From the IMG/VR virus record IMGVR_UViG_3300003324_000282, positions 1-55,920 of that record: a stretch of DNA of 55,920 nucleotides; one strand, given 5' to 3'. The translations under genes were made by a program, and so were the position numbers. This document shows positions 1 to 55,920 of the stretch, piece after piece. The DNA comes from a virus. The notes beneath the pieces were generated by a model. It did no database searches. It was not told where the DNA came from and saw nothing but the letters and a program-made list of their open reading frames with translations. Within the stretch, counting starts at the first letter, position 1. Every line of letters begins with the position of its first letter.

Positions 1-79
1 CCCGAAAATATCTCCGGGGGGAAAAATTCGGGAAAAGTTTTCATGATCATCTTCTGCGTAAGCCTATGGGGTTCTGCAT

Positions 80-108
80 AAAGTCTGTTAACCCCCCCGG
101 CAGACTTT
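80..108. terminator. 8-bp hairpin upstream of the first gene
   Basis: AAAGTCTG at 80-87 pairs with CAGACTTT at 101-108 across a C-rich loop. No T-run follows on the + strand, so it may be a weak or factor-assisted terminator, a protein site, or an mRNA structure near the genome end. The first 168 bases hold no gene. Confidence 0.4.
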
Positions 109-119
109 GATGCTCGAAC

Positions 120-148
120 TTAAACGACAATAACTGTGCCCATACTAT
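120..148 (+). promoter_or_regulatory. Candidate sigma70-type promoter for the first operon
   Basis: TTAAAC at 120-125 is followed by a 17-base spacer and TACTAT at 143-148, about 20 bases before the first start codon. Spacing is ideal for a housekeeping sigma factor, but the hexamers are not perfect. It lacks the TCGCA box found in the promoter array at 28.9-32.5 kb. Confidence 0.4.
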
Positions 149-168
149 AGTGAAAGGAGTTGAAACCT

Positions 169-519
169 ATGGTATCTCGTCGAGTAGATGGGGAAAAGTC
201 TAAGAAAACTCGTCGCCCAATGGCAACAACTCCTGAGGCTCAAGAGAACCGTCTCATTGGTAAAGCTGTTGATCTGGCTGAAAGACAACTGGAAGATGGA
301 ACTGCTTCTGCGCAGGTCATCACACACTTTCTTAAGCTTGGCTCGTCGCGAGAGAAACTTGAACAAGAACTCGTCGAGCAAAACATTGAACTTCAGAAAG
401 CCAAGCGAGAAAGTATGGCTTCTGCTGCTCGAGTTGAAGAACTTTACTCTGCAGCAATTAGTGCCATGCGCGCATACGCAGGACAAGAACCTCTTGAGCA
501 AGATGATGATTACGAATAG
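169..519 (+). CDS. Putative terminase small subunit
   Basis: This 116-residue protein is highly charged and helical. It has a predicted coiled-coil stretch in the middle (about residues 55-95, rich in E, K, L and Q) and an acidic tail. Its shape, with an early QENRLI block followed by DLAE, ITHFLKLGS and REKLEQE, resembles a phage family placed next to head genes and often annotated as small terminase; I recognise it by pattern only. The role would be to bind packaging DNA and recruit the large terminase, which lies about 7 kb downstream, an unusual separation. ATG 169 was preferred over TTG 160 because AAAGGAG sits at the right distance before it. Confidence 0.5.
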   Translation: MVSRRVDGEKSKKTRRPMATTPEAQENRLIGKAVDLAERQLEDGTASAQVITHFLKLGSSREKLEQELVEQNIELQKAKRESMASAARVEELYSAAISAMRAYAGQEPLEQDDDYE

Positions 520-528
520 GAGAAGGTA

Positions 529-1395
529 GTGATCGAACAAGATTACATAGTTCGCATAAAGAAGTACCAACCGACTGATCCACGACTTGGCCGTCATGTA
601 CGTCATGATAGCAGATCGTTGAGCTTTCCGGTAGAGGCAGAGCCACTTAATTCTCTTAAGAGTATTCGTCACATCTCTCACTTCCCAACTTTGAACCAAA
701 AGAATGTCGGAGCTTGTACTGCTTTCGCTGGAGTCAAGTGTCTCAGTTATGATACCTTTTGGTCAAGTCCTGCCATTCAGAAAGTTCTTTCTTTAAGTGA
801 GACGATGGATGATCAGTATGCTATGACGGCATATAGTGACGTAACTAAGATCGATCCATATCCAGGTACGTATCCGCCGACTGATACTGGCTCAGATGGT
901 TTGTCAGTAGCAAAACTATTCTTGAGCCGAAAGCTTATTTCAGGTTATCAGCATGCGACTTCACTTGAAGCAGCACTTACTGCTTTGGCTAAACAGCCGG
1001 TGATTGTAGGAACTACTTGGAAGTATGACATGTTCCGTCCTGACCCGCTTGATGGCAAGATGAAGATCAGCGGATCTGATCAAGGTGGACATGAGTATGT
1101 TCTCGATGAATTGGATGTAGAACGGCGGCGAGTTTGGCTTCAGAACAGCTGGGCTGATGTTTGGGGAATTCATGGTCGTGCTTACATGACCTGGGATGAA
1201 CTGGGTGAGTTATTGGATGATGATGGCGACTGTACAGTCTTCATTTCATCTTCGCAACCAGCGCCAACTCCGATTCCGCCTACACCGCCGTCTCCTCAGC
1301 CAGCACCAGTTGTTGACTTGAAGGCTGTATTCCAGAGTGATGTAGTCTTTGAGATCAACAAGGTGTTACAAAGTTTTCAAAATAAGCTCGGCTGA
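529..1395 (+). CDS. Papain-like cysteine protease (C1 fold), phage copy 1
   Basis: This 288-residue protein has the C1-peptidase layout. LNQ (55-57) supplies the oxyanion Gln and VGACTAFAG the nucleophile Cys63. GGHEY supplies His188, and QNSW supplies Asn206, followed by the typical aromatic/Gly segment. After the domain comes a proline-rich linker (about 245-265) and a short helical tail, as if the enzyme is tethered to another structure. It starts at GTG 529 behind AGGAGAAGG. It lies between the small terminase and the lysis/fibre genes, so it could be a virion or wall-active enzyme or a host-directed protease. No secretion signal is visible. A second, divergent copy lies at 41397-42191. 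Confidence 0.75.
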   Translation: MIEQDYIVRIKKYQPTDPRLGRHVRHDSRSLSFPVEAEPLNSLKSIRHISHFPTLNQKNVGACTAFAGVKCLSYDTFWSSPAIQKVLSLSETMDDQYAMTAYSDVTKIDPYPGTYPPTDTGSDGLSVAKLFLSRKLISGYQHATSLEAALTALAKQPVIVGTTWKYDMFRPDPLDGKMKISGSDQGGHEYVLDELDVERRRVWLQNSWADVWGIHGRAYMTWDELGELLDDDGDCTVFISSSQPAPTPIPPTPPSPQPAPVVDLKAVFQSDVVFEINKVLQSFQNKLG

Positions 1396-1778
1396 TGAGT
1401 AATCCAGTAGCTCTTATTCGTCGAATACGTGATAAGAGAGAGTCATACAAAGCAATCGTACTGTGGTGTCCTGGCTGTGAAATTACCGATGAGGATGGGC
1501 ATGTTCATGCTGGTCTTCATATGCTTCCTATCAATGGTAATGCCAAGAAGCGACCAACCTGGAAGTGGAATGGTGATTTGGTCCAGGTTACTCTTACCCC
1601 GAGCATACTCACAAAGTCTAATCGTGGTGTTATTCCCTTTAGATGTCATTCCTTTCTTCGACAAGGTCGATGGGAATTTCTAAACGATTGCACACACCCA
1701 TTGAAAGGCCGTACTGTTCCAATGGTGCCTTTACCAGATTGGGTGATTCATGAAGACGAGAAACTACCGCGAACTTAG
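1395..1778 (+). CDS. DUF6527-like protein
   Basis: This 127-residue protein carries the pattern I associate with DUF6527: a WCPGC cysteine pair near residue 25, a WKWNGD block, LTPSI, a CHSFLRQG block near residue 85, NDCTHPL, then VPLPDW. The conserved Cys and His residues suggest metal binding. The function is unknown, and database labels such as ammonia monooxygenase are misleading. Its start overlaps the stop of the upstream protease (TGATG), so the two are probably co-translated. It overlaps the HNH gene by about 30 bases. Confidence 0.65.
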   Translation: MSNPVALIRRIRDKRESYKAIVLWCPGCEITDEDGHVHAGLHMLPINGNAKKRPTWKWNGDLVQVTLTPSILTKSNRGVIPFRCHSFLRQGRWEFLNDCTHPLKGRTVPMVPLPDWVIHEDEKLPRT

Positions 1779-2160
1779 ACGCTTGGAAACTTTTGAAGAT
1801 CGATTCGACTATCTTTCATTAAAAGGAGTGGTCGGAGAGACAACCTTTGGTTTCGATCGTTATTTGAATCAACAGTTTTATCGATCTCGAGAATGGCGAT
1901 TACTCAGAGATGAGATTATTCTTCGAGATGAAGGATGTGATCTAGGCATAATGGGTTATGAGATTCACAGCAAAATTCTTATTCACCATATGAATCCGGT
2001 GATGAAAGAAAATATCTTACATAGAGATCCTGATCTCCTTAATCCTGACTATTTGATCACGACTACAATTCAAACACATAATGCCATTCACTACGGTGAC
2101 AAGAATTTACTTCCAAAAGTATTTGTCGAGCGTAGAAGAGGCGACACTAAACTATGGTAA
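1750..2160 (+). CDS. HNH-type nuclease-like protein
   Basis: This 136-residue protein has an FYRSREWRLLRDEIILRD block, a cysteine-containing CDLG turn, then ILIHHMNP (the paired His of an HNH/beta-beta-alpha metal fold near residues 78-82), and finally NPDYL with THNAIHYG (Asn/His side). This arrangement matches HNH proteins that lie near terminase or lysis genes in many siphoviruses. In cos phages such proteins assist terminase cleavage; here that role is only inferred. It overlaps the upstream gene and is followed closely by the endolysin. Confidence 0.7.
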   Translation: MKTRNYRELRRLETFEDRFDYLSLKGVVGETTFGFDRYLNQQFYRSREWRLLRDEIILRDEGCDLGIMGYEIHSKILIHHMNPVMKENILHRDPDLLNPDYLITTTIQTHNAIHYGDKNLLPKVFVERRRGDTKLW

Positions 2161-2169
2161 GGGGTTGGG

Positions 2170-2871
2170 ATGGCTAAAACTATTAACTATGACAAGCATG
2201 TAAAGAACCTGATTGACGAACTTAGCAATACTGGGCATGTTTATCACACGAAGTACAAGAAGACTTCGATTACATTTCACCATAATGGCGGTAATCTTTC
2301 CTTTGAGGACGTCCTTAGAACCTGGACATTCAAGAAGGCTTCCGCACACTTCGACTCTGATGAGTTTGGAAACATTGCTCAGTATGTCAATGCCGAAGAG
2401 TATGCTTGGGCTGTCGGCAATACCGAAGGTAACAAGTCGTCTATCAGCATTGAGATGGCCAACAAGACTGGCGCCCCACATTGGGAGGTTGGTGAAGCCA
2501 CCTGGGAGAGTGCTGCTCGTCTTGCCGGCTGGTTATTTGCTCATGTGATCGAGGAAGAGCCAACTCATAGGAATGTTTTGTTGCATGATCATTGGTCAGC
2601 AACAGAATGTCCCGGCCCTTATGTTCACTCAATCTATAAGCAGCTTCTTGCTGAGGTACAGCGTTGGTATCGGCATTTCCATAAGCTGATTCAGGAAAAG
2701 CATAGTAAAGAAGAACCGCATCATGATGAACTCCAGAAGCATTATACTAAATCTGAAGAGATCATCAGAACCATTCAGGATCTCATGGATGTTAAGGTTG
2801 ATGGCAAGTGGGGACCCAAGACCGATGAAGCTGTTCTTGCATTCAGGAAGAAACACCTGAACAAGTTCTAG
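2170..2871 (+). CDS. Endolysin: N-acetylmuramoyl-L-alanine amidase with peptidoglycan-binding domain
   Basis: This 233-residue lysin cuts the amide bond between MurNAc and L-Ala at the end of infection. The N-terminal two thirds is an Amidase_2/PGRP domain. TFHHNGG gives the first zinc His and LHDHWSATECPGP gives the second His and the Cys ligand, and SAHF and the W-V-G-N segment are typical. The C-terminal 50 residues (IRTIQDLMDVKVDGKWGPKT region) form a PG_binding_1 domain. GGGGTTGGG before ATG is a good ribosome site. Unusually, it lies far from the holin at 28.5 kb, among early structural genes. Confidence 0.92.
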   Translation: MAKTINYDKHVKNLIDELSNTGHVYHTKYKKTSITFHHNGGNLSFEDVLRTWTFKKASAHFDSDEFGNIAQYVNAEEYAWAVGNTEGNKSSISIEMANKTGAPHWEVGEATWESAARLAGWLFAHVIEEEPTHRNVLLHDHWSATECPGPYVHSIYKQLLAEVQRWYRHFHKLIQEKHSKEEPHHDELQKHYTKSEEIIRTIQDLMDVKVDGKWGPKTDEAVLAFRKKHLNKF

Positions 2872-2880
2872 GAGGTGACC

Positions 2881-3294
2881 ATGGCGGGTAGCATTCTCAA
2901 TGATACAAAGAAAATTCTTGGATTTGAACAAGATGACACCGGTTTCGATCTCGATATTCTGACACATATCAACTCGGCATTTGACACGTTGGAACAATTG
3001 GGGATCGGACCAGCTGGTGGTTTCTCGATTGAGGATGCTACTCCGACATGGGATGACTTCATTGCTTCTGATCCCCGGTACAACTCAATCAAGACCTATG
3101 TATATCTGAAAGTTCGTTTGCTCTTTGATCCTCCAACAACGTCGTTCCATCTTCAAGCGATGCAAGATCAGATTAGACAATATGAATGGCGACTCAATGT
3201 AAAGCGAGAAGATACTGCTTGGGTTAGCCCGTTCCCAGCAATTCCTTCTGAAGATGATGAAGATCCTATTATTCTTGAAGGTGGTACCGTTTAA
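2881..3294 (+). CDS. Gp6-like head-tail connector protein
   Basis: This 137-residue protein matches the small helical gp6-like connector family by pattern: an N-terminal ILNDTKKILGF, DLDILTHINSAFDTL, a WDDFI segment and YVYLKVRLLFDPP, then a final basic helix. Such proteins form the ring between portal and tail. ATG 2881 is chosen because AGGAGGTGACC precedes it; the in-frame GTG six bases earlier is inside that ribosome site. Its position before the fibres, well away from the portal at 9.7 kb, is unusual. Confidence 0.6.
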   Translation: MAGSILNDTKKILGFEQDDTGFDLDILTHINSAFDTLEQLGIGPAGGFSIEDATPTWDDFIASDPRYNSIKTYVYLKVRLLFDPPTTSFHLQAMQDQIRQYEWRLNVKREDTAWVSPFPAIPSEDDEDPIILEGGTV

Positions 3295-3306
3295 CAAGGA
3301 GGTTTC

Positions 3307-4131
3307 GTGTATATTTTTAAATTAAGACGCGGGTCCTCTACTGAATGGGCGCTTAAAAACCCAGTCCTGCAAGCTGGAGAACCAGCAGTTGAATGGGATA
3401 CTAATAGATTTAAAATTGGTGATGGATCTAGATCCTATCTGGATCTTCCATATTTTGTAGATGAAACTGAATTAGAATCTATGATTAATACTAGTATTTC
3501 TAATCTTGAAATTACCTCTGTTCCTGGACCAGCCGGTGATTCTGCATATCAAACTTGGCTTAATGCCGGTAACGTCGGTACTGAAGAAGATTTTCTTTTG
3601 TCATTAGTTGGTCCGGCAGGAATTTCTATTGGAAGTATCTCTGATTCACATGCAGACATTCAGGTCATAAATACTAATTTAGAAACAGTAATTGCTTCTC
3701 AGCTCTTACCAGTAGACTCAATATCTGGCGATTGGTATTGGTTACGGGTAGTTGGAGATTTGGCTAATAATTTTGGCTCAGCAATTAATATGTTGTGGAA
3801 AGTTATTCTCGGAGATACTCCAGCTATTGTTTCTAATAACTTAGCTATCCCAACAGGTGTTAATCGTCGTCAATGGCAAGCTGACATTTTTGCCCTTGTA
3901 GCTACTCCTCAAGATGTTAGATTATCAGTAAATTTTAGCGGTTTAACTACAAACAATCCTGGCTGGATTATTGGTAGTGGTACTGTGGTTGGTGTAGGTA
4001 GTGGCAGTGCAGCCGAAGATCTAACTCTTGGAAAATATCTTCAATTATCTGTAATTCTAAATACAGCATCTCCGTTGGTTGATTGTCGAGTTAAAACTGC
4101 AGTTTTGTTGAGAGCAAAACGAGAAGTCTAA
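3307..4131 (+). CDS. Tail fibre with Mtd-N-like head and SAYQ repeat
   Basis: This 274-residue protein starts with a domain like the major tropism determinant N-terminal module (LRRGSSTEWALKNP, GEPAVEWDTN, FKIGDGS, YLDLPYF), which anchors fibres to the baseplate. A single copy of the repeat GDSAYQTWLNAGNVGTEEDF, flanked by GPAG collagen-like turns, follows at about residues 75-105. The C-terminal 150 residues look beta-rich and carry the possible receptor-binding part. It starts at GTG 3307 behind AAGGAGG. The same head domain opens the fibre at 15917, and the same repeat recurs in the fibre at 4590. Confidence 0.75.
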   Translation: MYIFKLRRGSSTEWALKNPVLQAGEPAVEWDTNRFKIGDGSRSYLDLPYFVDETELESMINTSISNLEITSVPGPAGDSAYQTWLNAGNVGTEEDFLLSLVGPAGISIGSISDSHADIQVINTNLETVIASQLLPVDSISGDWYWLRVVGDLANNFGSAINMLWKVILGDTPAIVSNNLAIPTGVNRRQWQADIFALVATPQDVRLSVNFSGLTTNNPGWIIGSGTVVGVGSGSAAEDLTLGKYLQLSVILNTASPLVDCRVKTAVLLRAKREV

Positions 4132-4149
4132 ACCTAAGGAGTGGTCTAG

Positions 4150-4590
4150 TTGTTTACAAGTGAAGATCTCAAAGACGTAGTTGCTGATACAGATGATTGG
4201 GAGAATACTGCAAGAGCAAATCGAACTTTGCTTCGTGAGTTCAGAACTCTTCTTGGTCAACCGGAATTTTCCGATGTCGAAACTCTTGGCGAACTTAAGC
4301 AACGATTGGCAAATAGTGCTGCTGATAGTTATGGCGTGGTTCGAAGTAATCGTGATAAGCTAATTGCTTTGATTGATAGCGCTCGAGAAGATGGCTCGAA
4401 TTACGAACAATTCAACGACTCACTTTTCCACCTGTTTCGACTGACTGATATGCAGGTCATGTTCGTTCGTGGTATGCGAGAGTTCTTTGGCTCGCCTGTT
4501 GTCACTGAGCTCTCGAACATGATGGACAACGAACGAATTGCTGCTATGAACGAAATTCTTACGAGTGAAGATGACGAAGCAGGTACCTAA
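4150..4590 (+). CDS. Unknown helical protein between two fibre genes
   Basis: I do not recognise this 146-residue protein. It is mostly alpha-helical and acidic, with an N-terminal SEDLKDVVADTDDW and a C-terminal acidic end, and no membrane segment or cysteine. It starts at TTG 4150, eight bases behind AAGGAG. It sits between two fibres and shares a TAATG overlap with the second. A role in fibre assembly or attachment is the simplest guess. Confidence 0.6.
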   Translation: MFTSEDLKDVVADTDDWENTARANRTLLREFRTLLGQPEFSDVETLGELKQRLANSAADSYGVVRSNRDKLIALIDSAREDGSNYEQFNDSLFHLFRLTDMQVMFVRGMREFFGSPVVTELSNMMDNERIAAMNEILTSEDDEAGT

Positions 4591-5486
4591 TGAAAAGTAC
4601 TTGGACTGAACGAGCCAAGGCAATTTCTTTTGATCCATCTGGTTTGGTAGTTGTCAAAGGCATCAACGTTCAAACAGCTTTGGAAGAACTTGATAACTAT
4701 GTATCCAGCCTTGCGGGGGGTGGAGGTGATCCAGGATCTCCGGGTGCTGACGGTGAATCAGCATATCAGATCTGGCTTGACCTTGGTAACACTGGGACTG
4801 AAGCAGATTTTATTGCTTCTTTAACAGGTCCTGAAGGTGAATCGGCATATCAGGTCTGGTTAGATCTAGGCAACACGGGGACTGAAGCAGATTTTATTGC
4901 TTCACTTCGGGGACCAGCGGGTACTGATGGAACAAATGGTGTTGATGGTACCGATGGGGCGTCAGCTTATCAGATTTGGTTGGGTCTTGGTAACACAGGA
5001 ACTGAAGCAGATTTTATTGCTTCTTTAACAGGTCCTGCTGGTGTTGACGGAGCAGATGGAGGCATTGAGATTGCTGCGGCAATTATTAACGCCAACTATG
5101 TGCCTACAAATGCACAAGCAGATGTTCCTGGTGCGCAATTAGTAGTTCCTGCCAATAGCGGTCCATTTGAACTTGAAGTTCTTGGTGGTGTATACGGCGG
5201 TATTACTACAGGAACCCAACCAGCTAATACTGTTATTCAAATTCAATTACAGTTTGTTGATGAGGCAAATACCATTGTTGCATTCTCAGCAGCAGCCACA
5301 ATTGCAACCGGTACATCTTATTCTACAGTAGTTACTATTCCAATCGCACAATCTTTTGGAAATTTTACCACCGATAAGACTTATCGTCTGCAAGCTCGTA
5401 TGACAGCTCTGGCAAATGGTGCCAGTAGTGTACTTAACTTTGGCGGTATCTTCCCTGCACGTACAATGCGGGCAGTTCGGCGATGA
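4590..5486 (+). CDS. Tail fibre with three SAYQIWLxLGNTGTEADF repeats
   Basis: This 298-residue protein has a short N-terminal domain and a Gly-rich hinge (AGGGGDPGSPG). Three copies of a 28-residue repeat follow (from about residues 55, 83 and 123), separated by GTDGTNG-type collagen turns. A beta-rich C-terminal domain of about 130 residues ends in FPARTMRAVRR. The repeat is common in phage fibres and probably forms a trimeric stalk. The gene overlaps the downstream esterase by four bases (ATGA), so fibre and enzyme are likely made and assembled together. Confidence 0.75.
   Translation: MKSTWTERAKAISFDPSGLVVVKGINVQTALEELDNYVSSLAGGGGDPGSPGADGESAYQIWLDLGNTGTEADFIASLTGPEGESAYQVWLDLGNTGTEADFIASLRGPAGTDGTNGVDGTDGASAYQIWLGLGNTGTEADFIASLTGPAGVDGADGGIEIAAAIINANYVPTNAQADVPGAQLVVPANSGPFELEVLGGVYGGITTGTQPANTVIQIQLQFVDEANTIVAFSAAATIATGTSYSTVVTIPIAQSFGNFTTDKTYRLQARMTALANGASSVLNFGGIFPARTMRAVRR
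4752..5039 (+). repeat. Three 84-bp coding repeats in the fibre gene
   Basis: Units begin near 4752, 4836 and 4956, each encoding 28 residues starting G-x-SAYQ and ending GP. The third unit is separated by a 36-base collagen-like insert. They are nearly identical in DNA (for example the shared stretch encoding TEADFIAS). That makes this a hot spot for recombination and length change. Confidence 0.85.
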
Positions 5487-6253
5487 GTGTTCGTACCCTG
5501 TACCAACAAGGATTTTCTGCTGCTAATCCAAGTTTTGCCAGTATCTTGATGTATGAAAAAACGCATGTGTTTGATCAGTCACGTCCCTTGATTATTGGTC
5601 TTCACGGTCATGGCGGTAATGCTTTGCAATTTATGCCTGGTGGGACAATCCCTAATTTTCCAGCTGCTTTAGTTGAAGCTGGATATATTTTTCTGTCGAT
5701 TGACACAGGACCAACCAGTTGGGCAACAGATGCTGCGATGAATGTTATCACTGATGCTGCTAACTGGGCTGCTAGTAAAGTAAAAACTGGAAAACTTGGT
5801 CTTATGGGATATTCCATGAATGGTGCAGGAGCACTTAACTGGCTTAAACGAAATCCAACCAAGGTTGCATGTGCATGGCTTTGGAATCCACTTCTTGACT
5901 TGGACTGGGCACATTCTACCGCAGGATATACACCTCCTGAAGGTGGAACCGTAGCTAACGTCTCTGGTTGGACAACAGAATTAGATGCTGCTTATGGTGG
6001 AAACTTTGCTGTAAATGCTGTAGGACATAAGATAATGAGTGATTTGAGCTCGTATCGTTTAGGTATTCCAATTAAGGTTTCCGCAGCATCGGATGATGCA
6101 ACGATCCCGATCAGTCATGCTCGATATTTTGTTGCTCAGGTTAATGATCCACTAGTTACTCAACGACTACCTGAACCGATAGGCGGTCACGTTCTAGGTA
6201 CAAGAGGTGTTCCTACGCAAGAAGTAGTTGACTTCTTCAAAGCATATCTGTAA
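5483..6253 (+). CDS. Alpha/beta-hydrolase esterase, probably tail-associated
   Basis: This 256-residue enzyme shows an alpha/beta-hydrolase core. HGHGG at 41-45 is the oxyanion loop, GYSMNG places the nucleophile Ser111, SDDATIP places an Asp near 205 and GGHVLG places His236. It resembles acetyl-esterase or depolymerase-like hydrolases. It overlaps the fibre gene by four bases, so it most likely removes acyl groups from a surface polymer during adsorption. A LysB-like role in a mycolic-acid-bearing host is possible, but LysB proteins normally sit beside the lysin. No signal peptide is seen. Confidence 0.75.
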   Translation: MSVRTLYQQGFSAANPSFASILMYEKTHVFDQSRPLIIGLHGHGGNALQFMPGGTIPNFPAALVEAGYIFLSIDTGPTSWATDAAMNVITDAANWAASKVKTGKLGLMGYSMNGAGALNWLKRNPTKVACAWLWNPLLDLDWAHSTAGYTPPEGGTVANVSGWTTELDAAYGGNFAVNAVGHKIMSDLSSYRLGIPIKVSAASDDATIPISHARYFVAQVNDPLVTQRLPEPIGGHVLGTRGVPTQEVVDFFKAYL

Positions 6254-6263
6254 GGAGGTGAAC

Positions 6264-6665
6264 ATGTCCGACCTTCAACATTTTGGAATTAAAGGTATGC
6301 ATTGGGGTGTTCGCCGCCAACGTGCAGCCGATGGAAAAGTTAGGGGTCCTTCTAAATCTACACGAGAAGGTGTCTCTTCCGATGCAGCAAGAGCTCATGA
6401 AGCTAGAGCAAAAGTAAAATCTCATGGATTAGATTCTTTGTCTAATCAAGATCTTCAACATTTAGTTAGTCGTATGAATCTCGAACAACAATATTCTAGA
6501 TTAACTAGTGATAAAACAAATGTTGCTAAAGTAAAGAAGGGCCGTAACGCTATTAAAGAAGTTATTGGCGTTGCCATTATGGCCAAGCAGGTTCATGAGA
6601 TTGTCAACAGTCCTATGGTTAAGGACATTAAAGTTGCCGTGGGTAAAACTAAAAAGGGCGGATAA
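6264..6665 (+). CDS. Small head-module protein with HFGIKGMHWGVR motif
   Basis: This 133-residue basic protein begins with LQHFGIKGMHWGVRRQ, the motif HxGxxGMxWG seen in many phage head-region proteins. A charged, disordered region follows (about 20-60), then helices rich in K, V and A, and a KTKKGG tail. It starts at ATG 6264 behind AAGGAGGTGAAC. Its neighbours are the esterase and the 2H phosphoesterase, then the large terminase. The motif is shared with the genes at 8913 and 9286, and in altered form with the polymerase-like protein at 52725. Its role is unknown; an internal virion protein is a reasonable guess. Confidence 0.75.
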   Translation: MSDLQHFGIKGMHWGVRRQRAADGKVRGPSKSTREGVSSDAARAHEARAKVKSHGLDSLSNQDLQHLVSRMNLEQQYSRLTSDKTNVAKVKKGRNAIKEVIGVAIMAKQVHEIVNSPMVKDIKVAVGKTKKGG

Positions 6666-6679
6666 ATCGAGGAGGTGAC

Positions 6680-7153
6680 ATGGATCCAGCCGATGCGTCT
6701 GCAAGTGATGGTGTTATGCTTGCTTTCCTTCCTACCAATAGCGATTGGTCAAGAGTAGATATTCCGCATATGACTTTGGTTTATGCTGGGACAGTAGATA
6801 CCTTCTCGCCGACTGATCTAAATAATCTTGCCAAAGATGCAGCGTCTTTAGCTTTATTAGCAAGTCCATTCTACTTAACAGTAAGAGGTGTAGTCAAGCT
6901 AGGACCAGATGATGATCCAGTTCAGGCGCTGTCTTTTCAAGCTACACCAGATCTTTGGGCTATGCGTAAGTTTGTGGAAAAGTGGAACAAGAGTGAGTTT
7001 CCATTCAATCCACATGCAACCATTGGACCATACAATGCCATGTCGACGTATGTAGAATCTGTACCTCGTTCAGTATACTTCGATCGCCTTTACCTTGGTT
7101 ATGGAGATGAAGGACTTACATTTAATCTTCGTCGAGGTAATGGATCATATTAA
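6680..7153 (+). CDS. 2H phosphoesterase (2'-5' RNA ligase-like fold)
   Basis: This 157-residue protein contains the two defining HxT motifs of the 2H phosphoesterase superfamily. They are PHMTLVYAG (His30, Thr32) and PHATIGP (His112, Thr114), about 80 residues apart. Family members cleave 2'-5' or cyclic phosphodiester bonds. Phage members include Acb1, which degrades cyclic nucleotide signals of CBASS defence, while others are head-module proteins of unknown role. Here it lies just before the large terminase. It starts at ATG 6680 after GAGGAGGTGAC. Substrate cannot be told from sequence. Confidence 0.8.
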   Translation: MDPADASASDGVMLAFLPTNSDWSRVDIPHMTLVYAGTVDTFSPTDLNNLAKDAASLALLASPFYLTVRGVVKLGPDDDPVQALSFQATPDLWAMRKFVEKWNKSEFPFNPHATIGPYNAMSTYVESVPRSVYFDRLYLGYGDEGLTFNLRRGNGSY

Positions 7154-7170
7154 ATAGAAAGGAGGTTGGC

Positions 7171-8916
7171 ATGGCGCTGTCAAACAGAGCTACTCCGTAT
7201 TATTACGGTCAGTTCCGTGATGCGGTTATTCGTGGAGAGATTCCAGTAAATCGTGAAGTCTCTATGGAGATGAACCGTATTGATGCGCTCATTGCCAATC
7301 CAAACATCTATTACGATGATATGGCTGTAGAAGGATTTATTCTTTATTGTGAGAATGAGCTTACTCTTACTGATGGTTCAGATCTTCATTTACTTCCTAG
7401 TTTTAAAGTATGGGCTGAACAGATCTTTTGTTGGTATTATTTCGTAACTCGAAGTGTATATGAACCATCAAAAGACAATCATGGTGGACGTTATGTAACG
7501 AAGACAATTAAGATGCGTTTAACAACCAAGCAATACCTTATTGTGGCTCGAGGTGCTGCTAAGTCAATGTATGCTGAATGCATTCAGTCGTATTTCTTGA
7601 ATGTAGATACAGCAACAACACATCAGATTACAACCGCGCCTACCATGAAACAAGCCGAAGAAGTAATGCAGCCATTTCGAACTGCTATTACCAGAGCTCG
7701 TGGCCCGTTGTTCAAGTTCCTTACTGAAGGATCGATGCAAAACACTACTGGATCTAAAGCCAATAGAGTTAAACTTGCATCGACAAAGAAAGGTATTGAA
7801 AACTTTCTTACTGGTTCTTTGCTTGAGATTCGCCCAATGACAGTGAATAAACTTCAGGGTCTTCGTCCAAAGGTTTCTACTATTGACGAATGGTTGTCTG
7901 GCGACATTAGAGAAGATGTTGTTGGTGCAATTGAGCAGGGTGCATCTAAACTTGACGACTATTTGATTGTTGCTATCAGCTCAGAAGGTACTGTTCGAAA
8001 TGGTTCTGGCGATACCATCAAAATGGAACTAGCTGACATTCTTAAAGGTGAGTATGTAGCACCACACATTTCTATCTGGCATTACAAATTAGATGAGCTG
8101 GAAGAAGTCGGCGATCCGGCAATGTGGCCAAAGGCTAATCCGAATCTTGGCGCCACTGTTACGTATGAAACGTATCATCTGGACGTGGAACGGGCGGAAA
8201 AAGCCCCCGCTTCGCGGAATGACATTCTTGCCAAACGATTCGGAATTCCGATGGAAGGTTATACTTACTTCTTTACTTATGAAGAAACTCTTACTCATCG
8301 TCGGCAAGATCCTCGAGGAATGCCTTGTTCACTTGGCGCTGACCTTTCCCAAGGTGACGACTTCTGCGCTTTTACTTTCTTGTTTCCATTGCGTAATGAG
8401 AGATTTGCAATCAAAACTAGAAGTTACATTACTTCTTTGACTTTGATGAAACTTCCTGGTGCTATGCGTCAGAAGTATGACGAGTTTATCAAAGAAGGTA
8501 GTCTTCATGTTTTGGACGGAACTGTTCTTGATATGATGGAGGTGTATGACGATCTCGATGCATTCATCATTGCAGAAGAATACGATGTTCGAACACTTGG
8601 GTATGACCCATACAACGCCAAAGAGTTTGTTACTCGATGGGAAGCAGAGAATGGTCCTTTTGGCATCGAGAAAGTCATTCAGGGTGCTAAGACCGAAACG
8701 GTCCCGCTTGGTGAGCTGAAGAATTTAAGTGAGGAAAGACTTCTCCTTTTTGATCAGGAGCTCATGTCGTTTGCTATGGGTAACGCCATTACTATTGAGG
8801 ACACCAACGGTAACAGAAAACTTCTTAAGAGACGACAAGAAGAGAAGATCGACAACGTTGCTGCCTTGATGGATGCATACGTTGCCTACAAAGCAAACAA
8901 GGAGGCATTTGAATGA
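7171..8916 (+). CDS. terL: Terminase large subunit
   Basis: This 581-residue packaging motor has an N-terminal ATPase with a Walker A-like loop VARGAAKS (126-132). Walker B and the catalytic Glu lie at VSTIDEWLSG (Asp239, Glu240). The C-terminal RNase H-fold nuclease starts at GADLSQGDDF (around residue 390), with further acidic residues downstream (LGYDPYNAK near 490). It drives DNA into the prohead through the portal and cuts it. The length is normal for the Terminase_1 family. It starts at ATG 7171 behind AAAGGAGG and overlaps the next gene by four bases. Confidence 0.93.
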   Translation: MALSNRATPYYYGQFRDAVIRGEIPVNREVSMEMNRIDALIANPNIYYDDMAVEGFILYCENELTLTDGSDLHLLPSFKVWAEQIFCWYYFVTRSVYEPSKDNHGGRYVTKTIKMRLTTKQYLIVARGAAKSMYAECIQSYFLNVDTATTHQITTAPTMKQAEEVMQPFRTAITRARGPLFKFLTEGSMQNTTGSKANRVKLASTKKGIENFLTGSLLEIRPMTVNKLQGLRPKVSTIDEWLSGDIREDVVGAIEQGASKLDDYLIVAISSEGTVRNGSGDTIKMELADILKGEYVAPHISIWHYKLDELEEVGDPAMWPKANPNLGATVTYETYHLDVERAEKAPASRNDILAKRFGIPMEGYTYFFTYEETLTHRRQDPRGMPCSLGADLSQGDDFCAFTFLFPLRNERFAIKTRSYITSLTLMKLPGAMRQKYDEFIKEGSLHVLDGTVLDMMEVYDDLDAFIIAEEYDVRTLGYDPYNAKEFVTRWEAENGPFGIEKVIQGAKTETVPLGELKNLSEERLLLFDQELMSFAMGNAITIEDTNGNRKLLKRRQEEKIDNVAALMDAYVAYKANKEAFE

Positions 8917-9275
8917 TTGATGAAAAGCCTTCTTTTGAGCATCATGGTGTTAAAGGTATGCATTGGGGTGTTCGAACTCGTACTCAGTCTTCATATGGTG
9001 AAGCTAAAGCCAGAGAAAAGGAACGTGTAGCATCACTTAAACCTAGTCGTGTAATTTCAAGAAAGATTTCTGAAGTTACCGGCGATCCACGGTCAGCTGT
9101 TACTTTTGCTTCTGTTGCTGCTGTAGGAGTTGCATTTACTCAATCACCTCAAGCTAAAGCAGCAATGAAAATTTCTATGTCGAATGTTGGTAAAGCTGCT
9201 GGCAATAGAAACGTACAGCGAATTACGTTCAAAGCATTGAAGGGCGCTGGTAAACTTTACATGAAGACTAGGTGA
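8913..9275 (+). CDS. Small head-module protein with HHGVKGMHWGVR motif
   Basis: This 120-residue protein has FEHHGVKGMHWGVRTRT at residues 8-24. A basic region and a moderately hydrophobic stretch (about 60-80, TFASVAAVGVAF) follow, then a basic tail. It overlaps the large terminase stop (ATGA) and is followed by a second protein of the same type. It is one of three HxGxxGMxWG proteins around the terminase and portal. Function unknown. Confidence 0.75.
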   Translation: MIDEKPSFEHHGVKGMHWGVRTRTQSSYGEAKAREKERVASLKPSRVISRKISEVTGDPRSAVTFASVAAVGVAFTQSPQAKAAMKISMSNVGKAAGNRNVQRITFKALKGAGKLYMKTR

Positions 9276-9285
9276 GGAGGTGACA

Positions 9286-9690
9286 ATGTTATATGAAGAG
9301 AAACCAACTTTAAACAATGCTATGATTCACTACGGTGTTCTCGGCATGAAGTGGGGTGTAACTCGTCAACAAGCTAGAGGTGGCGATATTCGTGCAGCAC
9401 GAGCAAGACTTGTTTTAGAAAGACAAAAAGTAAAACAAGCTAAACGAAAAGTAAGTGAAGCTAGTACTGCTAAAGATAAAGCTGCTGCAGCTCAGAAACA
9501 TGTTGATTTAAAAATGGGTTTATTAAACAATTCGGACAGAGTTATTGCTTCACGTCTGACTACTGGGGAGAAAGTAGCAACTGCACTTTTGTTTAGTCCT
9601 GTCGGTGCCGCCGCACTGATCGGTACTACATCTGCTACATCTCGACGAATTGAATATAAACAAGACAAAGGCAAGTATACTAAGACGTAG
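9286..9690 (+). CDS. Small head-module protein with HYGVLGMKWGV motif
   Basis: This 134-residue protein carries IHYGVLGMKWGVTRQQ at about residues 15-30, then a strongly basic predicted coiled coil (RARLVLERQKVKQAKRK), a hydrophobic patch (VATALLFSPVGAAALIG) and a basic tail. ATG 9286 is preferred over GTG 9280 because the GTG lies inside the GAGGAGG ribosome site. It directly precedes the portal gene. It may be an internal or connector-associated virion protein, but nothing in the sequence proves it. Confidence 0.75.
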   Translation: MLYEEKPTLNNAMIHYGVLGMKWGVTRQQARGGDIRAARARLVLERQKVKQAKRKVSEASTAKDKAAAAQKHVDLKMGLLNNSDRVIASRLTTGEKVATALLFSPVGAAALIGTTSATSRRIEYKQDKGKYTKT

Positions 9691-9720
9691 TTTATTACAT
9701 TTTTAGAGAGGAGGTGACAT

Positions 9721-10989
9721 GTGTCAACAATCGGGTCTAGATTGAAGCACGCTTGGAACGCTTTTACCAATCAAGAGAGTTCACTTCAGTCATATGGCGA
9801 TGCGGTTTCATATGGTCGTCCGGACAGAACTCGACTTAGGATTCCAAATGAACGTTCTATCATCTCCTCTATTTATACGCGTCTTAGTATTGACGTTGCT
9901 GGTGTCGATATTCGTCATGTGCGCGTCGATGATAGCGGTCGGTTTAGTGGTGACATTGATAGTGGACTTAATAATTGTCTTACTGTTGAGGCTAATTTGG
10001 ATCAAGCGGCTCGAGCTTTTAGACAAGATCTTGCGCTAACGTTATTTGATAATGGTGCCGCGGCTATTGTACCGGTCGATACATCGTTAAATCCGCTTGT
10101 GACTGGTGGATACGATATTTTGAGTCTTCGTGTTGGTGAAATTATTCAATATATGCCTCGACATGTAAAATTGAATGTTTACAATGAAGCCATTGGTCGA
10201 CGTGAGCAAATTGTGCTTGAGAAAAAGTTTGTCGCGATTGTTGAGAATCCGCTATATTCTGTAATGAATGAACCGAACTCAACTCTTCAGCGCCTTATTC
10301 GAAAGCTAAATCTTCTAGACACGATTGATGATCAGTCTGGTTCTGGAAAACTCGATCTCATTATTCAGCTTCCATATGTAATCAAATCTGAATCAAGACG
10401 ACAGCAAGCCGAACAACGTCGTCAGGATATTGAGTTCCAGTTGTCTGGAAGTAAGTACGGCGTTGCTTATACAGATGGTACAGAAAAGATCACCCAGCTT
10501 AATCGACCTGTTGAAAATAATCTATTAAAACAGGTAGAGTATCTGGTCGAGATGTTGTATGGTCAACTTGGCCTTACGCCAGAAATTATGAACGGCACGG
10601 CCGACGAGAAGGCCATGCTGAACTACAACAGTCGTACGATCGAACCAATTCTAGATGCCATTGTTGAAGCAATGCGCCGTACATTTCTTACAAAGACTGC
10701 TCGTTCACAAGGTCAGACTATTGCATATTTCCGCAATGCATTTAAGCTTATTCCACTTAGTGAGATCGCTGAGATTGCTGATGTCTTTGCTCGGAATGAA
10801 ATCGCTACTTCCAACGAAATCAGACAAATTCTTGGATGGAAGCCTCATGATGACCCAAAGGCAGATCAACTTCGGAATAGCAATATGCCACAACCAGGGG
10901 ATAGTCCTCCGACAGATCCATTGGCAAAATTGAAAGAAATTAATAATTTAAAGCGAAGTATTCCGTCCCCGTCGGGGTCGGTTGAATAA
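9721..10989 (+). CDS. Portal protein
   Basis: This 422-residue protein has the portal layout: an IPNERSIISSIYTRLSIDVA block, a beta-rich wing (10.0-10.3 kb), then the stem and clip with QLGLTPEIMNGTADEKAMLNY and a C-terminal domain with IREILGW-like NEIRQILGWKPHDDP. Twelve copies would form the ring through which DNA passes. It starts at GTG 9721 after GAGGAGGTGACAT. Upstream lie the terminase and downstream the protease/capsid fusion, the usual order. The C-terminus is disordered and Pro-rich. Confidence 0.88.
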   Translation: MSTIGSRLKHAWNAFTNQESSLQSYGDAVSYGRPDRTRLRIPNERSIISSIYTRLSIDVAGVDIRHVRVDDSGRFSGDIDSGLNNCLTVEANLDQAARAFRQDLALTLFDNGAAAIVPVDTSLNPLVTGGYDILSLRVGEIIQYMPRHVKLNVYNEAIGRREQIVLEKKFVAIVENPLYSVMNEPNSTLQRLIRKLNLLDTIDDQSGSGKLDLIIQLPYVIKSESRRQQAEQRRQDIEFQLSGSKYGVAYTDGTEKITQLNRPVENNLLKQVEYLVEMLYGQLGLTPEIMNGTADEKAMLNYNSRTIEPILDAIVEAMRRTFLTKTARSQGQTIAYFRNAFKLIPLSEIAEIADVFARNEIATSNEIRQILGWKPHDDPKADQLRNSNMPQPGDSPPTDPLAKLKEINNLKRSIPSPSGSVE

Positions 10990-11014
10990 AACAGATACGG
11001 AAGGAGACAGTCCA

Positions 11015-13075
11015 GTGGAACCGGATTTCAGCGGTTACGCAACTAAGGCTGGTCTCAAGTGCTCCGACGGCCGGACAATTATGCCTGAGGCATTCAAAGA
11101 GATGGACGGAAAAACCGTTCCGCTCGTCTGGCAACACGGGCACAAGGACCCTTCAAATGTTCTTGGCCATGCCGTTCTCGAAGCTCGTAGTGATGGTGTT
11201 TATGCTCACGCGTTCTTCAATGATACTGAGCCGGCAAAACAGGCTAAGGCGCTTGTTGAGCACAAGGACATTACGTCTTTGTCTATTTATGCTAACAGTC
11301 TTGTTGAAAAGGGCAAAAAGGTATTTCACGGTGTTATTCGTGAGCTTAGTTTGGTTCTTTCCGGTGCCAATCCTGGTGCAGTGATTGACAATATTCGTAT
11401 TGCTCACAGCGATGACCCAGATGACATCGAGACGTTGGATGATGAAGCGATCATTTATACTGGTCTCGATCTCGTGCATTCTGATGAGGGTGCTGAAGCT
11501 GAGAAGAATGCTGATGGCGGGAAGAATGAAGAGAACGCTGAAGGCGGGAACAATGAAGAGAACGCTGAAGGCGGGAAGAATGAAGAGAACGCTGAAGGTG
11601 AAGAAAACGAAGATAATGCTGACAATGAAGAAGTTCAGCATGCTGCAACTAATGACAAAACCGTTCAGGATGTCTTTGATTCCTTTACAGCAGAGCAAAA
11701 GAAAGTTGTTCATTACCTGATCGGAGCCGCTCTCGAAGAAGCTGGCTCCACTGCAGAGCACTCCGACATGGAAGGACAGGAAAACATGGGAACGCGCAAC
11801 GTTTTCGAGCGAGATGGGAATGGCGGCGGTAGCACCGAGACGCATGAGCTGTCGCACGATGCCATCGCAGGGATTGTGGCAGACGCAAAGCGTCGCGGAT
11901 CTCTGAAAGCAGCTGTTGAAGACTATGCAATTCAGCACGGTATCGAGAACATTGACGTTCTTTTCCCGGATGCCAAGAACCTTGATGACGTTCCTGAGTG
12001 GGAGAAGCGTCGTACTGAGTGGGTTGCTGGTGTTTTGAACACTACTCGGCACACCCCATTCTCTCGGATTAGGACTCGTTCTGCTGATCTTACTCACGAA
12101 GAGGCTCGTGCCAAAGGTTACATCAAGGGTAATCTTAAGAAGGAAGAATTCTTCGGTGTTACAAAGCGTACTACCACTCCGACTACGATCTACAAGAAGC
12201 AGCAGCTTGATCGCGATGACATGCTCGACATTACAGACTTTGATGTCGTTGTCTGGCTCAAGGGTGAAATGCGTCTTATGCTCGAAGAGGAAATTGCTCG
12301 GGCTATTCTGATTGGTGACGGTCGAGACGTTGCTCACGAAGACAAGATCAAGGATCCGATGGGTGCTGCTGAAGGTGCTGGTATTCGTTCAATTCTGTAC
12401 GACCACGAGCTTTATGTGACGCATGTGAATGTTGGGCTGCCGGCTACCAATGCAGATTACAACGATGTCGTGGAAGCTGTCATGCGCGCACGTCGTTTCT
12501 ACAAGGGTACTGGTATGCCGAACTTCTACACGACAACTCAGACTTCGGTCGAGATGTTGCTGTCGAAGGACCAGTTTGGACGTCGTCGTTGGAACAGTAA
12601 GGAAGAGTTGGCTAACGCGCTGGGTGTTGGTCAGGTTATCGACGTTGAGGTCATGGACCAAGAGCCGGATCTGCTTGGCATCATTGTCAACCTTGCAGAC
12701 TACTCGGTTGGTACTGACCGTGGTGGCGACATCACCATGTTCGATGACTTTGATATCGACTACAACCAGTACAAGTACTTGATCGAGACTCGTCTGTCTG
12801 GTGCTCTTACCAAGATCAAATCTGCTATGGTTGTTCACCGTCAGGCTGTTGGTGACGTTCAGGTTACGCCGACTGCTCCGGACTTTGACGGCACGACAAT
12901 CACTATTCCGACGGATGCCAATGTCGACTACTTCGCTGATGGCTCACCGGTTGCTGACGCAGCCACGGTTCCGGTTCCGGCTGGAACCACAGTGGAGATC
13001 ACGGCTACTCCGACAGCTGGACACTTCTTCGCTACTAACGAAGAGGACCAGTGGAGCTTCACTAACAACGCCTGA
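11015..13075 (+). CDS. Fused prohead protease - acidic linker - HK97 major capsid protein
   Basis: One 686-residue chain holds two head functions. Residues 1-130 resemble an S78-type prohead protease (WQHGHKDPSNVLGHA with the His, and ELSLVLSG with the Ser). Residues 165-200 are an acidic 9-residue repeat (GGKNEENAE type) probably acting as a scaffold. Residues from about 265 onward are an HK97-fold capsid protein (TPFSRIRT, FDVVVWLKGEMRLMLEEEIARAILIGDG, TTQTSVEMLLS, IETRLSGALTKIKS). The last 70 residues form an Ig-like add-on (ITIPTDANVDYFADG, then WSFTNNA) also present on the tail-tube protein at 13724. GTG 11015 was chosen for the AAGGAG eight bases upstream. Confidence 0.88.
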   Translation: MEPDFSGYATKAGLKCSDGRTIMPEAFKEMDGKTVPLVWQHGHKDPSNVLGHAVLEARSDGVYAHAFFNDTEPAKQAKALVEHKDITSLSIYANSLVEKGKKVFHGVIRELSLVLSGANPGAVIDNIRIAHSDDPDDIETLDDEAIIYTGLDLVHSDEGAEAEKNADGGKNEENAEGGNNEENAEGGKNEENAEGEENEDNADNEEVQHAATNDKTVQDVFDSFTAEQKKVVHYLIGAALEEAGSTAEHSDMEGQENMGTRNVFERDGNGGGSTETHELSHDAIAGIVADAKRRGSLKAAVEDYAIQHGIENIDVLFPDAKNLDDVPEWEKRRTEWVAGVLNTTRHTPFSRIRTRSADLTHEEARAKGYIKGNLKKEEFFGVTKRTTTPTTIYKKQQLDRDDMLDITDFDVVVWLKGEMRLMLEEEIARAILIGDGRDVAHEDKIKDPMGAAEGAGIRSILYDHELYVTHVNVGLPATNADYNDVVEAVMRARRFYKGTGMPNFYTTTQTSVEMLLSKDQFGRRRWNSKEELANALGVGQVIDVEVMDQEPDLLGIIVNLADYSVGTDRGGDITMFDDFDIDYNQYKYLIETRLSGALTKIKSAMVVHRQAVGDVQVTPTAPDFDGTTITIPTDANVDYFADGSPVADAATVPVPAGTTVEITATPTAGHFFATNEEDQWSFTNNA
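11516..11596 (+). repeat. Three 27-bp repeats in the acidic capsid linker
   Basis: Units at about 11516, 11543 and 11570 each encode GG-(K/N)-NEENAE, and diverged partial copies flank them. The repeat lies between the protease and capsid domains of the fused gene, so changes in copy number would alter linker length only. Confidence 0.85.
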
Positions 13076-13090
13076 TAAGCGGGGCTACAG

Positions 13091-13447
13091 ATGGCAAAGT
13101 TCTTCGACAAAATTGGATTTGGTTTCTCAACTGAAACAGCTCCCGGTGTATACAAAGACGTCATTACAGAACGATCTTATCGAGGTGACGTTGTCCGTAA
13201 TTCCCGAGGGCTTGACGAGGGAGAGAAAGTTAACAGTGATCTTACTGTAAGCAATTCTCTCAGCATTATCGCTGATCAGTATGCCAATACGAATTTCTTT
13301 GCCATGCGTTATGTGAGGTGGGCGGGGGCTTTGTGGACTGTTGCAAACGTTGAAGTGCAAAGCCCTCGTCTCATCTTAAGGTTGGGAGGTGTCTATAATG
13401 GCCCAAGAGCAACCGTCGCGGCGGATCCAGCTCCAGACGCTCCTTGA
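13091..13447 (+). CDS. Putative head closure (head-tail joining) protein
   Basis: This 118-residue protein lies directly after the capsid gene. It begins KFFDKIGFGFSTETAPGVY, with basic and beta-rich segments (YRGDVVRNSR, MRYVRWAGALWTVANVEVQ, PRLILRLGGVYNG) typical of stopper-type proteins. The tail is disordered and rich in A, P and D. Order and size fit a head-completion protein. The last 50 bases overlap the next gene in another frame. Confidence 0.6.
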   Translation: MAKFFDKIGFGFSTETAPGVYKDVITERSYRGDVVRNSRGLDEGEKVNSDLTVSNSLSIIADQYANTNFFAMRYVRWAGALWTVANVEVQSPRLILRLGGVYNGPRATVAADPAPDAP

Positions 13448-13712
13448 GTCATTGGCAGGAAAAGTATATTTTCAACCTCCACCTAGTTTGCAAATGGAGT
13501 ATCCTTGTATTGTCTATCAAAAAGATAATCTAGATACAAAATTTGCCAACAATGTTCCGTATGGTACTGCTCAGCGTTATCAGGTTACAGTTATTGATGA
13601 AGATCCAGACAGTGATATTCCAGCGAAGATAGCTACTTTGCCAAAATGTAGCTTTCGTCGTTTCTTTATTGCTGATGGTCTTAACCATGATGTCTACACT
13701 CTTTACTTTTAG
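13398..13712 (+). CDS. Putative tail terminator / tail completion protein
   Basis: This 104-residue protein starts at ATG 13398 after GGGAGG, inside the end of the previous gene. It has LQTLLESLAG, MEYPCIVYQ, a YQVTVIDEDPDSDIP strand pair and PKCSFRRFF followed by VYTLYF. This is the small alpha/beta pattern of tail-terminator proteins that sit between head-closure and tail-tube genes. It would cap the tail tube and bind the head. The assignment rests on size, fold pattern and gene order. Confidence 0.65.
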   Translation: MAQEQPSRRIQLQTLLESLAGKVYFQPPPSLQMEYPCIVYQKDNLDTKFANNVPYGTAQRYQVTVIDEDPDSDIPAKIATLPKCSFRRFFIADGLNHDVYTLYF

Positions 13713-13723
13713 AAAGGATAAAC

Positions 13724-14593
13724 ATGAGGCTCGCATGGGATCAGGTAGGTGAGCGCGAATACGAAACAGGTGTCGATAAAGGCGTTCTCTATCTTTCCGA
13801 CACCAATGGTGTGTATGATCAGGGCTATGCTTGGAATGGTCTGACTACTGTCACCGAATCACCTAGTGGTGCAGAGTCAAACAAGCAGTATGCTGATAAT
13901 ACCGTGTACTTGAATCTCATCAGTGCCGAGCAGTTCGGTGCAACGATCGAGGCTTTCACTTATCCGGACGAGTTCGGTGAGTGTGATGGTACGGCAGAAC
14001 CTTCTCCTGGTGTTCGTGTTGGGCAGCAGGGTCGTCGGTCCTTTGGTCTGTGTTACCGGACGCTCGTTGGTAACGATGTTGACGGTTCAGACGCCGGTTA
14101 CAAGCTTCATCTCGTGTATGGCGCTCAGGCAGCACCATCTGAGAAGGCTTATGCCACGGTTAACGATACACCGGAGGCTCTCACTTTCAGTTGGGAGATT
14201 AGTACTACTCCGGTTAATGCAACGGGATTGAAGCCTACTGCATCTATCACCATTGACTCCACCAAGGTAGCACCAGCAAGTCTTACAGCTCTTGAAGACA
14301 TGCTGTATGGTACTGCAGGCTCAGACCCTCGTCTTCCTCTTCCTGATGAGGTCATTGAGCTCTTCGGTGGTGATGTAACTATCGTTGAGACGGTTGCACC
14401 GACATATGATCCCGCTACGGACATTATCACCATTCCGGCAACGGCTGGTGTTGAATACCGTATTAACGGAGACATTGTTCCGGCCGGTCCATATGGTCCT
14501 ATTACTGAAGACACTGTTGTTACTGCTACTCCTGCTCCTGGAAACGCATTTAGCAACACTTCAGATACTGACTGGACGATTAATTACAGTTAA
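13724..14593 (+). CDS. Major tail (tube) protein, copy 1, with Ig-like tail domain
   Basis: This 289-residue protein has a tube domain in residues 1-215 (YETGVDKGVLYL, WNGLTTVTESPSG, IEAFTYPDEF, RSFGLCYRTLVGND, YKLHLVYG, LEDMLYGT). An Ig-like domain follows (ITIPATAGVEYRINGDIVP to WTINYS) that closely parallels the one on the capsid protein. It would polymerise around the tape measure. A paralogue lies at 15165, on the other side of the chaperone gene, and lacks the Ig-like domain. AGAAAGGA precedes ATG. Confidence 0.85.
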   Translation: MRLAWDQVGEREYETGVDKGVLYLSDTNGVYDQGYAWNGLTTVTESPSGAESNKQYADNTVYLNLISAEQFGATIEAFTYPDEFGECDGTAEPSPGVRVGQQGRRSFGLCYRTLVGNDVDGSDAGYKLHLVYGAQAAPSEKAYATVNDTPEALTFSWEISTTPVNATGLKPTASITIDSTKVAPASLTALEDMLYGTAGSDPRLPLPDEVIELFGGDVTIVETVAPTYDPATDIITIPATAGVEYRINGDIVPAGPYGPITEDTVVTATPAPGNAFSNTSDTDWTINYS

Positions 14594-14614
14594 TAATTGA
14601 AAGGGGGCCAGAGA

Positions 14615-15151
14615 GTGCTCACAATTATTGTTCCATTAGAAGAAAGCTTTGACGAATCCAAAGATGAGTTTGTGACTATTGGGTTCGAGTTAGAGCTTGA
14701 GCACTCTCTGGCTTCCCTGTCAAAATGGGAGTCAATTTTTGAGAAACCATTTCTTGGTCCAGCCGAGAAGACCACTGAAGAAACGTTGGGGTATATAAAA
14801 TGCATGACTGTAACCCCCAAAGTTCCTCCAGAGGTTTATGAAAAACTCTCAAGTGAAAACTTCCAAGCTATTGAGTATTACATCAATAAAAAGATGACTG
14901 CAACTTGGTTCTCTGAACGTAAACAACCACCTAATCGAGAAATTATTACTGCTGAATTAATTTATTACTGGATGATTACTCTCAATATTCCATTTGAATG
15001 TCAACATTGGCATTTGAATAGTCTTCTCACTTTAGTACAAGTTTGTAATCATAAGAATTCTCCACAGAAGAAGATGAGCAGACGTGAAGTTGCTGAGAGA
15101 AATCGTGCACTGAATGCAGAAAGAAAAGCACGACTAAACACTAGTGGTTGA
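14615..15151 (+). CDS. Tail assembly chaperone
   Basis: This 178-residue protein fits actinophage-type tail chaperones: [23 protein letters not shown] near the N-terminus, [23 protein letters not shown], then [22 protein letters not shown] and a basic C-terminal helix. It would hold the tape measure during tube assembly. It starts at GTG 14615 behind AAGGGGG. Many phages make a longer product by programmed frameshift here, but I see no clear slippery site with a downstream continuation. The next gene is a second tail-tube protein. Confidence 0.75.
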
Positions 15152-15164
15152 GAGGAGGAATCAT

Positions 15165-15917
15165 ATGACGCAACTTAACTGGGCCACCATTGGAGAGCGT
15201 TTCTTTGAAGCTGGCATTGATCGCGGGGTTCTGTATGTAGAGAACGAAGATGGTGTCGCATGGAACGGGTTGATTTCTGTTTCCGAATCTCCCATTGGTG
15301 GAGAAGTATCTGAATATTATGTTGATGGTATTAAGTATTTGCAAGTAGCTGCTGGCGAACAATTTGAAGCTACGATTGAGGCATATACTTATCCAGATGA
15401 GTTTAATGCATGTGAAGGTATAGTATCTGTTTCCAATGGTTTGCATATGACGCATCAACATAAAAAGTCCTTTGGGCTTTGTTATCGAACTAAAATAGGT
15501 AACGACATTAATGGACTTGATCATGCGTACAAGTTGCATTTGATTTATAATGCGTTGGCTGCTCCGTCTTCTCATGATCATAATACTGTTGGTGAATCAA
15601 TAAGTCCAGATAATTTTAGTTGGAATATTACAACAAAACCCCCAACTTTCACTGGTTATAAGACTACAGCTCACCTTATAATCGATAGTCGAGATGCCCC
15701 CCGTGGCTTATTGAATCAAATCGAAGATATTCTGTATGGAACAGATGATTTAGCTCCTCGGCAACCTAGTCCATCAGAATTAATTTACTTATTTGATTCT
15801 TATAACACTTCGATATTCGATGCTGGCGATCCAGATACTCCATATTATACCACATTTGATGGTGGAACGCCTCCGAATGTCCTTCAGCCCTCGATAATTG
15901 ATGGAGGTACGCCCTAA
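15165..15917 (+). CDS. Major tail protein paralogue, copy 2
   Basis: This 250-residue protein is a clear paralogue of the tube protein at 13724. Shared blocks include FEAGIDRGVLYV, WNGLISVSESPIGG, IEAYTYPDEFNACEG, KSFGLCYRTKIGND, YKLHLIYNALAAPS and IEDILYGTDD. It lacks the Ig-like domain and ends in a short region with repeated DGGTP. It may form a special ring of the tail, such as the tip or the terminator end, or be a minor tube subunit. ATG follows GAGAGGAGGAATCAT. It overlaps the downstream fibre at TAATG. Confidence 0.8.
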   Translation: MTQLNWATIGERFFEAGIDRGVLYVENEDGVAWNGLISVSESPIGGEVSEYYVDGIKYLQVAAGEQFEATIEAYTYPDEFNACEGIVSVSNGLHMTHQHKKSFGLCYRTKIGNDINGLDHAYKLHLIYNALAAPSSHDHNTVGESISPDNFSWNITTKPPTFTGYKTTAHLIIDSRDAPRGLLNQIEDILYGTDDLAPRQPSPSELIYLFDSYNTSIFDAGDPDTPYYTTFDGGTPPNVLQPSIIDGGTP

Positions 15918-17611
15918 TGGCAGACGTAGGCGCACGAATGCTACAAAGGCGCGGTTCTGCTGCTGAGTGGGCCGCAACTAATCCAATTCTTGGTGATGGC
16001 GAAATTGGATATGATCGCGATACAGGACAGATTCGTCTTGGTAATGGTACTGAAGTATGGAACGATCTACCTCGTATTATTAATTCTGATGGTGGTACCT
16101 TTGATGGTGAAGTGGATTTTAATGCAAATATTGGTCTTAAACTAGGTCATGGAGTACGATTTTATTCTCCGGATAACGAAGCCTGGGCAACACTTAATTG
16201 GGATGTTTTAACCCAAAACGGTATTGCTTCAAATTATCCACTTAGAGTTACTGGTAATATCACTGTAGATCGTGCCAATTCTGGTGGAAATACTGTATCG
16301 GTTTCCAAAATTGGCATTGGTTCTTGGGGTGTACTTCAAGACCGAAATGTATCGGGTGATACTACTGGATCCGAATCTTATCGTTCTATGTGGTTGTATA
16401 ATTCATATATAAGTGATATGCCAACAAATACATATCAACAATTTAATCCATGGGGCGAAAAGTTTAAAATTGAGTTAGGAAATGGTAAAGTTTCTATTGG
16501 TTGGCGAGCAGCTGCTGCCGGTGAAAATGATGTTTGGAATGATGGCGGTTGGAGTGAGCCATTTAAAGTTAGTAAAGATGGATCAGTCGAATTACGTGGC
16601 GTTGGTTCCGGTATTGTTCTTCATGGTCGTGATAACGATACCCAGTCGTGGGTTTGGTGGGTCAACGCAAATGTAACTCGTCTATTTTCTAATACTGGTA
16701 ATGTAGATGCATTTATGTTAGATGCCACTGGTCGAGGAATATTTAGAGCTGCAGTAGTAGCTGGTGATCCTGCTACTTCCGGCCAAGTGGTTCTTCATGG
16801 TGGCGATGGCGCTCACTCTGGTTACGTAGAATTTTGGCAACCTAATGGCAACCGTGCTGGTTATATTGGTTATGCACCAAATGGTGCATCCAGTGATCAA
16901 GGACAATTTCTTTATCAAGCTGGACTACATAATTTTGCTGGTCCCGTTAATATGTCTTCTGAACTGGGTATTTATAATGTTCCAATAGTTATTTATTCCA
17001 GTTCCAGTGTTCTTAAAGGCCGCATTACGGTAACCGATATTGCACAATATTTTCAGGTTGCTGATGAACTTCGTATTACGGCACCATTTACCGATACATG
17101 GATGCCACTAAAAGCTGGAGCGGTATACGATAACAATGCTCGAGTATATTCACCTAACAATCCGGCTCCTGGCGATACTCTTACTGCATTCTTAATTGAT
17201 GCTAAGGGTGATCTGATTGTTGGCACAGCTGATAATGCCGCTGCTCGTCTAGCTCGTGGAACAACAGGTCAGGTTCTTGCTGTTCAAGCAGATGGATCAC
17301 TTGGCTGGCAAGCTGGTGGAGGAGGAGCTGTGATTAACCAAACAATTCGAGGGACTGTAACACTAGGAACCACACAATTGGTAATGTCGCCAAGTCTATA
17401 TGGTTCTGCTGTTACTATTCCATCTGTAAATATGGCTAAATCACAATTACGGAATAATGGTTTTAGAACTGCGCAATCATTTACTACTACAACAGGTCCA
17501 TCCAGAAGCTTTGTTACAATGGAAATACATGATCCAATAACGCTTTGGGTTGGAACTTCAGATTCAGGTAGTGCTACATCAGCTGTATATGAAATTACGG
17601 AGTGGACATGA
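15917..17611 (+). CDS. Tail fibre / minor tail protein with Mtd-N-like head
   Basis: This 564-residue protein opens with LQRRGSAAEWAATNP, GEIGYDRDTGQIRLGNG and WNDLPR, the same head domain as the fibre at 3307. The long middle is beta-rich and Gly/Asn-rich, with SSDQGQFLYQAG near residue 330. It continues with LIDAKGDLIVGTADNAAARLARG, a segment common in fibre shafts, and a compact C-terminal domain. A fibre gene between tail tube and tape measure is unusual and implies late insertion or a tail-tube decoration. Confidence 0.75.
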   Translation: MADVGARMLQRRGSAAEWAATNPILGDGEIGYDRDTGQIRLGNGTEVWNDLPRIINSDGGTFDGEVDFNANIGLKLGHGVRFYSPDNEAWATLNWDVLTQNGIASNYPLRVTGNITVDRANSGGNTVSVSKIGIGSWGVLQDRNVSGDTTGSESYRSMWLYNSYISDMPTNTYQQFNPWGEKFKIELGNGKVSIGWRAAAAGENDVWNDGGWSEPFKVSKDGSVELRGVGSGIVLHGRDNDTQSWVWWVNANVTRLFSNTGNVDAFMLDATGRGIFRAAVVAGDPATSGQVVLHGGDGAHSGYVEFWQPNGNRAGYIGYAPNGASSDQGQFLYQAGLHNFAGPVNMSSELGIYNVPIVIYSSSSVLKGRITVTDIAQYFQVADELRITAPFTDTWMPLKAGAVYDNNARVYSPNNPAPGDTLTAFLIDAKGDLIVGTADNAAARLARGTTGQVLAVQADGSLGWQAGGGGAVINQTIRGTVTLGTTQLVMSPSLYGSAVTIPSVNMAKSQLRNNGFRTAQSFTTTTGPSRSFVTMEIHDPITLWVGTSDSGSATSAVYEITEWT

Positions 17612-17979
17612 TCACAACTTTTGTTGAATATGATGAGTCTGGTGAAATTTTTCACGTTTGTCAGATTGATACGACAGAGGGTCCTGGAATTATCCCACCA
17701 CCTTTTGATGCATCAGACAAAGAAAAGAAGGCACATTCTGTTCGCGTTCAAATGGCAATTCAAGCTCGAGTAGATCAAACCAAAGCTGAATTGAATACAC
17801 ATCGACAAGCAGGTAAACGTTTATTAGTCGTTCCAGATAATGCAGAAGTACCAAGCCGTGGTATATTTAGAGTAGATCATGCACAAGGAAAAATTATTAA
17901 GAGAACTTCTAACGAATTGGCTAATTGGCGAGCCGCTGAAGAAGCAAAAATTAATTCTCAAAATCCTAATAAACCATAA
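17608..17979 (+). CDS. Unknown protein downstream of the fibre
   Basis: This 123-residue protein overlaps the fibre stop (ATGA). It has a beta-rich N-terminus (TTFVEYDESGEIFHVCQID), a charged helical middle (residues 50-80) and a C-terminus with GIFRVDHAQGKIIKRT. It resembles small proteins beside fibre genes that may act as chaperones or link subunits. I cannot assign it to a named family. Confidence 0.65.
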   Translation: MITTFVEYDESGEIFHVCQIDTTEGPGIIPPPFDASDKEKKAHSVRVQMAIQARVDQTKAELNTHRQAGKRLLVVPDNAEVPSRGIFRVDHAQGKIIKRTSNELANWRAAEEAKINSQNPNKP

Positions 17980-17988
17980 GGGGTCATC

Positions 17989-18213
17989 ATGGGTAAAATG
18001 GTAGTGACTGCAACTAATGCAATTCCAAAAAGTTCAACGGCAAATGTGGCCCTAGTTGAAGTCGTAAATGAAGATGATCAAAATTCTACTAATATGATCC
18101 CTACACCAAGAAATGTATCTACTATTAATTTGGTTATTCCTATTGAAAATATTGATCAGTATTTAGTTGGTACTGAATGGAACATGACACTTTCAAAGGT
18201 GACTTCTGTATGA
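17989..18213 (+). CDS. Small unknown protein in the tail-fibre cluster
   Basis: This 74-residue protein is beta-rich, without cysteine or membrane segment (VVTATNAIPKSS, VALVEVVNEDD, TINLVIPIENIDQYLVGTEW). AGGGGTCATC precedes ATG. It is translationally coupled to the next gene through an ATGA overlap. Function unknown. Confidence 0.6.
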   Translation: MGKMVVTATNAIPKSSTANVALVEVVNEDDQNSTNMIPTPRNVSTINLVIPIENIDQYLVGTEWNMTLSKVTSV

Positions 18214-18473
18214 ATAACATAGATGAAAAAGATGAATCTTCGACAGTAACTAAAATTAGTCAAACTGCTGTTCTTGAAGTACTAACTAATAAGCTTGAAA
18301 AGAAAATTCTAGATTATAATTTACTTGATCGACACAATACGATATTGGAAGCAATCATTATGGATCGTGATGCCGAAATTTCTGATCTTAAGAAAACTAT
18401 TGCTGAATTGAAGGGTGAATCTATTGGTGAGTTAGATTCAAATAATGAAGAAAAGATTCTAGTTGAATCATAA
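18210..18473 (+). CDS. Small coiled-coil protein
   Basis: This 87-residue acidic protein is dominated by a predicted coiled coil (about residues 25-70, with EVLTNKLEKKILD and ISDLKKTIAELKG). ATG 18210 overlaps the previous stop and is preferred over the upstream in-frame start at 18177. It sits just before the tail completion and tape measure genes, so a tail or fibre assembly role is possible. Confidence 0.6.
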   Translation: MNNIDEKDESSTVTKISQTAVLEVLTNKLEKKILDYNLLDRHNTILEAIIMDRDAEISDLKKTIAELKGESIGELDSNNEEKILVES

Positions 18474-18488
18474 TGATTAGGAGCCAAG

Positions 18489-18872
18489 ATGGGAATGATT
18501 TCATTCAGATCTCGTGGCTCCACTCAACATATGGAGTCGTTTCTTCGACGAATGCAAACACTTGATATTCGCAGCATTGTTGAACCCTATGCACAGCAAG
18601 GTGTTGAAGCGCTGCGGGCTGCTACTCCAGTAGATTCGGGGTTGGCAGCTCAGTCATGGGGTTATGAAATTGAATCAAATCGAAGTGGTGTTACTATCGC
18701 ATGGACGAACAGCGATATCGAGAATGGTTTCCATGTTGCCGTCATGCTTCAGTACGGTTATGGGACAGGTACAGGCGGATATGTTCAAGGTCGTGATTAT
18801 ATTAATCCGGCCATCAAACCTATATTTGACCAGATAGCCGACGCAGTATGGAAGGTGGTGACCATGTCATGA
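18489..18872 (+). CDS. HK97 gp10-like tail component
   Basis: This 127-residue protein has the gp10-like pattern: ALRAATPVDSGLAAQSWGYEI, then a beta region with WTNSD, then HVAVMLQYGYGTGTGGYVQGRDYINPAI and a final helix FDQIADAVWKVV. Such proteins help join head and tail. Here it lies immediately before the tape measure instead of beside the head-closure genes. It overlaps the tape measure by four bases. Confidence 0.7.
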   Translation: MGMISFRSRGSTQHMESFLRRMQTLDIRSIVEPYAQQGVEALRAATPVDSGLAAQSWGYEIESNRSGVTIAWTNSDIENGFHVAVMLQYGYGTGTGGYVQGRDYINPAIKPIFDQIADAVWKVVTMS

Positions 18873-21800
18873 GCAGCATTGATGAGAGAGTTGTTGAAGC
18901 TAAGTTTGATAATTCTCAGTTTCAACGCAACATCAAATCTACTCAAGATAGCTTGGATAATTTCAAGAAAAGCTTGAACATGGATGGTGCCACCAGAGGC
19001 ATATCGGGATTAGCTTCTGCTGCGTCTACTGTAGCTAACCGTTTCAACGTCATGCGGGTTGCAGCATACACCGCAGTGGCTACAATTGCGCATCAACTTA
19101 CCATTGCTGGCGAAAATCTGGTTAGATCGTTTACTGTTGGACCACTTATCGATGGTCTACATGAGTATGAAACTCAGCTTAATTCAGTTCAGACGATTCT
19201 TGCTAATACTCAGTGGGAACATAAAAATCTTGATGATGTTAACAAGGCTCTCAATGAGCTGAATCATTACTCGGATAAAACGATTTACAACTTCACCGAG
19301 ATGGCTCGAAACATTGGTACATTCACCGCGGCTGGCGTTGGTCTGGATAAGTCAGTAGCATCTATTAAGGGCATTGCAAACCTTGCTGCTGTTTCTGGTT
19401 CTAATTCTCAGCAAGCGTCCACCGCAATGTACCAGCTTTCTCAAGCTATCTCATCTGGTACCGTTAAGTTGATGGACTGGAATTCAGTTGTCAATGCTGG
19501 CATGGGTGGTAAGGTTTTCCAAGATTCACTTAAAGAGACCGCTCGAGTACATGGTGTCAAAATTGATGAGATGATCAAGAAGGAGGGTAGTTTCCGTAAT
19601 ACTCTCCAGAACGGATGGCTTACATCAAAGATTCTAACTGAGACGCTTAGTAAGTTCACCGGCGATCTGTCTCGCAGTCAGCTCAAGCAGATGGGTTATA
19701 CTGAGAAGCAAATCGACGGCATCATTAAGATGGGTAAGACGGCAACCGATGCCGCTACCAAGGTCAAGACCTTTACCCAGCTTATGGGGACGCTTAGAGA
19801 AGCTGCTGGCTCCGGTTGGGCCAAGACCTGGCAACTTATTATTGGTAACTTCAATCAGGCAAAGCATGTCTGGACTGATGTTTCAAATGTTCTTGGTGGC
19901 ATGATTCAGTCTTCAGCCAAGGCACGAAATAACATGCTTAAAGATTGGGCTGCACTTGGCGGCCGTAAAGCCTTGATTGATGGCATCTCCAATGCTTTTC
20001 ATGCTTTGATGTCGGTGTTGGATCCAATTAGAGATGCATTTCGAGAGATCTTCCCTAGGACAACTGGTGCTCAGCTTGCTGAGATGACAAAGAGCTTCCG
20101 CGATCTGATGGAAAACTTCAAAATAGGAGCAGATACTGCGGACAAGCTTAAGCGTACCTTTGCTGGTGTATTTGCAGTATTTGACATTGGTTGGCAGGTT
20201 ATCAAAGCTGTTGCACATTTCATTGGAGAACTTATCGGTGCCTTCGCAAAAAGCTCCGGAGGACAAATCCTGGAATTCACCGGAAGTATTGGTGATATGC
20301 TTGTTGCATTGGACAATGCTATCAAGAAAGGTCAAGGTCTTACCAAATTCTTTGATGGTTTGGCAAACATGCTTAAACCAATCGTTGCAACATTGGGTAT
20401 TACTAGAATTGCATTAGTTGACATTTTTACTGGTGTGGCAACAGGTGTCAATCAAGCTGCCGGTATTATTCCACGTTTTCTTCATACTCTTGGTAACATG
20501 ATCGATAAGATTCGTGAGTTCTTTAACGGTATGTTCCAAGGTGTGGACTTCGACAATGTCTTGAATCTTTTAAATGCTGGACTATTCACTGGCGTTCTGC
20601 TATTGATACGTAAATTTATCAATCACCTGACTCGAGATAAAGGTCCAGGTCTGATTGAACGTGTTATCAATCGAATTACTCAGCCATTTGAAGATTTAAC
20701 CGCGACACTTCAGAAGATGCAGGCAGCATTACAGGTTGCCACACTTATTCAACTAGCTATTGCAGTTGGTGTTCTTACTGCATCAGTCTTTACACTGTCA
20801 AAGATCAATGCCAAGGATCTATCTAAGTCACTTGCTGCTATTGGCGGTATGTTCGCTGAACTTATGGGCGCTCTATTCTTGTTCAACAAGGTTGGTGGCG
20901 CTAAAGGTCTGTTCACAACCGCTAGTGGTCTTATTCTACTGGCAACCGCTATTAGAGTGCTGGTATCTTCAGTCAAGGCATTATCTGAACTCAGTTGGGG
21001 TCAACTGGCTAAGGGTATTACTGGAGTAACTGCTCTGATCGGTGGATTGATTCTAGCAACTAGGGGTATCGGTAGTAATGCTGCAGGCATGATTCGTGCT
21101 GGTGCCGGACTTATCCTTTTGTCCACAGCGATCAAGGTTCTTGTCAGTGCAGTATCTGACATGGCTGAACTTAGCTGGGGTCAGATGGCTAAGGGTCTGA
21201 CCGGTGTAGCAGCAATGTTGACTGCTCTTGCGTTATTTACCAAGTTTGGTGACACTAATGCCGGTGGGATTTTGCAGGGTGCTGGATTAATTCTCCTTGC
21301 TACTGGAATTAAAGTCTTAGCGAGCGCTGCAACTGACTTTGCCAAACTTAGCTGGGGTCAGATGGCTAAGGGTCTTACTAGTATCTCTGCAATTCTAGTT
21401 GCGTTCAGCTTATTCTCTAAAACTGTGGGTAATCCAGTTTCTTTGGTTGCATCAGGTGCAGCTTTGGTAATGATTTCTGGCTCTATGGTTGTGTTGGCCA
21501 AGGCTATGGATCTATTTTCCAGGTTGGGCTGGGGTCAGATGACTAAGGGTCTGGTCTCAATGGCTGGTGCACTTGCCATTATTACTGTTGCTCTGAATGC
21601 AATGCCTATTACTTCTGCACTTTCTGCTGCTGCATTAGTTGGTATTTCTGTTGCTTTAACTGTGCTTGCGGGTGCACTGAAGGTAATGGGTGATATGAGT
21701 TGGGAGTCTATTGCTAAGGGTTTGATTACTCTTGCTGGCGCTCTTGTTATTATCGCACAAGCGATGCTCGAGATGGAGTTCGCTCTCCCAGGTGCTGCTG

Positions 21801-24445
21801 CATTGTTAGTTGTGTCTGCAGCATTGGTACCTCTTACTGCCGTACTCAAGACGCTTGGCAGTATGGGGTGGGAGAATATTCTCAAGGGACTGGTTGCATT
21901 AGCTGGTGCACTTACTGTTATCGGTGTAGCAGCCCTATTGCTTACCCCAGTTATTCCATCATTGTTCAGTTTGGCTGGGGCTATTACTCTACTAGGTGTT
22001 GGCTTTGCTGCAATCGGAGCCGCGGTATATTTGTTTGCCAGTGGTTTGCAGATTCTAGCTTTATCCGGTGCAGCAGCTGGATCAGCTATCAAGTTGCTGG
22101 TTGAAGATATTGTCAGTCTTCTACCCTATATGGCAAGGGCCGTTGGTACCACATTGGTTCAGCTGTCGCAGGCCATTGTCAAAGCCATGCCGAACTTGAT
22201 TGTGGCAACAATTGCACTTATTGATGGCATGTTGGTTGTTATCAACCGTGAAGGTCCGAAAATCATCAAGACTTTCACCAAGATGATTCTTGAATTGGTA
22301 GATGAGCTGGTTAAGGCTATTCCAAAGATAGCTGCAGCAGCGCTCAAGTTAATGATCGGTATTGTTGAGGCTGTGGATAGGAAAGCACCCACAGTTGTCG
22401 ACAAGATTACACAGATGATTGTCGATATTCTCCATGCAATGGCTCGTAACATGCCAAAGATTGTTGCGGCGGGTACAGAACTTATTGTCTCCTTCCTTGA
22501 AGGTATTGCTGCTCATATGGGCAGAATTGTCAAGGCAGGCGCCGATATTATCATCGCATGGATTCAAGGTATTTCCAAACAAGGTGTTCGTATTGCTAAT
22601 GCTGCCATGGATGCAGTCATTGACTTCGCTAATGGTTTGGCAGATGCAATCGAGAACCATATTGGTGAGTTCCGTGATGCTGGCATGCATCTTGCCTTTG
22701 CAATTGTCGATGGTATGACTTTGGGTCTTGCTTCTAAGGCTAAGTCGGTAGTTGACAAAGCTAAGGGAATTGCTAGTGGTGCATTAAATGGAGCTAAAAA
22801 GATTCTTGGTGTTTTCTCACCATCCAGAGCATTCCATGAGGTTGGTAAGCAATCAGCAATTGGTTTTGCACTGGGTATTGATGATTATGCCAAACTTTCT
22901 GAAGCTGCTTCCAAGAAAATGGCAAATGATGCACTTCAGGGAGCATCTAAAGAGTTTAAGGACGCAGTTAAGTATGTTCTTTTCGATCTGCCGAAGGGTT
23001 TGGTGGGTGGTAAGGACGAGGTCAAACAAACGATTAGTGAAACTCATGATGCCCTTCATGCTGCTGTGCAACAATCACATGAAGACATGCAACAACTTAA
23101 GCAAGATCTACATGAGTTGAAGCAGGGTCGTGACGATGATAGTAAGTCTGTTCGTGATGCTAATCAAGCGGTTGATGATGCAACTAAGAAGTATCATGAC
23201 CTAATAAATGCTAAAAAACAAGACTCAGATGCTATCAAACAAGCTAAGCAAGATATTAGTGATGCCAAAGACAAGTTGAAAGATGCTACACAAGCTCAGA
23301 AGGACCACGAACAAGCTATTAAGGACGATACTGCTGCATTAGAGCATGCTACTGCGGTACATCAACTGGCTAAGGACGCATTTGACCAGTTTAATGCCAA
23401 GATGGATACGCATAAGGCCAAGTTGATTGAACTGAGCAAAGAATACGATGAATACACAGCTAAGATCAATGCGGCTGAACAAGCTCTTCAACAGCAAATT
23501 TCTACTGAACAGAACTACAACGACCAAATTGTTCAGCAGTATAGTTCTTTGCCTGACATCTCAGCTGATACTAGTGTTGAGGATTATACCAACACACTGT
23601 CGGATCAGGTAGACAACACACAAAAGTTTATCGATGATCTGAACACACTTAGAGATCAGTTCAGTCTAAGTGATGACATGTACAAAGAACTCTTGGCTAA
23701 GGGACCAGCGATTCTACCATTTGTAGAACAGTTGTTGTCGGGTGGGCAAGCGGCTGTTGATACGTTGAATAACTTGACAGCTCAGCTGGATACCGAAGCC
23801 AAGACTCTTGGTGACACAGCATCCAAGTCACTTTACCAAGCTGGTGTCGATGCTGCACAGGGTCTGCTTGATGGTCTCAAGAAAGATCAAAATAGGATCG
23901 AAAAGCAGATGGAACACATTGCTGAGGTTATTGCCAAGGCAATCCGTAAGGCTTTGAAGATCAAGTCTCCGTCACAAGTTATGTTGGAAATTGGTCAATA
24001 CGTGGGCCAGGGTCTTGTTGATGGTATGCATTCTATGGAGGGCGACATCGACAAGCAAGGTAACAAGTTGGTGCAGAAGATGAATGCTTATATTAAGCAA
24101 CTTACCGACATGTTAGCTCAAGCAGAAGCCATTACGCCGACAATCACACCGGTATTGGATCTATCTAAGGTTCAGAAGGATGCTGCAAAGATCAGTAGTA
24201 TTGTAGCAAGCCCAATTACAGTATCAACAGCATATTCTAGTGCGAGTCAAGCTGCTGCTGGAGTTAATGCTAATCGAGCCGGAGTGGCTAGTGTAGATGT
24301 GAAACCAGTTGGTACTGTGGTTAGGGATGTTACCTTTATTCAAAACAATACATCTCCGAAGGCTTTGTCATCAGCTGAAATTTATCGAAACACCAATAAT
24401 CAAATTTCACAAGCGAAGGGAGCTCTGGCTAAGAATGTTGCTTAG
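18869..24445 (+). CDS. Tape measure protein
   Basis: This 1,858-residue protein sets tail length. The N-terminal part is helical with the common tape-measure segment (YETQLNSVQTILANT, YNFTEMARNIGTFTAAGV, MYQLSQAISSGTVKLMDWNSV). The middle, about 20.7-22.2 kb, holds repeated hydrophobic helices of about 45 residues, each with an ELSWGQMAKGLTG-type signature. The C-terminal third has charged coiled coils around 23.0-23.5 kb and the SPSR/SPSQ motifs near 22.8 and 24.0 kb. Assuming about 1.5 angstrom per residue, the tail would be near 280 nm. ATG 18869 overlaps the previous stop. Confidence 0.95.
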   Translation: MSSIDERVVEAKFDNSQFQRNIKSTQDSLDNFKKSLNMDGATRGISGLASAASTVANRFNVMRVAAYTAVATIAHQLTIAGENLVRSFTVGPLIDGLHEYETQLNSVQTILANTQWEHKNLDDVNKALNELNHYSDKTIYNFTEMARNIGTFTAAGVGLDKSVASIKGIANLAAVSGSNSQQASTAMYQLSQAISSGTVKLMDWNSVVNAGMGGKVFQDSLKETARVHGVKIDEMIKKEGSFRNTLQNGWLTSKILTETLSKFTGDLSRSQLKQMGYTEKQIDGIIKMGKTATDAATKVKTFTQLMGTLREAAGSGWAKTWQLIIGNFNQAKHVWTDVSNVLGGMIQSSAKARNNMLKDWAALGGRKALIDGISNAFHALMSVLDPIRDAFREIFPRTTGAQLAEMTKSFRDLMENFKIGADTADKLKRTFAGVFAVFDIGWQVIKAVAHFIGELIGAFAKSSGGQILEFTGSIGDMLVALDNAIKKGQGLTKFFDGLANMLKPIVATLGITRIALVDIFTGVATGVNQAAGIIPRFLHTLGNMIDKIREFFNGMFQGVDFDNVLNLLNAGLFTGVLLLIRKFINHLTRDKGPGLIERVINRITQPFEDLTATLQKMQAALQVATLIQLAIAVGVLTASVFTLSKINAKDLSKSLAAIGGMFAELMGALFLFNKVGGAKGLFTTASGLILLATAIRVLVSSVKALSELSWGQLAKGITGVTALIGGLILATRGIGSNAAGMIRAGAGLILLSTAIKVLVSAVSDMAELSWGQMAKGLTGVAAMLTALALFTKFGDTNAGGILQGAGLILLATGIKVLASAATDFAKLSWGQMAKGLTSISAILVAFSLFSKTVGNPVSLVASGAALVMISGSMVVLAKAMDLFSRLGWGQMTKGLVSMAGALAIITVALNAMPITSALSAAALVGISVALTVLAGALKVMGDMSWESIAKGLITLAGALVIIAQAMLEMEFALPGAAALLVVSAALVPLTAVLKTLGSMGWENILKGLVALAGALTVIGVAALLLTPVIPSLFSLAGAITLLGVGFAAIGAAVYLFASGLQILALSGAAAGSAIKLLVEDIVSLLPYMARAVGTTLVQLSQAIVKAMPNLIVATIALIDGMLVVINREGPKIIKTFTKMILELVDELVKAIPKIAAAALKLMIGIVEAVDRKAPTVVDKITQMIVDILHAMARNMPKIVAAGTELIVSFLEGIAAHMGRIVKAGADIIIAWIQGISKQGVRIANAAMDAVIDFANGLADAIENHIGEFRDAGMHLAFAIVDGMTLGLASKAKSVVDKAKGIASGALNGAKKILGVFSPSRAFHEVGKQSAIGFALGIDDYAKLSEAASKKMANDALQGASKEFKDAVKYVLFDLPKGLVGGKDEVKQTISETHDALHAAVQQSHEDMQQLKQDLHELKQGRDDDSKSVRDANQAVDDATKKYHDLINAKKQDSDAIKQAKQDISDAKDKLKDATQAQKDHEQAIKDDTAALEHATAVHQLAKDAFDQFNAKMDTHKAKLIELSKEYDEYTAKINAAEQALQQQISTEQNYNDQIVQQYSSLPDISADTSVEDYTNTLSDQVDNTQKFIDDLNTLRDQFSLSDDMYKELLAKGPAILPFVEQLLSGGQAAVDTLNNLTAQLDTEAKTLGDTASKSLYQAGVDAAQGLLDGLKKDQNRIEKQMEHIAEVIAKAIRKALKIKSPSQVMLEIGQYVGQGLVDGMHSMEGDIDKQGNKLVQKMNAYIKQLTDMLAQAEAITPTITPVLDLSKVQKDAAKISSIVASPITVSTAYSSASQAAAGVNANRAGVASVDVKPVGTVVRDVTFIQNNTSPKALSSAEIYRNTNNQISQAKGALAKNVA
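20980..21900 (+). repeat. Degenerate SWGQMAKGL repeats inside the tape measure
   Basis: The signature SWGQ(M/L)AKG or a close variant (GWGQMTKG, SWESIAKG, GWENILKG) recurs about every 45-60 residues, at roughly 20.99, 21.17, 21.35, 21.53, 21.70 and 21.87 kb. Each follows a hydrophobic helix. These may be the membrane-spanning or tube-lining repeats of the protein. Confidence 0.75.
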
Positions 24446-25286
24446 GTCGATTGACGCCATAAATAGTCGGGGCTTCATGTTAGCATTGTCGCTTGAAGAT
24501 ATTTCAGCCGGTTACGTAGTAAAGAAGATTGAGGGTCTAGACCCAGTAAAAGCAACTTTGGTTTCGTCAAGCTTTGCAAATCAGGATGGTGAACAATATC
24601 ATTCTAGTCGTCGAGTTCCTCGAAACATCAAAATTAAGCTGGGTCTAGAACCCGATTATAGTGTTCAGGGTGTAAAAGAACTTCGTGATCAACTATATAA
24701 CTTTTTCATGCCTGAGAATCCTATTACATTAGGGTTCAATTTGTTTGATAAATTTGCAGTTAGTGTGTTTCTTGATGATTTGAAAGTTCAGATTCCCGGA
24801 CGAATTGAGTCCTTTGACTCTGACATGTTTACTCAAGATCCAGAAGTAGATATTTCGATTATGTGTTTTAATCCGGATTTTTTCGACCCCATTCCAGTTG
24901 TGTTTTCGGGTGTCACCGTTGCTGATCTTACTCAAACAATATTGACATATATTGGAACAATTGATACCGGGGTTACTTTTACTTTGACTTTTGATAGAGA
25001 TGTTAATCAGTTTACTATCTATCATCAGCCGCCTGATAATACAATGAAAACTGTTGATGTTGCATATCCATTTCTAGCTGGGGATACTTTTAAGATTACA
25101 AGTATTGTCGGTTCAAAAAGTGTCCGTTTAATCCGAGACGGGGTTGAAACTTCTATTCTTTATGCTCAATCACCCCAATCAGCTTGGCTTGAACTTCAAC
25201 CTGGTGATAACAATCTTAGAGTGTATGCGGAAGGAGCCCCGATACCATACACAATTGAATACACTAACAAGTATGGAGGACTCTAG
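24435..25286 (+). CDS. Distal tail protein (Dit-like)
   Basis: This 283-residue protein follows the tape measure, overlapping its end by about ten bases. The N-terminal domain has the Siphovirus tail-component pattern (KKIEGLDPVKATLVSSSFANQDG, YHSSRRVPRNIKIKLGL). The C-terminal half is beta-rich with FTLTFDRDVNQFTIYHQPPDN. It would form the hexameric hub at the tail tip. ATG 24435 is the most upstream start in frame after the GGGAGC ribosome site; ATG 24477 is an alternative. Confidence 0.8.
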   Translation: MLLRSIDAINSRGFMLALSLEDISAGYVVKKIEGLDPVKATLVSSSFANQDGEQYHSSRRVPRNIKIKLGLEPDYSVQGVKELRDQLYNFFMPENPITLGFNLFDKFAVSVFLDDLKVQIPGRIESFDSDMFTQDPEVDISIMCFNPDFFDPIPVVFSGVTVADLTQTILTYIGTIDTGVTFTLTFDRDVNQFTIYHQPPDNTMKTVDVAYPFLAGDTFKITSIVGSKSVRLIRDGVETSILYAQSPQSAWLELQPGDNNLRVYAEGAPIPYTIEYTNKYGGL

Positions 25287-26911
25287 TGGAGATATATGTC
25301 CTCGACAGTCTTTTCCGTCGGATGGAAGTTGTGGATTTGTATGAGTCAATGATCTGGACAGAGAGATTTGCTGAGATTGGGGATTTTGAGCTTGATCTCA
25401 AGTCTACTCTCGCAAATCGTAGCTTGTTTACTACAGGTACTCGTCTGGCGATCAACAATTCACATCGAGTCATGAGGGTTGAGACTGTCGAGGATACCTC
25501 CGATAGTGATGGTAAATTAATGCTTAAGATCAAAGGGCGATCAATTGAAACTGTCCTCGAAGATCGAGTGGCTAAAGAATCTATGTCAGATACTACTACG
25601 GAACCAAAGTGGATTCTAACGGGTACACCAGATGAAATTGCCAATGAGATGTTCGATCATATTTGTCGTAATGGTGCACTTAGTCTAGCTGATGTTATTC
25701 CATTCTTGATGCCTGGAACATTTCTAGCAGATGATACAGTGCCAAAGTCTAGTACTACTATTGTCTGGGAACAAGAACCAGATTTTTTGTACAACGCAAT
25801 TAAGAATCTAGTTGATCTTTATGATCTAGGTTTCCGGTTGGTACGAAATTTCGATACCTCTCAGCTATATTTTGACATCTATTCTGGAATTGATCGCACT
25901 TCTCGACAGACAATTTTAGCTCCGGTGATCTTTTCACCAATGCTTGACAATTTACAGAATACCACTGAGTTCACCACAGTTCAAGATAGTAAGAACGTTG
26001 CGTATGTGTTCTCTCCTGCTGGATTTGAAATCGTCTATGGAGAGAATGTTGATCCAGACACACAAGGTTTTGAACGGCATGTGTTGGTGGTCAATGCTAC
26101 GGATGTTACTATTGATAATCCTGATGTTAGTGGTGCACTTATTCAGCGTGGTACAGAAGAACTTTCAAAAGCCAGAGGTAAATCATATTTCGATGGTGAA
26201 CTCAACCAAAATGGTGAGTATATTTATGGAATCGACTACAATGTAGGCGATCTAGTTGAAATGCGAAATGTCGATGGTATTATCACTTACAAACGAGTAA
26301 CTGAACAAATATTTGTTTGTGATGCTGAAGGTGAGCGTTCTTACCCGACTCTAGTCGAAGACATGTTCGCAAATACCAATACTTGGTTGTCGTATGACAA
26401 TAAGCCTACTACTTGGGCTGATTTCGACTACATGAGTTATATTTATCCAAGCATAACAAACACCACGGATCTGCTTAAGCTTGCTGATGGTGTAACTTTG
26501 AATTTAATAAGTGGTACTAGATTCTGGTGGGAAGACAACACTACAGATATTCGTGCTCTTTTAAACCCGGATGGGATAACAAGAAGAGCTGCTATTTGGT
26601 ATGATCCTGGAGTTGTTCATTTTCAACTCAACTTTGTTAATGCTTGGTCTGGAATATTGCGAATGTATGCTGTTGACTGGGATAGTGCTAATCGACGTGA
26701 AACCTTTACCGTAACAGATAGTATTGGCACTAGCTCACAATCGATAACTAGTTCATTTCATGACGGTGTGTGGGTAGAGTTTCCGGTTGAAATTAACGCC
26801 GGCGGAATTTTGGATGTCTCAATATCTAATGATGCTGCCGGTAATGCTGTTATTTCAGGTATATTCCTGGACGATGGAAACGAATCTGTCACTTGGGCTG
26901 ATATGGAATAG
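25286..26911 (+). CDS. ReqiPepy6 Gp37-like baseplate protein
   Basis: This 541-residue protein matches the Sipho_Gp37 family pattern. It starts with MEIYVLDSLFRRMEVVDLYESMIWTER-type sequence, has FELDL near residue 35 and RSIETVLEDRV near residue 90. VWEQEPDFLYNAIKNL lies mid-protein, and GTEELSKARGKSYFDGE and YNVGDLVEM occur before residue 330. The last 180 residues are a separate beta-rich, probably carbohydrate-binding module. The family is typical of actinophages. It starts at GTG 25286 overlapping the Dit stop. Confidence 0.82.
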   Translation: MEIYVLDSLFRRMEVVDLYESMIWTERFAEIGDFELDLKSTLANRSLFTTGTRLAINNSHRVMRVETVEDTSDSDGKLMLKIKGRSIETVLEDRVAKESMSDTTTEPKWILTGTPDEIANEMFDHICRNGALSLADVIPFLMPGTFLADDTVPKSSTTIVWEQEPDFLYNAIKNLVDLYDLGFRLVRNFDTSQLYFDIYSGIDRTSRQTILAPVIFSPMLDNLQNTTEFTTVQDSKNVAYVFSPAGFEIVYGENVDPDTQGFERHVLVVNATDVTIDNPDVSGALIQRGTEELSKARGKSYFDGELNQNGEYIYGIDYNVGDLVEMRNVDGIITYKRVTEQIFVCDAEGERSYPTLVEDMFANTNTWLSYDNKPTTWADFDYMSYIYPSITNTTDLLKLADGVTLNLISGTRFWWEDNTTDIRALLNPDGITRRAAIWYDPGVVHFQLNFVNAWSGILRMYAVDWDSANRRETFTVTDSIGTSSQSITSSFHDGVWVEFPVEINAGGILDVSISNDAAGNAVISGIFLDDGNESVTWADME

Positions 26912-26925
26912 CGAAGGAGGTTGAT

Positions 26926-27165
26926 ATGGCAATTGGTGATGATGCTCTTGCTGCCGGATTTCCGTTAGTACCAGATACGGGGGAAGAAGGCCGAATTCGC
27001 TGGGGTGGGCGAGAGATGAACCGAACACGAGACTTAATTGCTCAAGTGTTTGCTCTTATTCCTGTCGGCAAATCGGCATATCGTGCAGCATCGGGAATTT
27101 CTTCAGGTACTGATGATCCAGCTGGTGGTAATGACGGAGACATTTACTTTAAGATTCTTGGTTAG
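26926..27165 (+). CDS. Small minor tail protein
   Basis: This 79-residue protein contains EEGRIRWGGREMNRTRDLIAQ and a Gly/Asp-rich C-terminus ending GNDGDIYFKILG. That ending is a motif often found at the edge of fibre modules. GAAGGAGG precedes ATG. It probably belongs to the baseplate set with its two neighbours. Confidence 0.65.
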   Translation: MAIGDDALAAGFPLVPDTGEEGRIRWGGREMNRTRDLIAQVFALIPVGKSAYRAASGISSGTDDPAGGNDGDIYFKILG

Positions 27166-27168
27166 CTT

Positions 27169-27627
27169 ATGAATGAATATGTTTTTAATATAGGCACTGC
27201 GGGTCAAGTAAAAATTCAAGAAGATCCAGTGGCTCATAGTGTTGTCAGCTGGATCAAAGGTCCAGGTATTGAAATACCAGTAGGATATTGGTCGTATGTT
27301 GTTTATGATTCTGATGGTAATGATGTTATTGTCAGTAATCTTAAATCTTTTCATCTTTTAGCCAATACAGATTGGCAACGTTTAGGATATGTATATGTTG
27401 GATTGAATGCTAGTTTCCTGCTTGGAATCGGTGGTACTGATACTGCTGAAATGGGTAGTGGAGAAACATTTACTATTCCTTTATTAGGGAATCCTGATAT
27501 TCATTTTGTTTCTATTAAAGTTGGGGATAAATATAAAAAGGCGGTTCCATATGTTAATGTTGATGGTGTTTGGAAAACCGCAAAAGCTTTGATTATGTCT
27601 AATAGCGAATGGAAGGAAGTTACTTAG
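27169..27627 (+). CDS. Minor tail protein, beta-rich
   Basis: This 152-residue protein is beta-rich and lacks cysteines. Its C-terminus contains KKAVPYVNVDGVWKTAKALI followed by SNSEWKEV, a fibre-tip-like ending seen in many siphovirus receptor-binding or minor tail proteins. It lies four bases after the previous gene and closes the structural region. Confidence 0.65.
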   Translation: MNEYVFNIGTAGQVKIQEDPVAHSVVSWIKGPGIEIPVGYWSYVVYDSDGNDVIVSNLKSFHLLANTDWQRLGYVYVGLNASFLLGIGGTDTAEMGSGETFTIPLLGNPDIHFVSIKVGDKYKKAVPYVNVDGVWKTAKALIMSNSEWKEVT

Positions 27628-27639
27628 AAAGGAGGTCTC

Positions 27640-27831
27640 GTGCGGCTCATTGGCGGTAAATCGGGATTCAAAACATTTCGAGACCTTGCTTTCTTTGTTG
27701 CTGGGTTGACTATTTGTTTCTACCATATTTTCACCACGCCGGCAAAAGATCTGTCACTCAAGTTGTTGGTGTTTGGTGGAAGTATAGCTGGCGCTCCAGT
27801 CGCGTTTCGGCAAGATGAGAAGAAGGAGTAG
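27640..27831 (+). CDS. Small membrane protein, lysis cassette
   Basis: This 63-residue protein has two hydrophobic stretches (about 17-32 and 40-56) and a charged C-terminus QDEKKE, a holin-like topology. It starts at GTG 27640 behind AAAGGAGGTCTC. With the next three genes it forms a membrane-protein cassette that includes an r1t-type holin, so a holin, antiholin or lysis-timing role is likely. Confidence 0.65.
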   Translation: MRLIGGKSGFKTFRDLAFFVAGLTICFYHIFTTPAKDLSLKLLVFGGSIAGAPVAFRQDEKKE

Positions 27832-27833
27832 CT

Positions 27834-27935
27834 ATGAAGCATCATATTCTCAAGCGTAAATACTTGCTGTCGTATATTGCTGTAATCGTGACGGTAGAGC
27901 TAGGTATTCAGATTGGACAATCTCTTGCCTCCTAG
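27834..27935 (+). CDS. 33-residue single-span membrane peptide
   Basis: The peptide has a basic N-terminus (MKHHILKRKY), one hydrophobic segment (LLSYIAVIVTVELGIQIG) and a short tail. AAGGAGTAGCT gives a strong ribosome site. It overlaps the start of the next gene in another frame. It is too short for standard gene finders, but its membrane segment and lysis-cassette position support it. Confidence 0.6.
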   Translation: MKHHILKRKYLLSYIAVIVTVELGIQIGQSLAS

Positions 27936-28515
27936 AAAGAAAGAGAATTCGGCTGTCCCAGCAGACGTCGTAGAAGTTGACCCAAGCTTGATACCTATTC
28001 CAGCTGCTATTGTCGAAGATAAGCGAAACACATTAGGCAAAAGACTAGGCGCGTTTGCCATTATTATCCTTCTGTTGTTCTTTGCTATTGGTGGTTATAT
28101 TTCATCAGCACAAAACAATAGCCTGTTACATAGAGCGGCAAAAGATCGAACGGCGCTTATCGATGGTGAACATAAGCTGGTCAAGTCGAATCAAAGACTA
28201 GTCAAGTCGAACAAAGCACAGTCTGATCTAATTCGTAAGCTTCAGCAAGCAATTCGAGAGCAAAACAAAATTCTTAGAGAGGCGGGGTTAGAGACTGTAC
28301 CAGTTCCTAGTAAAAGTCCGTCTACGAGCTCCTCAGGGCCGTCTAGCAACCCTTCTCATAACCCCCAACCTAAGCCAAAACCTAGTCATTCGCCACATCC
28401 TCACCCACATCCGACACATTCACCCCCTCCACCCGATGCAATTCAAAAGGTGCGAGACCGAGTCTGTAATCTAACAGGGATCTGCGTCAATATATCGCAG
28501 TTCTTTAGATTTTAA
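27913..28515 (+). CDS. Membrane-anchored coiled-coil protein with Pro/His-rich stalk
   Basis: This 200-residue protein has a charged N-terminus and one strong membrane helix (about 47-65, AFAIIILLLFFAIGGYI). A predicted coiled coil follows (about 75-125, KLVKSNQRLVKSNKAQ), then a Ser/Pro/His-rich stalk (HSPHPHPHPTHSPPPP) and a C-terminal knot with two cysteines (CNLTGIC). The layout suggests an extracellular tethered rod, as in lysis accessory or spanin-like proteins. The start is uncertain: TTG 27913 or TTG 27925, both overlapping the upstream peptide. Confidence 0.65.
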   Translation: MDNLLPPRKKENSAVPADVVEVDPSLIPIPAAIVEDKRNTLGKRLGAFAIIILLLFFAIGGYISSAQNNSLLHRAAKDRTALIDGEHKLVKSNQRLVKSNKAQSDLIRKLQQAIREQNKILREAGLETVPVPSKSPSTSSSGPSSNPSHNPQPKPKPSHSPHPHPHPTHSPPPPDAIQKVRDRVCNLTGICVNISQFFRF

Positions 28516-28524
28516 GGAGAAAAC

Positions 28525-28908
28525 ATGTTGCTGCTTACTGGTAAAAGCTATGACGCGGCTAAGTACGTCGCACAGGTAGTTCTTCCGGCCATCGCTACAT
28601 TATATTTTGCTATTGACCAAATTTGGGGTCTTGGACAAGCAGAGAAGGTTGTTGGAACTATTGTTGCCATTGACACTTTCCTGGGTGTGGTATTGCATCT
28701 TAGTTCGACTGCTTATAACAACAGCGATGCTAAGTACGACGGCACCGTCCAAGTAACAGATACTGGCGAGAAAAAGAGCTTCAACTTTATTGTCAATGGT
28801 AATCCATATGATCTTGACGAGAAAGACGAAGTTACTTTAAAGGTCGCAAAGGTATCGACGCCGCAGACTACCAAGAAAGCAGCAACTAAGAAGAAAACTA
28901 ACTCCTAA
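28525..28908 (+). CDS. Holin, r1t type
   Basis: This 127-residue protein resembles the phage r1t holin family. An N-terminal helix region YVAQVVLPAIATLYFAID is followed by WGLGQAEKVVGTIVAIDTFLGVVLHLSS, giving two membrane spans. A hydrophilic C-terminal domain and a Lys-rich tail follow. Holins open the membrane so the amidase at 2170 can reach the wall. AAGGAGAAAAC precedes ATG. It is the last gene before the promoter-cassette array. Confidence 0.85.
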   Translation: MLLLTGKSYDAAKYVAQVVLPAIATLYFAIDQIWGLGQAEKVVGTIVAIDTFLGVVLHLSSTAYNNSDAKYDGTVQVTDTGEKKSFNFIVNGNPYDLDEKDEVTLKVAKVSTPQTTKKAATKKKTNS

Positions 28909-28915
28909 TTTAGGG

Positions 28916-28950
28916 TCGCAGGTAATACATCTCATATAATGAGACCCTAA
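28916..28950 (+). promoter_or_regulatory. Array promoter copy 1 (TCGCA-14-TATAAT-GAGACCC)
   Basis: TCGCA at 28916-28920, a 14-base spacer containing AATACAT, TATAAT at 28935-28940 and GAGACCC immediately after. It lies 24 bases before ATG 28964. This exact spacing recurs in all copies. Confidence 0.8.
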
Positions 28951-28963
28951 AGAAGGAGAACAC

Positions 28964-29245
28964 ATGTTCGAAGTGAGAAAGTCAGCAAACGATGCTGGAC
29001 TTAAGAAAGCCATCGAGACTGTGTACTCTGAAATGGCCGGATCAGAAAGTTATACCGAAGAATATTCTAAATCGGTTGACCAGTTAACTAAGCTATACGC
29101 GTTGAAGGAACCACCTAGACGAGTTAGCCCAGATACACTGGCAATCGTGATTGGTAATATTCTTGGTATCATTCTGATTGTCGGTCATGAAAGAGCACAT
29201 ATCGTGACTTCGAAAGCTCTGCAATTCGTGCTGAAATCACGATGA
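28964..29245 (+). CDS. Conserved phage membrane protein with C-terminal span
   Basis: This 93-residue protein has a charged helical N-terminal half. PPRRVSPDTLAIVIGNILGIILIVGHERAHIVTSKAL follows as a hydrophobic span around residues 58-75 and a His-rich juxtamembrane segment (quoted here in brief: VSPDTLA, GHERAHIVTSKAL). I recognise this ending from actinophage and other Gram-positive phage small proteins, without known function. It is the first gene of the cassette array and has its own array promoter and terminator. Confidence 0.7.
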   Translation: MFEVRKSANDAGLKKAIETVYSEMAGSESYTEEYSKSVDQLTKLYALKEPPRRVSPDTLAIVIGNILGIILIVGHERAHIVTSKALQFVLKSR

Positions 29246-29275
29246 ACATTCTGTCCTGAAAGGAGGCTCGAAAGC

Positions 29276-29318
29276 GTAGAAGCTGTGTAAGAACAAATTA
29301 CATGGCTTCTACGTTTTC
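29276..29318 (+). terminator. Terminator after the first array gene
   Basis: GTAGAAGC and GCTTCTAC form an 8-bp stem across a loop of about 21 bases, followed by GTTTT. It ends the unit starting at copy 1. Confidence 0.75.
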
Positions 29319-29351
29319 GGGTTTTCTACATAGATTTTATATTTTTGCCTA

Positions 29352-29383
29352 TCGCAAAAGATACTTGGGCTTTAATGAAACCA
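29352..29383 (+). promoter_or_regulatory. Array promoter copy 2, degenerate
   Basis: TCGCA at 29352-29356, exactly 14 bases, then TTTAAT at 29371-29376 followed by GAAACC. The start-region sequence departs from the consensus, but the spacing is kept. No convincing reading frame follows, so it may drive a non-coding RNA. Confidence 0.6.
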
Positions 29384-29486
29384 AACTACACCCAAACCGC
29401 AAGACCCCCTCCATACCGCGGAACCGCACTTCCCGGCTGCCTTGTGTACCTAACCCTCCGCCCACCAGGATTAGGTTTTTGTTTTT
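29384..29486 (+). ncRNA. Candidate small RNA between an array promoter and a terminator
   Basis: The stretch between promoter copy 2 and the hairpin at 29449 is about 100 bases long and more GC-rich than its surroundings (ACCGCGGAACCGCAC-like segments). It lacks a ribosome site with a plausible open frame. With the 29246-29575 gene-free gap around it, the best reading is a short stable RNA. It could also be a decayed microprotein cassette. Confidence 0.4.
29449..29486 (+). terminator. Terminator of the candidate small RNA
   Basis: CCTAA at 29449-29453 pairs with TTAGG at 29471-29475, followed by TTTTTGTTTTT. The stem is short, but the T-run is strong. Confidence 0.6.
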
Positions 29487-29522
29487 GAAAAATTACCCCT
29501 GGAGGAAAATTTGGAAAAAGTC

Positions 29523-29562
29523 TCGCAAAATTTACGTGGCTTATAACGAGACCCCTACTATC
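29523..29562 (+). promoter_or_regulatory. Array promoter copy 3
   Basis: TCGCA at 29523-29527, 14 bases containing TTTACGTGG, TATAAC at 29542-29547, then GAGACCCCTACTAT. It ends just before the ribosome site of the gene at 29576. Confidence 0.8.
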
Positions 29563-29575
29563 TAAGGAGACCCAA

Positions 29576-29764
29576 ATGTCAGACACACTGAAAGATGAAT
29601 TCGCCGACAACTTTGGCAAGTACCTTGCAAAGACCCTCGCAGCAAGTACTGTTACCACAACAGGCATTGTGCTGGGAATGGCCACTGCAGGTTACATTAT
29701 CACTGTTGTCAAGAAATTCAACAAGAAGCGCGAAGATATGAAAAATCCCCATCTTAGTGACTGA
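29576..29764 (+). CDS. Single-span membrane microprotein (array cassette)
   Basis: This 62-residue protein has an acidic amphipathic N-terminus, one hydrophobic helix (about 22-44, TVTTTGIVLGMATAGYIITVV) and a basic tail KKFNKKRED. That predicts an N-out, C-in single span. TAAGGAGACCCAA precedes ATG. It is a complete cassette with promoter copy 3 upstream and a hairpin terminator at 29773 downstream. Function unknown; exclusion or membrane-modifying roles are possible. Confidence 0.7.
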   Translation: MSDTLKDEFADNFGKYLAKTLAASTVTTTGIVLGMATAGYIITVVKKFNKKREDMKNPHLSD

Positions 29765-29772
29765 TCTCAAAG

Positions 29773-29801
29773 CTCAGAGTCCCACACGGACTTTGAGTTT
29801 T
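29773..29801 (+). terminator. Terminator, 10-bp stem with one G-U pair
   Basis: CTCAGAGTCC at 29773-29782 pairs with GGACTTTGAG at 29788-29797 across CACAC, followed by TTTT. It abuts promoter copy 4 directly. Confidence 0.8.
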
Positions 29802-29835
29802 CGCAGATTTTACATCTCTTATAATGAGACCCCCT
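29801..29835 (+). promoter_or_regulatory. Array promoter copy 4
   Basis: TCGCA at 29801-29805, 14 bases with TTTTACATC, TATAAT at 29820-29825, then GAGACCCC. The terminator of the previous gene touches it, leaving no spare sequence between transcription units. Confidence 0.8.
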
Positions 29836-29858
29836 CACCATCTATCTAAAGGAGAAAG

Positions 29859-30068
29859 ATGAACGAGCTCAAGCAAGAGACGCCCTCAACTCCTCGTCGA
29901 GTGAAGAACTTTGTGCAGAAGCATAAGGTCGCTATCACCGTTGTTGTCACCAGTACTGTCTGGATCTACATCAACCGTAGCGCCCTGAAGCAGCATAACG
30001 ACTTCCTCAAGGAGAAGGGACTCTACGACGAGTTCTACACACCCACTGATGAAGAAATGGGCGAGTAA
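29859..30068 (+). CDS. Single-span membrane microprotein (array cassette)
   Basis: This 69-residue protein has a basic N-terminus (RRVKNFVQKHK), a short hydrophobic helix (about 24-40, VAITVVVTSTVWIYIN) and an acidic C-terminus with EKGLYDEFYTPTDEE. The tail pattern recalls small actinophage proteins of unknown function. AAGGAGAAAG precedes ATG. It is flanked by promoter copy 4 and a terminator at 30080. Confidence 0.7.
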   Translation: MNELKQETPSTPRRVKNFVQKHKVAITVVVTSTVWIYINRSALKQHNDFLKEKGLYDEFYTPTDEEMGE

Positions 30069-30079
30069 CTCTCACAAGA

Positions 30080-30110
30080 CTAGGACCCCTAACACGGGTT
30101 CTAGTTTTTT
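30080..30110 (+). terminator. Terminator, 9-bp stem with one G-U pair
   Basis: CTAGGACCC at 30080-30088 pairs with GGGTTCTAG at 30096-30104 and is followed by TTTTTT. Confidence 0.85.
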
Positions 30111-30115
30111 CTTTC

Positions 30116-30155
30116 TCGCATTTTTTACACTCATTATAACGAGACCCCTACTATA
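30116..30155 (+). promoter_or_regulatory. Array promoter copy 5
   Basis: TCGCA at 30116-30120, 14 bases with TTTTTTACAC, TATAAC at 30135-30140, then GAGACCCCTACTAT. It lies 26 bases before ATG 30166. Confidence 0.8.
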
Positions 30156-30165
30156 AGGAGAAGAA

Positions 30166-30426
30166 ATGTCCACCAAGAACAAGATCATCCTGTCTACCGT
30201 AATCGTCACCGCAGCTGGTGCACTTGCTTACTGGTTCAGTATTCTTGGTTCCGAGATTGCACTGTTCGAGCGCTTTCCCGACATCGACCCAAAGATCGTC
30301 GTGAAGGCACATCGAAAGTTCATTCGAGAAACCCTAAAAGGAACCTATAAGGATCGCGTCATCGTTACTGACGAAGACCACGACAAGGTATTTCTTGAAA
30401 TTGTGGAAGCTCTAACCACAAAGTAA
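30166..30426 (+). CDS. Membrane-anchored small protein (array cassette)
   Basis: This 86-residue protein has an N-terminal membrane helix (about 6-27, IILSTVIVTAAGALAYWFSI). A soluble helical/beta domain of about 55 residues follows (FPDIDPKIVVKAHRKFIRE, VIVTDEDHDKVF). It is the largest of the array microproteins and the only one with a clear soluble domain. AAGGAGAAGAA precedes ATG. Promoter copy 5 and the hairpin at 30439 frame it. Confidence 0.7.
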   Translation: MSTKNKIILSTVIVTAAGALAYWFSILGSEIALFERFPDIDPKIVVKAHRKFIRETLKGTYKDRVIVTDEDHDKVFLEIVEALTTK

Positions 30427-30438
30427 ACTCTTAAAAGG

Positions 30439-30474
30439 CTAAGTACCCTTACAAGGTACTTGGTCTTTGTGTTT
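30439..30474 (+). terminator. Terminator, 9-bp stem with CCCTTACAAGG core
   Basis: CTAAGTACC at 30439-30447 pairs with GGTACTTGG at 30455-30463 with one G-U pair, followed by TCTTTGTGTTTTT. The CCCTTACAAGG core also occurs in the terminator at 43591. Confidence 0.8.
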
Positions 30475-30518
30475 TTGGTATAGGATCATATCAAGAACTA
30501 TATTCTAGTCGCTCTCCG

Positions 30519-30551
30519 TTGATGTCAGAGTCACTAATTCCTATAGGAATT
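30519..30551 (+). promoter_or_regulatory. tRNA promoter with overlapping 16-bp palindrome
   Basis: TTGATG at 30519-30524 and TATAGG at 30542-30547 are 17 bases apart, as for a housekeeping promoter. The -10 lies within a perfect palindrome AATTCCTATAGGAATT at 30536-30551, which could be an operator. The tRNA begins about ten bases later. Confidence 0.5.
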
Positions 30552-30560
30552 ATACTTTTT

Positions 30561-30633
30561 GCCCTACTAGCCCAATGGCAGAGGCAGAAGACTTAAAATC
30601 TTCCAAGTGTGGGTTCGAGTCCCACGTAGGGCA
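30561..30633 (+). tRNA. tRNA with UAA anticodon (decodes UUA Leu), short variable arm
   Basis: The acceptor arms GCCCTAC and GTAGGGC pair over seven bases. The D-stem is GCC/GGC. GAAGA/TCTTC frames the loop CTTAAAA with anticodon TAA, and the T-arm is GTGGG-TTCGAGT-CCCAC. The discriminator is A and CCA is not encoded. A bacterial tRNA-Leu normally has a long class II variable arm, but here it is only about five bases (CAAGT). The genome uses TTA codons freely, which would be slow in a GC-rich host. Aminoacylation by LeuRS therefore needs checking. Confidence 0.9.
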
Positions 30634-30636
30634 CAA

Positions 30637-30675
30637 TCGCAAAAATTGCACGGCTTATAATGAGACCCCTACTAT
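30637..30675 (+). promoter_or_regulatory. Array promoter copy 6
   Basis: TCGCA at 30637-30641, 14 bases with AATTGCACGG, TATAAT at 30656-30661, then GAGACCCCTACTAT. It starts three bases after the tRNA. Confidence 0.8.
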
Positions 30676-30688
30676 GAAAGGAAATGTC

Positions 30689-30883
30689 ATGAAAGAAGAC
30701 GCCAAACGATTTTACAACAAACTCAAGGCGCAAGCTCAAGAGAACCCTATGGCCGCCATCGTCATTGCCACCCTCGTTATTACCGCAACGAGCAAGCTGA
30801 TCGATGCTAACACCAGAAGGTCGAACGCTCGCGCTTGGGAAAAGGAAGTCGACCGTCGTCGTATTCAGTCATCCCGCAAGTAA
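30689..30883 (+). CDS. Single-span membrane microprotein (array cassette)
   Basis: This 64-residue protein has a charged N-terminal helix (KEDAKRFYNKLKAQAQ), a central hydrophobic helix (about 21-35, MAAIVIATLVITATS) and a strongly basic tail. ATG 30689 follows GAAAGGAAATGTC; a longer frame upstream runs back through the tRNA and is not real. Promoter copy 6 and the terminator at 30892 frame it. Confidence 0.7.
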   Translation: MKEDAKRFYNKLKAQAQENPMAAIVIATLVITATSKLIDANTRRSNARAWEKEVDRRRIQSSRK

Positions 30884-30891
30884 CTCTCAAG

Positions 30892-30921
30892 CCTAGAGCC
30901 CTGCAAGGGTTTTAGGTTTTT
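30892..30921 (+). terminator. Terminator, 11-bp stem with two G-U pairs
   Basis: CCTAGAGCCCT at 30892-30902 pairs with AGGGTTTTAGG at 30906-30916 and is followed by TTTTT. Confidence 0.85.
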
Positions 30922-30934
30922 CTTTGGAGGAGAC

Positions 30935-31039
30935 ATGAAGGTATCAGATAAGCAGTGTCCAAACATTGAACCAGAACCGCATCTTCTTGGCGAGTTTCCA
31001 ATGAGCTGTTATCAATGTCATATTTATGCTGACTCCTAG
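30935..31039 (+). CDS. 34-residue cysteine-containing microprotein
   Basis: The peptide begins MKVSDKQCPNIEPEP and contains SCYQCH near the end, giving three cysteines and two histidines. This could be a minimal zinc site. GGAGGAGAC gives a strong ribosome site. No array promoter precedes it, so it may depend on read-through of the terminator at 30892. It was found by reading the frame directly. Confidence 0.55.
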   Translation: MKVSDKQCPNIEPEPHLLGEFPMSCYQCHIYADS

Positions 31040-31042
31040 GGG

Positions 31043-31078
31043 TCGCATAAATTACATGGATCTTAATGAGAAGAGACT
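31043..31078 (+). promoter_or_regulatory. Array promoter copy 7
   Basis: TCGCA at 31043-31047, 14 bases with AATTACATGG, CTTAAT at 31062-31067, then GAGAAGAGAC. The -10 and start region differ from consensus. A terminator-like hairpin follows, so this unit may be attenuated. Confidence 0.7.
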
Positions 31079-31130
31079 TCATGTCTGTCCGAACCCTTGA
31101 ACGGGATACGGTTAACTTCTCCTATCTTTT
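31068..31130 (+). promoter_or_regulatory. Leader with terminator-like hairpin (possible attenuator)
   Basis: GAGAAG at 31068-31073 can pair with CTTCTC at 31116-31121, enclosing a CCC/GGG inner stem, and is followed by CTATCTTTTT. It lies between promoter copy 7 and the gene at 31170. A short frame runs through it, as expected of translation-coupled attenuation. The evidence is structural only. Confidence 0.35.
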
Positions 31131-31173
31131 TATTTTCGCCCATTCGGGCCACTATCGAAAGGAACTGAAATGA
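31081..31173 (+). CDS. Possible 30-residue leader peptide
   Basis: ATG 31081 opens a frame (MSVRTLERDTVNFSY start) that ends with TGA overlapping the next ATG at 31170. It sits about 14 bases from the -10 of promoter copy 7, so it would be nearly leaderless. The exact ATGA coupling supports it, but the weak ribosome site and overlap with a hairpin argue for caution. Confidence 0.3.
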   Translation: MSVRTLERDTVNFSYLFIFAHSGHYRKELK

Positions 31174-31400
31174 GTGCTGACAATGGTTACATTCTTCGCA
31201 AGAACAAAGCGGGTAAGTACGCTTTGCAGCACTACTTCGCGAGTGCAGACGAACTACCTAATGTTGAGAAAGCAACAAAGGTCTTCGATACGGTCGAGGA
31301 AGCCATCCTGCACTACAACGCGCTTGAAAATGAAGCATCCCCATATGCCTCTGAGTATGGTCTCAGTGTGCAACTTATCGAAAGGAAAGACAATGCCTAA
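31170..31400 (+). CDS. Small soluble protein of unknown function
   Basis: This 76-residue acidic protein begins MSADNGYILRKNKAGKYA and continues with a helical segment (VFDTVEEAILHYNALENEA). It has no membrane span or cysteine. Proteins beginning SADNGY occur in other phages, without known function. GAAAGGAACTGAA precedes ATG. It overlaps the next gene by eight bases. Confidence 0.7.
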   Translation: MSADNGYILRKNKAGKYALQHYFASADELPNVEKATKVFDTVEEAILHYNALENEASPYASEYGLSVQLIERKDNA

Positions 31401-31506
31401 GAAGTATGGTCTCGCTCGCTTTTTGTTTGACTTTTTCATGATCACTATCACGGGAGGTTTGTGGTTGCTCTGGATCGTCCTTAAATTCCTTCGGAAGAAT
31501 TCCTGA
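31393..31506 (+). CDS. 37-residue membrane peptide
   Basis: The peptide has a basic N-terminus (MPKKYGLARF), a hydrophobic core with TGGLWLLWIVLKFL and a basic end. This type of very small membrane protein recurs in actinophages. GAAAGGAAAGACA gives the ribosome site. A longer in-frame extension exists but is a shadow of the upstream gene. Function unknown. Confidence 0.65.
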   Translation: MPKKYGLARFLFDFFMITITGGLWLLWIVLKFLRKNS

Positions 31507-31516
31507 GAGGATCAAA

Positions 31517-31687
31517 ATGGCACTGTTCTTCATCATCCTGGTATTCATGATTCTTATATTTTTGATCGCTGCTATTAGAGATGGCGTATCACTATTCGGT
31601 GATTGGAGACACCGCCACCAGGACGAACTAAAAACAGTAAATGGTTGGGACAAATTTCGTAACTTTGGGGAGGAGAACCGTAAGTGA
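31517..31687 (+). CDS. 56-residue membrane-anchored protein
   Basis: The N-terminus is one long hydrophobic helix (ALFFIILVFMILIFLIAAI), followed by a charged soluble tail with FGDWRHRHQDEL and WDKFRNFGEE. It overlaps the next gene by GTGA, so the two are coupled. Short length kept it from standard prediction. Confidence 0.6.
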   Translation: MALFFIILVFMILIFLIAAIRDGVSLFGDWRHRHQDELKTVNGWDKFRNFGEENRK

Positions 31688-32487
31688 CCTCAACTAAATT
31701 GCTGAAGATGGCTGAGAAACTAATCGTGGATAATGCACCTACGATTCTAACTGGTATTGGTGTGGTAGGCACTGCTACTACTGCATATTTGACTGGTAAA
31801 GCCACCTTCAAGGCAGCAAAATTGATTGAGAAAGAGTCATTCAAGACAAAGATTCAAACACCAGCTGTACCGGGTCGACTACCTGATGAAGATCCTCTCA
31901 GTAACGTAGAGAAAGTTAAAATTGTCTGGAAAGTTTATGTTCTTCCAGCTGCTGTGGGTGTAGGTACAATCGCAGCGATTTTCTATGCTAATCGAATCAA
32001 CACAAAGCGAGCAGCAGCATTGGCAGCAGCATATGCCATCTCACAGGACAAGTTCTCAGACTACAAAGACAAAGTAGCTGATAAGCTTGGTGTGAAGAAG
32101 GAACAAGCTATTAAGGACGAGCTTGCACAAGATCAAGTAAACAAGAATCCGCCAAGTGGCGATTTGGTCATTGTTGGCAATGGTACCGTTCTTTGTAGAG
32201 ACGAATTTACTGGACGATATTTCCGTAGTTCTGTCGAAGCCATCAAACGAGCCGAAAATGAGATTAACTTCGAGATCATCAATAGCGGTTATGCAACTGT
32301 TAGTGACTTTTACGAACGAATCGGTTTGAAACCAACTTCGGTATCTGAACAATTTGGTTGGAATGTTCCTACCCGAAAGTTGGAGCTTGCTTGGACGGCA
32401 ATTATTACTCCAGACGACGAACCCTGTATGGCTTTTGACTTCAACGCATATCCTCTAAACCCGTATGGGATTTGTGCAGCGGAATAA
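31684..32487 (+). CDS. DUF6353-like membrane protein, copy 1
   Basis: This 267-residue protein matches the DUF6353 pattern. An N-terminal NAPTILTGIGVVGTATTAYLTGKAT span is followed by a second span around residues 90-108 (VYVLPAAVGVGTIAAIFYA) and a helix rich in Ala (AALAAAYAISQDKFSDY). A soluble C-terminal domain has FYERIGLKPTSVSEQFGWN and FDFNAYPLNPY. The quoted spans are summarised: about 15-40 and 90-108. A paralogue lies at 34611. The family is widespread in Gram-positive phages with no known role. It starts at GTG 31684. Confidence 0.75.
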   Translation: MTSTKLLKMAEKLIVDNAPTILTGIGVVGTATTAYLTGKATFKAAKLIEKESFKTKIQTPAVPGRLPDEDPLSNVEKVKIVWKVYVLPAAVGVGTIAAIFYANRINTKRAAALAAAYAISQDKFSDYKDKVADKLGVKKEQAIKDELAQDQVNKNPPSGDLVIVGNGTVLCRDEFTGRYFRSSVEAIKRAENEINFEIINSGYATVSDFYERIGLKPTSVSEQFGWNVPTRKLELAWTAIITPDDEPCMAFDFNAYPLNPYGICAAE

Positions 32488-32498
32488 TTGATACAAAT

Positions 32499-32534
32499 TC
32501 GCATAAAATACATGGGTCATAATGAGACCCCCAT
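32499..32534 (+). promoter_or_regulatory. Array promoter copy 8
   Basis: TCGCA at 32499-32503, 14 bases with AAAATACATGGG, CATAAT at 32518-32523, then GAGACCCCC. It lies 18 bases before ATG 32552. Confidence 0.8.
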
Positions 32535-32551
32535 CTACCGAAAGGAACATC

Positions 32552-32722
32552 ATGTCCGAGCAGGTTACCCCGGTCGTCGAACTCCCCGTCACCACCTCCG
32601 CCCTCAAGCGTTGGTCAAAGCGCGCGGTTGTCGCTGCAGTTGCAGTTGGCGCCGCCGTTCTGGTCATCGCAAAGGTGCGAGGTAATAGCGAAGAGTCGGA
32701 CACCGACACCTCCCAGGCCTGA
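32552..32722 (+). CDS. Single-span membrane microprotein (array cassette)
   Basis: This 56-residue protein has a V/T-rich N-terminus, a basic junction (LKRWSKR), an Ala/Val hydrophobic helix (about 24-42, AVVAAVAVGAAVLVIA) and an acidic Ser/Asp tail. Its GC content is higher than that of its neighbours, suggesting a recent acquisition. Promoter copy 8 and a 13-bp terminator frame it. Confidence 0.7.
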   Translation: MSEQVTPVVELPVTTSALKRWSKRAVVAAVAVGAAVLVIAKVRGNSEESDTDTSQA

Positions 32723-32749
32723 TTCCACCAGGAACAAGGTCAACAAGAG

Positions 32750-32792
32750 CAAGAGCTTTGTAGCAATACAAGGTTCTTGTTCTTTGCCTTTT
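32750..32792 (+). terminator. Terminator, 13-bp stem with two G-U pairs
   Basis: CAAGAGCTTTGTA at 32750-32762 pairs with TACAAGGTTCTTG at 32767-32779 across GCAA. TTCTTTGCCTTTT follows. It is the strongest hairpin in the array. Confidence 0.85.
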
Positions 32793-32812
32793 CATATTTA
32801 GAAAGGACAACT

Positions 32813-33343
32813 GTGCTTAAGAAGACAATCAAGTACAAGGATCTTGATGGGAATGATGTAGAGGATGACTTCTACTTCAATCTCAACAAGGCCGAGATCG
32901 CTGAACTTGAGCTTAGTAGAAAAGGTGGCTTGACCGCATATTTCCAGGCATTGATTGATGCAGATGAAGCTGGTCAAGTCGTTGCTATTTTCAAGGAGAT
33001 CCTTGAACGATCAATTGGTAAACGTTCAGCAGATGGTAAGCAATTCATTAAGAACCAAGAAATTCGTGACTCTTTCTTTCAGTCGGATGCATATTCTTCG
33101 TTGTTCATGGAATTCTTGGAGAATCCAACAGAAGAGATGGGTGCTGCGTTCATGCGCGGTATCGTGCCGGCAGATCTCGTTGATACTTTGCCACCTTTGA
33201 AGCCAAAGGGAACTACAGATGTTCAGTTGCCAAATAATGAACCAAATTGGCTCAAAGAAGGTCGAGTTCCAACAGCAGAAGAATTTGCCGCTGCTACGAC
33301 CGAACAGAAGCAAAAAGCTTTTCAAATGAAAACATCCCAGTAA
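32813..33343 (+). CDS. Tail assembly chaperone-like protein, displaced from tail module
   Basis: This 176-residue protein has the pattern of a tail chaperone family found in Gram-positive phages. The N-terminus is LKKTIKYKDLDGNDVEDDFYF and is followed by LNKAEIAELELSRKGGL. Later come KRSADGKQFIKNQEIRDSF, AYSSLFMEF and FMRGIVPADLVDT. Here it lies 18 kb from the tail genes, between membrane-protein modules, while another chaperone occupies the usual place at 14615. It starts at GTG 32813 after GAAAGGACAACT. It may serve a different substrate, or the family may be broader than its label. Confidence 0.55.
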   Translation: MLKKTIKYKDLDGNDVEDDFYFNLNKAEIAELELSRKGGLTAYFQALIDADEAGQVVAIFKEILERSIGKRSADGKQFIKNQEIRDSFFQSDAYSSLFMEFLENPTEEMGAAFMRGIVPADLVDTLPPLKPKGTTDVQLPNNEPNWLKEGRVPTAEEFAAATTEQKQKAFQMKTSQ

Positions 33344-33366
33344 TCTATATTTTGAAAGGTATATCA

Positions 33367-33798
33367 ATGGAACTGACAGATGCTGAAAAGAATATTCAGG
33401 AAGAAGCTCGAAAAAAGCTTGCCGAAATCAAGGATCATCCCGAAATTATTGCAAAGGGTGCAATTAGTACCGTTGTAGGATGGGGTGTCAGTGCAGTTGT
33501 TGGACTTGCTCTTCACACCATTGTACCTAAGGATACTTTGACAAAAAAACAAAAGGTACAAATGACGGTTGCTGCTTGGGCAATTGGTGGTGCGGTAGCA
33601 CAGCGCGCAAGTAAGTGGGCTTCTGAAGAGTCACTTACAAGTGGGCTTCTGTGCGGTACCGTGCGAGGTATTTCTAAGCAATTCAATAAGACAGAAGAAA
33701 AGACAGAAGAAAAGTCAGACGAAACAGAAAAGAAGTCTGATGGTGATGTTGAAGAAATGCTTGATGAACCGGTTATTCCTGAAACAGACCCAAGTTAA
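33367..33798 (+). CDS. Membrane protein with acidic C-terminal tail
   Basis: This 143-residue protein has a charged N-terminus (MELTDAEKNIQEEARKK), two hydrophobic segments (about 35-58 and 68-82) and a long Lys/Glu tail (KTEEKTEEKSDETEKK). It was started at ATG 33367 after GAAAGGTATATCA. It belongs to the conserved 31.7-36.9 kb module. Function unknown. Confidence 0.65.
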   Translation: MELTDAEKNIQEEARKKLAEIKDHPEIIAKGAISTVVGWGVSAVVGLALHTIVPKDTLTKKQKVQMTVAAWAIGGAVAQRASKWASEESLTSGLLCGTVRGISKQFNKTEEKTEEKSDETEKKSDGDVEEMLDEPVIPETDPS

Positions 33799-33821
33799 AA
33801 CATATTCTGATTGGACAAATT

Positions 33822-34457
33822 ATGCCCGACGAATTTCCGGGAAACAGTAACAAAGACAAGGAGCGTCCTAAGCAGGTACGACGTGAGCCTGAGAAAAAGA
33901 TTCAAAAAGTTGCCCGTGGTCGGGTTCAGCGTCGAAAGAAACCATTTGGTCGTCGTTTGAAGGAAACTTTCTTTGGTGGCGATGGTCGAGGTGTATGGGA
34001 GTACATCACTGGCGACGTTCTTATTCCATCATTGAAAGACACAATTGCAGATGTCGTTACGCTCGGGATTGAGCGAATGATATTTGACGAGGTACGACCT
34101 AGTGGTCGGAGAGGTCGTAGAGATCCTCGTGGTCACGTTAGATATGATCGATACTCTTCAGGACCCGGGCGGCGGGAAGAATCTAGGAATATTAGTCGTA
34201 GAGGTCGATCTTCACATAACTTTGACGAGATTATTCTGGATTCTCGAGTAGAAGCTGAAGAAGTAATTGATAGCATGTTTGAGCTTATTCAGCAGTTTGA
34301 GGAAGTAACCGTTGCAGATCTGTACGAACTAGTAGGTATTTCAGGAAACTACACTGATCAGAAGTGGGGTTGGGACGATCTTACTGGCGCAGGTGCAACT
34401 CGGCTAAGCGGTGGTGGATATTTGCTTGACCTACCACGACCAATTCCTTTGGACTAA
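33822..34457 (+). CDS. Conserved phage protein with basic linker, module 31.7-36.9 kb
   Basis: This 211-residue protein has a very basic N-terminal 50 residues. A DVLIPSLKDTIADVVTLGIERMIF block follows, then an Arg/Gly-rich linker. The C-terminal domain carries FDEIILDSRVEAEEVIDSM, VTVADLYELVGISGNYTDQKWGW and LLDLPRPIPL. I recognise the C-terminal pattern from many Gram-positive phages and mobile elements, but no function is known. The arrangement could bind nucleic acid through the basic parts. Confidence 0.7.
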   Translation: MPDEFPGNSNKDKERPKQVRREPEKKIQKVARGRVQRRKKPFGRRLKETFFGGDGRGVWEYITGDVLIPSLKDTIADVVTLGIERMIFDEVRPSGRRGRRDPRGHVRYDRYSSGPGRREESRNISRRGRSSHNFDEIILDSRVEAEEVIDSMFELIQQFEEVTVADLYELVGISGNYTDQKWGWDDLTGAGATRLSGGGYLLDLPRPIPLD

Positions 34458-34466
34458 GGGGAGGAG

Positions 34467-34601
34467 ATGGCTAGCAACCAAGAGCGAGAACTCTTAAAGA
34501 AGGCATATCCCAGTAAGAAATGGGCTGAAAAGGTAAACAAGATGTCGGACTCTCAGGTTGCAGCTGTATATTTGCGGCTGAAGAGCCAGGGAAAAGTTTA
34601 A
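34467..34601 (+). CDS. 44-residue basic microprotein
   Basis: MASNQERELLKKAYP starts the peptide, which continues with KKWAEKVNKMSDSQVAAVY and a basic end. It is helical with no membrane span. GGGGAGGAG precedes ATG closely. It lies between two conserved module genes and fits exactly between them. Function unknown. Confidence 0.6.
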   Translation: MASNQERELLKKAYPSKKWAEKVNKMSDSQVAAVYLRLKSQGKV

Positions 34602-34610
34602 GGAGAAATT

Positions 34611-35531
34611 GTGGATCTTAATGTTGTGAAGAATGCAGTGACTTCTAAGATCGCTCGACAGATCTTAATTGGTCAGAAGCACTCACCGACGATTCTGTTC
34701 GCAGGTGGTGTAGTTGGTATTGCCGGCACAGTGGTACTTGCATGTCGTGCAACTCTCAAGATGGAAAATGTTCTCGACAATGCAGAAACAAAGCGTGCTC
34801 AGATCGATCAAGCACTTAAAATCTCAGATCCAAAACGATATTCTGAAAAAGATGCTAAGCATGATCGTGGCTTAGTAAAAATTCAGCTAGCCGGCGATAT
34901 GGTAAAGCTTTACGCGCCACCGGTTGCATTAGGTGTTGCATCTATTGCGGCACTTACTGGCTCTCACGTTATTCTTACTAAGAGGAACGTGGCACTCACG
35001 GCTGCATATAAAGTTCTTGACGAAGGATTTAACGAGTATCGCAAGCGAGTTCGTGAAGAATTTGGTGAAGAAAAGGAACGTGAACTTCGTCATGATATTC
35101 GTGAAGAGACTTATCGAATGGATGATACTAAAGAAGGTAAAGTTCGAGAAATCAAGGTAGGAACAGCTAAGGCGTCAATCTACGCTAGGTTCTTCGATGA
35201 ACTCAATGATAACTGGAAGAGTAATCACGAGCTTAATCTCATGTTCTTGAACATGAAGCAGAATTACGCAAACGATCGTCTTCATGCTAAAGGTCATCTT
35301 TTCTTGAACGAAGTTTATGATGAGCTTGGTATTGAAAGATCAAAGGCTGGACAAGTTGTGGGTTGGATTATCGGTCATGGCGATGATCATGTCGATTTCG
35401 GAATTTATGATGCATCTAACCCACAGAAGCGAGACTTTGTCAACGGTTTCGAACCGGCGATTCTTCTTGACTTTAACGTCGCTGGTCCGATCTACGATTT
35501 GATTGAGAAAAAGAGGGATAATGGCCGGTAA
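34611..35531 (+). CDS. DUF6353-like membrane protein, copy 2
   Basis: This 306-residue protein is a paralogue of the gene at 31684. HSPTILFAGGVVGIAGTVV forms the first span, YAPPVALGVASIAALTGSHV the second, and ALTAAYKVLDEGFNEYRKR is followed by a long charged helix. The C-terminal domain has LNEVYDELGIERSKAGQVVGWI and LLDFNVAGPIYDLI, parallel to the other copy. It starts at GTG 34611. It overlaps the next gene by eleven bases. Confidence 0.75.
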   Translation: MDLNVVKNAVTSKIARQILIGQKHSPTILFAGGVVGIAGTVVLACRATLKMENVLDNAETKRAQIDQALKISDPKRYSEKDAKHDRGLVKIQLAGDMVKLYAPPVALGVASIAALTGSHVILTKRNVALTAAYKVLDEGFNEYRKRVREEFGEEKERELRHDIREETYRMDDTKEGKVREIKVGTAKASIYARFFDELNDNWKSNHELNLMFLNMKQNYANDRLHAKGHLFLNEVYDELGIERSKAGQVVGWIIGHGDDHVDFGIYDASNPQKRDFVNGFEPAILLDFNVAGPIYDLIEKKRDNGR

Positions 35532-36366
35532 AGAAGCGGTTGACGCAATTGAAAAGTCTTTGGATGTGATTGAAAAGAATCTTGATCGTATCGAAGATCC
35601 AGTTGCATATATTGCTGATCAGCGAGCATCTCTGATTCTTGGTGGTGTAGCAATTGGAATGGGTCTCGGACTAGCTGTTGGGACCATTGGTTATATTCTT
35701 GCCAAGAAGCGAATCCAGGCTAAGTACGAGGAGATTCTCGAACAAGAACGTCTCGAGATGAAAGACTATTATGCAAAGTTTTACAAAGAAGATGATTTCA
35801 AGACCCCGGGAGATGCAGTTAAGAGCCTAGGTCGAGAAGCAGATGTTGCACTTACTAATTATCAAGGCATGGGAGAAAAAGTTTCCCGTCTATCAGAAGT
35901 TGAGGAAGAATTGATAGTAGAAGAAGAAACAGAAGTGGAGGTGACTCCAACCACTAAGAATATCTTTACTGAGAATAAATCCGATGAAGTATGGGATCAA
36001 GATCAAGAAGACTCTAAGCGAGCTTCAAATCCTGATGATCCATATGTTATTACGCTTGATGAGTTTCAGGATAACGAGCATGACTACGAACAGATCACAC
36101 TGACATATTTTTCGGAAGATGATGTGTTGGTTGATCAAAACGAGAAGCCAATCGAGAGTATTGATGGCGTAGTCGGTGAAGGAAATCTTCTTCGATTTGG
36201 CCATGGATCCAAAGACAATCGGATCGTTTATATTCGAAACAACTCGCTTAGCTATGATTTTGAAGTAGTCAAGAAAGATGGTAGTTATGCCAGGGATATT
36301 TTGGGCTTCCAACATAGCGATGGTGGGAGTCGAAAAGTTAGAAAGTTTAGAGGTGTCGATGAGTGA
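35521..36366 (+). CDS. Conserved single-span membrane protein, module 31.7-36.9 kb
   Basis: This 281-residue protein has a helical N-terminus, one membrane helix (about 38-62, LILGGVAIGMGLGLAVGTIGY) and a coiled-coil segment (AKYEEILEQERLEMKDYYAKF). An acidic linker and a conserved C-terminal domain follow (PYVITLDEF, EQITLTYFSEDDVLVD, LLRFGHGSKDNRIVYIRN). The C-terminal domain is one I know from phages of diverse Gram-positive hosts. It probably acts with the next gene, which it overlaps. Confidence 0.7.
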   Translation: MAGKEAVDAIEKSLDVIEKNLDRIEDPVAYIADQRASLILGGVAIGMGLGLAVGTIGYILAKKRIQAKYEEILEQERLEMKDYYAKFYKEDDFKTPGDAVKSLGREADVALTNYQGMGEKVSRLSEVEEELIVEEETEVEVTPTTKNIFTENKSDEVWDQDQEDSKRASNPDDPYVITLDEFQDNEHDYEQITLTYFSEDDVLVDQNEKPIESIDGVVGEGNLLRFGHGSKDNRIVYIRNNSLSYDFEVVKKDGSYARDILGFQHSDGGSRKVRKFRGVDE

Positions 36367-36887
36367 GCGCCATACTTGACGAGCTATATTTCGAATGGCT
36401 TTACAGCCAGGTAGCTCCGGTCAAGGCGAAGAACCCGAAAAGAACCTACTGGAAGATATTCAACATTCTCTTCAAAAAAGAGTTTGTTTGGATCGTTCCT
36501 AATGATGATAATCGAATCGAAGATGGTAAGGAGCTCAGACTTGAGTTCATTGCTGAATGCGAGATTGAGCACGTAGATAATGAATGGTTAGATCTAGGTT
36601 GTTCTATGCTGGAACTATTCATTGGGTTATCACGTCGTCTTGCCTTTGAAACGAATGCACCACCGTATGAATGGTTCTGGGAGATCATGGAAAATCTTGA
36701 TCTCGTTTACAACGATACGATCCATATTCCCCGTGATCGTGTCGAAGAAATACTTGACCGTGTTATCTGGCGTACGTATCGACCAAATGGCCAAGGGGGA
36801 TTGTTCCCTTTGAGAAGGCCAAAACAAGATCAACGAGAGGTTGAGCTTTGGTATCAGCTTAACGCATATCTTCTTGAACGAGACTAG
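36363..36887 (+). CDS. Conserved soluble partner protein, module 31.7-36.9 kb
   Basis: This 174-residue protein contains ELYFEWLYSQV, RTYWKIFNILFKKEFVWIVPNDDNR, LGCSMLELFIGLSRRLAFE, VEEILDRVIWRTYRPNGQGGLFPL and ELWYQLNAYL. These blocks are strongly conserved in a family that accompanies the upstream protein in many phages. It is soluble and rich in Trp and Tyr. Function unknown. It starts at GTG 36363, overlapping the previous stop. Confidence 0.7.
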   Translation: MSAILDELYFEWLYSQVAPVKAKNPKRTYWKIFNILFKKEFVWIVPNDDNRIEDGKELRLEFIAECEIEHVDNEWLDLGCSMLELFIGLSRRLAFETNAPPYEWFWEIMENLDLVYNDTIHIPRDRVEEILDRVIWRTYRPNGQGGLFPLRRPKQDQREVELWYQLNAYLLERD

Positions 36888-36904
36888 ATGCGAAAGGAGG
36901 GTAG

Positions 36905-39900
36905 GTGGACTTTTATCAGATCGGCACTAAAGAAACCAAGGGCGGAGTCATTGAGATATTCCCAGACTTCACTGTTGGCCGATCTAAAGACCTCATGGTG
37001 CGTGGACGTTCTTTCTATGCAATCTGGGATGAAGAAAAAGGTCTATGGTCTACGGACGAATACGATGTACAACGTTTAGTGGACAAAGAGCTTTCTGAGT
37101 TTGCAGACAAGCTGAAGAAAGACGGACATATTTGCACTGTAAAATACCTTCGTTCGTTCAGTAGTAACACTTGGAGTCAGTTTCAGAATTTTTTGAGCAA
37201 AGTTGGAGATAATGCTCATACGCTCGACCAGAATCTGACTTTCAGTAATACCGAAGTTTCGAAGTCTGATTATATAAGTAAACGTCTACCATACCCTCTC
37301 GCCCCAGGTTCTACTCCTGCTTGGGACGAGCTGATAGGTACATTATACTCTGTTGAGGAAAGAGCAAAAATTGAATGGGCAATTGGATCAGTCGTTTCAG
37401 GAGATTCTAAGAAAATCCAAAAGTTTCTCGTCTTATACGGACCTGCTGGAACAGGCAAGTCAACAGTTCTCAATATTGTCCAAAAACTGTTCGAAGGCTA
37501 CACAACTACTTTTGAAGCTAAGGCCCTTGCTTCCTCAAATGGAACCTTCTCGACAGAAGCATTCAAAAACAATCCACTAGTTGCAATTCAACATGATGGT
37601 GATTTGTCAAAGATCGAGGATAACACAAAACTGAACTCGATTGTTTCTCATGAAGAGATGACAATGAATGAGAAGTATAAACCGAGTTATACTGCTCGCG
37701 TTAACTCCTTCTTGTTCATGGGAACGAATCAACCAGTAAAGATATCTGATGCCAAGTCGGGTATCATTCGTCGTTTAATTGATGTTCATCCTACTGGCAT
37801 CAAGATTCCGATCAATCACTATCATACGTTAATGAGCAAGATTGACTTTGAGTTAGGTGCTATTGCGCATCGTTGTCTTGAAGTCTATCAACAAATGGGA
37901 AAGAACTATTACAACGGATATCGTCCACTCGAGATGATGTTACAAACAGATGTATTCTTTAACTTCATCGAGGCTAACTACGATATTTTCAAATCACAAA
38001 ATGGTACTTCCTTGAAGCAGGCATACGCGCTATACAAAGATTTCTGTAATGATACGGGAATTGAACGACAACTTCCACAATACAAGGTACGAGAAGAACT
38101 TCGTAACTACTTTGAAGACTTCAAAGACCGAGCTGTAGTTGATGGTGAGACAATTCGAAGTTATTACTATGGTTTCACCGCACATCCATTTAAAACGCCT
38201 TCTAAGGATGCTAACACGTTCTCGTTGGTTATTGATGAAACTACATCTATATTTGAGAAGTTATATGAAGATTGTGCAGCGCAGTATGCCAAAGAAGATG
38301 GAACTCCTCAAAAGAGGTGGATTACAGTAAAGACCAAGCTTAGTGATATTGATACCAGTCAACTTCACTACGTAAAGGTTCCTGATGATCATATTGTGAT
38401 TGACTTCGATCTTAAGGACGAGAATGGTAACAAAAGCTTGGAACGAAATTTGGAAGCAGCCAGCAGCTGGCCCGCTACCTACGCCGAAATCAGCAAATCT
38501 GGATCCGGCGTGCATCTACATTACCGTTATGACGGAGACGTTAACACCCTCTCTAGAAGCTTTGCTGATGGAGTTGAAGTTAAAGTCTTCAATGGTGATA
38601 GTTCTTTGCGCCGTCGATTCACAAAATGCAACAGTGTATCGATTAGCACAATAAGTAGTGGGCTCCCTACGAAGGAGAAGAAGGTGCTTCAATCCCAAAC
38701 TATCAAGAGCGAGAAAGGTCTTCGGGAACTTATCGCTCGAAATCTACGCAAGGAGATTCATCCAGGAACGAAGCCCTCTGTCGACTTCATCAAACATATT
38801 CTGGATCAAGCATATACAGATGGTTTGACCTATGATGTCTCAGACCTTCGACCAAAGCTAATTACATTCGCAAACAACAGTACCAATAGGCCATTAGAAT
38901 GTCTTAAGATCGTACAGAGCATGAAGTTCAAATCTGAGAAAGAAACAGAATCTGTTGACACTAGAAGTAATACTACATCAACAGCGGCTATGGATACATA
39001 TTCTGCTCCAGAAGATGATGTGATTGCTCCGTTCGATACTGAAGTATTTCCAAACCTATTTATTGTGTGCTGGAAGTATCGAGGGTCTGACCAAGTAGTA
39101 AAGATGATTAACCCATCACCTACAGAAATTGAAAAACTTGTCGAGCTCAAGTTAATTGGGTATAACAATCGACGGTTTGATAATCATATTCTGTATGCAC
39201 GAATTATGGGTTATAACAATCAGCAATTGTTCGAACTCTCACAAAAATTAATCAATGGTAACACCAGTGCATATTTTGGCGAAGCATATAATCTTTCTTA
39301 TGCAGATGCCTATGATTTTATCACAGACAAAAAGAGTTTGAAGAAGTTTCAAATTGAACTAGGTTTACCTCATGTTGAACTGGATTTGCCATGGGATCAG
39401 CCAGTTCCTGATGAACTAATTGACAAAGTTGTTGAATATTGTGTCAACGATGTGCTCAGTCTTGAATCGGTAATTGAAGAGCGAGAAGCAGATTTAGTTG
39501 CTCGACAAATTCTAGCTGAGTTATCTGGTCTGTCTATCAACGACACCACACAACGACACACAGCAGCAATTATATTTGGTAAGGATAACAAAAAACCACA
39601 GAAAGATTTCGTTTATACCCATTTAAGCAAGGAGTTTCCAGGATATGAGTATGATCGTGGCGTTAGTACGTATCGTGACGAAGTTGTCGGTGAAGGCGGC
39701 TATGTTTATGCTGAGCCTGGTATGTACAACGACGTTGCTCTCCTGGATGTGGCGTCTATGCACCCGACGTCGATCGAAGAGCTAAATCTGTTCGGACCAT
39801 ATACTCCGAATTTTACCGCTCTTAAGAACGCTCGTTTGGCTATCAAATATGGTGACTATTCATCAGCTCGAGAAATGATGGATGGTAAGCTTGCGCCATA

Positions 39901-40675
39901 TTTGAAGAATGAGAAAAACTCAGCGGCATTGGCCTATGCTTTGAAGATTGCAATCAACACAGTGTACGGTCTTACCGCGGCCAAGTTTGACAACCCGTTC
40001 AGAGACAATCGCAACATTGATAATATTGTAGCAAAGCGTGGTGCTCTGTTCATGATCGATTTAAAACATGCAGTACAGGAACAAGGTTATACTGTCGCTC
40101 ATATCAAAACGGACTCTATCAAGATTCCGGAAGCTACACAAGAGATCATCGATTTCGTTGTCAATTTTGGTACTAAATATGGCTATGAGTTCGAACACGA
40201 GGCTACGTATGACAAATTTTGTCTCGTGAACGATGCAGTTTATATTGCACACAAGCCCGAGAGTAACATTTGGGTTGCAGTAGGAGCTCAGTTCCAGCAT
40301 CCGTATGTGTACAAAACATTGTTCAGTGGCGAAGAAATTGAATTTGACGACTTGTGTGAGACAAAACAAGTTATGCAGGGCGTTATGTATCTAGAATATC
40401 CGGACAATGTTCGAGAGCATGTCGGTAGGATTGGAAGATTTGTTCCAGTGCTTGAAGGTGGTGGCACGTTGTTGCGGGTTAAGGATGACAAAGCCTACGC
40501 AGTTACAGGCACCAAGAACTACGAGTGGGTTGAAGCCGAGATGGCTCGAAATAACCAAGATACAATCAAGATTAACATGTCATATTTCGAGAAGCTAGCT
40601 AATGATGCTCGAGATGCTATCGATTATTATGGATCATTCCATGATTTTGTGCTACTAGATGGGGTCAATAGATAA
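36905..40675 (+). CDS. SF3 helicase - AEP primase - family B DNA polymerase fusion
   Basis: This 1,256-residue protein joins three replication activities. An SF3 helicase occupies about 120-330, with Walker A GPAGTGKST at 179-187, then IQHDGDL and FMGTNQP. An archaeo-eukaryotic primase-like domain lies around 460-590: IDFDL (Asp500, Asp502), SGSGVHLHY (His537) and VEVKVF. A family B polymerase fills 700-1256: Exo I FDTE (Asp711, Glu713), Exo II YNNRRFDNH, Exo III YCVNDV, motif A LLDVASMHPTS (Asp948), motif B KIAINTVYG (Lys1014) and motif C IKTDSI (Asp1070). The first Asp of the usual DTD is Lys in motif C. GTG 36905 follows AAAGGAGGG. Confidence 0.88.
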   Translation: MDFYQIGTKETKGGVIEIFPDFTVGRSKDLMVRGRSFYAIWDEEKGLWSTDEYDVQRLVDKELSEFADKLKKDGHICTVKYLRSFSSNTWSQFQNFLSKVGDNAHTLDQNLTFSNTEVSKSDYISKRLPYPLAPGSTPAWDELIGTLYSVEERAKIEWAIGSVVSGDSKKIQKFLVLYGPAGTGKSTVLNIVQKLFEGYTTTFEAKALASSNGTFSTEAFKNNPLVAIQHDGDLSKIEDNTKLNSIVSHEEMTMNEKYKPSYTARVNSFLFMGTNQPVKISDAKSGIIRRLIDVHPTGIKIPINHYHTLMSKIDFELGAIAHRCLEVYQQMGKNYYNGYRPLEMMLQTDVFFNFIEANYDIFKSQNGTSLKQAYALYKDFCNDTGIERQLPQYKVREELRNYFEDFKDRAVVDGETIRSYYYGFTAHPFKTPSKDANTFSLVIDETTSIFEKLYEDCAAQYAKEDGTPQKRWITVKTKLSDIDTSQLHYVKVPDDHIVIDFDLKDENGNKSLERNLEAASSWPATYAEISKSGSGVHLHYRYDGDVNTLSRSFADGVEVKVFNGDSSLRRRFTKCNSVSISTISSGLPTKEKKVLQSQTIKSEKGLRELIARNLRKEIHPGTKPSVDFIKHILDQAYTDGLTYDVSDLRPKLITFANNSTNRPLECLKIVQSMKFKSEKETESVDTRSNTTSTAAMDTYSAPEDDVIAPFDTEVFPNLFIVCWKYRGSDQVVKMINPSPTEIEKLVELKLIGYNNRRFDNHILYARIMGYNNQQLFELSQKLINGNTSAYFGEAYNLSYADAYDFITDKKSLKKFQIELGLPHVELDLPWDQPVPDELIDKVVEYCVNDVLSLESVIEEREADLVARQILAELSGLSINDTTQRHTAAIIFGKDNKKPQKDFVYTHLSKEFPGYEYDRGVSTYRDEVVGEGGYVYAEPGMYNDVALLDVASMHPTSIEELNLFGPYTPNFTALKNARLAIKYGDYSSAREMMDGKLAPYLKNEKNSAALAYALKIAINTVYGLTAAKFDNPFRDNRNIDNIVAKRGALFMIDLKHAVQEQGYTVAHIKTDSIKIPEATQEIIDFVVNFGTKYGYEFEHEATYDKFCLVNDAVYIAHKPESNIWVAVGAQFQHPYVYKTLFSGEEIEFDDLCETKQVMQGVMYLEYPDNVREHVGRIGRFVPVLEGGGTLLRVKDDKAYAVTGTKNYEWVEAEMARNNQDTIKINMSYFEKLANDARDAIDYYGSFHDFVLLDGVNR

Positions 40676-40884
40676 TGCCACAAATTCGAACATATGAAGT
40701 ATCACAAACACGAAAAGTAAAAGTCACTGCAAATAATCCAGCAGATGCTGTAGCAATTGCAAATGCTGCATTTACTAATGGACAAAATAGTGACAGAGGT
40801 GCGAAAGATGCCCCGGCGGGTATTTGGGGTAATATCTCTTCGGAAATTAGAATTGCAGATATGACTTGTTATGAGGAGATCTAA
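40675..40884 (+). CDS. Small protein downstream of the polymerase
   Basis: This 69-residue protein (IRTYEVSQTRKVKVTANNPADAVAIANAAF at the start, given here in brief as RTYEVSQTRKVKV then NPADAVAIAN) looks like a small alpha/beta fold with a strand, helix and strand. Its ATG overlaps the polymerase stop. It has one Cys near the C-terminus. It may be a polymerase accessory; no family is recognised. Confidence 0.65.
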   Translation: MPQIRTYEVSQTRKVKVTANNPADAVAIANAAFTNGQNSDRGAKDAPAGIWGNISSEIRIADMTCYEEI

Positions 40885-41382
40885 ATGGTAAGAGAGCGTG
40901 ATCGAAAGAACTGGACATTTGAAGATCATCGAGTTATTTTCAAGAACTTTGCTGGTAAGCCTGGACCATTTAACGCAGAGGGAGATAGAAACTTCGCACT
41001 CTGTCTAGACGATCCCAAGGAAGCCAAAGAGCTTGAAAAAGAAGGTTGGAATGTCAAGTATCTAGACCCAAGAGAGGATGGTGATGCTGCTCAGGCATAT
41101 TTGCCCTGCTCAGTCAGCTTCAAAAACTATCCACCGAAGATTTACATGATTACTTCTCGTGGGCGTACTCTTCTTGGTGAACACGAAGTTGAATTACTTG
41201 ATTATGCTGACTATGAGACTGTTGATGTCATTGTTCGACCTTATGAATGGGTTATCAGTGGAAAGACTGGTATCAAGGCATACGTAAAGTCGATGTATGT
41301 AACGATCCAGGAAGATGATCTGGACATGAAGTATCGTGACGTGGCGGATGTTCCTACTCGTTCTGGAAAGACATATGAATAA
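40885..41382 (+). CDS. Putative ssDNA-binding protein
   Basis: This 165-residue protein follows the pattern of a phage family placed beside replication genes. WTFEDHRVIFKNFAGKPGPFN and GDRNFALCLDD open it. SVSFKNYPPKIYMITSRGRTLL lies mid-protein, and ELLDYADYETVDVIVRPYEW and GIKAYVKSMYVTIQED end the core. It is beta-rich with conserved aromatics, consistent with an OB-type fold. Binding to single-stranded DNA is inferred from neighbourhood and pattern. Confidence 0.55.
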   Translation: MVRERDRKNWTFEDHRVIFKNFAGKPGPFNAEGDRNFALCLDDPKEAKELEKEGWNVKYLDPREDGDAAQAYLPCSVSFKNYPPKIYMITSRGRTLLGEHEVELLDYADYETVDVIVRPYEWVISGKTGIKAYVKSMYVTIQEDDLDMKYRDVADVPTRSGKTYE

Positions 41383-41396
41383 AGATTTGGGGACTC

Positions 41397-42191
41397 ATGA
41401 CTGAGCATAGTATTTTAATCCGTAAAATTGATGATGTTCGCAAACCTAGATTAAAAACTGGTGCAATTTTTAAAGAAGATTCTCGAAATCTTGACTTTGT
41501 GCATTCAGATCGAATGGCTGCTCGAGCTCAACCGCCATTACCGATTACTGATGTGAACTGGCCACGACACATCAAAATCATGAATCAAAATGCCTCAGTA
41601 ACAGTTAATGGTCGACGTTATAACGGACTTGGCAGTTGTGTGCCTAACAGTGGTATTACTACTCTTTCTACTGGACCATTCAAGCCACCATATCCACGTC
41701 CTACTGAGCAAAAGACCATTGTTCCACTATATGAGACACTGAGTGCTGAGCTCGGTCCGGAGTATGCTTTTCCTCCGAACGACAAAGGTTGCAGCATCGG
41801 TGACTTTATGTCATTGGCGATAGAACGTGGCTGGATCTCTGAGTACAACTGGGTATATACCTTAGATGACATGCTGCAAGCACTGATGCATGGACCAGTT
41901 CAAGTAGCAATTGCATATCTTCATTCATATGAGCGAGATGCTAGTAGTGCTCGTTTCCCTGTGCATTTGAAGAGTGGTATTATTAGTTTTCATGCTTTGT
42001 GTGCCGATGAAGTTCGACTTAGCAAAAAGCAAGTTTGGTACACAAATAGTTGGGGTCATGTTGGTGCTAGAGATGCAAAAGGTAACTGGACTGGTAAATT
42101 CTATCAGACCTTTACTGATCTGGAACGGTTATTTAAGAGCAACAATATTCAGGTTGCAGTACCAATTCCTTCTCCTACTAGGAGGGTATAA
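41397..42191 (+). CDS. Papain-like cysteine protease (C1 fold), phage copy 2
   Basis: This 264-residue protein has the same fold order as the gene at 529: GLGSCVPNSG (Cys81), GIISFHALCADE (His199) and WYTNSWGHVG (Asn217). It has an insert of about 100 residues between Cys and His and lacks the Pro-rich tail. It lies among replication genes and so is probably made early, unlike copy 1. Host-protein cleavage or processing of a phage replication protein are both possible. No signal sequence is seen. Confidence 0.75.
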   Translation: MTEHSILIRKIDDVRKPRLKTGAIFKEDSRNLDFVHSDRMAARAQPPLPITDVNWPRHIKIMNQNASVTVNGRRYNGLGSCVPNSGITTLSTGPFKPPYPRPTEQKTIVPLYETLSAELGPEYAFPPNDKGCSIGDFMSLAIERGWISEYNWVYTLDDMLQALMHGPVQVAIAYLHSYERDASSARFPVHLKSGIISFHALCADEVRLSKKQVWYTNSWGHVGARDAKGNWTGKFYQTFTDLERLFKSNNIQVAVPIPSPTRRV

Positions 42192-42283
42192 TGACAATGT
42201 TGCTGGTAGGTGCTGGAATTACTCTTTTTTCAATGGTCATCGGATACGCTCTCGGTGCGGCTAAGAACGAAGATAAAAACTAA
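42191..42283 (+). CDS. 30-residue membrane peptide
   Basis: The peptide is one hydrophobic helix (LLVGAGITLFSMVIGYALGA) followed by KNEDKN. It shares TAATG with the protease gene, so it is translationally coupled, and GGAGGG is upstream. It may anchor or inhibit the protease, but this is only suggested by coupling. Confidence 0.6.
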   Translation: MTMLLVGAGITLFSMVIGYALGAAKNEDKN

Positions 42284-42319
42284 ACATTTCCTCCCGATGG
42301 TAAAGGACTAAACTTAATT

Positions 42320-42631
42320 ATGGAAACGCGAACGTTTATCCGTAAGTCGTTCGAGGTTGAGGCAGTTCAGGTTACTGCTGAAAATATGATGGAAGTATCC
42401 AAATGGTGTCAGGGGCGAGTTGTAAATGCCAATGGCGATGAGGAACGGCATATTAAGGTTCGAGTTCTCAGAGTCTTGGATGAGCGACAGACTAAAGCTT
42501 TTGTCGGAGACTGGGTACTCTATGCCGGTAATGGGTACAAGGTGTACAACAACAAAGCTTTTCAAAAGAGTTTTGAGCCTGTTGGTGAGGAACTTCGCGT
42601 CGTGGATGAGCCTGCCGAGGCAACTACTTGA
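42320..42631 (+). CDS. Small conserved phage protein
   Basis: This 103-residue protein contains RKSFEVEAVQVTAENMMEVSKW, then VGDWVLYAGNGYKVYNNKAFQKSFEP. That is a beta-rich fold common in phage accessory regions and without known role. It overlaps the next membrane protein by four bases. Confidence 0.7.
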   Translation: METRTFIRKSFEVEAVQVTAENMMEVSKWCQGRVVNANGDEERHIKVRVLRVLDERQTKAFVGDWVLYAGNGYKVYNNKAFQKSFEPVGEELRVVDEPAEATT

Positions 42632-42789
42632 TTATTCTAGCATTCCTTTGTTTGGCATTTCCTATCGGAATTTGGCTTGGGTTGGAAGGGTATGAACTGC
42701 CAGCCTTATTCTGTCTTATTTTTGGTTGGGCTCCTGCTGCAACTGTAATTGTCTCTGTCATAACAAAGGAACGCAGAAACATAAAATAG
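42628..42789 (+). CDS. 53-residue two-span membrane protein
   Basis: TTG 42628 overlaps the previous stop (TTGA). The peptide has two hydrophobic stretches (ILAFLCLAFPIGIWLGL and LFCLIFGWAPAATVIVSVI) and a basic tail ERRNIK. The start codon is weak, but the coupling and hydrophobicity support it. Confidence 0.5.
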   Translation: MIILAFLCLAFPIGIWLGLEGYELPALFCLIFGWAPAATVIVSVITKERRNIK

Positions 42790-43020
42790 TTAACAAGCTT
42801 CCTGGAGAGGGGTCTCTGGGAAAATGGGTGCTATCCGTCCTGTGCTAATTCAATGGGATACGGGCTGTTAAGTACGGGAAGTCAGCCCATCCTTATAAGC
42901 GCCGACGAGCGCCTAGTCGTCCTGTGTCGAGCGCACTTTTACAACGGGCAGGATGGGAGAGTCGCGGGCCTGGCTACAACAGCGACACAATCGTGGCAAC
43001 AAGGCCACTACATGAAAGGA
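42790..43020 (+). ncRNA. Candidate structured RNA, GC-rich gap
   Basis: This gene-free stretch is markedly more GC-rich than its surroundings and full of pairings. GGGCTG 42862-42867 pairs with CAGCCC 42883-42888. CCCATCCT 42886-42893 pairs with AGGATGGG 42950-42957. GCGC pairs with GCGC at 42899-42912. GGCC pairs with GGCC across 42967-43006. The first two helices share three bases, so they exclude each other. An open frame at 42853 lacks a ribosome site. It could be a trans-acting RNA or a regulatory leader for the gene at 43031. Confidence 0.4.
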
Positions 43021-43030
43021 AGTGACAGTT

Positions 43031-43270
43031 ATGCCTCCGGAGAACGAGGGCCAGGAGACACCGGTTGCTCAGTCGCAGACTGCTGAGGAGCCGCGGGGTT
43101 CGAACGAGCCCAACACCACTGAGACGGCTCAGACAGATGTTACAGCACCAGATCGTGCTGAGGAAAAGAAGGTTGACGTTCCTCAGAATGAGACATCTGT
43201 TACGGATGACAGGGCCGCGGAAGCTGGTCCGACCGATGCCGGCACAGTTTCGGGTGACACCACCCCGTAG
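43031..43270 (+). CDS. Disordered acidic protein
   Basis: This 79-residue protein is almost entirely E, D, T, A, P, Q and N (for example VAQSQTAEEPRGSNEPN) and predicted to be disordered. GAAAGGAAGTGACAGTT precedes ATG 43031. Its base composition is GC-rich, like the preceding RNA-like gap and unlike neighbouring genes. That suggests the two arrived together. It may be a DNA mimic or scaffold; no family is recognised. Confidence 0.6.
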   Translation: MPPENEGQETPVAQSQTAEEPRGSNEPNTTETAQTDVTAPDRAEEKKVDVPQNETSVTDDRAAEAGPTDAGTVSGDTTP

Positions 43271-43287
43271 TTAAAGGTTTGTGGGGA

Positions 43288-43309
43288 CCACGCTTTGGTG
43301 GGTGCGTGG
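43288..43309. terminator. 6-bp hairpin after the disordered gene
   Basis: CCACGC at 43288-43293 pairs with GCGTGG at 43304-43309. No T-run follows, so it is at best a weak terminator, or part of the structured region. Confidence 0.3.
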
Positions 43310-43345
43310 CTTAAACGACCGACTATATCTCCGGCGCCCACAACC

Positions 43346-43385
43346 TCGCAAGATATACAGGGGTTATTATGAGACCCCTATTGAA
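43346..43385 (+). promoter_or_regulatory. Array promoter copy 9, outlying
   Basis: TCGCA at 43346-43350, 14 bases with GATATACAGGGG, TATTAT at 43365-43370, then GAGACCCCTATT. It lies about 11 kb from the main array but keeps exact spacing and flanks, and again precedes a small single-gene unit with its own terminator. Confidence 0.8.
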
Positions 43386-43395
43386 AGGATTGAGA

Positions 43396-43581
43396 ATGAC
43401 GCCTATCGAAATTCAAGATCTGCTAACGGAAGTATCGAAGAATGTCCAAGATATCGGAAGAAAAATTGGTTCGCCTAAAAACGATCCAGATGATCTTCAG
43501 AAACTTGCTGACGCACTACGATTCTCCGCGCAGACCGTTGAAGTCGTAAAGGTCGCATTACTCGAGTATTATGAACAGTGA
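43396..43581 (+). CDS. 61-residue helical protein (array-type cassette)
   Basis: The protein starts at ATG 43396 behind GAAAGGATTGAGA. It is soluble and helical (IEIQDLLTEVSKNVQDIGRK, then DLQKLADALRFSAQTVEVV), unlike the membrane proteins of the main array. It has its own array promoter and terminator. Function unknown. Confidence 0.7.
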   Translation: MTPIEIQDLLTEVSKNVQDIGRKIGSPKNDPDDLQKLADALRFSAQTVEVVKVALLEYYEQ

Positions 43582-43590
43582 TCTCGAAAG

Positions 43591-43620
43591 CCAGAGGCCC
43601 TTACAAGGCTTCTGGTTTTT
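43591..43620 (+). terminator. Terminator, 9-bp stem with CCCTTACAAGG core
   Basis: CCAGAGGCC at 43591-43599 pairs with GGCTTCTGG at 43607-43615 with one G-U pair, followed by TTTTTAATTTTT. Same architecture and core as the terminator at 30439. Confidence 0.85.
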
Positions 43621-43648
43621 AATTTTTGGTATCTAGAAAGGATCTGAA

Positions 43649-43879
43649 ATGCAACCGGCATTTACCACAACTCCTCTAGCTGAGGACATGGTTATTGAAG
43701 ATGATCACGGAGATCACGCTCTTGATAACAAGTGGCTTAAAGGCAACTATTGTCTCGGCATCCTTATTCTTTGTGTTAGTTGTGAGTGGACCGGTCATTT
43801 CTGTGACGGATCAACCGATCATTTCTTCAACCACAAATGTAAGCTTCGGACCCAATCTATATCTGAGAAGGATCTCTAA
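43649..43879 (+). CDS. Cys/His-rich small protein
   Basis: This 76-residue protein carries GNYCLGILILCVSCEWTGHFC and DHFFNHKC, five cysteines and several histidines in the C-terminal half. It is likely to bind zinc. AGAAAGGATCTGAA supports ATG 43649; an overlapping hydrophobic frame from 43695 is a shadow. It opens a long run of short, overlapping genes. Confidence 0.65.
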   Translation: MQPAFTTTPLAEDMVIEDDHGDHALDNKWLKGNYCLGILILCVSCEWTGHFCDGSTDHFFNHKCKLRTQSISEKDL

Positions 43880-44176
43880 ATGAAGAACTACGACAGTATG
43901 AATTTGTCTGAGCTGTATGACGCTTGGATTGAGAACTGGAAGGTATTTCGTACCGGTCTTCGTGAGCTATTTGGTAACGAACCAGTTCCGGATCCTCGAG
44001 AGATGGCGGATATGATGGCTGAAATGCCCATTCATGTTTGGATCCGACTGTTTGAAAGTGAGACTGCTTCTGAAGAGATCCGTAAAAAAATGGACATCAA
44101 CAAGCTTATGGCCGAGATCCAGCTAGAGAATGCCGCAATTCTTGCCACGGCGTTGACTAAAGGCGTTCAAACATGA
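43880..44176 (+). CDS. Unknown helical protein
   Basis: This 98-residue acidic, helical protein (NLSELYDAWIENWKVFRTGL at its start, MADMMAEMP in the middle) has no cysteine or span. It begins directly after the previous stop and overlaps the next gene by four bases. Function unknown. Confidence 0.65.
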   Translation: MKNYDSMNLSELYDAWIENWKVFRTGLRELFGNEPVPDPREMADMMAEMPIHVWIRLFESETASEEIRKKMDINKLMAEIQLENAAILATALTKGVQT

Positions 44177-44475
44177 AAGATTGGTTGAAGTATAGAGTGT
44201 GGAAACTATTTGCTCTTGATCCTCATATTTTCATCTGGAAATTCTTTGGTCGGCGATTTTTCAAAATAACCGAGAAAACCGTTCTTGATGATGAATATGA
44301 CTACATGGCTGAAGATGATCGAATCGACATGAAGAGTTGGGCCTCAGAACACGGTGATAAGTACTTTAAGTACTACTACAAGCTGTTTAAAAAACGACGA
44401 AACTGGTATATACGTCACGGTTTCTTCGAGTTGGCAGATGATATTCAGACCGCAATATGGGTGCGTGGTAAATGA
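44173..44475 (+). CDS. Unknown aromatic-rich protein
   Basis: This 100-residue protein is rich in W, Y, F, K and D (FIWKFFGRRFFKI, DKYFKYYYKLFKKRRNWY) and predicted soluble and basic-acidic mixed. It overlaps both neighbours by four bases. Function unknown. Confidence 0.65.
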   Translation: MKDWLKYRVWKLFALDPHIFIWKFFGRRFFKITEKTVLDDEYDYMAEDDRIDMKSWASEHGDKYFKYYYKLFKKRRNWYIRHGFFELADDIQTAIWVRGK

Positions 44476-44660
44476 ATACCATCATTTTCTCTATCACATT
44501 ACAAGAAGGAACCTCTCTTGAAGACAGTCAGCGAATTCGAGAAGAAACACTTGTTGTTCTTCGCAGACAAATGAAATGGCAAAGTCAAGATGGAGCTGTT
44601 ATTGGCAGCTCACTCGAGATTGATTCGGAGACCGATGACCTTAAGAGCACGGGGGCCTAG
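44472..44660 (+). CDS. Small unknown protein
   Basis: This 62-residue protein looks like a ferredoxin-like alpha/beta fold (TIIFSITLQEGTSLEDSQRI, then VVLRRQMKWQS). It overlaps its upstream neighbour by four bases and the downstream gene by 26 bases. Function unknown. Confidence 0.6.
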   Translation: MNTIIFSITLQEGTSLEDSQRIREETLVVLRRQMKWQSQDGAVIGSSLEIDSETDDLKSTGA

Positions 44661-44934
44661 CTACGAACGAGAAGAGAGTCTGCAAGATCCTCTAAATCCA
44701 CAACATGAGTTGATGGTAACTGCAGTAACTGGTACGAACGGAAAGAAATTTAAAGTTCGGTGCAAATGTATGGCTGAGTACAAAAATATTGATACGACTA
44801 GATATTACAACTTCGATTATATTAAAATAGTAGATAATTTCAAAGAAGCAAATCGTATTTATGAAAATCATCTTCGAGTTTCAGCCATCTTGGTAGCAGT
44901 TGCTAAGTTCTATCATCAACAGAGAGGGAAATGA
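44635..44934 (+). CDS. Small protein with Cys-x-Cys
   Basis: This 99-residue protein (MTLRARGPSYERE start, VTAVTGTNGKKFKVRCKCMAEY in the middle) starts at ATG 44635 behind CGGAG, inside the end of the previous gene. A VRCKC turn could be half a metal site. It ends in a helical segment. Function unknown. Confidence 0.6.
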   Translation: MTLRARGPSYEREESLQDPLNPQHELMVTAVTGTNGKKFKVRCKCMAEYKNIDTTRYYNFDYIKIVDNFKEANRIYENHLRVSAILVAVAKFYHQQRGK

Positions 44935-45074
44935 TGCCACATATTTCAAACTCAATTCCTCGTGGATGTCCAAATTGTAACAATGAGCAGCTTGGTTTGT
45001 ACAAACTGACTGTGACCTGTCTACGTTGTGGGTGGAGTAGAGTTCTTATTCCTAAACGTAAAGAAAAGAGATAA
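44931..45074 (+). CDS. 47-residue zinc-ribbon microprotein
   Basis: RGCPNCNNEQLGLYK and VTCLRCGW give two CxxC pairs 15 residues apart, a classic zinc ribbon. A basic tail KRKEKR follows, suggesting nucleic acid binding. It overlaps the previous stop (ATGATG). Confidence 0.7.
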   Translation: MMPHISNSIPRGCPNCNNEQLGLYKLTVTCLRCGWSRVLIPKRKEKR

Positions 45075-45075
45075 T

Positions 45076-45300
45076 ATGTTTGATTGGTTATTTTGGCTTG
45101 TTCCATCCTTTCATGATGCTACTCTTGGTATAGCAGCTATTCTAGGTTGGAAAACTGGTGAATGGCTAGTTAGACGTAGAAGAATGCCATATCGATGGAA
45201 GTGTCCACAATGTGATTTCAAAATTCAGTCTAGCACTCGAGATGTGTACGAGATCAGCAAGTCCAGTCATAACCATATTTCAACCAAGGAGTACAAGTAA
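45076..45300 (+). CDS. Membrane-anchored zinc-finger-like protein
   Basis: This 74-residue protein has an N-terminal hydrophobic segment (MFDWLFWLVPSF, then LGIAAILGW), a basic RRRRM junction and WKCPQCDF followed by His residues (SSHNHIS). This gives a possible CxxC-HxxxH zinc site. ATG 45076 lies two bases after the previous stop. Confidence 0.65.
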   Translation: MFDWLFWLVPSFHDATLGIAAILGWKTGEWLVRRRRMPYRWKCPQCDFKIQSSTRDVYEISKSSHNHISTKEYK

Positions 45301-45548
45301 TGTTTGTTGCTGTTCCGTATAAGAGTCAAGAAGAGATCGTTTATATCAACCTCGATAACGTAGCAATGGCACAGCCTAGGTTCGCCCGTACTGGTGGGCC
45401 TGGTGAGCGTAAAGGTAAGACCTATACCTCGTTTCTACTTATCAGTTATGTTGGTACTTCGGCGGTGCTGGAGACACTACTGGAGTGGAGCGAATTCATG
45501 GAGATTGCTGCACCACATGAGTCTAAGTGGGATCCAAAGGCACTCTAA
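45300..45548 (+). CDS. Unknown small protein
   Basis: This 82-residue protein is beta-rich (VAVPYKSQEEIVYINLDNVAM, FLLISYVGTSAVLETLL) without cysteine. It is linked to both neighbours by one-base stop/start overlaps (TAATG). Function unknown. Confidence 0.65.
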   Translation: MFVAVPYKSQEEIVYINLDNVAMAQPRFARTGGPGERKGKTYTSFLLISYVGTSAVLETLLEWSEFMEIAAPHESKWDPKAL

Positions 45549-45721
45549 TGCTTATATTTCTGGTAATCATTGAGTTCCTCTTTGCAGTATTTGCTTTGAT
45601 TAGTTTTTTAACTTGGTCCTTCTCAAAAGATAGACCTTTTATCGGTGTGTTTGGCTATATTCTAATTTCCATTATCGGTGCTGTTGTCATCATGGAAACA
45701 GTTGACATACTGACAGGATGA
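45548..45721 (+). CDS. 57-residue two-span membrane protein
   Basis: MLIFLVIIEFLFAVFALISF and a second span (GVFGYILISIIGAVVIM) flank a short charged loop SFSKDRP. ATG 45548 overlaps the previous stop. The topology is holin-like but there is no lysis context, so function is unknown. Confidence 0.65.
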   Translation: MLIFLVIIEFLFAVFALISFLTWSFSKDRPFIGVFGYILISIIGAVVIMETVDILTG

Positions 45722-45924
45722 TCATGGAAGGTATCACTGCTAAGAACGTCATAATCGATGAAGTTACAGCAATGCGACAGAAAAAATGTGCGCAACGTCC
45801 ACAAGGACATACATTCACTCAAGATTATTTTGGAGTATGCAGTAACTGTTTGCTTAAAATTACCCCGGAGGAAGCAGCGAAGATTAACTCTAACCATAAG
45901 AGCCAATATGAGGAAGACCAATGA
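45718..45924 (+). CDS. Small Cys-containing protein
   Basis: This 68-residue protein holds KKCAQRPQGHTF and FGVCSNCLLK, giving a possible C-H-CxxC zinc site. It overlaps the previous stop, with ATG 45724 as an alternative start. Function unknown. Confidence 0.6.
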   Translation: MIMEGITAKNVIIDEVTAMRQKKCAQRPQGHTFTQDYFGVCSNCLLKITPEEAAKINSNHKSQYEEDQ

Positions 45925-45958
45925 TATGTCGTCTTAAAGCAATGGGGTGGTAGAGATA

Positions 45959-46210
45959 ATGAAAAACAAACTTAAGTGGTGGCGATATCTAGTTTACAAA
46001 TGGTGGCACAGCACATTACCACTTTGGGTAGCAAACAAGATGCCGAAAAAGATTGTCTATTGGTGTGCTATCCGAGTCGGTGTCAACGCAACCACAAAAG
46101 TCTACGAAAATCAAGTAGTTGCGGAACTTCTGGTCATGGATGCTCTGAAGCGATGGGAAATTTTATATGGGCAAAAACAGTCCAAGCGCAAAACTTCATC
46201 GAGCGCTTAA
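45959..46210 (+). CDS. Trp-rich small conserved phage protein
   Basis: This 83-residue protein opens with KNKLKWWRYLVYKWWHSTLPLW and continues with KMPKKIVYWCAIRVGVNATT and AELLVMDALKRWE. I recognise the type from actinophage small-gene regions. It may lie on the membrane surface through its Trp/Lys-rich helix. ATG 45959 follows GGGGTGGTAGAGATA. Function unknown. Confidence 0.65.
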   Translation: MKNKLKWWRYLVYKWWHSTLPLWVANKMPKKIVYWCAIRVGVNATTKVYENQVVAELLVMDALKRWEILYGQKQSKRKTSSSA

Positions 46211-46340
46211 AACTTTGGCACATATTGCTCAGTACAAAAAATATGGACCGTTAATTGGACCAAAAGAAAAGCATCAACCAAATCCTAGGTGGGATACAAC
46301 ACGGAGGATTGATGGAGGAAAAAGAATACCCCACTCCTAA
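46167..46340 (+). CDS. Possible 57-residue basic protein in overlapping frame
   Basis: The frame starts MGKNSPSAKLHRALKTLAH and continues with PKEKHQPNPRWDTTRR. It overlaps the previous gene by 44 bases and the next by 29. It bridges a gap of about 100 bases with no other gene. The ribosome site (ATGGGAAA) is poor. Gap-filling supports it; overlap on both sides argues for caution. Confidence 0.45.
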   Translation: MGKNSPSAKLHRALKTLAHIAQYKKYGPLIGPKEKHQPNPRWDTTRRIDGGKRIPHS

Positions 46341-46473
46341 ACAAATCGATGAACTGCGTAAGATCTGGAAAGATCCGGGGGTTATACCGGCGTATCATAT
46401 TGCTCAGAAAAATCTGCTCAAGAAACGCTGGCCATTGTTGTGGAACTGGTTGAACCGAAATTTTGGAGAGTGA
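46312..46473 (+). CDS. 53-residue small protein
   Basis: ATG 46312 follows ACGGAGGATTG, a better start than TTG 46255. The protein (MEEKEYPTPKQIDELRKIW, then LLKKRWPLLWNWLNRNF) is helical and amphipathic with a Trp-rich end. Function unknown. Confidence 0.55.
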   Translation: MEEKEYPTPKQIDELRKIWKDPGVIPAYHIAQKNLLKKRWPLLWNWLNRNFGE

Positions 46474-46476
46474 GTT

Positions 46477-46623
46477 ATGACTGTGGTACCAGGTGAAGCC
46501 TGTCCAGAGTGTAAGAACGTGAATGTTGTTCATGAGGAGGACTTCAGTTGGTGTCGCAACTGTGGTTGGACCTCAGACGGGGGCGAAGTTCCTACTCCGG
46601 GACTTAAGAACAAAGGACGTTAA
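46477..46623 (+). CDS. 48-residue zinc-ribbon microprotein
   Basis: EACPECKNVNVVHEED and SWCRNCGWTSDGG form two CxxC pairs. It resembles the peptide at 44931 in layout. It shares TAATG with the next gene. Confidence 0.65.
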   Translation: MTVVPGEACPECKNVNVVHEEDFSWCRNCGWTSDGGEVPTPGLKNKGR

Positions 46624-46796
46624 TGCCACGACAAGAGACGATGCGAGTTCCACCAACCACTAAAGAAAGTATGGACATTTTGGTTCAGGAGACTTGTAAA
46701 AAAACAAAGATGACAGATCAAATGGTACGAGAGCTGTTTAATACTGGCTGGAAGTATCATGAAGCAAATGGTCAAATCATGTGGATCAAAGCTTAG
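46623..46796 (+). CDS. 57-residue small helical protein
   Basis: The protein has MPRQETMRVPPTTKESMDI and TKMTDQMVRELFNTGWKYHE. This could be a ribbon-helix-helix-like or short helical fold: a strand-like MRVPPTTK followed by two helices. If so it might be a repressor. That reading is tentative. Confidence 0.55.
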   Translation: MPRQETMRVPPTTKESMDILVQETCKKTKMTDQMVRELFNTGWKYHEANGQIMWIKA

Positions 46797-46804
46797 GGGA
46801 CTTA

Positions 46805-47536
46805 ATGACTGAAATCACTTTCAAGACAACGCCCGAGGTCACGCTTGTTGATTATCATGGTAGTGATGCGTCAATCGTGGCCGCAGCTCGAGTATCGGTC
46901 GCCGGCGGTGAAGAAGCTCAGTACCTGGAGCATTTGAATGTTGCTAAGACCAAGGAATACCGCGGTCTAATCAACTATCTGATGACTCATCGTCACGGTA
47001 CACCGTTCGAGCACAATAGCATAACTTTCCGAGTTGCTGCTCCGATCTTCGTATTTCGTGAGTGGCATCGTCACCGGGTTCCGTGGTCTTACAACGAAGA
47101 GTCAGGACGTTACAAGCAGCTTGACCCAGTCTTCCATATTCCAGGTCCAGCGCGTCCTCTCATCAATGTTGGGACAAGTGCTCGACCGCAGATGGTTCCT
47201 GGCTCTTTCGAGCAGTGGGAAAAGCTCAGGGCAGAGATGGAAGAGCACTACATTCTTGCTTATCGTTCCTATGAACGGTCTCTTGCTGCAGGCATTACTA
47301 AAGAAGTTGCTCGCGAAGTTCTTCCAGTAGGAATCTTCTCCACAATGTATGCCACTGCAAACCTCCGGGGAATTCTGCACTTCTTGAGTTTGCGTATTCA
47401 TGACCCAGAGGCCAAGTTTGTTTCATATCCGCAGTACGAGATTCAACAGGCTGCACAGCAAGTCGAGAATATTGTTAAGAAATTGTTTCCCATCGCATAT
47501 TCCTGTTACATCGATAACGGACGGGTTGCTCCATGA
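46805..47536 (+). CDS. thyX: Flavin-dependent thymidylate synthase
   Basis: This 243-residue enzyme makes dTMP from dUMP using FAD, NADPH and methylene-tetrahydrofolate. GTPFEHNSITFRV, WHRHRVPWSYNEESGRY and ILHFLSLRIHDPEAK are typical. The signature runs RHR-VPWSYNEE-S, one residue longer than the common RHRX7S by my count. It would supply dTMP for phage DNA. ATG 46805 follows GGGGACTTA. It overlaps the DUF3310 gene by four bases. Confidence 0.92.
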   Translation: MTEITFKTTPEVTLVDYHGSDASIVAAARVSVAGGEEAQYLEHLNVAKTKEYRGLINYLMTHRHGTPFEHNSITFRVAAPIFVFREWHRHRVPWSYNEESGRYKQLDPVFHIPGPARPLINVGTSARPQMVPGSFEQWEKLRAEMEEHYILAYRSYERSLAAGITKEVAREVLPVGIFSTMYATANLRGILHFLSLRIHDPEAKFVSYPQYEIQQAAQQVENIVKKLFPIAYSCYIDNGRVAP

Positions 47537-47763
47537 ACGATGCGGTCAATCATCCATCTCACTATGGTGGCGAAGACAATCCATACGAGGCAATCAAAGT
47601 TATTGAAGCATGGGATCTTGATTTCTGTCTTGGTAACACAGTCAAGTACATTTCTCGAGCTGGTAAGAAAGATCGCACAAAAGAGCTAGAAGATCTGAAG
47701 AAAGCGCGATGGTATCTCGATCGAGAAATTCAACGATTGGAATCTAATGGATCAACAGTATAG
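47533..47763 (+). CDS. DUF3310 family protein
   Basis: This 76-residue protein matches DUF3310 throughout: NHPSHYGGEDNPYEAIKVIEAW, FCLGNTVKYISRAGKKD, ELEDLKKARWYLDREI. Such proteins recur next to nucleotide-metabolism genes in phages, and a nucleotide-binding role has been suggested. Pairing with ThyX fits that. It overlaps the next small gene. Confidence 0.85.
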   Translation: MNDAVNHPSHYGGEDNPYEAIKVIEAWDLDFCLGNTVKYISRAGKKDRTKELEDLKKARWYLDREIQRLESNGSTV

Positions 47764-47866
47764 TGAATGTACTAACTGTGGTAAGACCGATGCTGAATGC
47801 TGTGCTGAGTTCGCTACTTATGGTAAAAATTGCTGTATGAAATGTAATCATATTCCTCTTCCATAA
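47747..47866 (+). CDS. 39-residue Cys-rich microprotein
   Basis: SECTNCGKTDAECCAEF and KNCCMKCNH give at least eight cysteines, probably two zinc sites or one cluster. It overlaps the DUF3310 end. The type is frequent in actinophages and lies below normal gene-length cut-offs. Confidence 0.65.
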   Translation: MDQQYSECTNCGKTDAECCAEFATYGKNCCMKCNHIPLP

Positions 47867-47875
47867 GGACTAGAT

Positions 47876-48214
47876 ATGTGGGATAGAAAATGCCCAAAGT
47901 GTAAATCAGACAACTGGTCTGTAGTCGGCAGTAGTAACTGTATCTGCGACAACTGTAACTACCACTGGATTGTAACCGCAGCCAACCATTTGTTCCCTGA
48001 GCGTGTCAAGAATCCTCGAGAAGATGTGCTGATGACCAGTGGTGAAGTGGCTAAAATATTCCGCGTTGATCCTAAGACCGTGTCGCGATGGGCCAAACAA
48101 GGTCGGTTGCAATCAGTGAAAACACCAGGCGGACATCGCAGATTTTTGCGGACCGAAGTAACCAAATTGCTGAACACCTCGTTTCAGCCTAACAGCAAGG
48201 ATAGCAATGATTAA
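47876..48214 (+). CDS. Zinc ribbon fused to a BldC/MerR-like DNA-binding domain
   Basis: This 112-residue protein joins an N-terminal zinc ribbon (CPKCKSDNW and CICDNCNYHW, residues 6-30) to a helix-turn-helix domain at about 52-100. The second domain, with LMTSGEVAKIFRVDPKTVSRWA and PGGHRRFLRTEVTKLL, closely follows BldC, the MerR-like regulator of Streptomyces development. The full BldC-like core is present (SGEVAKIFRVDP, KTVSRWAKQGRL, TPGGHRRF). It could compete with host regulators or control phage genes. Confidence 0.85.
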   Translation: MWDRKCPKCKSDNWSVVGSSNCICDNCNYHWIVTAANHLFPERVKNPREDVLMTSGEVAKIFRVDPKTVSRWAKQGRLQSVKTPGGHRRFLRTEVTKLLNTSFQPNSKDSND

Positions 48215-48440
48215 ACTTGGTGAGATCGAGTTCGACAGCTATGATACTGGTCCGGGAAAACTGGAGCTTATTTCTGAGGGAGAGTTTCTCTGGATCAGAA
48301 TTCATAAGCTTGGTCCTGAACAAAAAGAAGAATCTACTCGTCCAATGGAGAAGCGAGACCCAGAACGATGGAAGACATTTCAGCTTAGCAACCGCACACT
48401 AAAGTTCTTCAGCCAGTGGAATGACAAGTATATCCGATGA
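48207..48440 (+). CDS. Small unknown protein
   Basis: This 77-residue protein is beta-rich then helical (IKLGEIEFDSYDTGPGKLEL, FLWIRIHKLGPEQ). It overlaps the BldC-like gene by eight bases and may be co-regulated. No family is recognised. Confidence 0.65.
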   Translation: MIKLGEIEFDSYDTGPGKLELISEGEFLWIRIHKLGPEQKEESTRPMEKRDPERWKTFQLSNRTLKFFSQWNDKYIR

Positions 48441-48685
48441 GAGACTACGAGCGGCTTCGAGAACGAGACTTAAGAGATATGGAGGACATGGCTTATAAAA
48501 ACCGTAATCCTCTCCACCACAGTACAGGCATCCCACTCTGTGAACATCCACGTGATTGTAAACTGTGTACAAATGCAGCTAGACTAGCGATTCAGCATTA
48601 TCGCCCAATTCTAGAACGACGTGTTGTCGAACATATCATGTCTGAGTATGACGTTCGCTGCGAATTTCCACATGGAGGAGATTAG
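48437..48685 (+). CDS. Small Cys-containing charged protein
   Basis: This 82-residue protein has a strongly charged N-terminus (RDYERLRERDLRDMED) and the segment LCEHPRDCKLCTN, with a last Cys in VRCEF. These could ligate zinc. ATGA overlap joins it to its upstream neighbour. Confidence 0.65.
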   Translation: MRDYERLRERDLRDMEDMAYKNRNPLHHSTGIPLCEHPRDCKLCTNAARLAIQHYRPILERRVVEHIMSEYDVRCEFPHGGD

Positions 48686-48931
48686 ATGGGACTAAAGGAA
48701 AACCAACAGCTAGCTGAACAATACCCAATTCTCGAGTACTTCAAGTACAACCATCTTCATCCGGCATTGAAAGAGGTGTCAGCACCATTTTGCACCTTGG
48801 CTTGGAAACTGGCACGTAAGCTACCCAGGAATGCAGAGACATCGGTGTCGTTACGAAAGTTACTGGAGTCTAAGGACGCTGCGGTAAGAGCTGCTATTGA
48901 TATCCAGCTGGAAACAGAAAGAATGGTTTGA
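48686..48931 (+). CDS. Small helical protein
   Basis: This 81-residue protein (GLKENQQLAEQYPILEYFKY, then RKLPRNAETSVSLRKLLESKDAAVR) is helical. The second half, with NAETSVSLRKLLESKDAAVRA (here cut: SLRKLLESKDAAVR), resembles an Acb2-like or other small phage family in which residues LRKLLESKDAA recur. I do not claim the match. Immediately adjacent to both neighbours. Confidence 0.65.
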   Translation: MGLKENQQLAEQYPILEYFKYNHLHPALKEVSAPFCTLAWKLARKLPRNAETSVSLRKLLESKDAAVRAAIDIQLETERMV

Positions 48932-48932
48932 T

Positions 48933-49148
48933 GTGAAACCTAGATGGTATCATCGATATTCGGTAGTAGCAATTTTAAAACTACCAAATGGTCAAGATAA
49001 GTTCTTCGAGTACCAGCCACGATATTTCGTTCTACGATCAAATGCTGTTTTGTTTCAAGCGATGTTGTACAGCGATTTTGGTCCGGAACAAGTACGAGTA
49101 CGACTTGAGAAACTTCGTGGTCGACATTATATGACAGAAATGGGATAA
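48933..49148 (+). CDS. Small unknown protein
   Basis: GTG 48933 is the best start, giving 71 residues (KPRWYHRYSVVAILKLPNGQ, then YFVLRSNAVLFQAML). It is a beta-rich fold. An upstream in-frame start exists at 48897 but overlaps the previous gene. It precedes the SF2 helicase by three bases. Confidence 0.55.
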   Translation: MKPRWYHRYSVVAILKLPNGQDKFFEYQPRYFVLRSNAVLFQAMLYSDFGPEQVRVRLEKLRGRHYMTEMG

Positions 49149-49151
49149 CAA

Positions 49152-50345
49152 ATGTTAGAATTAGCCCCCCATCAGGAGAAAGTCGTGCCTCAACTACGCA
49201 ACGGCTCCATCCTCTGGGGCGGTGTAGGGACGGGTAAAAGTCGTGTTGCAGTTGCTTATTACTTAACTAAGGAGGCGCCTAGAGATGTCTACGTCATTAC
49301 CACCGCAAAGAAACGGGACTCACTCGACTGGGACAAAGAGTTTGTGGCAGCCAATGTCGGTACAAGATCAGATTCGACATTTCATGGAACGCTCACTGTT
49401 GACAGCTGGAATAATATCTCCAAGTACAACAACATTTACGGAGCATTCTTCATCTTTGATGAGCAACGACTTGTCGGCAGCGGCGCATGGGTTAAGTCAT
49501 TCCTCAAGATTGCGAAACGAAATCATTGGATATTGCTCAGTGCCACCCCTGGTGATACTTGGCTCGACTACGTTCCTGTGTTTATTGCTAATGGATTCTA
49601 TCAGAACCGTACTGAGTTCAAACGTGAGCACGTCATTTACAACCCGTATTCGAAATTTCCGAAGGTCGACCGATATGTCGGAACCGGACGTCTTCTAAAA
49701 CAGCGAGATCAGATCCTAGTAGAGATGCCCTACCTTCGACACACGGTAAGAAAGACACACTATATAGATGCTAAGTACGACGAAGATGCGCTTCGCAAGG
49801 TCACACTTGGTAGATGGAATGTCTTTGAGGAGCAGCCTCTGAGAAGCCCGGCTGAGCTTGTATCCGTGGCTAGGAGAGTAGTTAACAGCGATCCTTCTCG
49901 GCTATCTGCTATCCGTGTATTAATGAAGGACCATCCCCGTTTGATTATATTCTATAACTTTGATTACGAATTAGATATTTTGCGGGGGCTGGCGGCGGAC
50001 GTGCCGCTAGCTGAATGGAATGGGCATAAGCACGAACCGATCCCAAATGAACCAAAATGGGTATATTTAGTCCAGTATGTCGCTGGTGCAGAATCTTGGA
50101 ATTGTACGGACACAGACACGACAATTTTCTACAGTTTGACTTACTCTTATCGAAACTGGCACCAAGCTCACGGACGAATTGACCGGTTGAATACACCCTT
50201 TTCGATCTTGTATTATTACGTTATTCGCTCAAAATCCAAAATTGACATGGCAATCTTGGCAAGCTTAAAGGCAAAGAAAAGCTTTAATGAAAGGGACATT
50301 TACGCTCAACTTGGTATAGATACCGGACATTTTGACGAATTCTAA
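49152..50345 (+). CDS. SF2 DNA helicase
   Basis: This 397-residue helicase has Walker [10 protein letters not shown] (23-31), Walker B IFDEQR (Asp103, Glu104), motif [11 protein letters not shown] (129-134) and a motif VI segment [14 protein letters not shown] (around 335-350). It resembles compact Snf2/DEAD-type helicases common in actinophages, possibly acting at the replication origin or in recombination. It is followed by a 144-base regulatory gap. Confidence 0.85.
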
Positions 50346-50352
50346 GCTAAAT

Positions 50353-50472
50353 GATCTTGCCAAAAAAAACCTTAAAACCTTTCTCTACGCGGACCACTTA
50401 GGTATCTATATCTAGTAGATACCATGTATAGAATTCTATAGACTTTGTTTGACAAAAAATCTTGGCAAGATC
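50353..50472. promoter_or_regulatory. Nested inverted repeats between helicase and next gene
   Basis: GATCTTGCCAA at 50353-50363 is the exact inverse of TTGGCAAGATC at 50462-50472. Inside lie a GGTATCTA/TAGATACC dyad at 50401-50423 and a perfect TATAGAATTCTATA palindrome at 50427-50440. TTGACA at 50449-50454 is a possible -35, but no good -10 follows. The AT-rich, symmetrical layout suggests an origin, an operator complex or a termination/promoter hub. Confidence 0.5.
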
Positions 50473-50489
50473 AACTTCTAAGGAGAATC

Positions 50490-50870
50490 ATGGGAAACCG
50501 CCGAAAGTTAAAATTAGCGTCCTTAAACGGCATGTCGGCACTATCTGGTCCTCAACCGTTGGATCAACCTACCGAGCTTCCCGGACCGGGCGCCATCAAT
50601 GCATACGTATGTAACCGTTGCTACAACCTGACCATTGTTCAGAATGTTGATCGTGGTACAACACCGATGTATATGACTTGTTTGGCTAAGGAAGGCTGTG
50701 AAGGTACGGCCAGGAGCATGAGATACCCTCCAAATCCGCCTCAGAAGGTCATAGACGCAGTAAAATGGGAGTGGTATAGGCCTACCGGCCTGGAATTCGA
50801 AAATCTCTCTCCTGAGATGCGTCAGCGCGTTTTGAATGGTGAGCTGGTGTTGAGAGAGAAATTGAGGTGA
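50490..50870 (+). CDS. Zinc-binding conserved phage protein
   Basis: This 126-residue protein has VCNRCYNLTIV and MTCLAKEGCEG, a four-cysteine set likely to bind zinc. A C-terminal helical part with VKWEWYRPTGLEFENLSPE follows. ATG 50490 follows AAGGAGAATC. It is the first gene downstream of the nested repeats. Function unknown. Confidence 0.7.
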   Translation: MGNRRKLKLASLNGMSALSGPQPLDQPTELPGPGAINAYVCNRCYNLTIVQNVDRGTTPMYMTCLAKEGCEGTARSMRYPPNPPQKVIDAVKWEWYRPTGLEFENLSPEMRQRVLNGELVLREKLR

Positions 50871-50873
50871 GCG

Positions 50874-51365
50874 ATGGATTGGAAACCTATCAAAGAGTTC
50901 CCTGGATATTCAATTAGTAATATGGGTAGAGTAAGAAACGATGATACCGATCGTATTATGGCTTTACAACGTAATCCACATGGTATAGTACATGTGGGGT
51001 TGTGGAAAGACGGTAAGCAATACAAGCGATCCGTGGCAGTTCTTGTTTGTGAAGCTTTCCTCCCTCCTCCTACCCCACCCACCTTCGATACACCAATCCA
51101 TCTAGACGGAGACAAGACTAACTGCCGTATTGATAACTTGATGTGGCGTCCGCGTTGGTTTGCTGTTCGTTATCATCGTCAATTTCACGATAATCGACCA
51201 ATGGGTTTCTCCGGACCTATCAGAGACAAGCGTACGGGAGAAGTGTTTCGTAACTCAATGGAAGCTGCTATGCGATTTGGGTTGTTGGATTGGGATATAT
51301 TCAAATCAACAATTGCTCGTACTTATGTCTGGCCAACCTATCAAGAGTTCAGAGAGGTGAGTTGA
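50874..51365 (+). CDS. NUMOD4/HNH homing-type endonuclease
   Basis: This 163-residue protein begins DWKPIKEFPGYSISNMGRVRN, a NUMOD4 motif. An HNH core follows, with VLVCEAFLPPP then PIHLDGDKTNCRIDNLMW. A C-terminal module (GEVFRNSMEAAMRFGLLDWDI) resembles a NUMOD1-like DNA-binding helix. It is free-standing with no intron flanks. Such genes spread by cutting related genomes that lack them. Confidence 0.85.
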   Translation: MDWKPIKEFPGYSISNMGRVRNDDTDRIMALQRNPHGIVHVGLWKDGKQYKRSVAVLVCEAFLPPPTPPTFDTPIHLDGDKTNCRIDNLMWRPRWFAVRYHRQFHDNRPMGFSGPIRDKRTGEVFRNSMEAAMRFGLLDWDIFKSTIARTYVWPTYQEFREVS

Positions 51366-51601
51366 TGTCTGCTAAGAGAGAACACATTGTTAAAAAGACT
51401 AAAACTCTTTCATGTGGACATCAACAAACCTTCTCTACTCCAGTTCCTGTTGCAGGAAATATGGTTTGGTGTCGAACATGTAGGATGGATGCAATAATTC
51501 CATCGAGAAAAACTAAAACTGTTGCTCAAGGCCGACCACGTCGTCTCAAGGCAAATCCTCGTTCTAACAATCAATATACGAAAGGTAGAGCTCTATCATG
51601 A
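51365..51601 (+). CDS. Small zinc-binding basic protein
   Basis: This 78-residue protein carries LSCGHQQTF and VWCRTCRMD, a C-H-CxxC zinc site, and a very basic C-terminus (GRPRRLKANPR). DNA or RNA binding is likely. It is linked by overlap to the next gene. Confidence 0.65.
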   Translation: MSAKREHIVKKTKTLSCGHQQTFSTPVPVAGNMVWCRTCRMDAIIPSRKTKTVAQGRPRRLKANPRSNNQYTKGRALS

Positions 51602-51789
51602 TTGAAACCGTGTTTATTTTTGGTCACATCAGCGAGACTGCACAACTGGAGAATGCTCGAAGAAAGGCAAAAAATAACCCCCATGGTCTTTCAAACGTGT
51701 GTTATCACAAGTGGGGTACTAGTCATAACGATAAATGTTACACGTTTGACATCAACGATAAAGGCGACCCAGAAAAAGAGAACACATAG
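51598..51789 (+). CDS. Small unknown protein
   Basis: This 63-residue protein (IETVFIFGHISETAQLENAR, CYHKWGTSHNDKCY) mixes strands and two cysteines with histidines. It ends the run of zinc-type microproteins and is followed by a 119-base regulatory gap. Confidence 0.6.
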   Translation: MIETVFIFGHISETAQLENARRKAKNNPHGLSNVCYHKWGTSHNDKCYTFDINDKGDPEKENT

Positions 51790-51821
51790 GTTTTATTTTT
51801 TGTGCAATAATAGATACCCAA

Positions 51822-51867
51822 CCGCTGTGAATACGTAGATTATAATGAAGGGAGTAGAATATCTACG
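51822..51867 (+). promoter_or_regulatory. Weak array-like promoter within a dyad
   Basis: CCGCT at 51822-51826, a 14-base gap with ATACGT, TATAAT at 51841-51846, then GAAGGG. CGTAGAT at 51834-51840 and ATCTACG at 51861-51867 form a 7-bp inverted repeat around the -10. It would drive the nuclease/polymerase-like operon and could be autoregulated. Confidence 0.45.
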
Positions 51868-51908
51868 CTTCTTGTCCTATGTTTTTTGGTAGAGAAGGGA
51901 GGTTTGGT

Positions 51909-52229
51909 ATGCTTGAGCGTAAATATCAGGCACAATTGATTAAGACATTACGCGAAATGTTTCCAGGATGTATCATTCTCAAAAATGATACCGAATACAT
52001 GCAAGGTGTACCAGATCTCACTATTCTCTGGCATGATCGATGGGCTATGCTTGAGGTAAAGGGAACGAAAGATTCTCCAGAACAAGCTAATCAAAGGTTC
52101 TATGTTGAGTCAATGAATGACATGTCTTTCGCTGCCTTTATCTATCCAGAGAATGAAAGGAAAGTGTTGGATGAACTTCAACAAGCATTTAGATCTCGTC
52201 GATCAACACGCCTTTCTCTCACCAAGTAA
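51909..52229 (+). CDS. VRR-NUC-type nuclease
   Basis: This 106-residue protein is a minimal PD-(D/E)XK nuclease. An early Glu (LERKYQAQLIKTLRE), then GVPDLTILWHDRWAMLEVKG gives the core PD...ExK, followed by QANQRFYV. Stand-alone VRR-NUC proteins act on branched DNA in phages. ATG 51909 follows GGGAGG. It overlaps the next nuclease by 59 bases. Confidence 0.8.
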   Translation: MLERKYQAQLIKTLREMFPGCIILKNDTEYMQGVPDLTILWHDRWAMLEVKGTKDSPEQANQRFYVESMNDMSFAAFIYPENERKVLDELQQAFRSRRSTRLSLTK

Positions 52230-52728
52230 GTATCACTGGATCAACTATAGTGAGGAAAAATTAGAGCGTGTCTTTGTTGCACATGAAGCTGCTCGTCGAG
52301 GCAGTGATTTACATAATCTTGCACATGAAGCAATTCGACTTGGTGTTAAGCTTGCAGGTAGAAATACACTAGGCTTGTATGTTAATGATGCTATTGGTTA
52401 TCGTATGACCTGTGAACAAGTTTTATATTTTTCACCAAATGCGTTTGGAACCGCGGATACTATTTCTTTCCGTCGTAACAAGCTTAGGATTCATGATTTG
52501 AAAACTGGGGTCTATCCATGTTCTGAACATCAGCTTGAGGTTTATGCTGCTCTGTTCTGTCTTGAATACGGATTCAAACCAGCTAACATTGAGATTGAAC
52601 TTCGTATTTACCAGTCTGACGAAGCTCGTATTTATGAGGCTGACCCAGACATTATTACACACATCATGGATAGAATTATAACGTTTGACAAGAAGATCAA
52701 CGAACTTAGATTGGAGGCGATGTCATGA
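52171..52728 (+). CDS. RecB/Cas4-like PD-(D/E)XK nuclease
   Basis: This 185-residue protein has a GSDLHNLAHEAIRLG helix (His motif). FGTADTISFRRNKLRIHDLKTG gives the central Asp and DxK, and HQLEVYAALFC gives the QxxxY motif of the RecB family. It resembles phage exonucleases that process DNA ends. ATG 52171 with AAAGGAAAG lies inside the previous gene. It overlaps the polymerase-like gene by four bases. Confidence 0.75.
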   Translation: MNFNKHLDLVDQHAFLSPSKYHWINYSEEKLERVFVAHEAARRGSDLHNLAHEAIRLGVKLAGRNTLGLYVNDAIGYRMTCEQVLYFSPNAFGTADTISFRRNKLRIHDLKTGVYPCSEHQLEVYAALFCLEYGFKPANIEIELRIYQSDEARIYEADPDIITHIMDRIITFDKKINELRLEAMS

Positions 52729-55415
52729 TTCTAGAAGGCGAAGACGCACTCCAGCACTATGGTATTCTCCGCAAGTCAGGTAGGTATCCTTGGGGTTCTG
52801 GTGAAGACCCGGTTCAAAGAAGTAACACGTTTTTGGGTATGGTTGCCGACCTACGTGAAAAAGGACTCACCCCAAAAGAGATTGCTGTTGGGTTAGGTTT
52901 AGAGAACACTACCAATCTTCGTAATGTTACAACTATTGCTCGGGCTGAGAAGAAAGCCGCCGATGTCAGTATAGCTATTCGGTTGAAAGAAAAAGGCATG
53001 TCCAATATTGCCATTGGTAAACAAATGGGCGTTGGTGAATCTCAGGTTCGTGCATTGTTGAAAGCACATGAAGACGATAACTTGCATATTCTCAAAGCCA
53101 CTACAGAAGTTATCAAAAAACGTTGTGATGAAGTTAAGTACCTTGACGTTGGTACAGGTCAACAATATCATGTACCTACTGGTGTCAGTGAAAACAAATT
53201 CAAAGCTGCAATTGCTGCGCTTGAAGATCAAGGCTACAAAGTTCATTATCTTAAAGTTCCTCAATTGGGAACCACACATGAAACAACACATAAAGTCCTA
53301 GCACCACCAGGTGTACCATATTCTGAAGTCAGTAAGAATCGTGATAACATTCGTGGTTTTACTGAATGGACCAATGATGGTGGTAGGTCTTGGTTGGGCA
53401 TTGATCCACCAATTTCTATTAGTTCAAAGCGTCTTGGTATTCGATACAAAGAAGAAGGCGGCGCAGAAGCAGATGGTGTCATCTATGTTCGACCCGGTGT
53501 AAGAGACATTTCACTAGGTCGATCCCGTTATGCTCAGGTGCGTATTCAAATTGATGATACGCATTACATCAAGGGCATGGCAATGTACAAGGATGATCTT
53601 CCATCTGGAACCGACCTTCTTTTCAATACGAATAAGTCGAACACTGGAAATAAATTAGATGCTTTGAAGCCACTGAAGAATGATCCTGACAACCCATTTG
53701 GATCTACTGTTCGTCAGCTTAAAGATGAAAATAAAAAAGTATACTCGGCAATGAATATTGTTTATGAAGAAGGTACCTGGGAGCGTTGGTCTAATAAGTT
53801 GTCTTCACAGTTCCTATCCAAGCAAACTCCGGATCTGGTTAAGAAGCGGCTTGACCTAACGTTTGAAAAGAAGAAGTCTGAGCTAGATGAAATCATGAAG
53901 TTGACAAACCCCGCAGTTAGAAAGCATCTTCTATTCAAGTTTGCTGAAGAGGCCGATTCTTCTGCGGTTCATCTCAAGGCGGCTGGGTTCAAACGTTCTG
54001 CTGCACATGTTATCTTACCTATTACTTCTATGAAAGAAACAGAAATCTATGCACCTAACTTCAAGAATGGTGAACGAGTAGTTCTTATTCGTCATCCGCA
54101 TGCAGGTGTATTTGAGATTCCAGAACTAACTGTTAATAACCGTCATCCAGAAGCTAGAAAACTTCTTGGTCCTACCAAGGATCGTCCTGAGCCGGTTCGA
54201 GATGCAGTAGGCATTCATCCCAAGGTTGCACAACATCTTTCTGGTGCAGACTTTGATGGTGATACGGTTCTGGTAATTCCAAACAATGATAGAAGAATTA
54301 AGAACTCTCCACCATTAGCTGGGTTAAAAGACTTTGATCCGCAGATATACAAGATTCCTGATGACAGTCCAATACCCAGAATTAAACCAAAGACAAAGCA
54401 ACTACAAATGGGTGATGTTTCAAATTTGATCACCGATATGACTATCAAAGGAGCACCCCCATCCGAGCTTGCTCGAGCAGTTCGGCATTCTATGGTAGTT
54501 ATCGATGCTGAGAAACATCATCTAAACTATAAGCAATCAGCCATTGATAATGGTATTTCTCAACTTAAGAAGCGGTATCAAACAGATGCTGCTGGTAACC
54601 CTTCTTCTCGAGCTGGTGCTTCAACTTTAATTTCTAGAGCTAAGAGTCGTAAAGAAGTACCAGAGAGAAAACAAGGGTTTAAGATTAATCCTGAAACTGG
54701 TGCCAAAGAGTATCGTTATACTGGTGCAACTAAGATAGATGCAAAAGGTAGGGTTGTCCCTCGTACAACCAGGTCTACTAAGATGGCTGAAACTAATGAT
54801 GCCCGTACTCTGTTGTCTAAGGGTGGTGGTACAAAGGTAGAGCACATCTATGCAGACTATGCTAATAGACTTAAGACTATGGCTAATGATACGAGGAAAG
54901 AGTACATCAATACAAAGCCTACGCCATATGATAGTTCAGCAAGAACTGCCTACTCAAAAGAGGTGGCCTCTCTTAACGCAAAGCTCCACCTGGCTTTAAG
55001 AAACAGCCCCCTTGAAAGACAAGCCCAGGTCCTAGGAAACCGGGTCTATAAACAAAAGCTCAATGACCAACCAGACATGGATGAGTCTGAGAAGAAGAAA
55101 GTAAAAGCTCAGGCTCTAATGGAAGCTAGAACTAGGGTTGGTGCACATAAAGAACAGATCAAGATTGATGAAAATGAGTGGGCTGCTATTCAAGCAGGTG
55201 CTTTCCATAACAACACTCTCACTAAGATTCTAGACAATGCAGATCTTGATACAGTGAGGAAGCTAGCTACACCTAAGGAAACAGTACTAATGACTAACTC
55301 CAAGACAGCTAGAGCACAGTCTATGCTTAAGGGTGGTGCCACACAGGCTGAGGTTGCTGAGGCTCTTGGTGTATCACTTAGTACTCTTAAGCGTAGTCTA
55401 GGTGGTGAAGGGTAA
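52725..55415 (+). CDS. RNA polymerase beta-prime-like protein with HTH segments and head-type N-terminal motif
   Basis: This 896-residue protein carries HLSGADFDGDTVLVIP, whose Asp509, Asp511 and Asp513 match the catalytic DFDGD of multisubunit RNA polymerase. The upstream context (VVLIRHPHAGVFEIP then IHPKVAQHL) parallels the beta-prime NRxPTLHR...LHPLV segment. A possible second barrel is near YIKGMAMYKDDLPSGTDLLF. Helix-turn-helix segments lie at about 40-60, 85-110 and 870-892 (TQAEVAEALGVSLSTLKRS). The N-terminus LQHYGILRKSGRYPWGSG recalls the HxGxxGMxWG motif of head proteins. A single-chain phage RNA polymerase is the best hypothesis. Confidence 0.7.
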   Translation: MILEGEDALQHYGILRKSGRYPWGSGEDPVQRSNTFLGMVADLREKGLTPKEIAVGLGLENTTNLRNVTTIARAEKKAADVSIAIRLKEKGMSNIAIGKQMGVGESQVRALLKAHEDDNLHILKATTEVIKKRCDEVKYLDVGTGQQYHVPTGVSENKFKAAIAALEDQGYKVHYLKVPQLGTTHETTHKVLAPPGVPYSEVSKNRDNIRGFTEWTNDGGRSWLGIDPPISISSKRLGIRYKEEGGAEADGVIYVRPGVRDISLGRSRYAQVRIQIDDTHYIKGMAMYKDDLPSGTDLLFNTNKSNTGNKLDALKPLKNDPDNPFGSTVRQLKDENKKVYSAMNIVYEEGTWERWSNKLSSQFLSKQTPDLVKKRLDLTFEKKKSELDEIMKLTNPAVRKHLLFKFAEEADSSAVHLKAAGFKRSAAHVILPITSMKETEIYAPNFKNGERVVLIRHPHAGVFEIPELTVNNRHPEARKLLGPTKDRPEPVRDAVGIHPKVAQHLSGADFDGDTVLVIPNNDRRIKNSPPLAGLKDFDPQIYKIPDDSPIPRIKPKTKQLQMGDVSNLITDMTIKGAPPSELARAVRHSMVVIDAEKHHLNYKQSAIDNGISQLKKRYQTDAAGNPSSRAGASTLISRAKSRKEVPERKQGFKINPETGAKEYRYTGATKIDAKGRVVPRTTRSTKMAETNDARTLLSKGGGTKVEHIYADYANRLKTMANDTRKEYINTKPTPYDSSARTAYSKEVASLNAKLHLALRNSPLERQAQVLGNRVYKQKLNDQPDMDESEKKKVKAQALMEARTRVGAHKEQIKIDENEWAAIQAGAFHNNTLTKILDNADLDTVRKLATPKETVLMTNSKTARAQSMLKGGATQAEVAEALGVSLSTLKRSLGGEG

Positions 55416-55684
55416 TGGATACAGTTGACTACATGCTTACTACTACTGACAATCCTTACAATCCTTTCACTGAATTTGATGAATGGAATGCATGGGACGA
55501 AGCACAGGGCTACTACACTACTGCTTACTTAGCAAGAATTACAAGAAGTTCTGATGAGATCTCAGAAGCTAATCAGGATGTAGCCATAGAGAATGCTATC
55601 GATGAGATTGTTAAAGAGAATATTCTTGGGATTTATCGTAAGGTAAGTGCAAAGGATTATACTACTACTGGTACGATAGAGTGA
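55415..55684 (+). CDS. Small acidic partner of the polymerase-like gene
   Basis: This 89-residue acidic protein contains NPYNPFTEFDEWNAWDEAQGYYT and AIENAIDEIVKENILGIYRKV. I know this pattern from actinophage proteins encoded near the genome end. ATG overlaps the upstream stop, so the two are co-translated and might act together. Confidence 0.7.
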   Translation: MDTVDYMLTTTDNPYNPFTEFDEWNAWDEAQGYYTTAYLARITRSSDEISEANQDVAIENAIDEIVKENILGIYRKVSAKDYTTTGTIE

Positions 55685-55809
55685 TGGTTATGCTATCTCG
55701 TATTCTCACTAGTCTCTCTACACGTAAGTGTTACAGTTGTGATGATAAAAGTTTTCATACACATCATCTAACATGGGTAGGTAGGCATCGATACATTCTT
55801 AATAAATAA
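55684..55809 (+). CDS. 41-residue Cys/His microprotein
   Basis: The peptide contains RKCYSCDDKSFHTHHLTWVGRH, here described as CYSC followed by HTHH, a likely zinc site. Its ATG overlaps the previous stop (the TGATGG junction). It is the last gene in the window. Confidence 0.55.
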   Translation: MVMLSRILTSLSTRKCYSCDDKSFHTHHLTWVGRHRYILNK

Positions 55810-55920
55810 AATAAATTTTAAAAAATAATTTTTATAAAATTTTAAAAAATAATTTTCATTTTGAAAAAAATTTTTACGGTATCGGGGGAGGGGTCCGCGA
55901 TATTTACCCCCCCTTTGCAT
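55810..55920. other. AT-rich block followed by G- and C-runs at the window end
   Basis: About 65 bases are almost pure A/T, with repeated TTTTAAAAAATAATTTT at two places. They are followed by ATCGGGGGAGGGG and a C-run near the end. The window start has CCGGGGGG. I see no gene here. The layout suggests a physical genome end or a packaging region, but I found no direct terminal repeat. Confidence 0.4.

Follow-up and report, generated by a model that had tools for sequence, protein, structure and literature searches.

A predicted single-chain two-barrel RNA polymerase of a phage lineage, possibly carried in the virion, and its candidate promoter

Introduction

The window analyzed here, the whole stretch of 55,920 bases that makes up the virus record, contains a gene whose product was described in an earlier note as a compact phage RNA polymerase, perhaps packaged in the capsid and injected. 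The locus raises the question of whether this protein is indeed an RNA polymerase, whether it travels in the virion and which DNA it would transcribe. With moderate confidence, we favor the reading that it is a virion-carried single-chain RNA polymerase, loaded by means of a tag, that transcribes early genes from a dedicated promoter. The following were obtained by computation in this study: the protein family, the two-barrel match, the invariant residues, the resemblance of the tag and its setting among head genes, and a lineage-wide promoter-like element that co-occurs with the polymerase; the virion association of the homolog from Lactococcus phage 1706 was taken from a database record. The relevant features are listed in Table 1.

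Table 1. Coordinates of features in the window
Feature	Position	Strand	Remarks
DUF7211-tagged protein, LQHFGIKGMHWGVRR	6228..6665	+	upstream of terminase; tag 6273-6323
Terminase large subunit	7171..8916	+	context
DUF7211-tagged small protein, FEHHGVKGMHWGVR	8913..9275	+	between terminase and portal; tag 8937-8987
DUF7211-tagged small protein, IHYGVLGMKWGV	9280..9690	+	between terminase and portal; tag 9313-9372
Portal protein	9721..10989	+	context
Head maturation protease family	10982..13075	+	context; relative annotated as major capsid and protease fusion
Candidate promoter TCGCAGGTAATACATCTCATATAATGAGACCC	28916..28947	+	repeat analysis, mismatch search
Candidate promoter, copy 2	29523..29554	+	repeat analysis, mismatch search
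Candidate promoter, copy 3	29801..29832	+	repeat analysis, mismatch search
Candidate promoter, copy 4	30116..30147	+	repeat analysis, mismatch search
Candidate promoter, copy 5	30637..30668	+	repeat analysis, mismatch search
Candidate promoter, copy 6	32499..32530	+	repeat analysis, mismatch search
Candidate promoter, 1-mismatch copy	43346..43375	+	mismatch search
Predicted single-chain two-barrel RNA polymerase gene	52725..55415	+	896 aa, 99.4 kDa, PHROG_4291
N-terminal tag HYGILRKSGRYPWGSG	52755..52802	+	residues 11-26; probably divergent DUF7211 relative
N-terminal HTH	52974..53072	+	residues 84-116; Pfam HTH_23, E=1.3e-8
Putative DPBB-B (beta-like barrel)	53430..53639	+	approx. residues 236-305; limits inferred
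Putative DPBB-A (beta'-like barrel)	54042..54284	+	approx. residues 440-520; limits inferred
GADFDGD, catalytic Mg2+-binding motif	54243..54263	+	residues 507-513; invariant in 72 homologs
C-terminal HTH	55329..55400	+	residues 869-892; HTH_24/Sigma70_r4-like Pfam match

Distribution of the polymerase family

The deduced protein matched the PHROG_4291 profile over its full length (E=0, residues 4-894 on the 909-position profile). A tblastn search yielded 249 annotated phage records in which 80% or more of the polymerase was covered, each at less than 60% identity, and the hosts of these phages belong mostly to Arthrobacter, Gordonia and Streptomyces, with further representatives in Lactococcus, Faecalibacterium, Microbacterium, Rhodococcus and Curtobacterium. 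Additionally, the full-length matches include one Bifidobacterium phage, and IMG/VR contains more than 500 relatives. The family thus occurs in hundreds of phages that infect bacteria from soil, dairy and the gut. It was named "RNA-dependent RNA polymerase" by PHROGs, and its members are recorded under this label, as "hypothetical" or, commonly, as "helix-turn-helix protein"; if the present reading is true, the first and last of these annotations would need correction in about 250 phage records. In most genomes the gene is located at the genome end or nearby, and circularisation of the genome would bring it next to the lysis and head genes.

The annotated coding sequence of Streptomyces phage HotFries (locus L082, 40565-43234) begins 3' of the tag, so that the recorded protein lacks it, and short open reading frames or fragments in contigs G019 (6418-6666), G046 (50568-50840) and G045 (42926-43156) match internal segments of the polymerase profile.

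Fold and catalytic motifs of the polymerase

A PDB sequence-profile search with the family profile returned only HTH-type or chance matches, along with a non-significant match to a phage beta' subunit. Since no significant polymerase match was obtained, the fold was tested by structure models. AlphaFold2 modeling with 72 sequences resulted in a pLDDT of 83.9 for the full-length protein; a model of the core comprising residues 226-650 had a pLDDT of 85.8. In the Foldseek comparison with the PDB, the full-length model ranked QDE-1 (E=5e-10), P74-26 gp62, P23-45 gp64 and plant RDR2 at the top, and every one of the 17 chains at E<=0.001 was a two-barrel RNA polymerase. The core model matched 27 PDB chains, among them QDE-1 with E=1e-11 and a TM of up to 0.54, as well as cellular beta'-type large subunits over about 117-155 columns, several of them at 2-6 A. 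The TM values are moderate, and that of the full-length model to QDE-1 was only about 0.3 with a large rmsd, which may reflect domain movement or an error of the model. A search of BFVD identified a protein of P23-45 as well as two entries under the name RNA-dependent RNA polymerase.

The assignment as RNA polymerase in the earlier note was upheld by both models, the top PDB fold matches of which were exclusively two-barrel RNA polymerases. The note had named the absence of a double-psi barrel near residue 510 as an outcome that would refute the assignment, and the fold search provided no such refutation. Judged from these models, the 896-aa protein is very probably an RNA polymerase, although data on its catalytic activity are lacking.

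With respect to the motifs, GADFDGD was recovered at exactly the residues given before; its aspartates D509, D511 and D513 form the DxDGD triad and are invariant in the 72 homologs. The IHP segment is present at residues 497-499, and two of the proposed HTH segments are genuine Pfam matches, whereas the segment described upstream as R-x-P-x-x-H actually reads R456-x-P458-H459 (RHPH, 456-459). The putative DPBB-B contains HYIKG at residues 280-284 with the invariant K283, which may correspond to the basic residues that two-barrel RNA polymerases direct from the second barrel towards the active site; the limits of both barrels are our reading of the alignment and the secondary structure. As S18-G19-R20-Y21-P22-G24-S25 of the tag, K283 and GADFDGD are all invariant in 72 homologs, these motifs go beyond chance.

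The N-terminal tag and DUF7211 proteins of the head region

The earlier note had pointed to an N-terminal motif like that of three head-module proteins, and this resemblance proved to be real and lineage-wide. Within the window, only the proteins encoded at 6228-6665, 8913-9275 and 9280-9690 exceeded the curated cut-off of PF23847 (DUF7211), a Pfam family without known function that was found in 13 of 13 records searched. The N-terminus of the polymerase remained below this cut-off in every genome tested, the best value being 14.6 bits, in Gordonia phage Untouchable, compared with a cut-off of 27. When an HMM was built from the head tags only, the polymerase N-terminus ranked first among the untagged open reading frames in 11 of 16 genomes (6089 open reading frames in total), namely the window, HotFries, CHPC971, Untouchable, FP_oengus, Psst1, G003, Scarif, G002, G001 and P092; this count is our reading of the ranked list. 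A common origin of both tags is likely but not proven by such sequence comparisons, because the individual matches have weak E-values (0.08 to 6), the polymerases are mutually related and the head tag aligns with the first half of the polymerase tag only, ending after the HYG half. The polymerase tag has a mean identity of 0.906 within the family, compared with 0.81-0.82 for the barrel regions, and is predicted to be disordered, with pLDDT values below 50 at residues 1-22 and 24-26 of the AlphaFold2 model.

The tag DNA pattern matched in 20 of 20 related genomes, and a reversed control gave zero matches. In annotated relatives the tagged genes are located around the terminase gene and ahead of the portal gene, with one additional tagged gene further upstream in Untouchable (995-1810). 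A scan of 2.9 million viral contigs with a similar pattern revealed at least 80 loci, and in 77 of the 80 listed the tag is accompanied by terminase, portal, capsid or tail genes belonging to the same lineage. Among the matches listed, 170 of 203 tags lie at most 40 aa from the first possible start, and 191 tagged protein bodies fall into 69 unlinked groups, all but four of these bodies (187/191) being net basic. No polymerase-type tag was detected on other proteins in the loci examined, apart from two chance matches, and a literature search for the tag string or DUF7211 retrieved no relevant publication.

That the polymerase tag acts as a cargo signal is inferred, and we lean only slightly towards this function. 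Still more tentative, and in our view just short of an even chance, is the wider proposal that DUF7211 marks capsid cargo in general across a large phage lineage and would load the polymerase and varied, unrelated basic proteins (one with a Barstar domain) for delivery, the delivered polymerase then firing a dedicated early promoter. If true, a Pfam family without known function would gain a role, and the predicted loading tag could be tested at the bench. The T4 capsid-targeting sequence of internal proteins and DarA/DarB of phage P1 represent pathways by which unrelated cargo is loaded into the head; the comparison concerns the mode of action only, as the phage groups differ and DUF7211 has no known function.

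Two tag copies within a single open reading frame occur in orf7 of phage 1706, the 2817 ORF of Arthrobacter phage Mudcat and the 42163 ORF of G003. A tagged 568-aa protein (L281:3017-4720) combines a Barstar (barnase inhibitor) domain with two copies of DUF7211, and it is possible that this protein is a delivered inhibitor.

Virion association

The genome record of Lactococcus phage 1706 (EU081845) contains a homolog of the polymerase, orf75, with 38% identity over 993 columns and the tag DSLQHYGTKRHSGRYPWGSG. The depositors labeled orf75 as "structural protein", a label likewise given to the tagged orf7, which has two tags, lies directly upstream of the terminase gene and shows weak homology to the window protein at 6228..6665; most of the unnamed open reading frames were labeled "unknown". 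In RefSeq, orf75 is named "RNA-dependent RNA polymerase". The label "structural protein" probably denotes experimental detection, which is not certain. Together with the lineage-wide likeness to head-module proteins, it supports the packaging suggested in the earlier note, and we consider it quite probable that the polymerase is associated with the virion, although packaging rests on one database label. An objection to injection is that a 99-kDa enzyme would need to traverse a long tail.

A promoter-like element upstream of small genes

Repeat analysis of the window revealed six copies of TCGCA...ATAAYGAGACCC between 28916 and 32530, directly upstream of small genes, and copies with two mismatches are present at 29352 and 31043. 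The element has the form TCGCA-N4-TTACA-N5-TATAATGAGACCC and precedes small genes past the tail module. When three mismatches were allowed, 12 matches were found in the window versus 3.1 expected, a number reached by none of 100 shuffled sequences. The core pattern TACA-N5-TATARTRRR, searched with one mismatch allowed, occurred nearly always on one strand and, in most of 17 genomes, more often than expected from a Markov model. Of these genomes, which range from Streptomyces to Lactococcus phages, 15 show the element clearly on the coding strand; the two weak genomes are Camille, with one site, and FP_oengus, with one site on the opposite strand. The consensus of 119 sites from 13 genomes is TCGCA-N4-TTACA-nggcc-TATAATGAGA-CC, and 115 of these sites are followed by an RBS-like sequence and a start at a median distance of 31 nt. 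Lactococcus phages retain only the core TTACA-N5-TATARTGA. No relevant publication containing the promoter string was retrieved by a literature search. The gene for tRNA-Leu (taa) at 30561-30634 adjoins candidate promoter copy 5 on its upstream side.

Co-occurrence was determined in 31 contigs of at least 35 kb that were picked by the exact element alone. The polymerase was encoded by 28 of them; a 29th match, in G019, was short and weak and was excluded, and the other contigs without the polymerase, G015 and G039, end before its usual place. Neither these two contigs nor G049 and G047 can serve as polymerase-free counterexamples, being linear pieces from which the polymerase end may have been lost, and G046 has only a short polymerase-like fragment, with no PolB homolog detected in it. 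As no clean polymerase-free relative with the element was found among the polymerase-negative contigs followed, the element cannot be separated from the lineage. The co-occurrence does not prove recognition, since phages with polymerase, tag and element share much else by descent. Recognition of the element by the polymerase is inferred, and we regard it as somewhat favored; if true, the predicted promoter is bench-testable.

Proposed mechanism and alternative explanations

In the proposed mechanism, a single-chain RNA polymerase of the two-double-psi-barrel kind, inferred to be DNA-dependent, would be carried in the virion after its disordered N-terminal tag has recruited it to the assembling head. 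It would enter the host alongside the DNA at infection, both packaging by the tag and injection being inferences, and its own HTH domains would replace a sigma factor. Transcription would start at the element, ahead of the small genes that follow the tail module; promoter use and early timing are likewise inferred. If transcription of the small-gene region is started by the polymerase, and the polymerase gene sits beside late genes at or close to the opposite genome end, virion delivery is the straightforward explanation, but this is a chain of inferences that has its link to data in the 1706 label.

A rather unlikely alternative is a non-virion RNA polymerase that is made during infection and transcribes middle or late genes, the tag being a leftover or having no packaging role and the 1706 virion protein being a contaminant. 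There is precedent in the single-chain two-barrel RNA polymerase YonO of Bacillus phage SPbeta, a demonstrated DNA-dependent enzyme reported to transcribe late genes (PMC5467207), and the gene position near lysis and head genes in circularised genomes would suit such a role. Evidence against this explanation comes from the virion label of orf75, from the tag, which ranks with the best-conserved parts of the protein, and from the candidate promoters, which precede the small genes and are absent, as judged by the core pattern, from the head and tail region of the window up to 27 kb. It is far less probable that the protein is an RNA-dependent RNA polymerase copying phage or host transcripts. Such a function agrees with the PHROGs and RefSeq names, with QDE-1 as the closest fold and with a weak Pfam RdRP (PF05183) match below the gathering cut-off (E=0.011; 18 of 20 family members at E<=1). 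The type of template cannot be read from the fold, since PDB entries of QDE-1 also include DNA templates, and both the DNA-binding-type HTHs and the co-occurrence with a DNA promoter-like element speak against it.

The promoter step alone is affected by a further explanation, compatible with packaging, according to which the host RNA polymerase uses the TATAAT-containing elements as its promoters, perhaps aided by an activator from the phage, and other DNA sites are the target of the packaged protein. We consider this unlikely, if slightly less so than a non-virion polymerase. The element includes a good, host-like -10 hexamer, and regulators other than the phage polymerase are not excluded; however, the six aligned window sites lack a conserved TTGACA-like -35 at the usual spacing, and conservation extends to TCGCA, TTACA and GAGACCC across phage genomes of 43-61% GC, with the core TTACA-N5-TATARTGA being retained at 34% GC.

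Comparison with known systems

The RNA polymerase gp66 of crAss-like phage phi14:2 is packaged in the virion and was not among the fold matches listed. It represents a single-chain two-barrel phage RNA polymerase with a solved structure (cited in PMC10770324). Gp64 of Thermus phage P23-45, a non-virion RNA polymerase, and gp62 of P74-26 resemble the window polymerase as single-chain two-barrel phage enzymes; this likeness is at the fold level, as neither was found by the PDB sequence-profile search. The virion RNA polymerase gp96 of the long-tailed phage P23-45 is fused to the tape measure and transcribes pre-early genes (PMC10770324), whereas the window polymerase is a free protein with N-terminal tag and HTHs. 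YonO likewise consists of one chain, about 840 aa long, and has an IHxP...DxDGD motif, but membership in its family (PHROG_8308) was rejected (hhalign probability 3%, motif-level BLASTP matches only, different PHROG). QDE-1 and the eukaryotic RNAi polymerases (RdRP, PF05183) provide the best fold match, yet identity is only about 12%, and the window protein differs in phage context, HTHs and tag. If the proposed mechanism is true, the virion RNA polymerases would gain a widespread and tractable group, represented in isolates that infect Streptomyces, Arthrobacter, Gordonia and Lactococcus, and work on the origin of cellular RNA polymerases would have one more single-chain relative to draw on.

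Other genes of the window

The window also encodes a 1256-aa DNA polymerase of PHROG_4210 (36905-40675); its positional counterpart in phage 1706, orf55, has been published as the four-in-one replicase GP55 (PMC12205980). Two members of the major tail protein family PHROG_2645 are encoded close to each other at 13724-14593 and 15144-15917, and the 264-aa protein encoded at 41397-42191 resembles, by eye, a papain-type cysteine protease.
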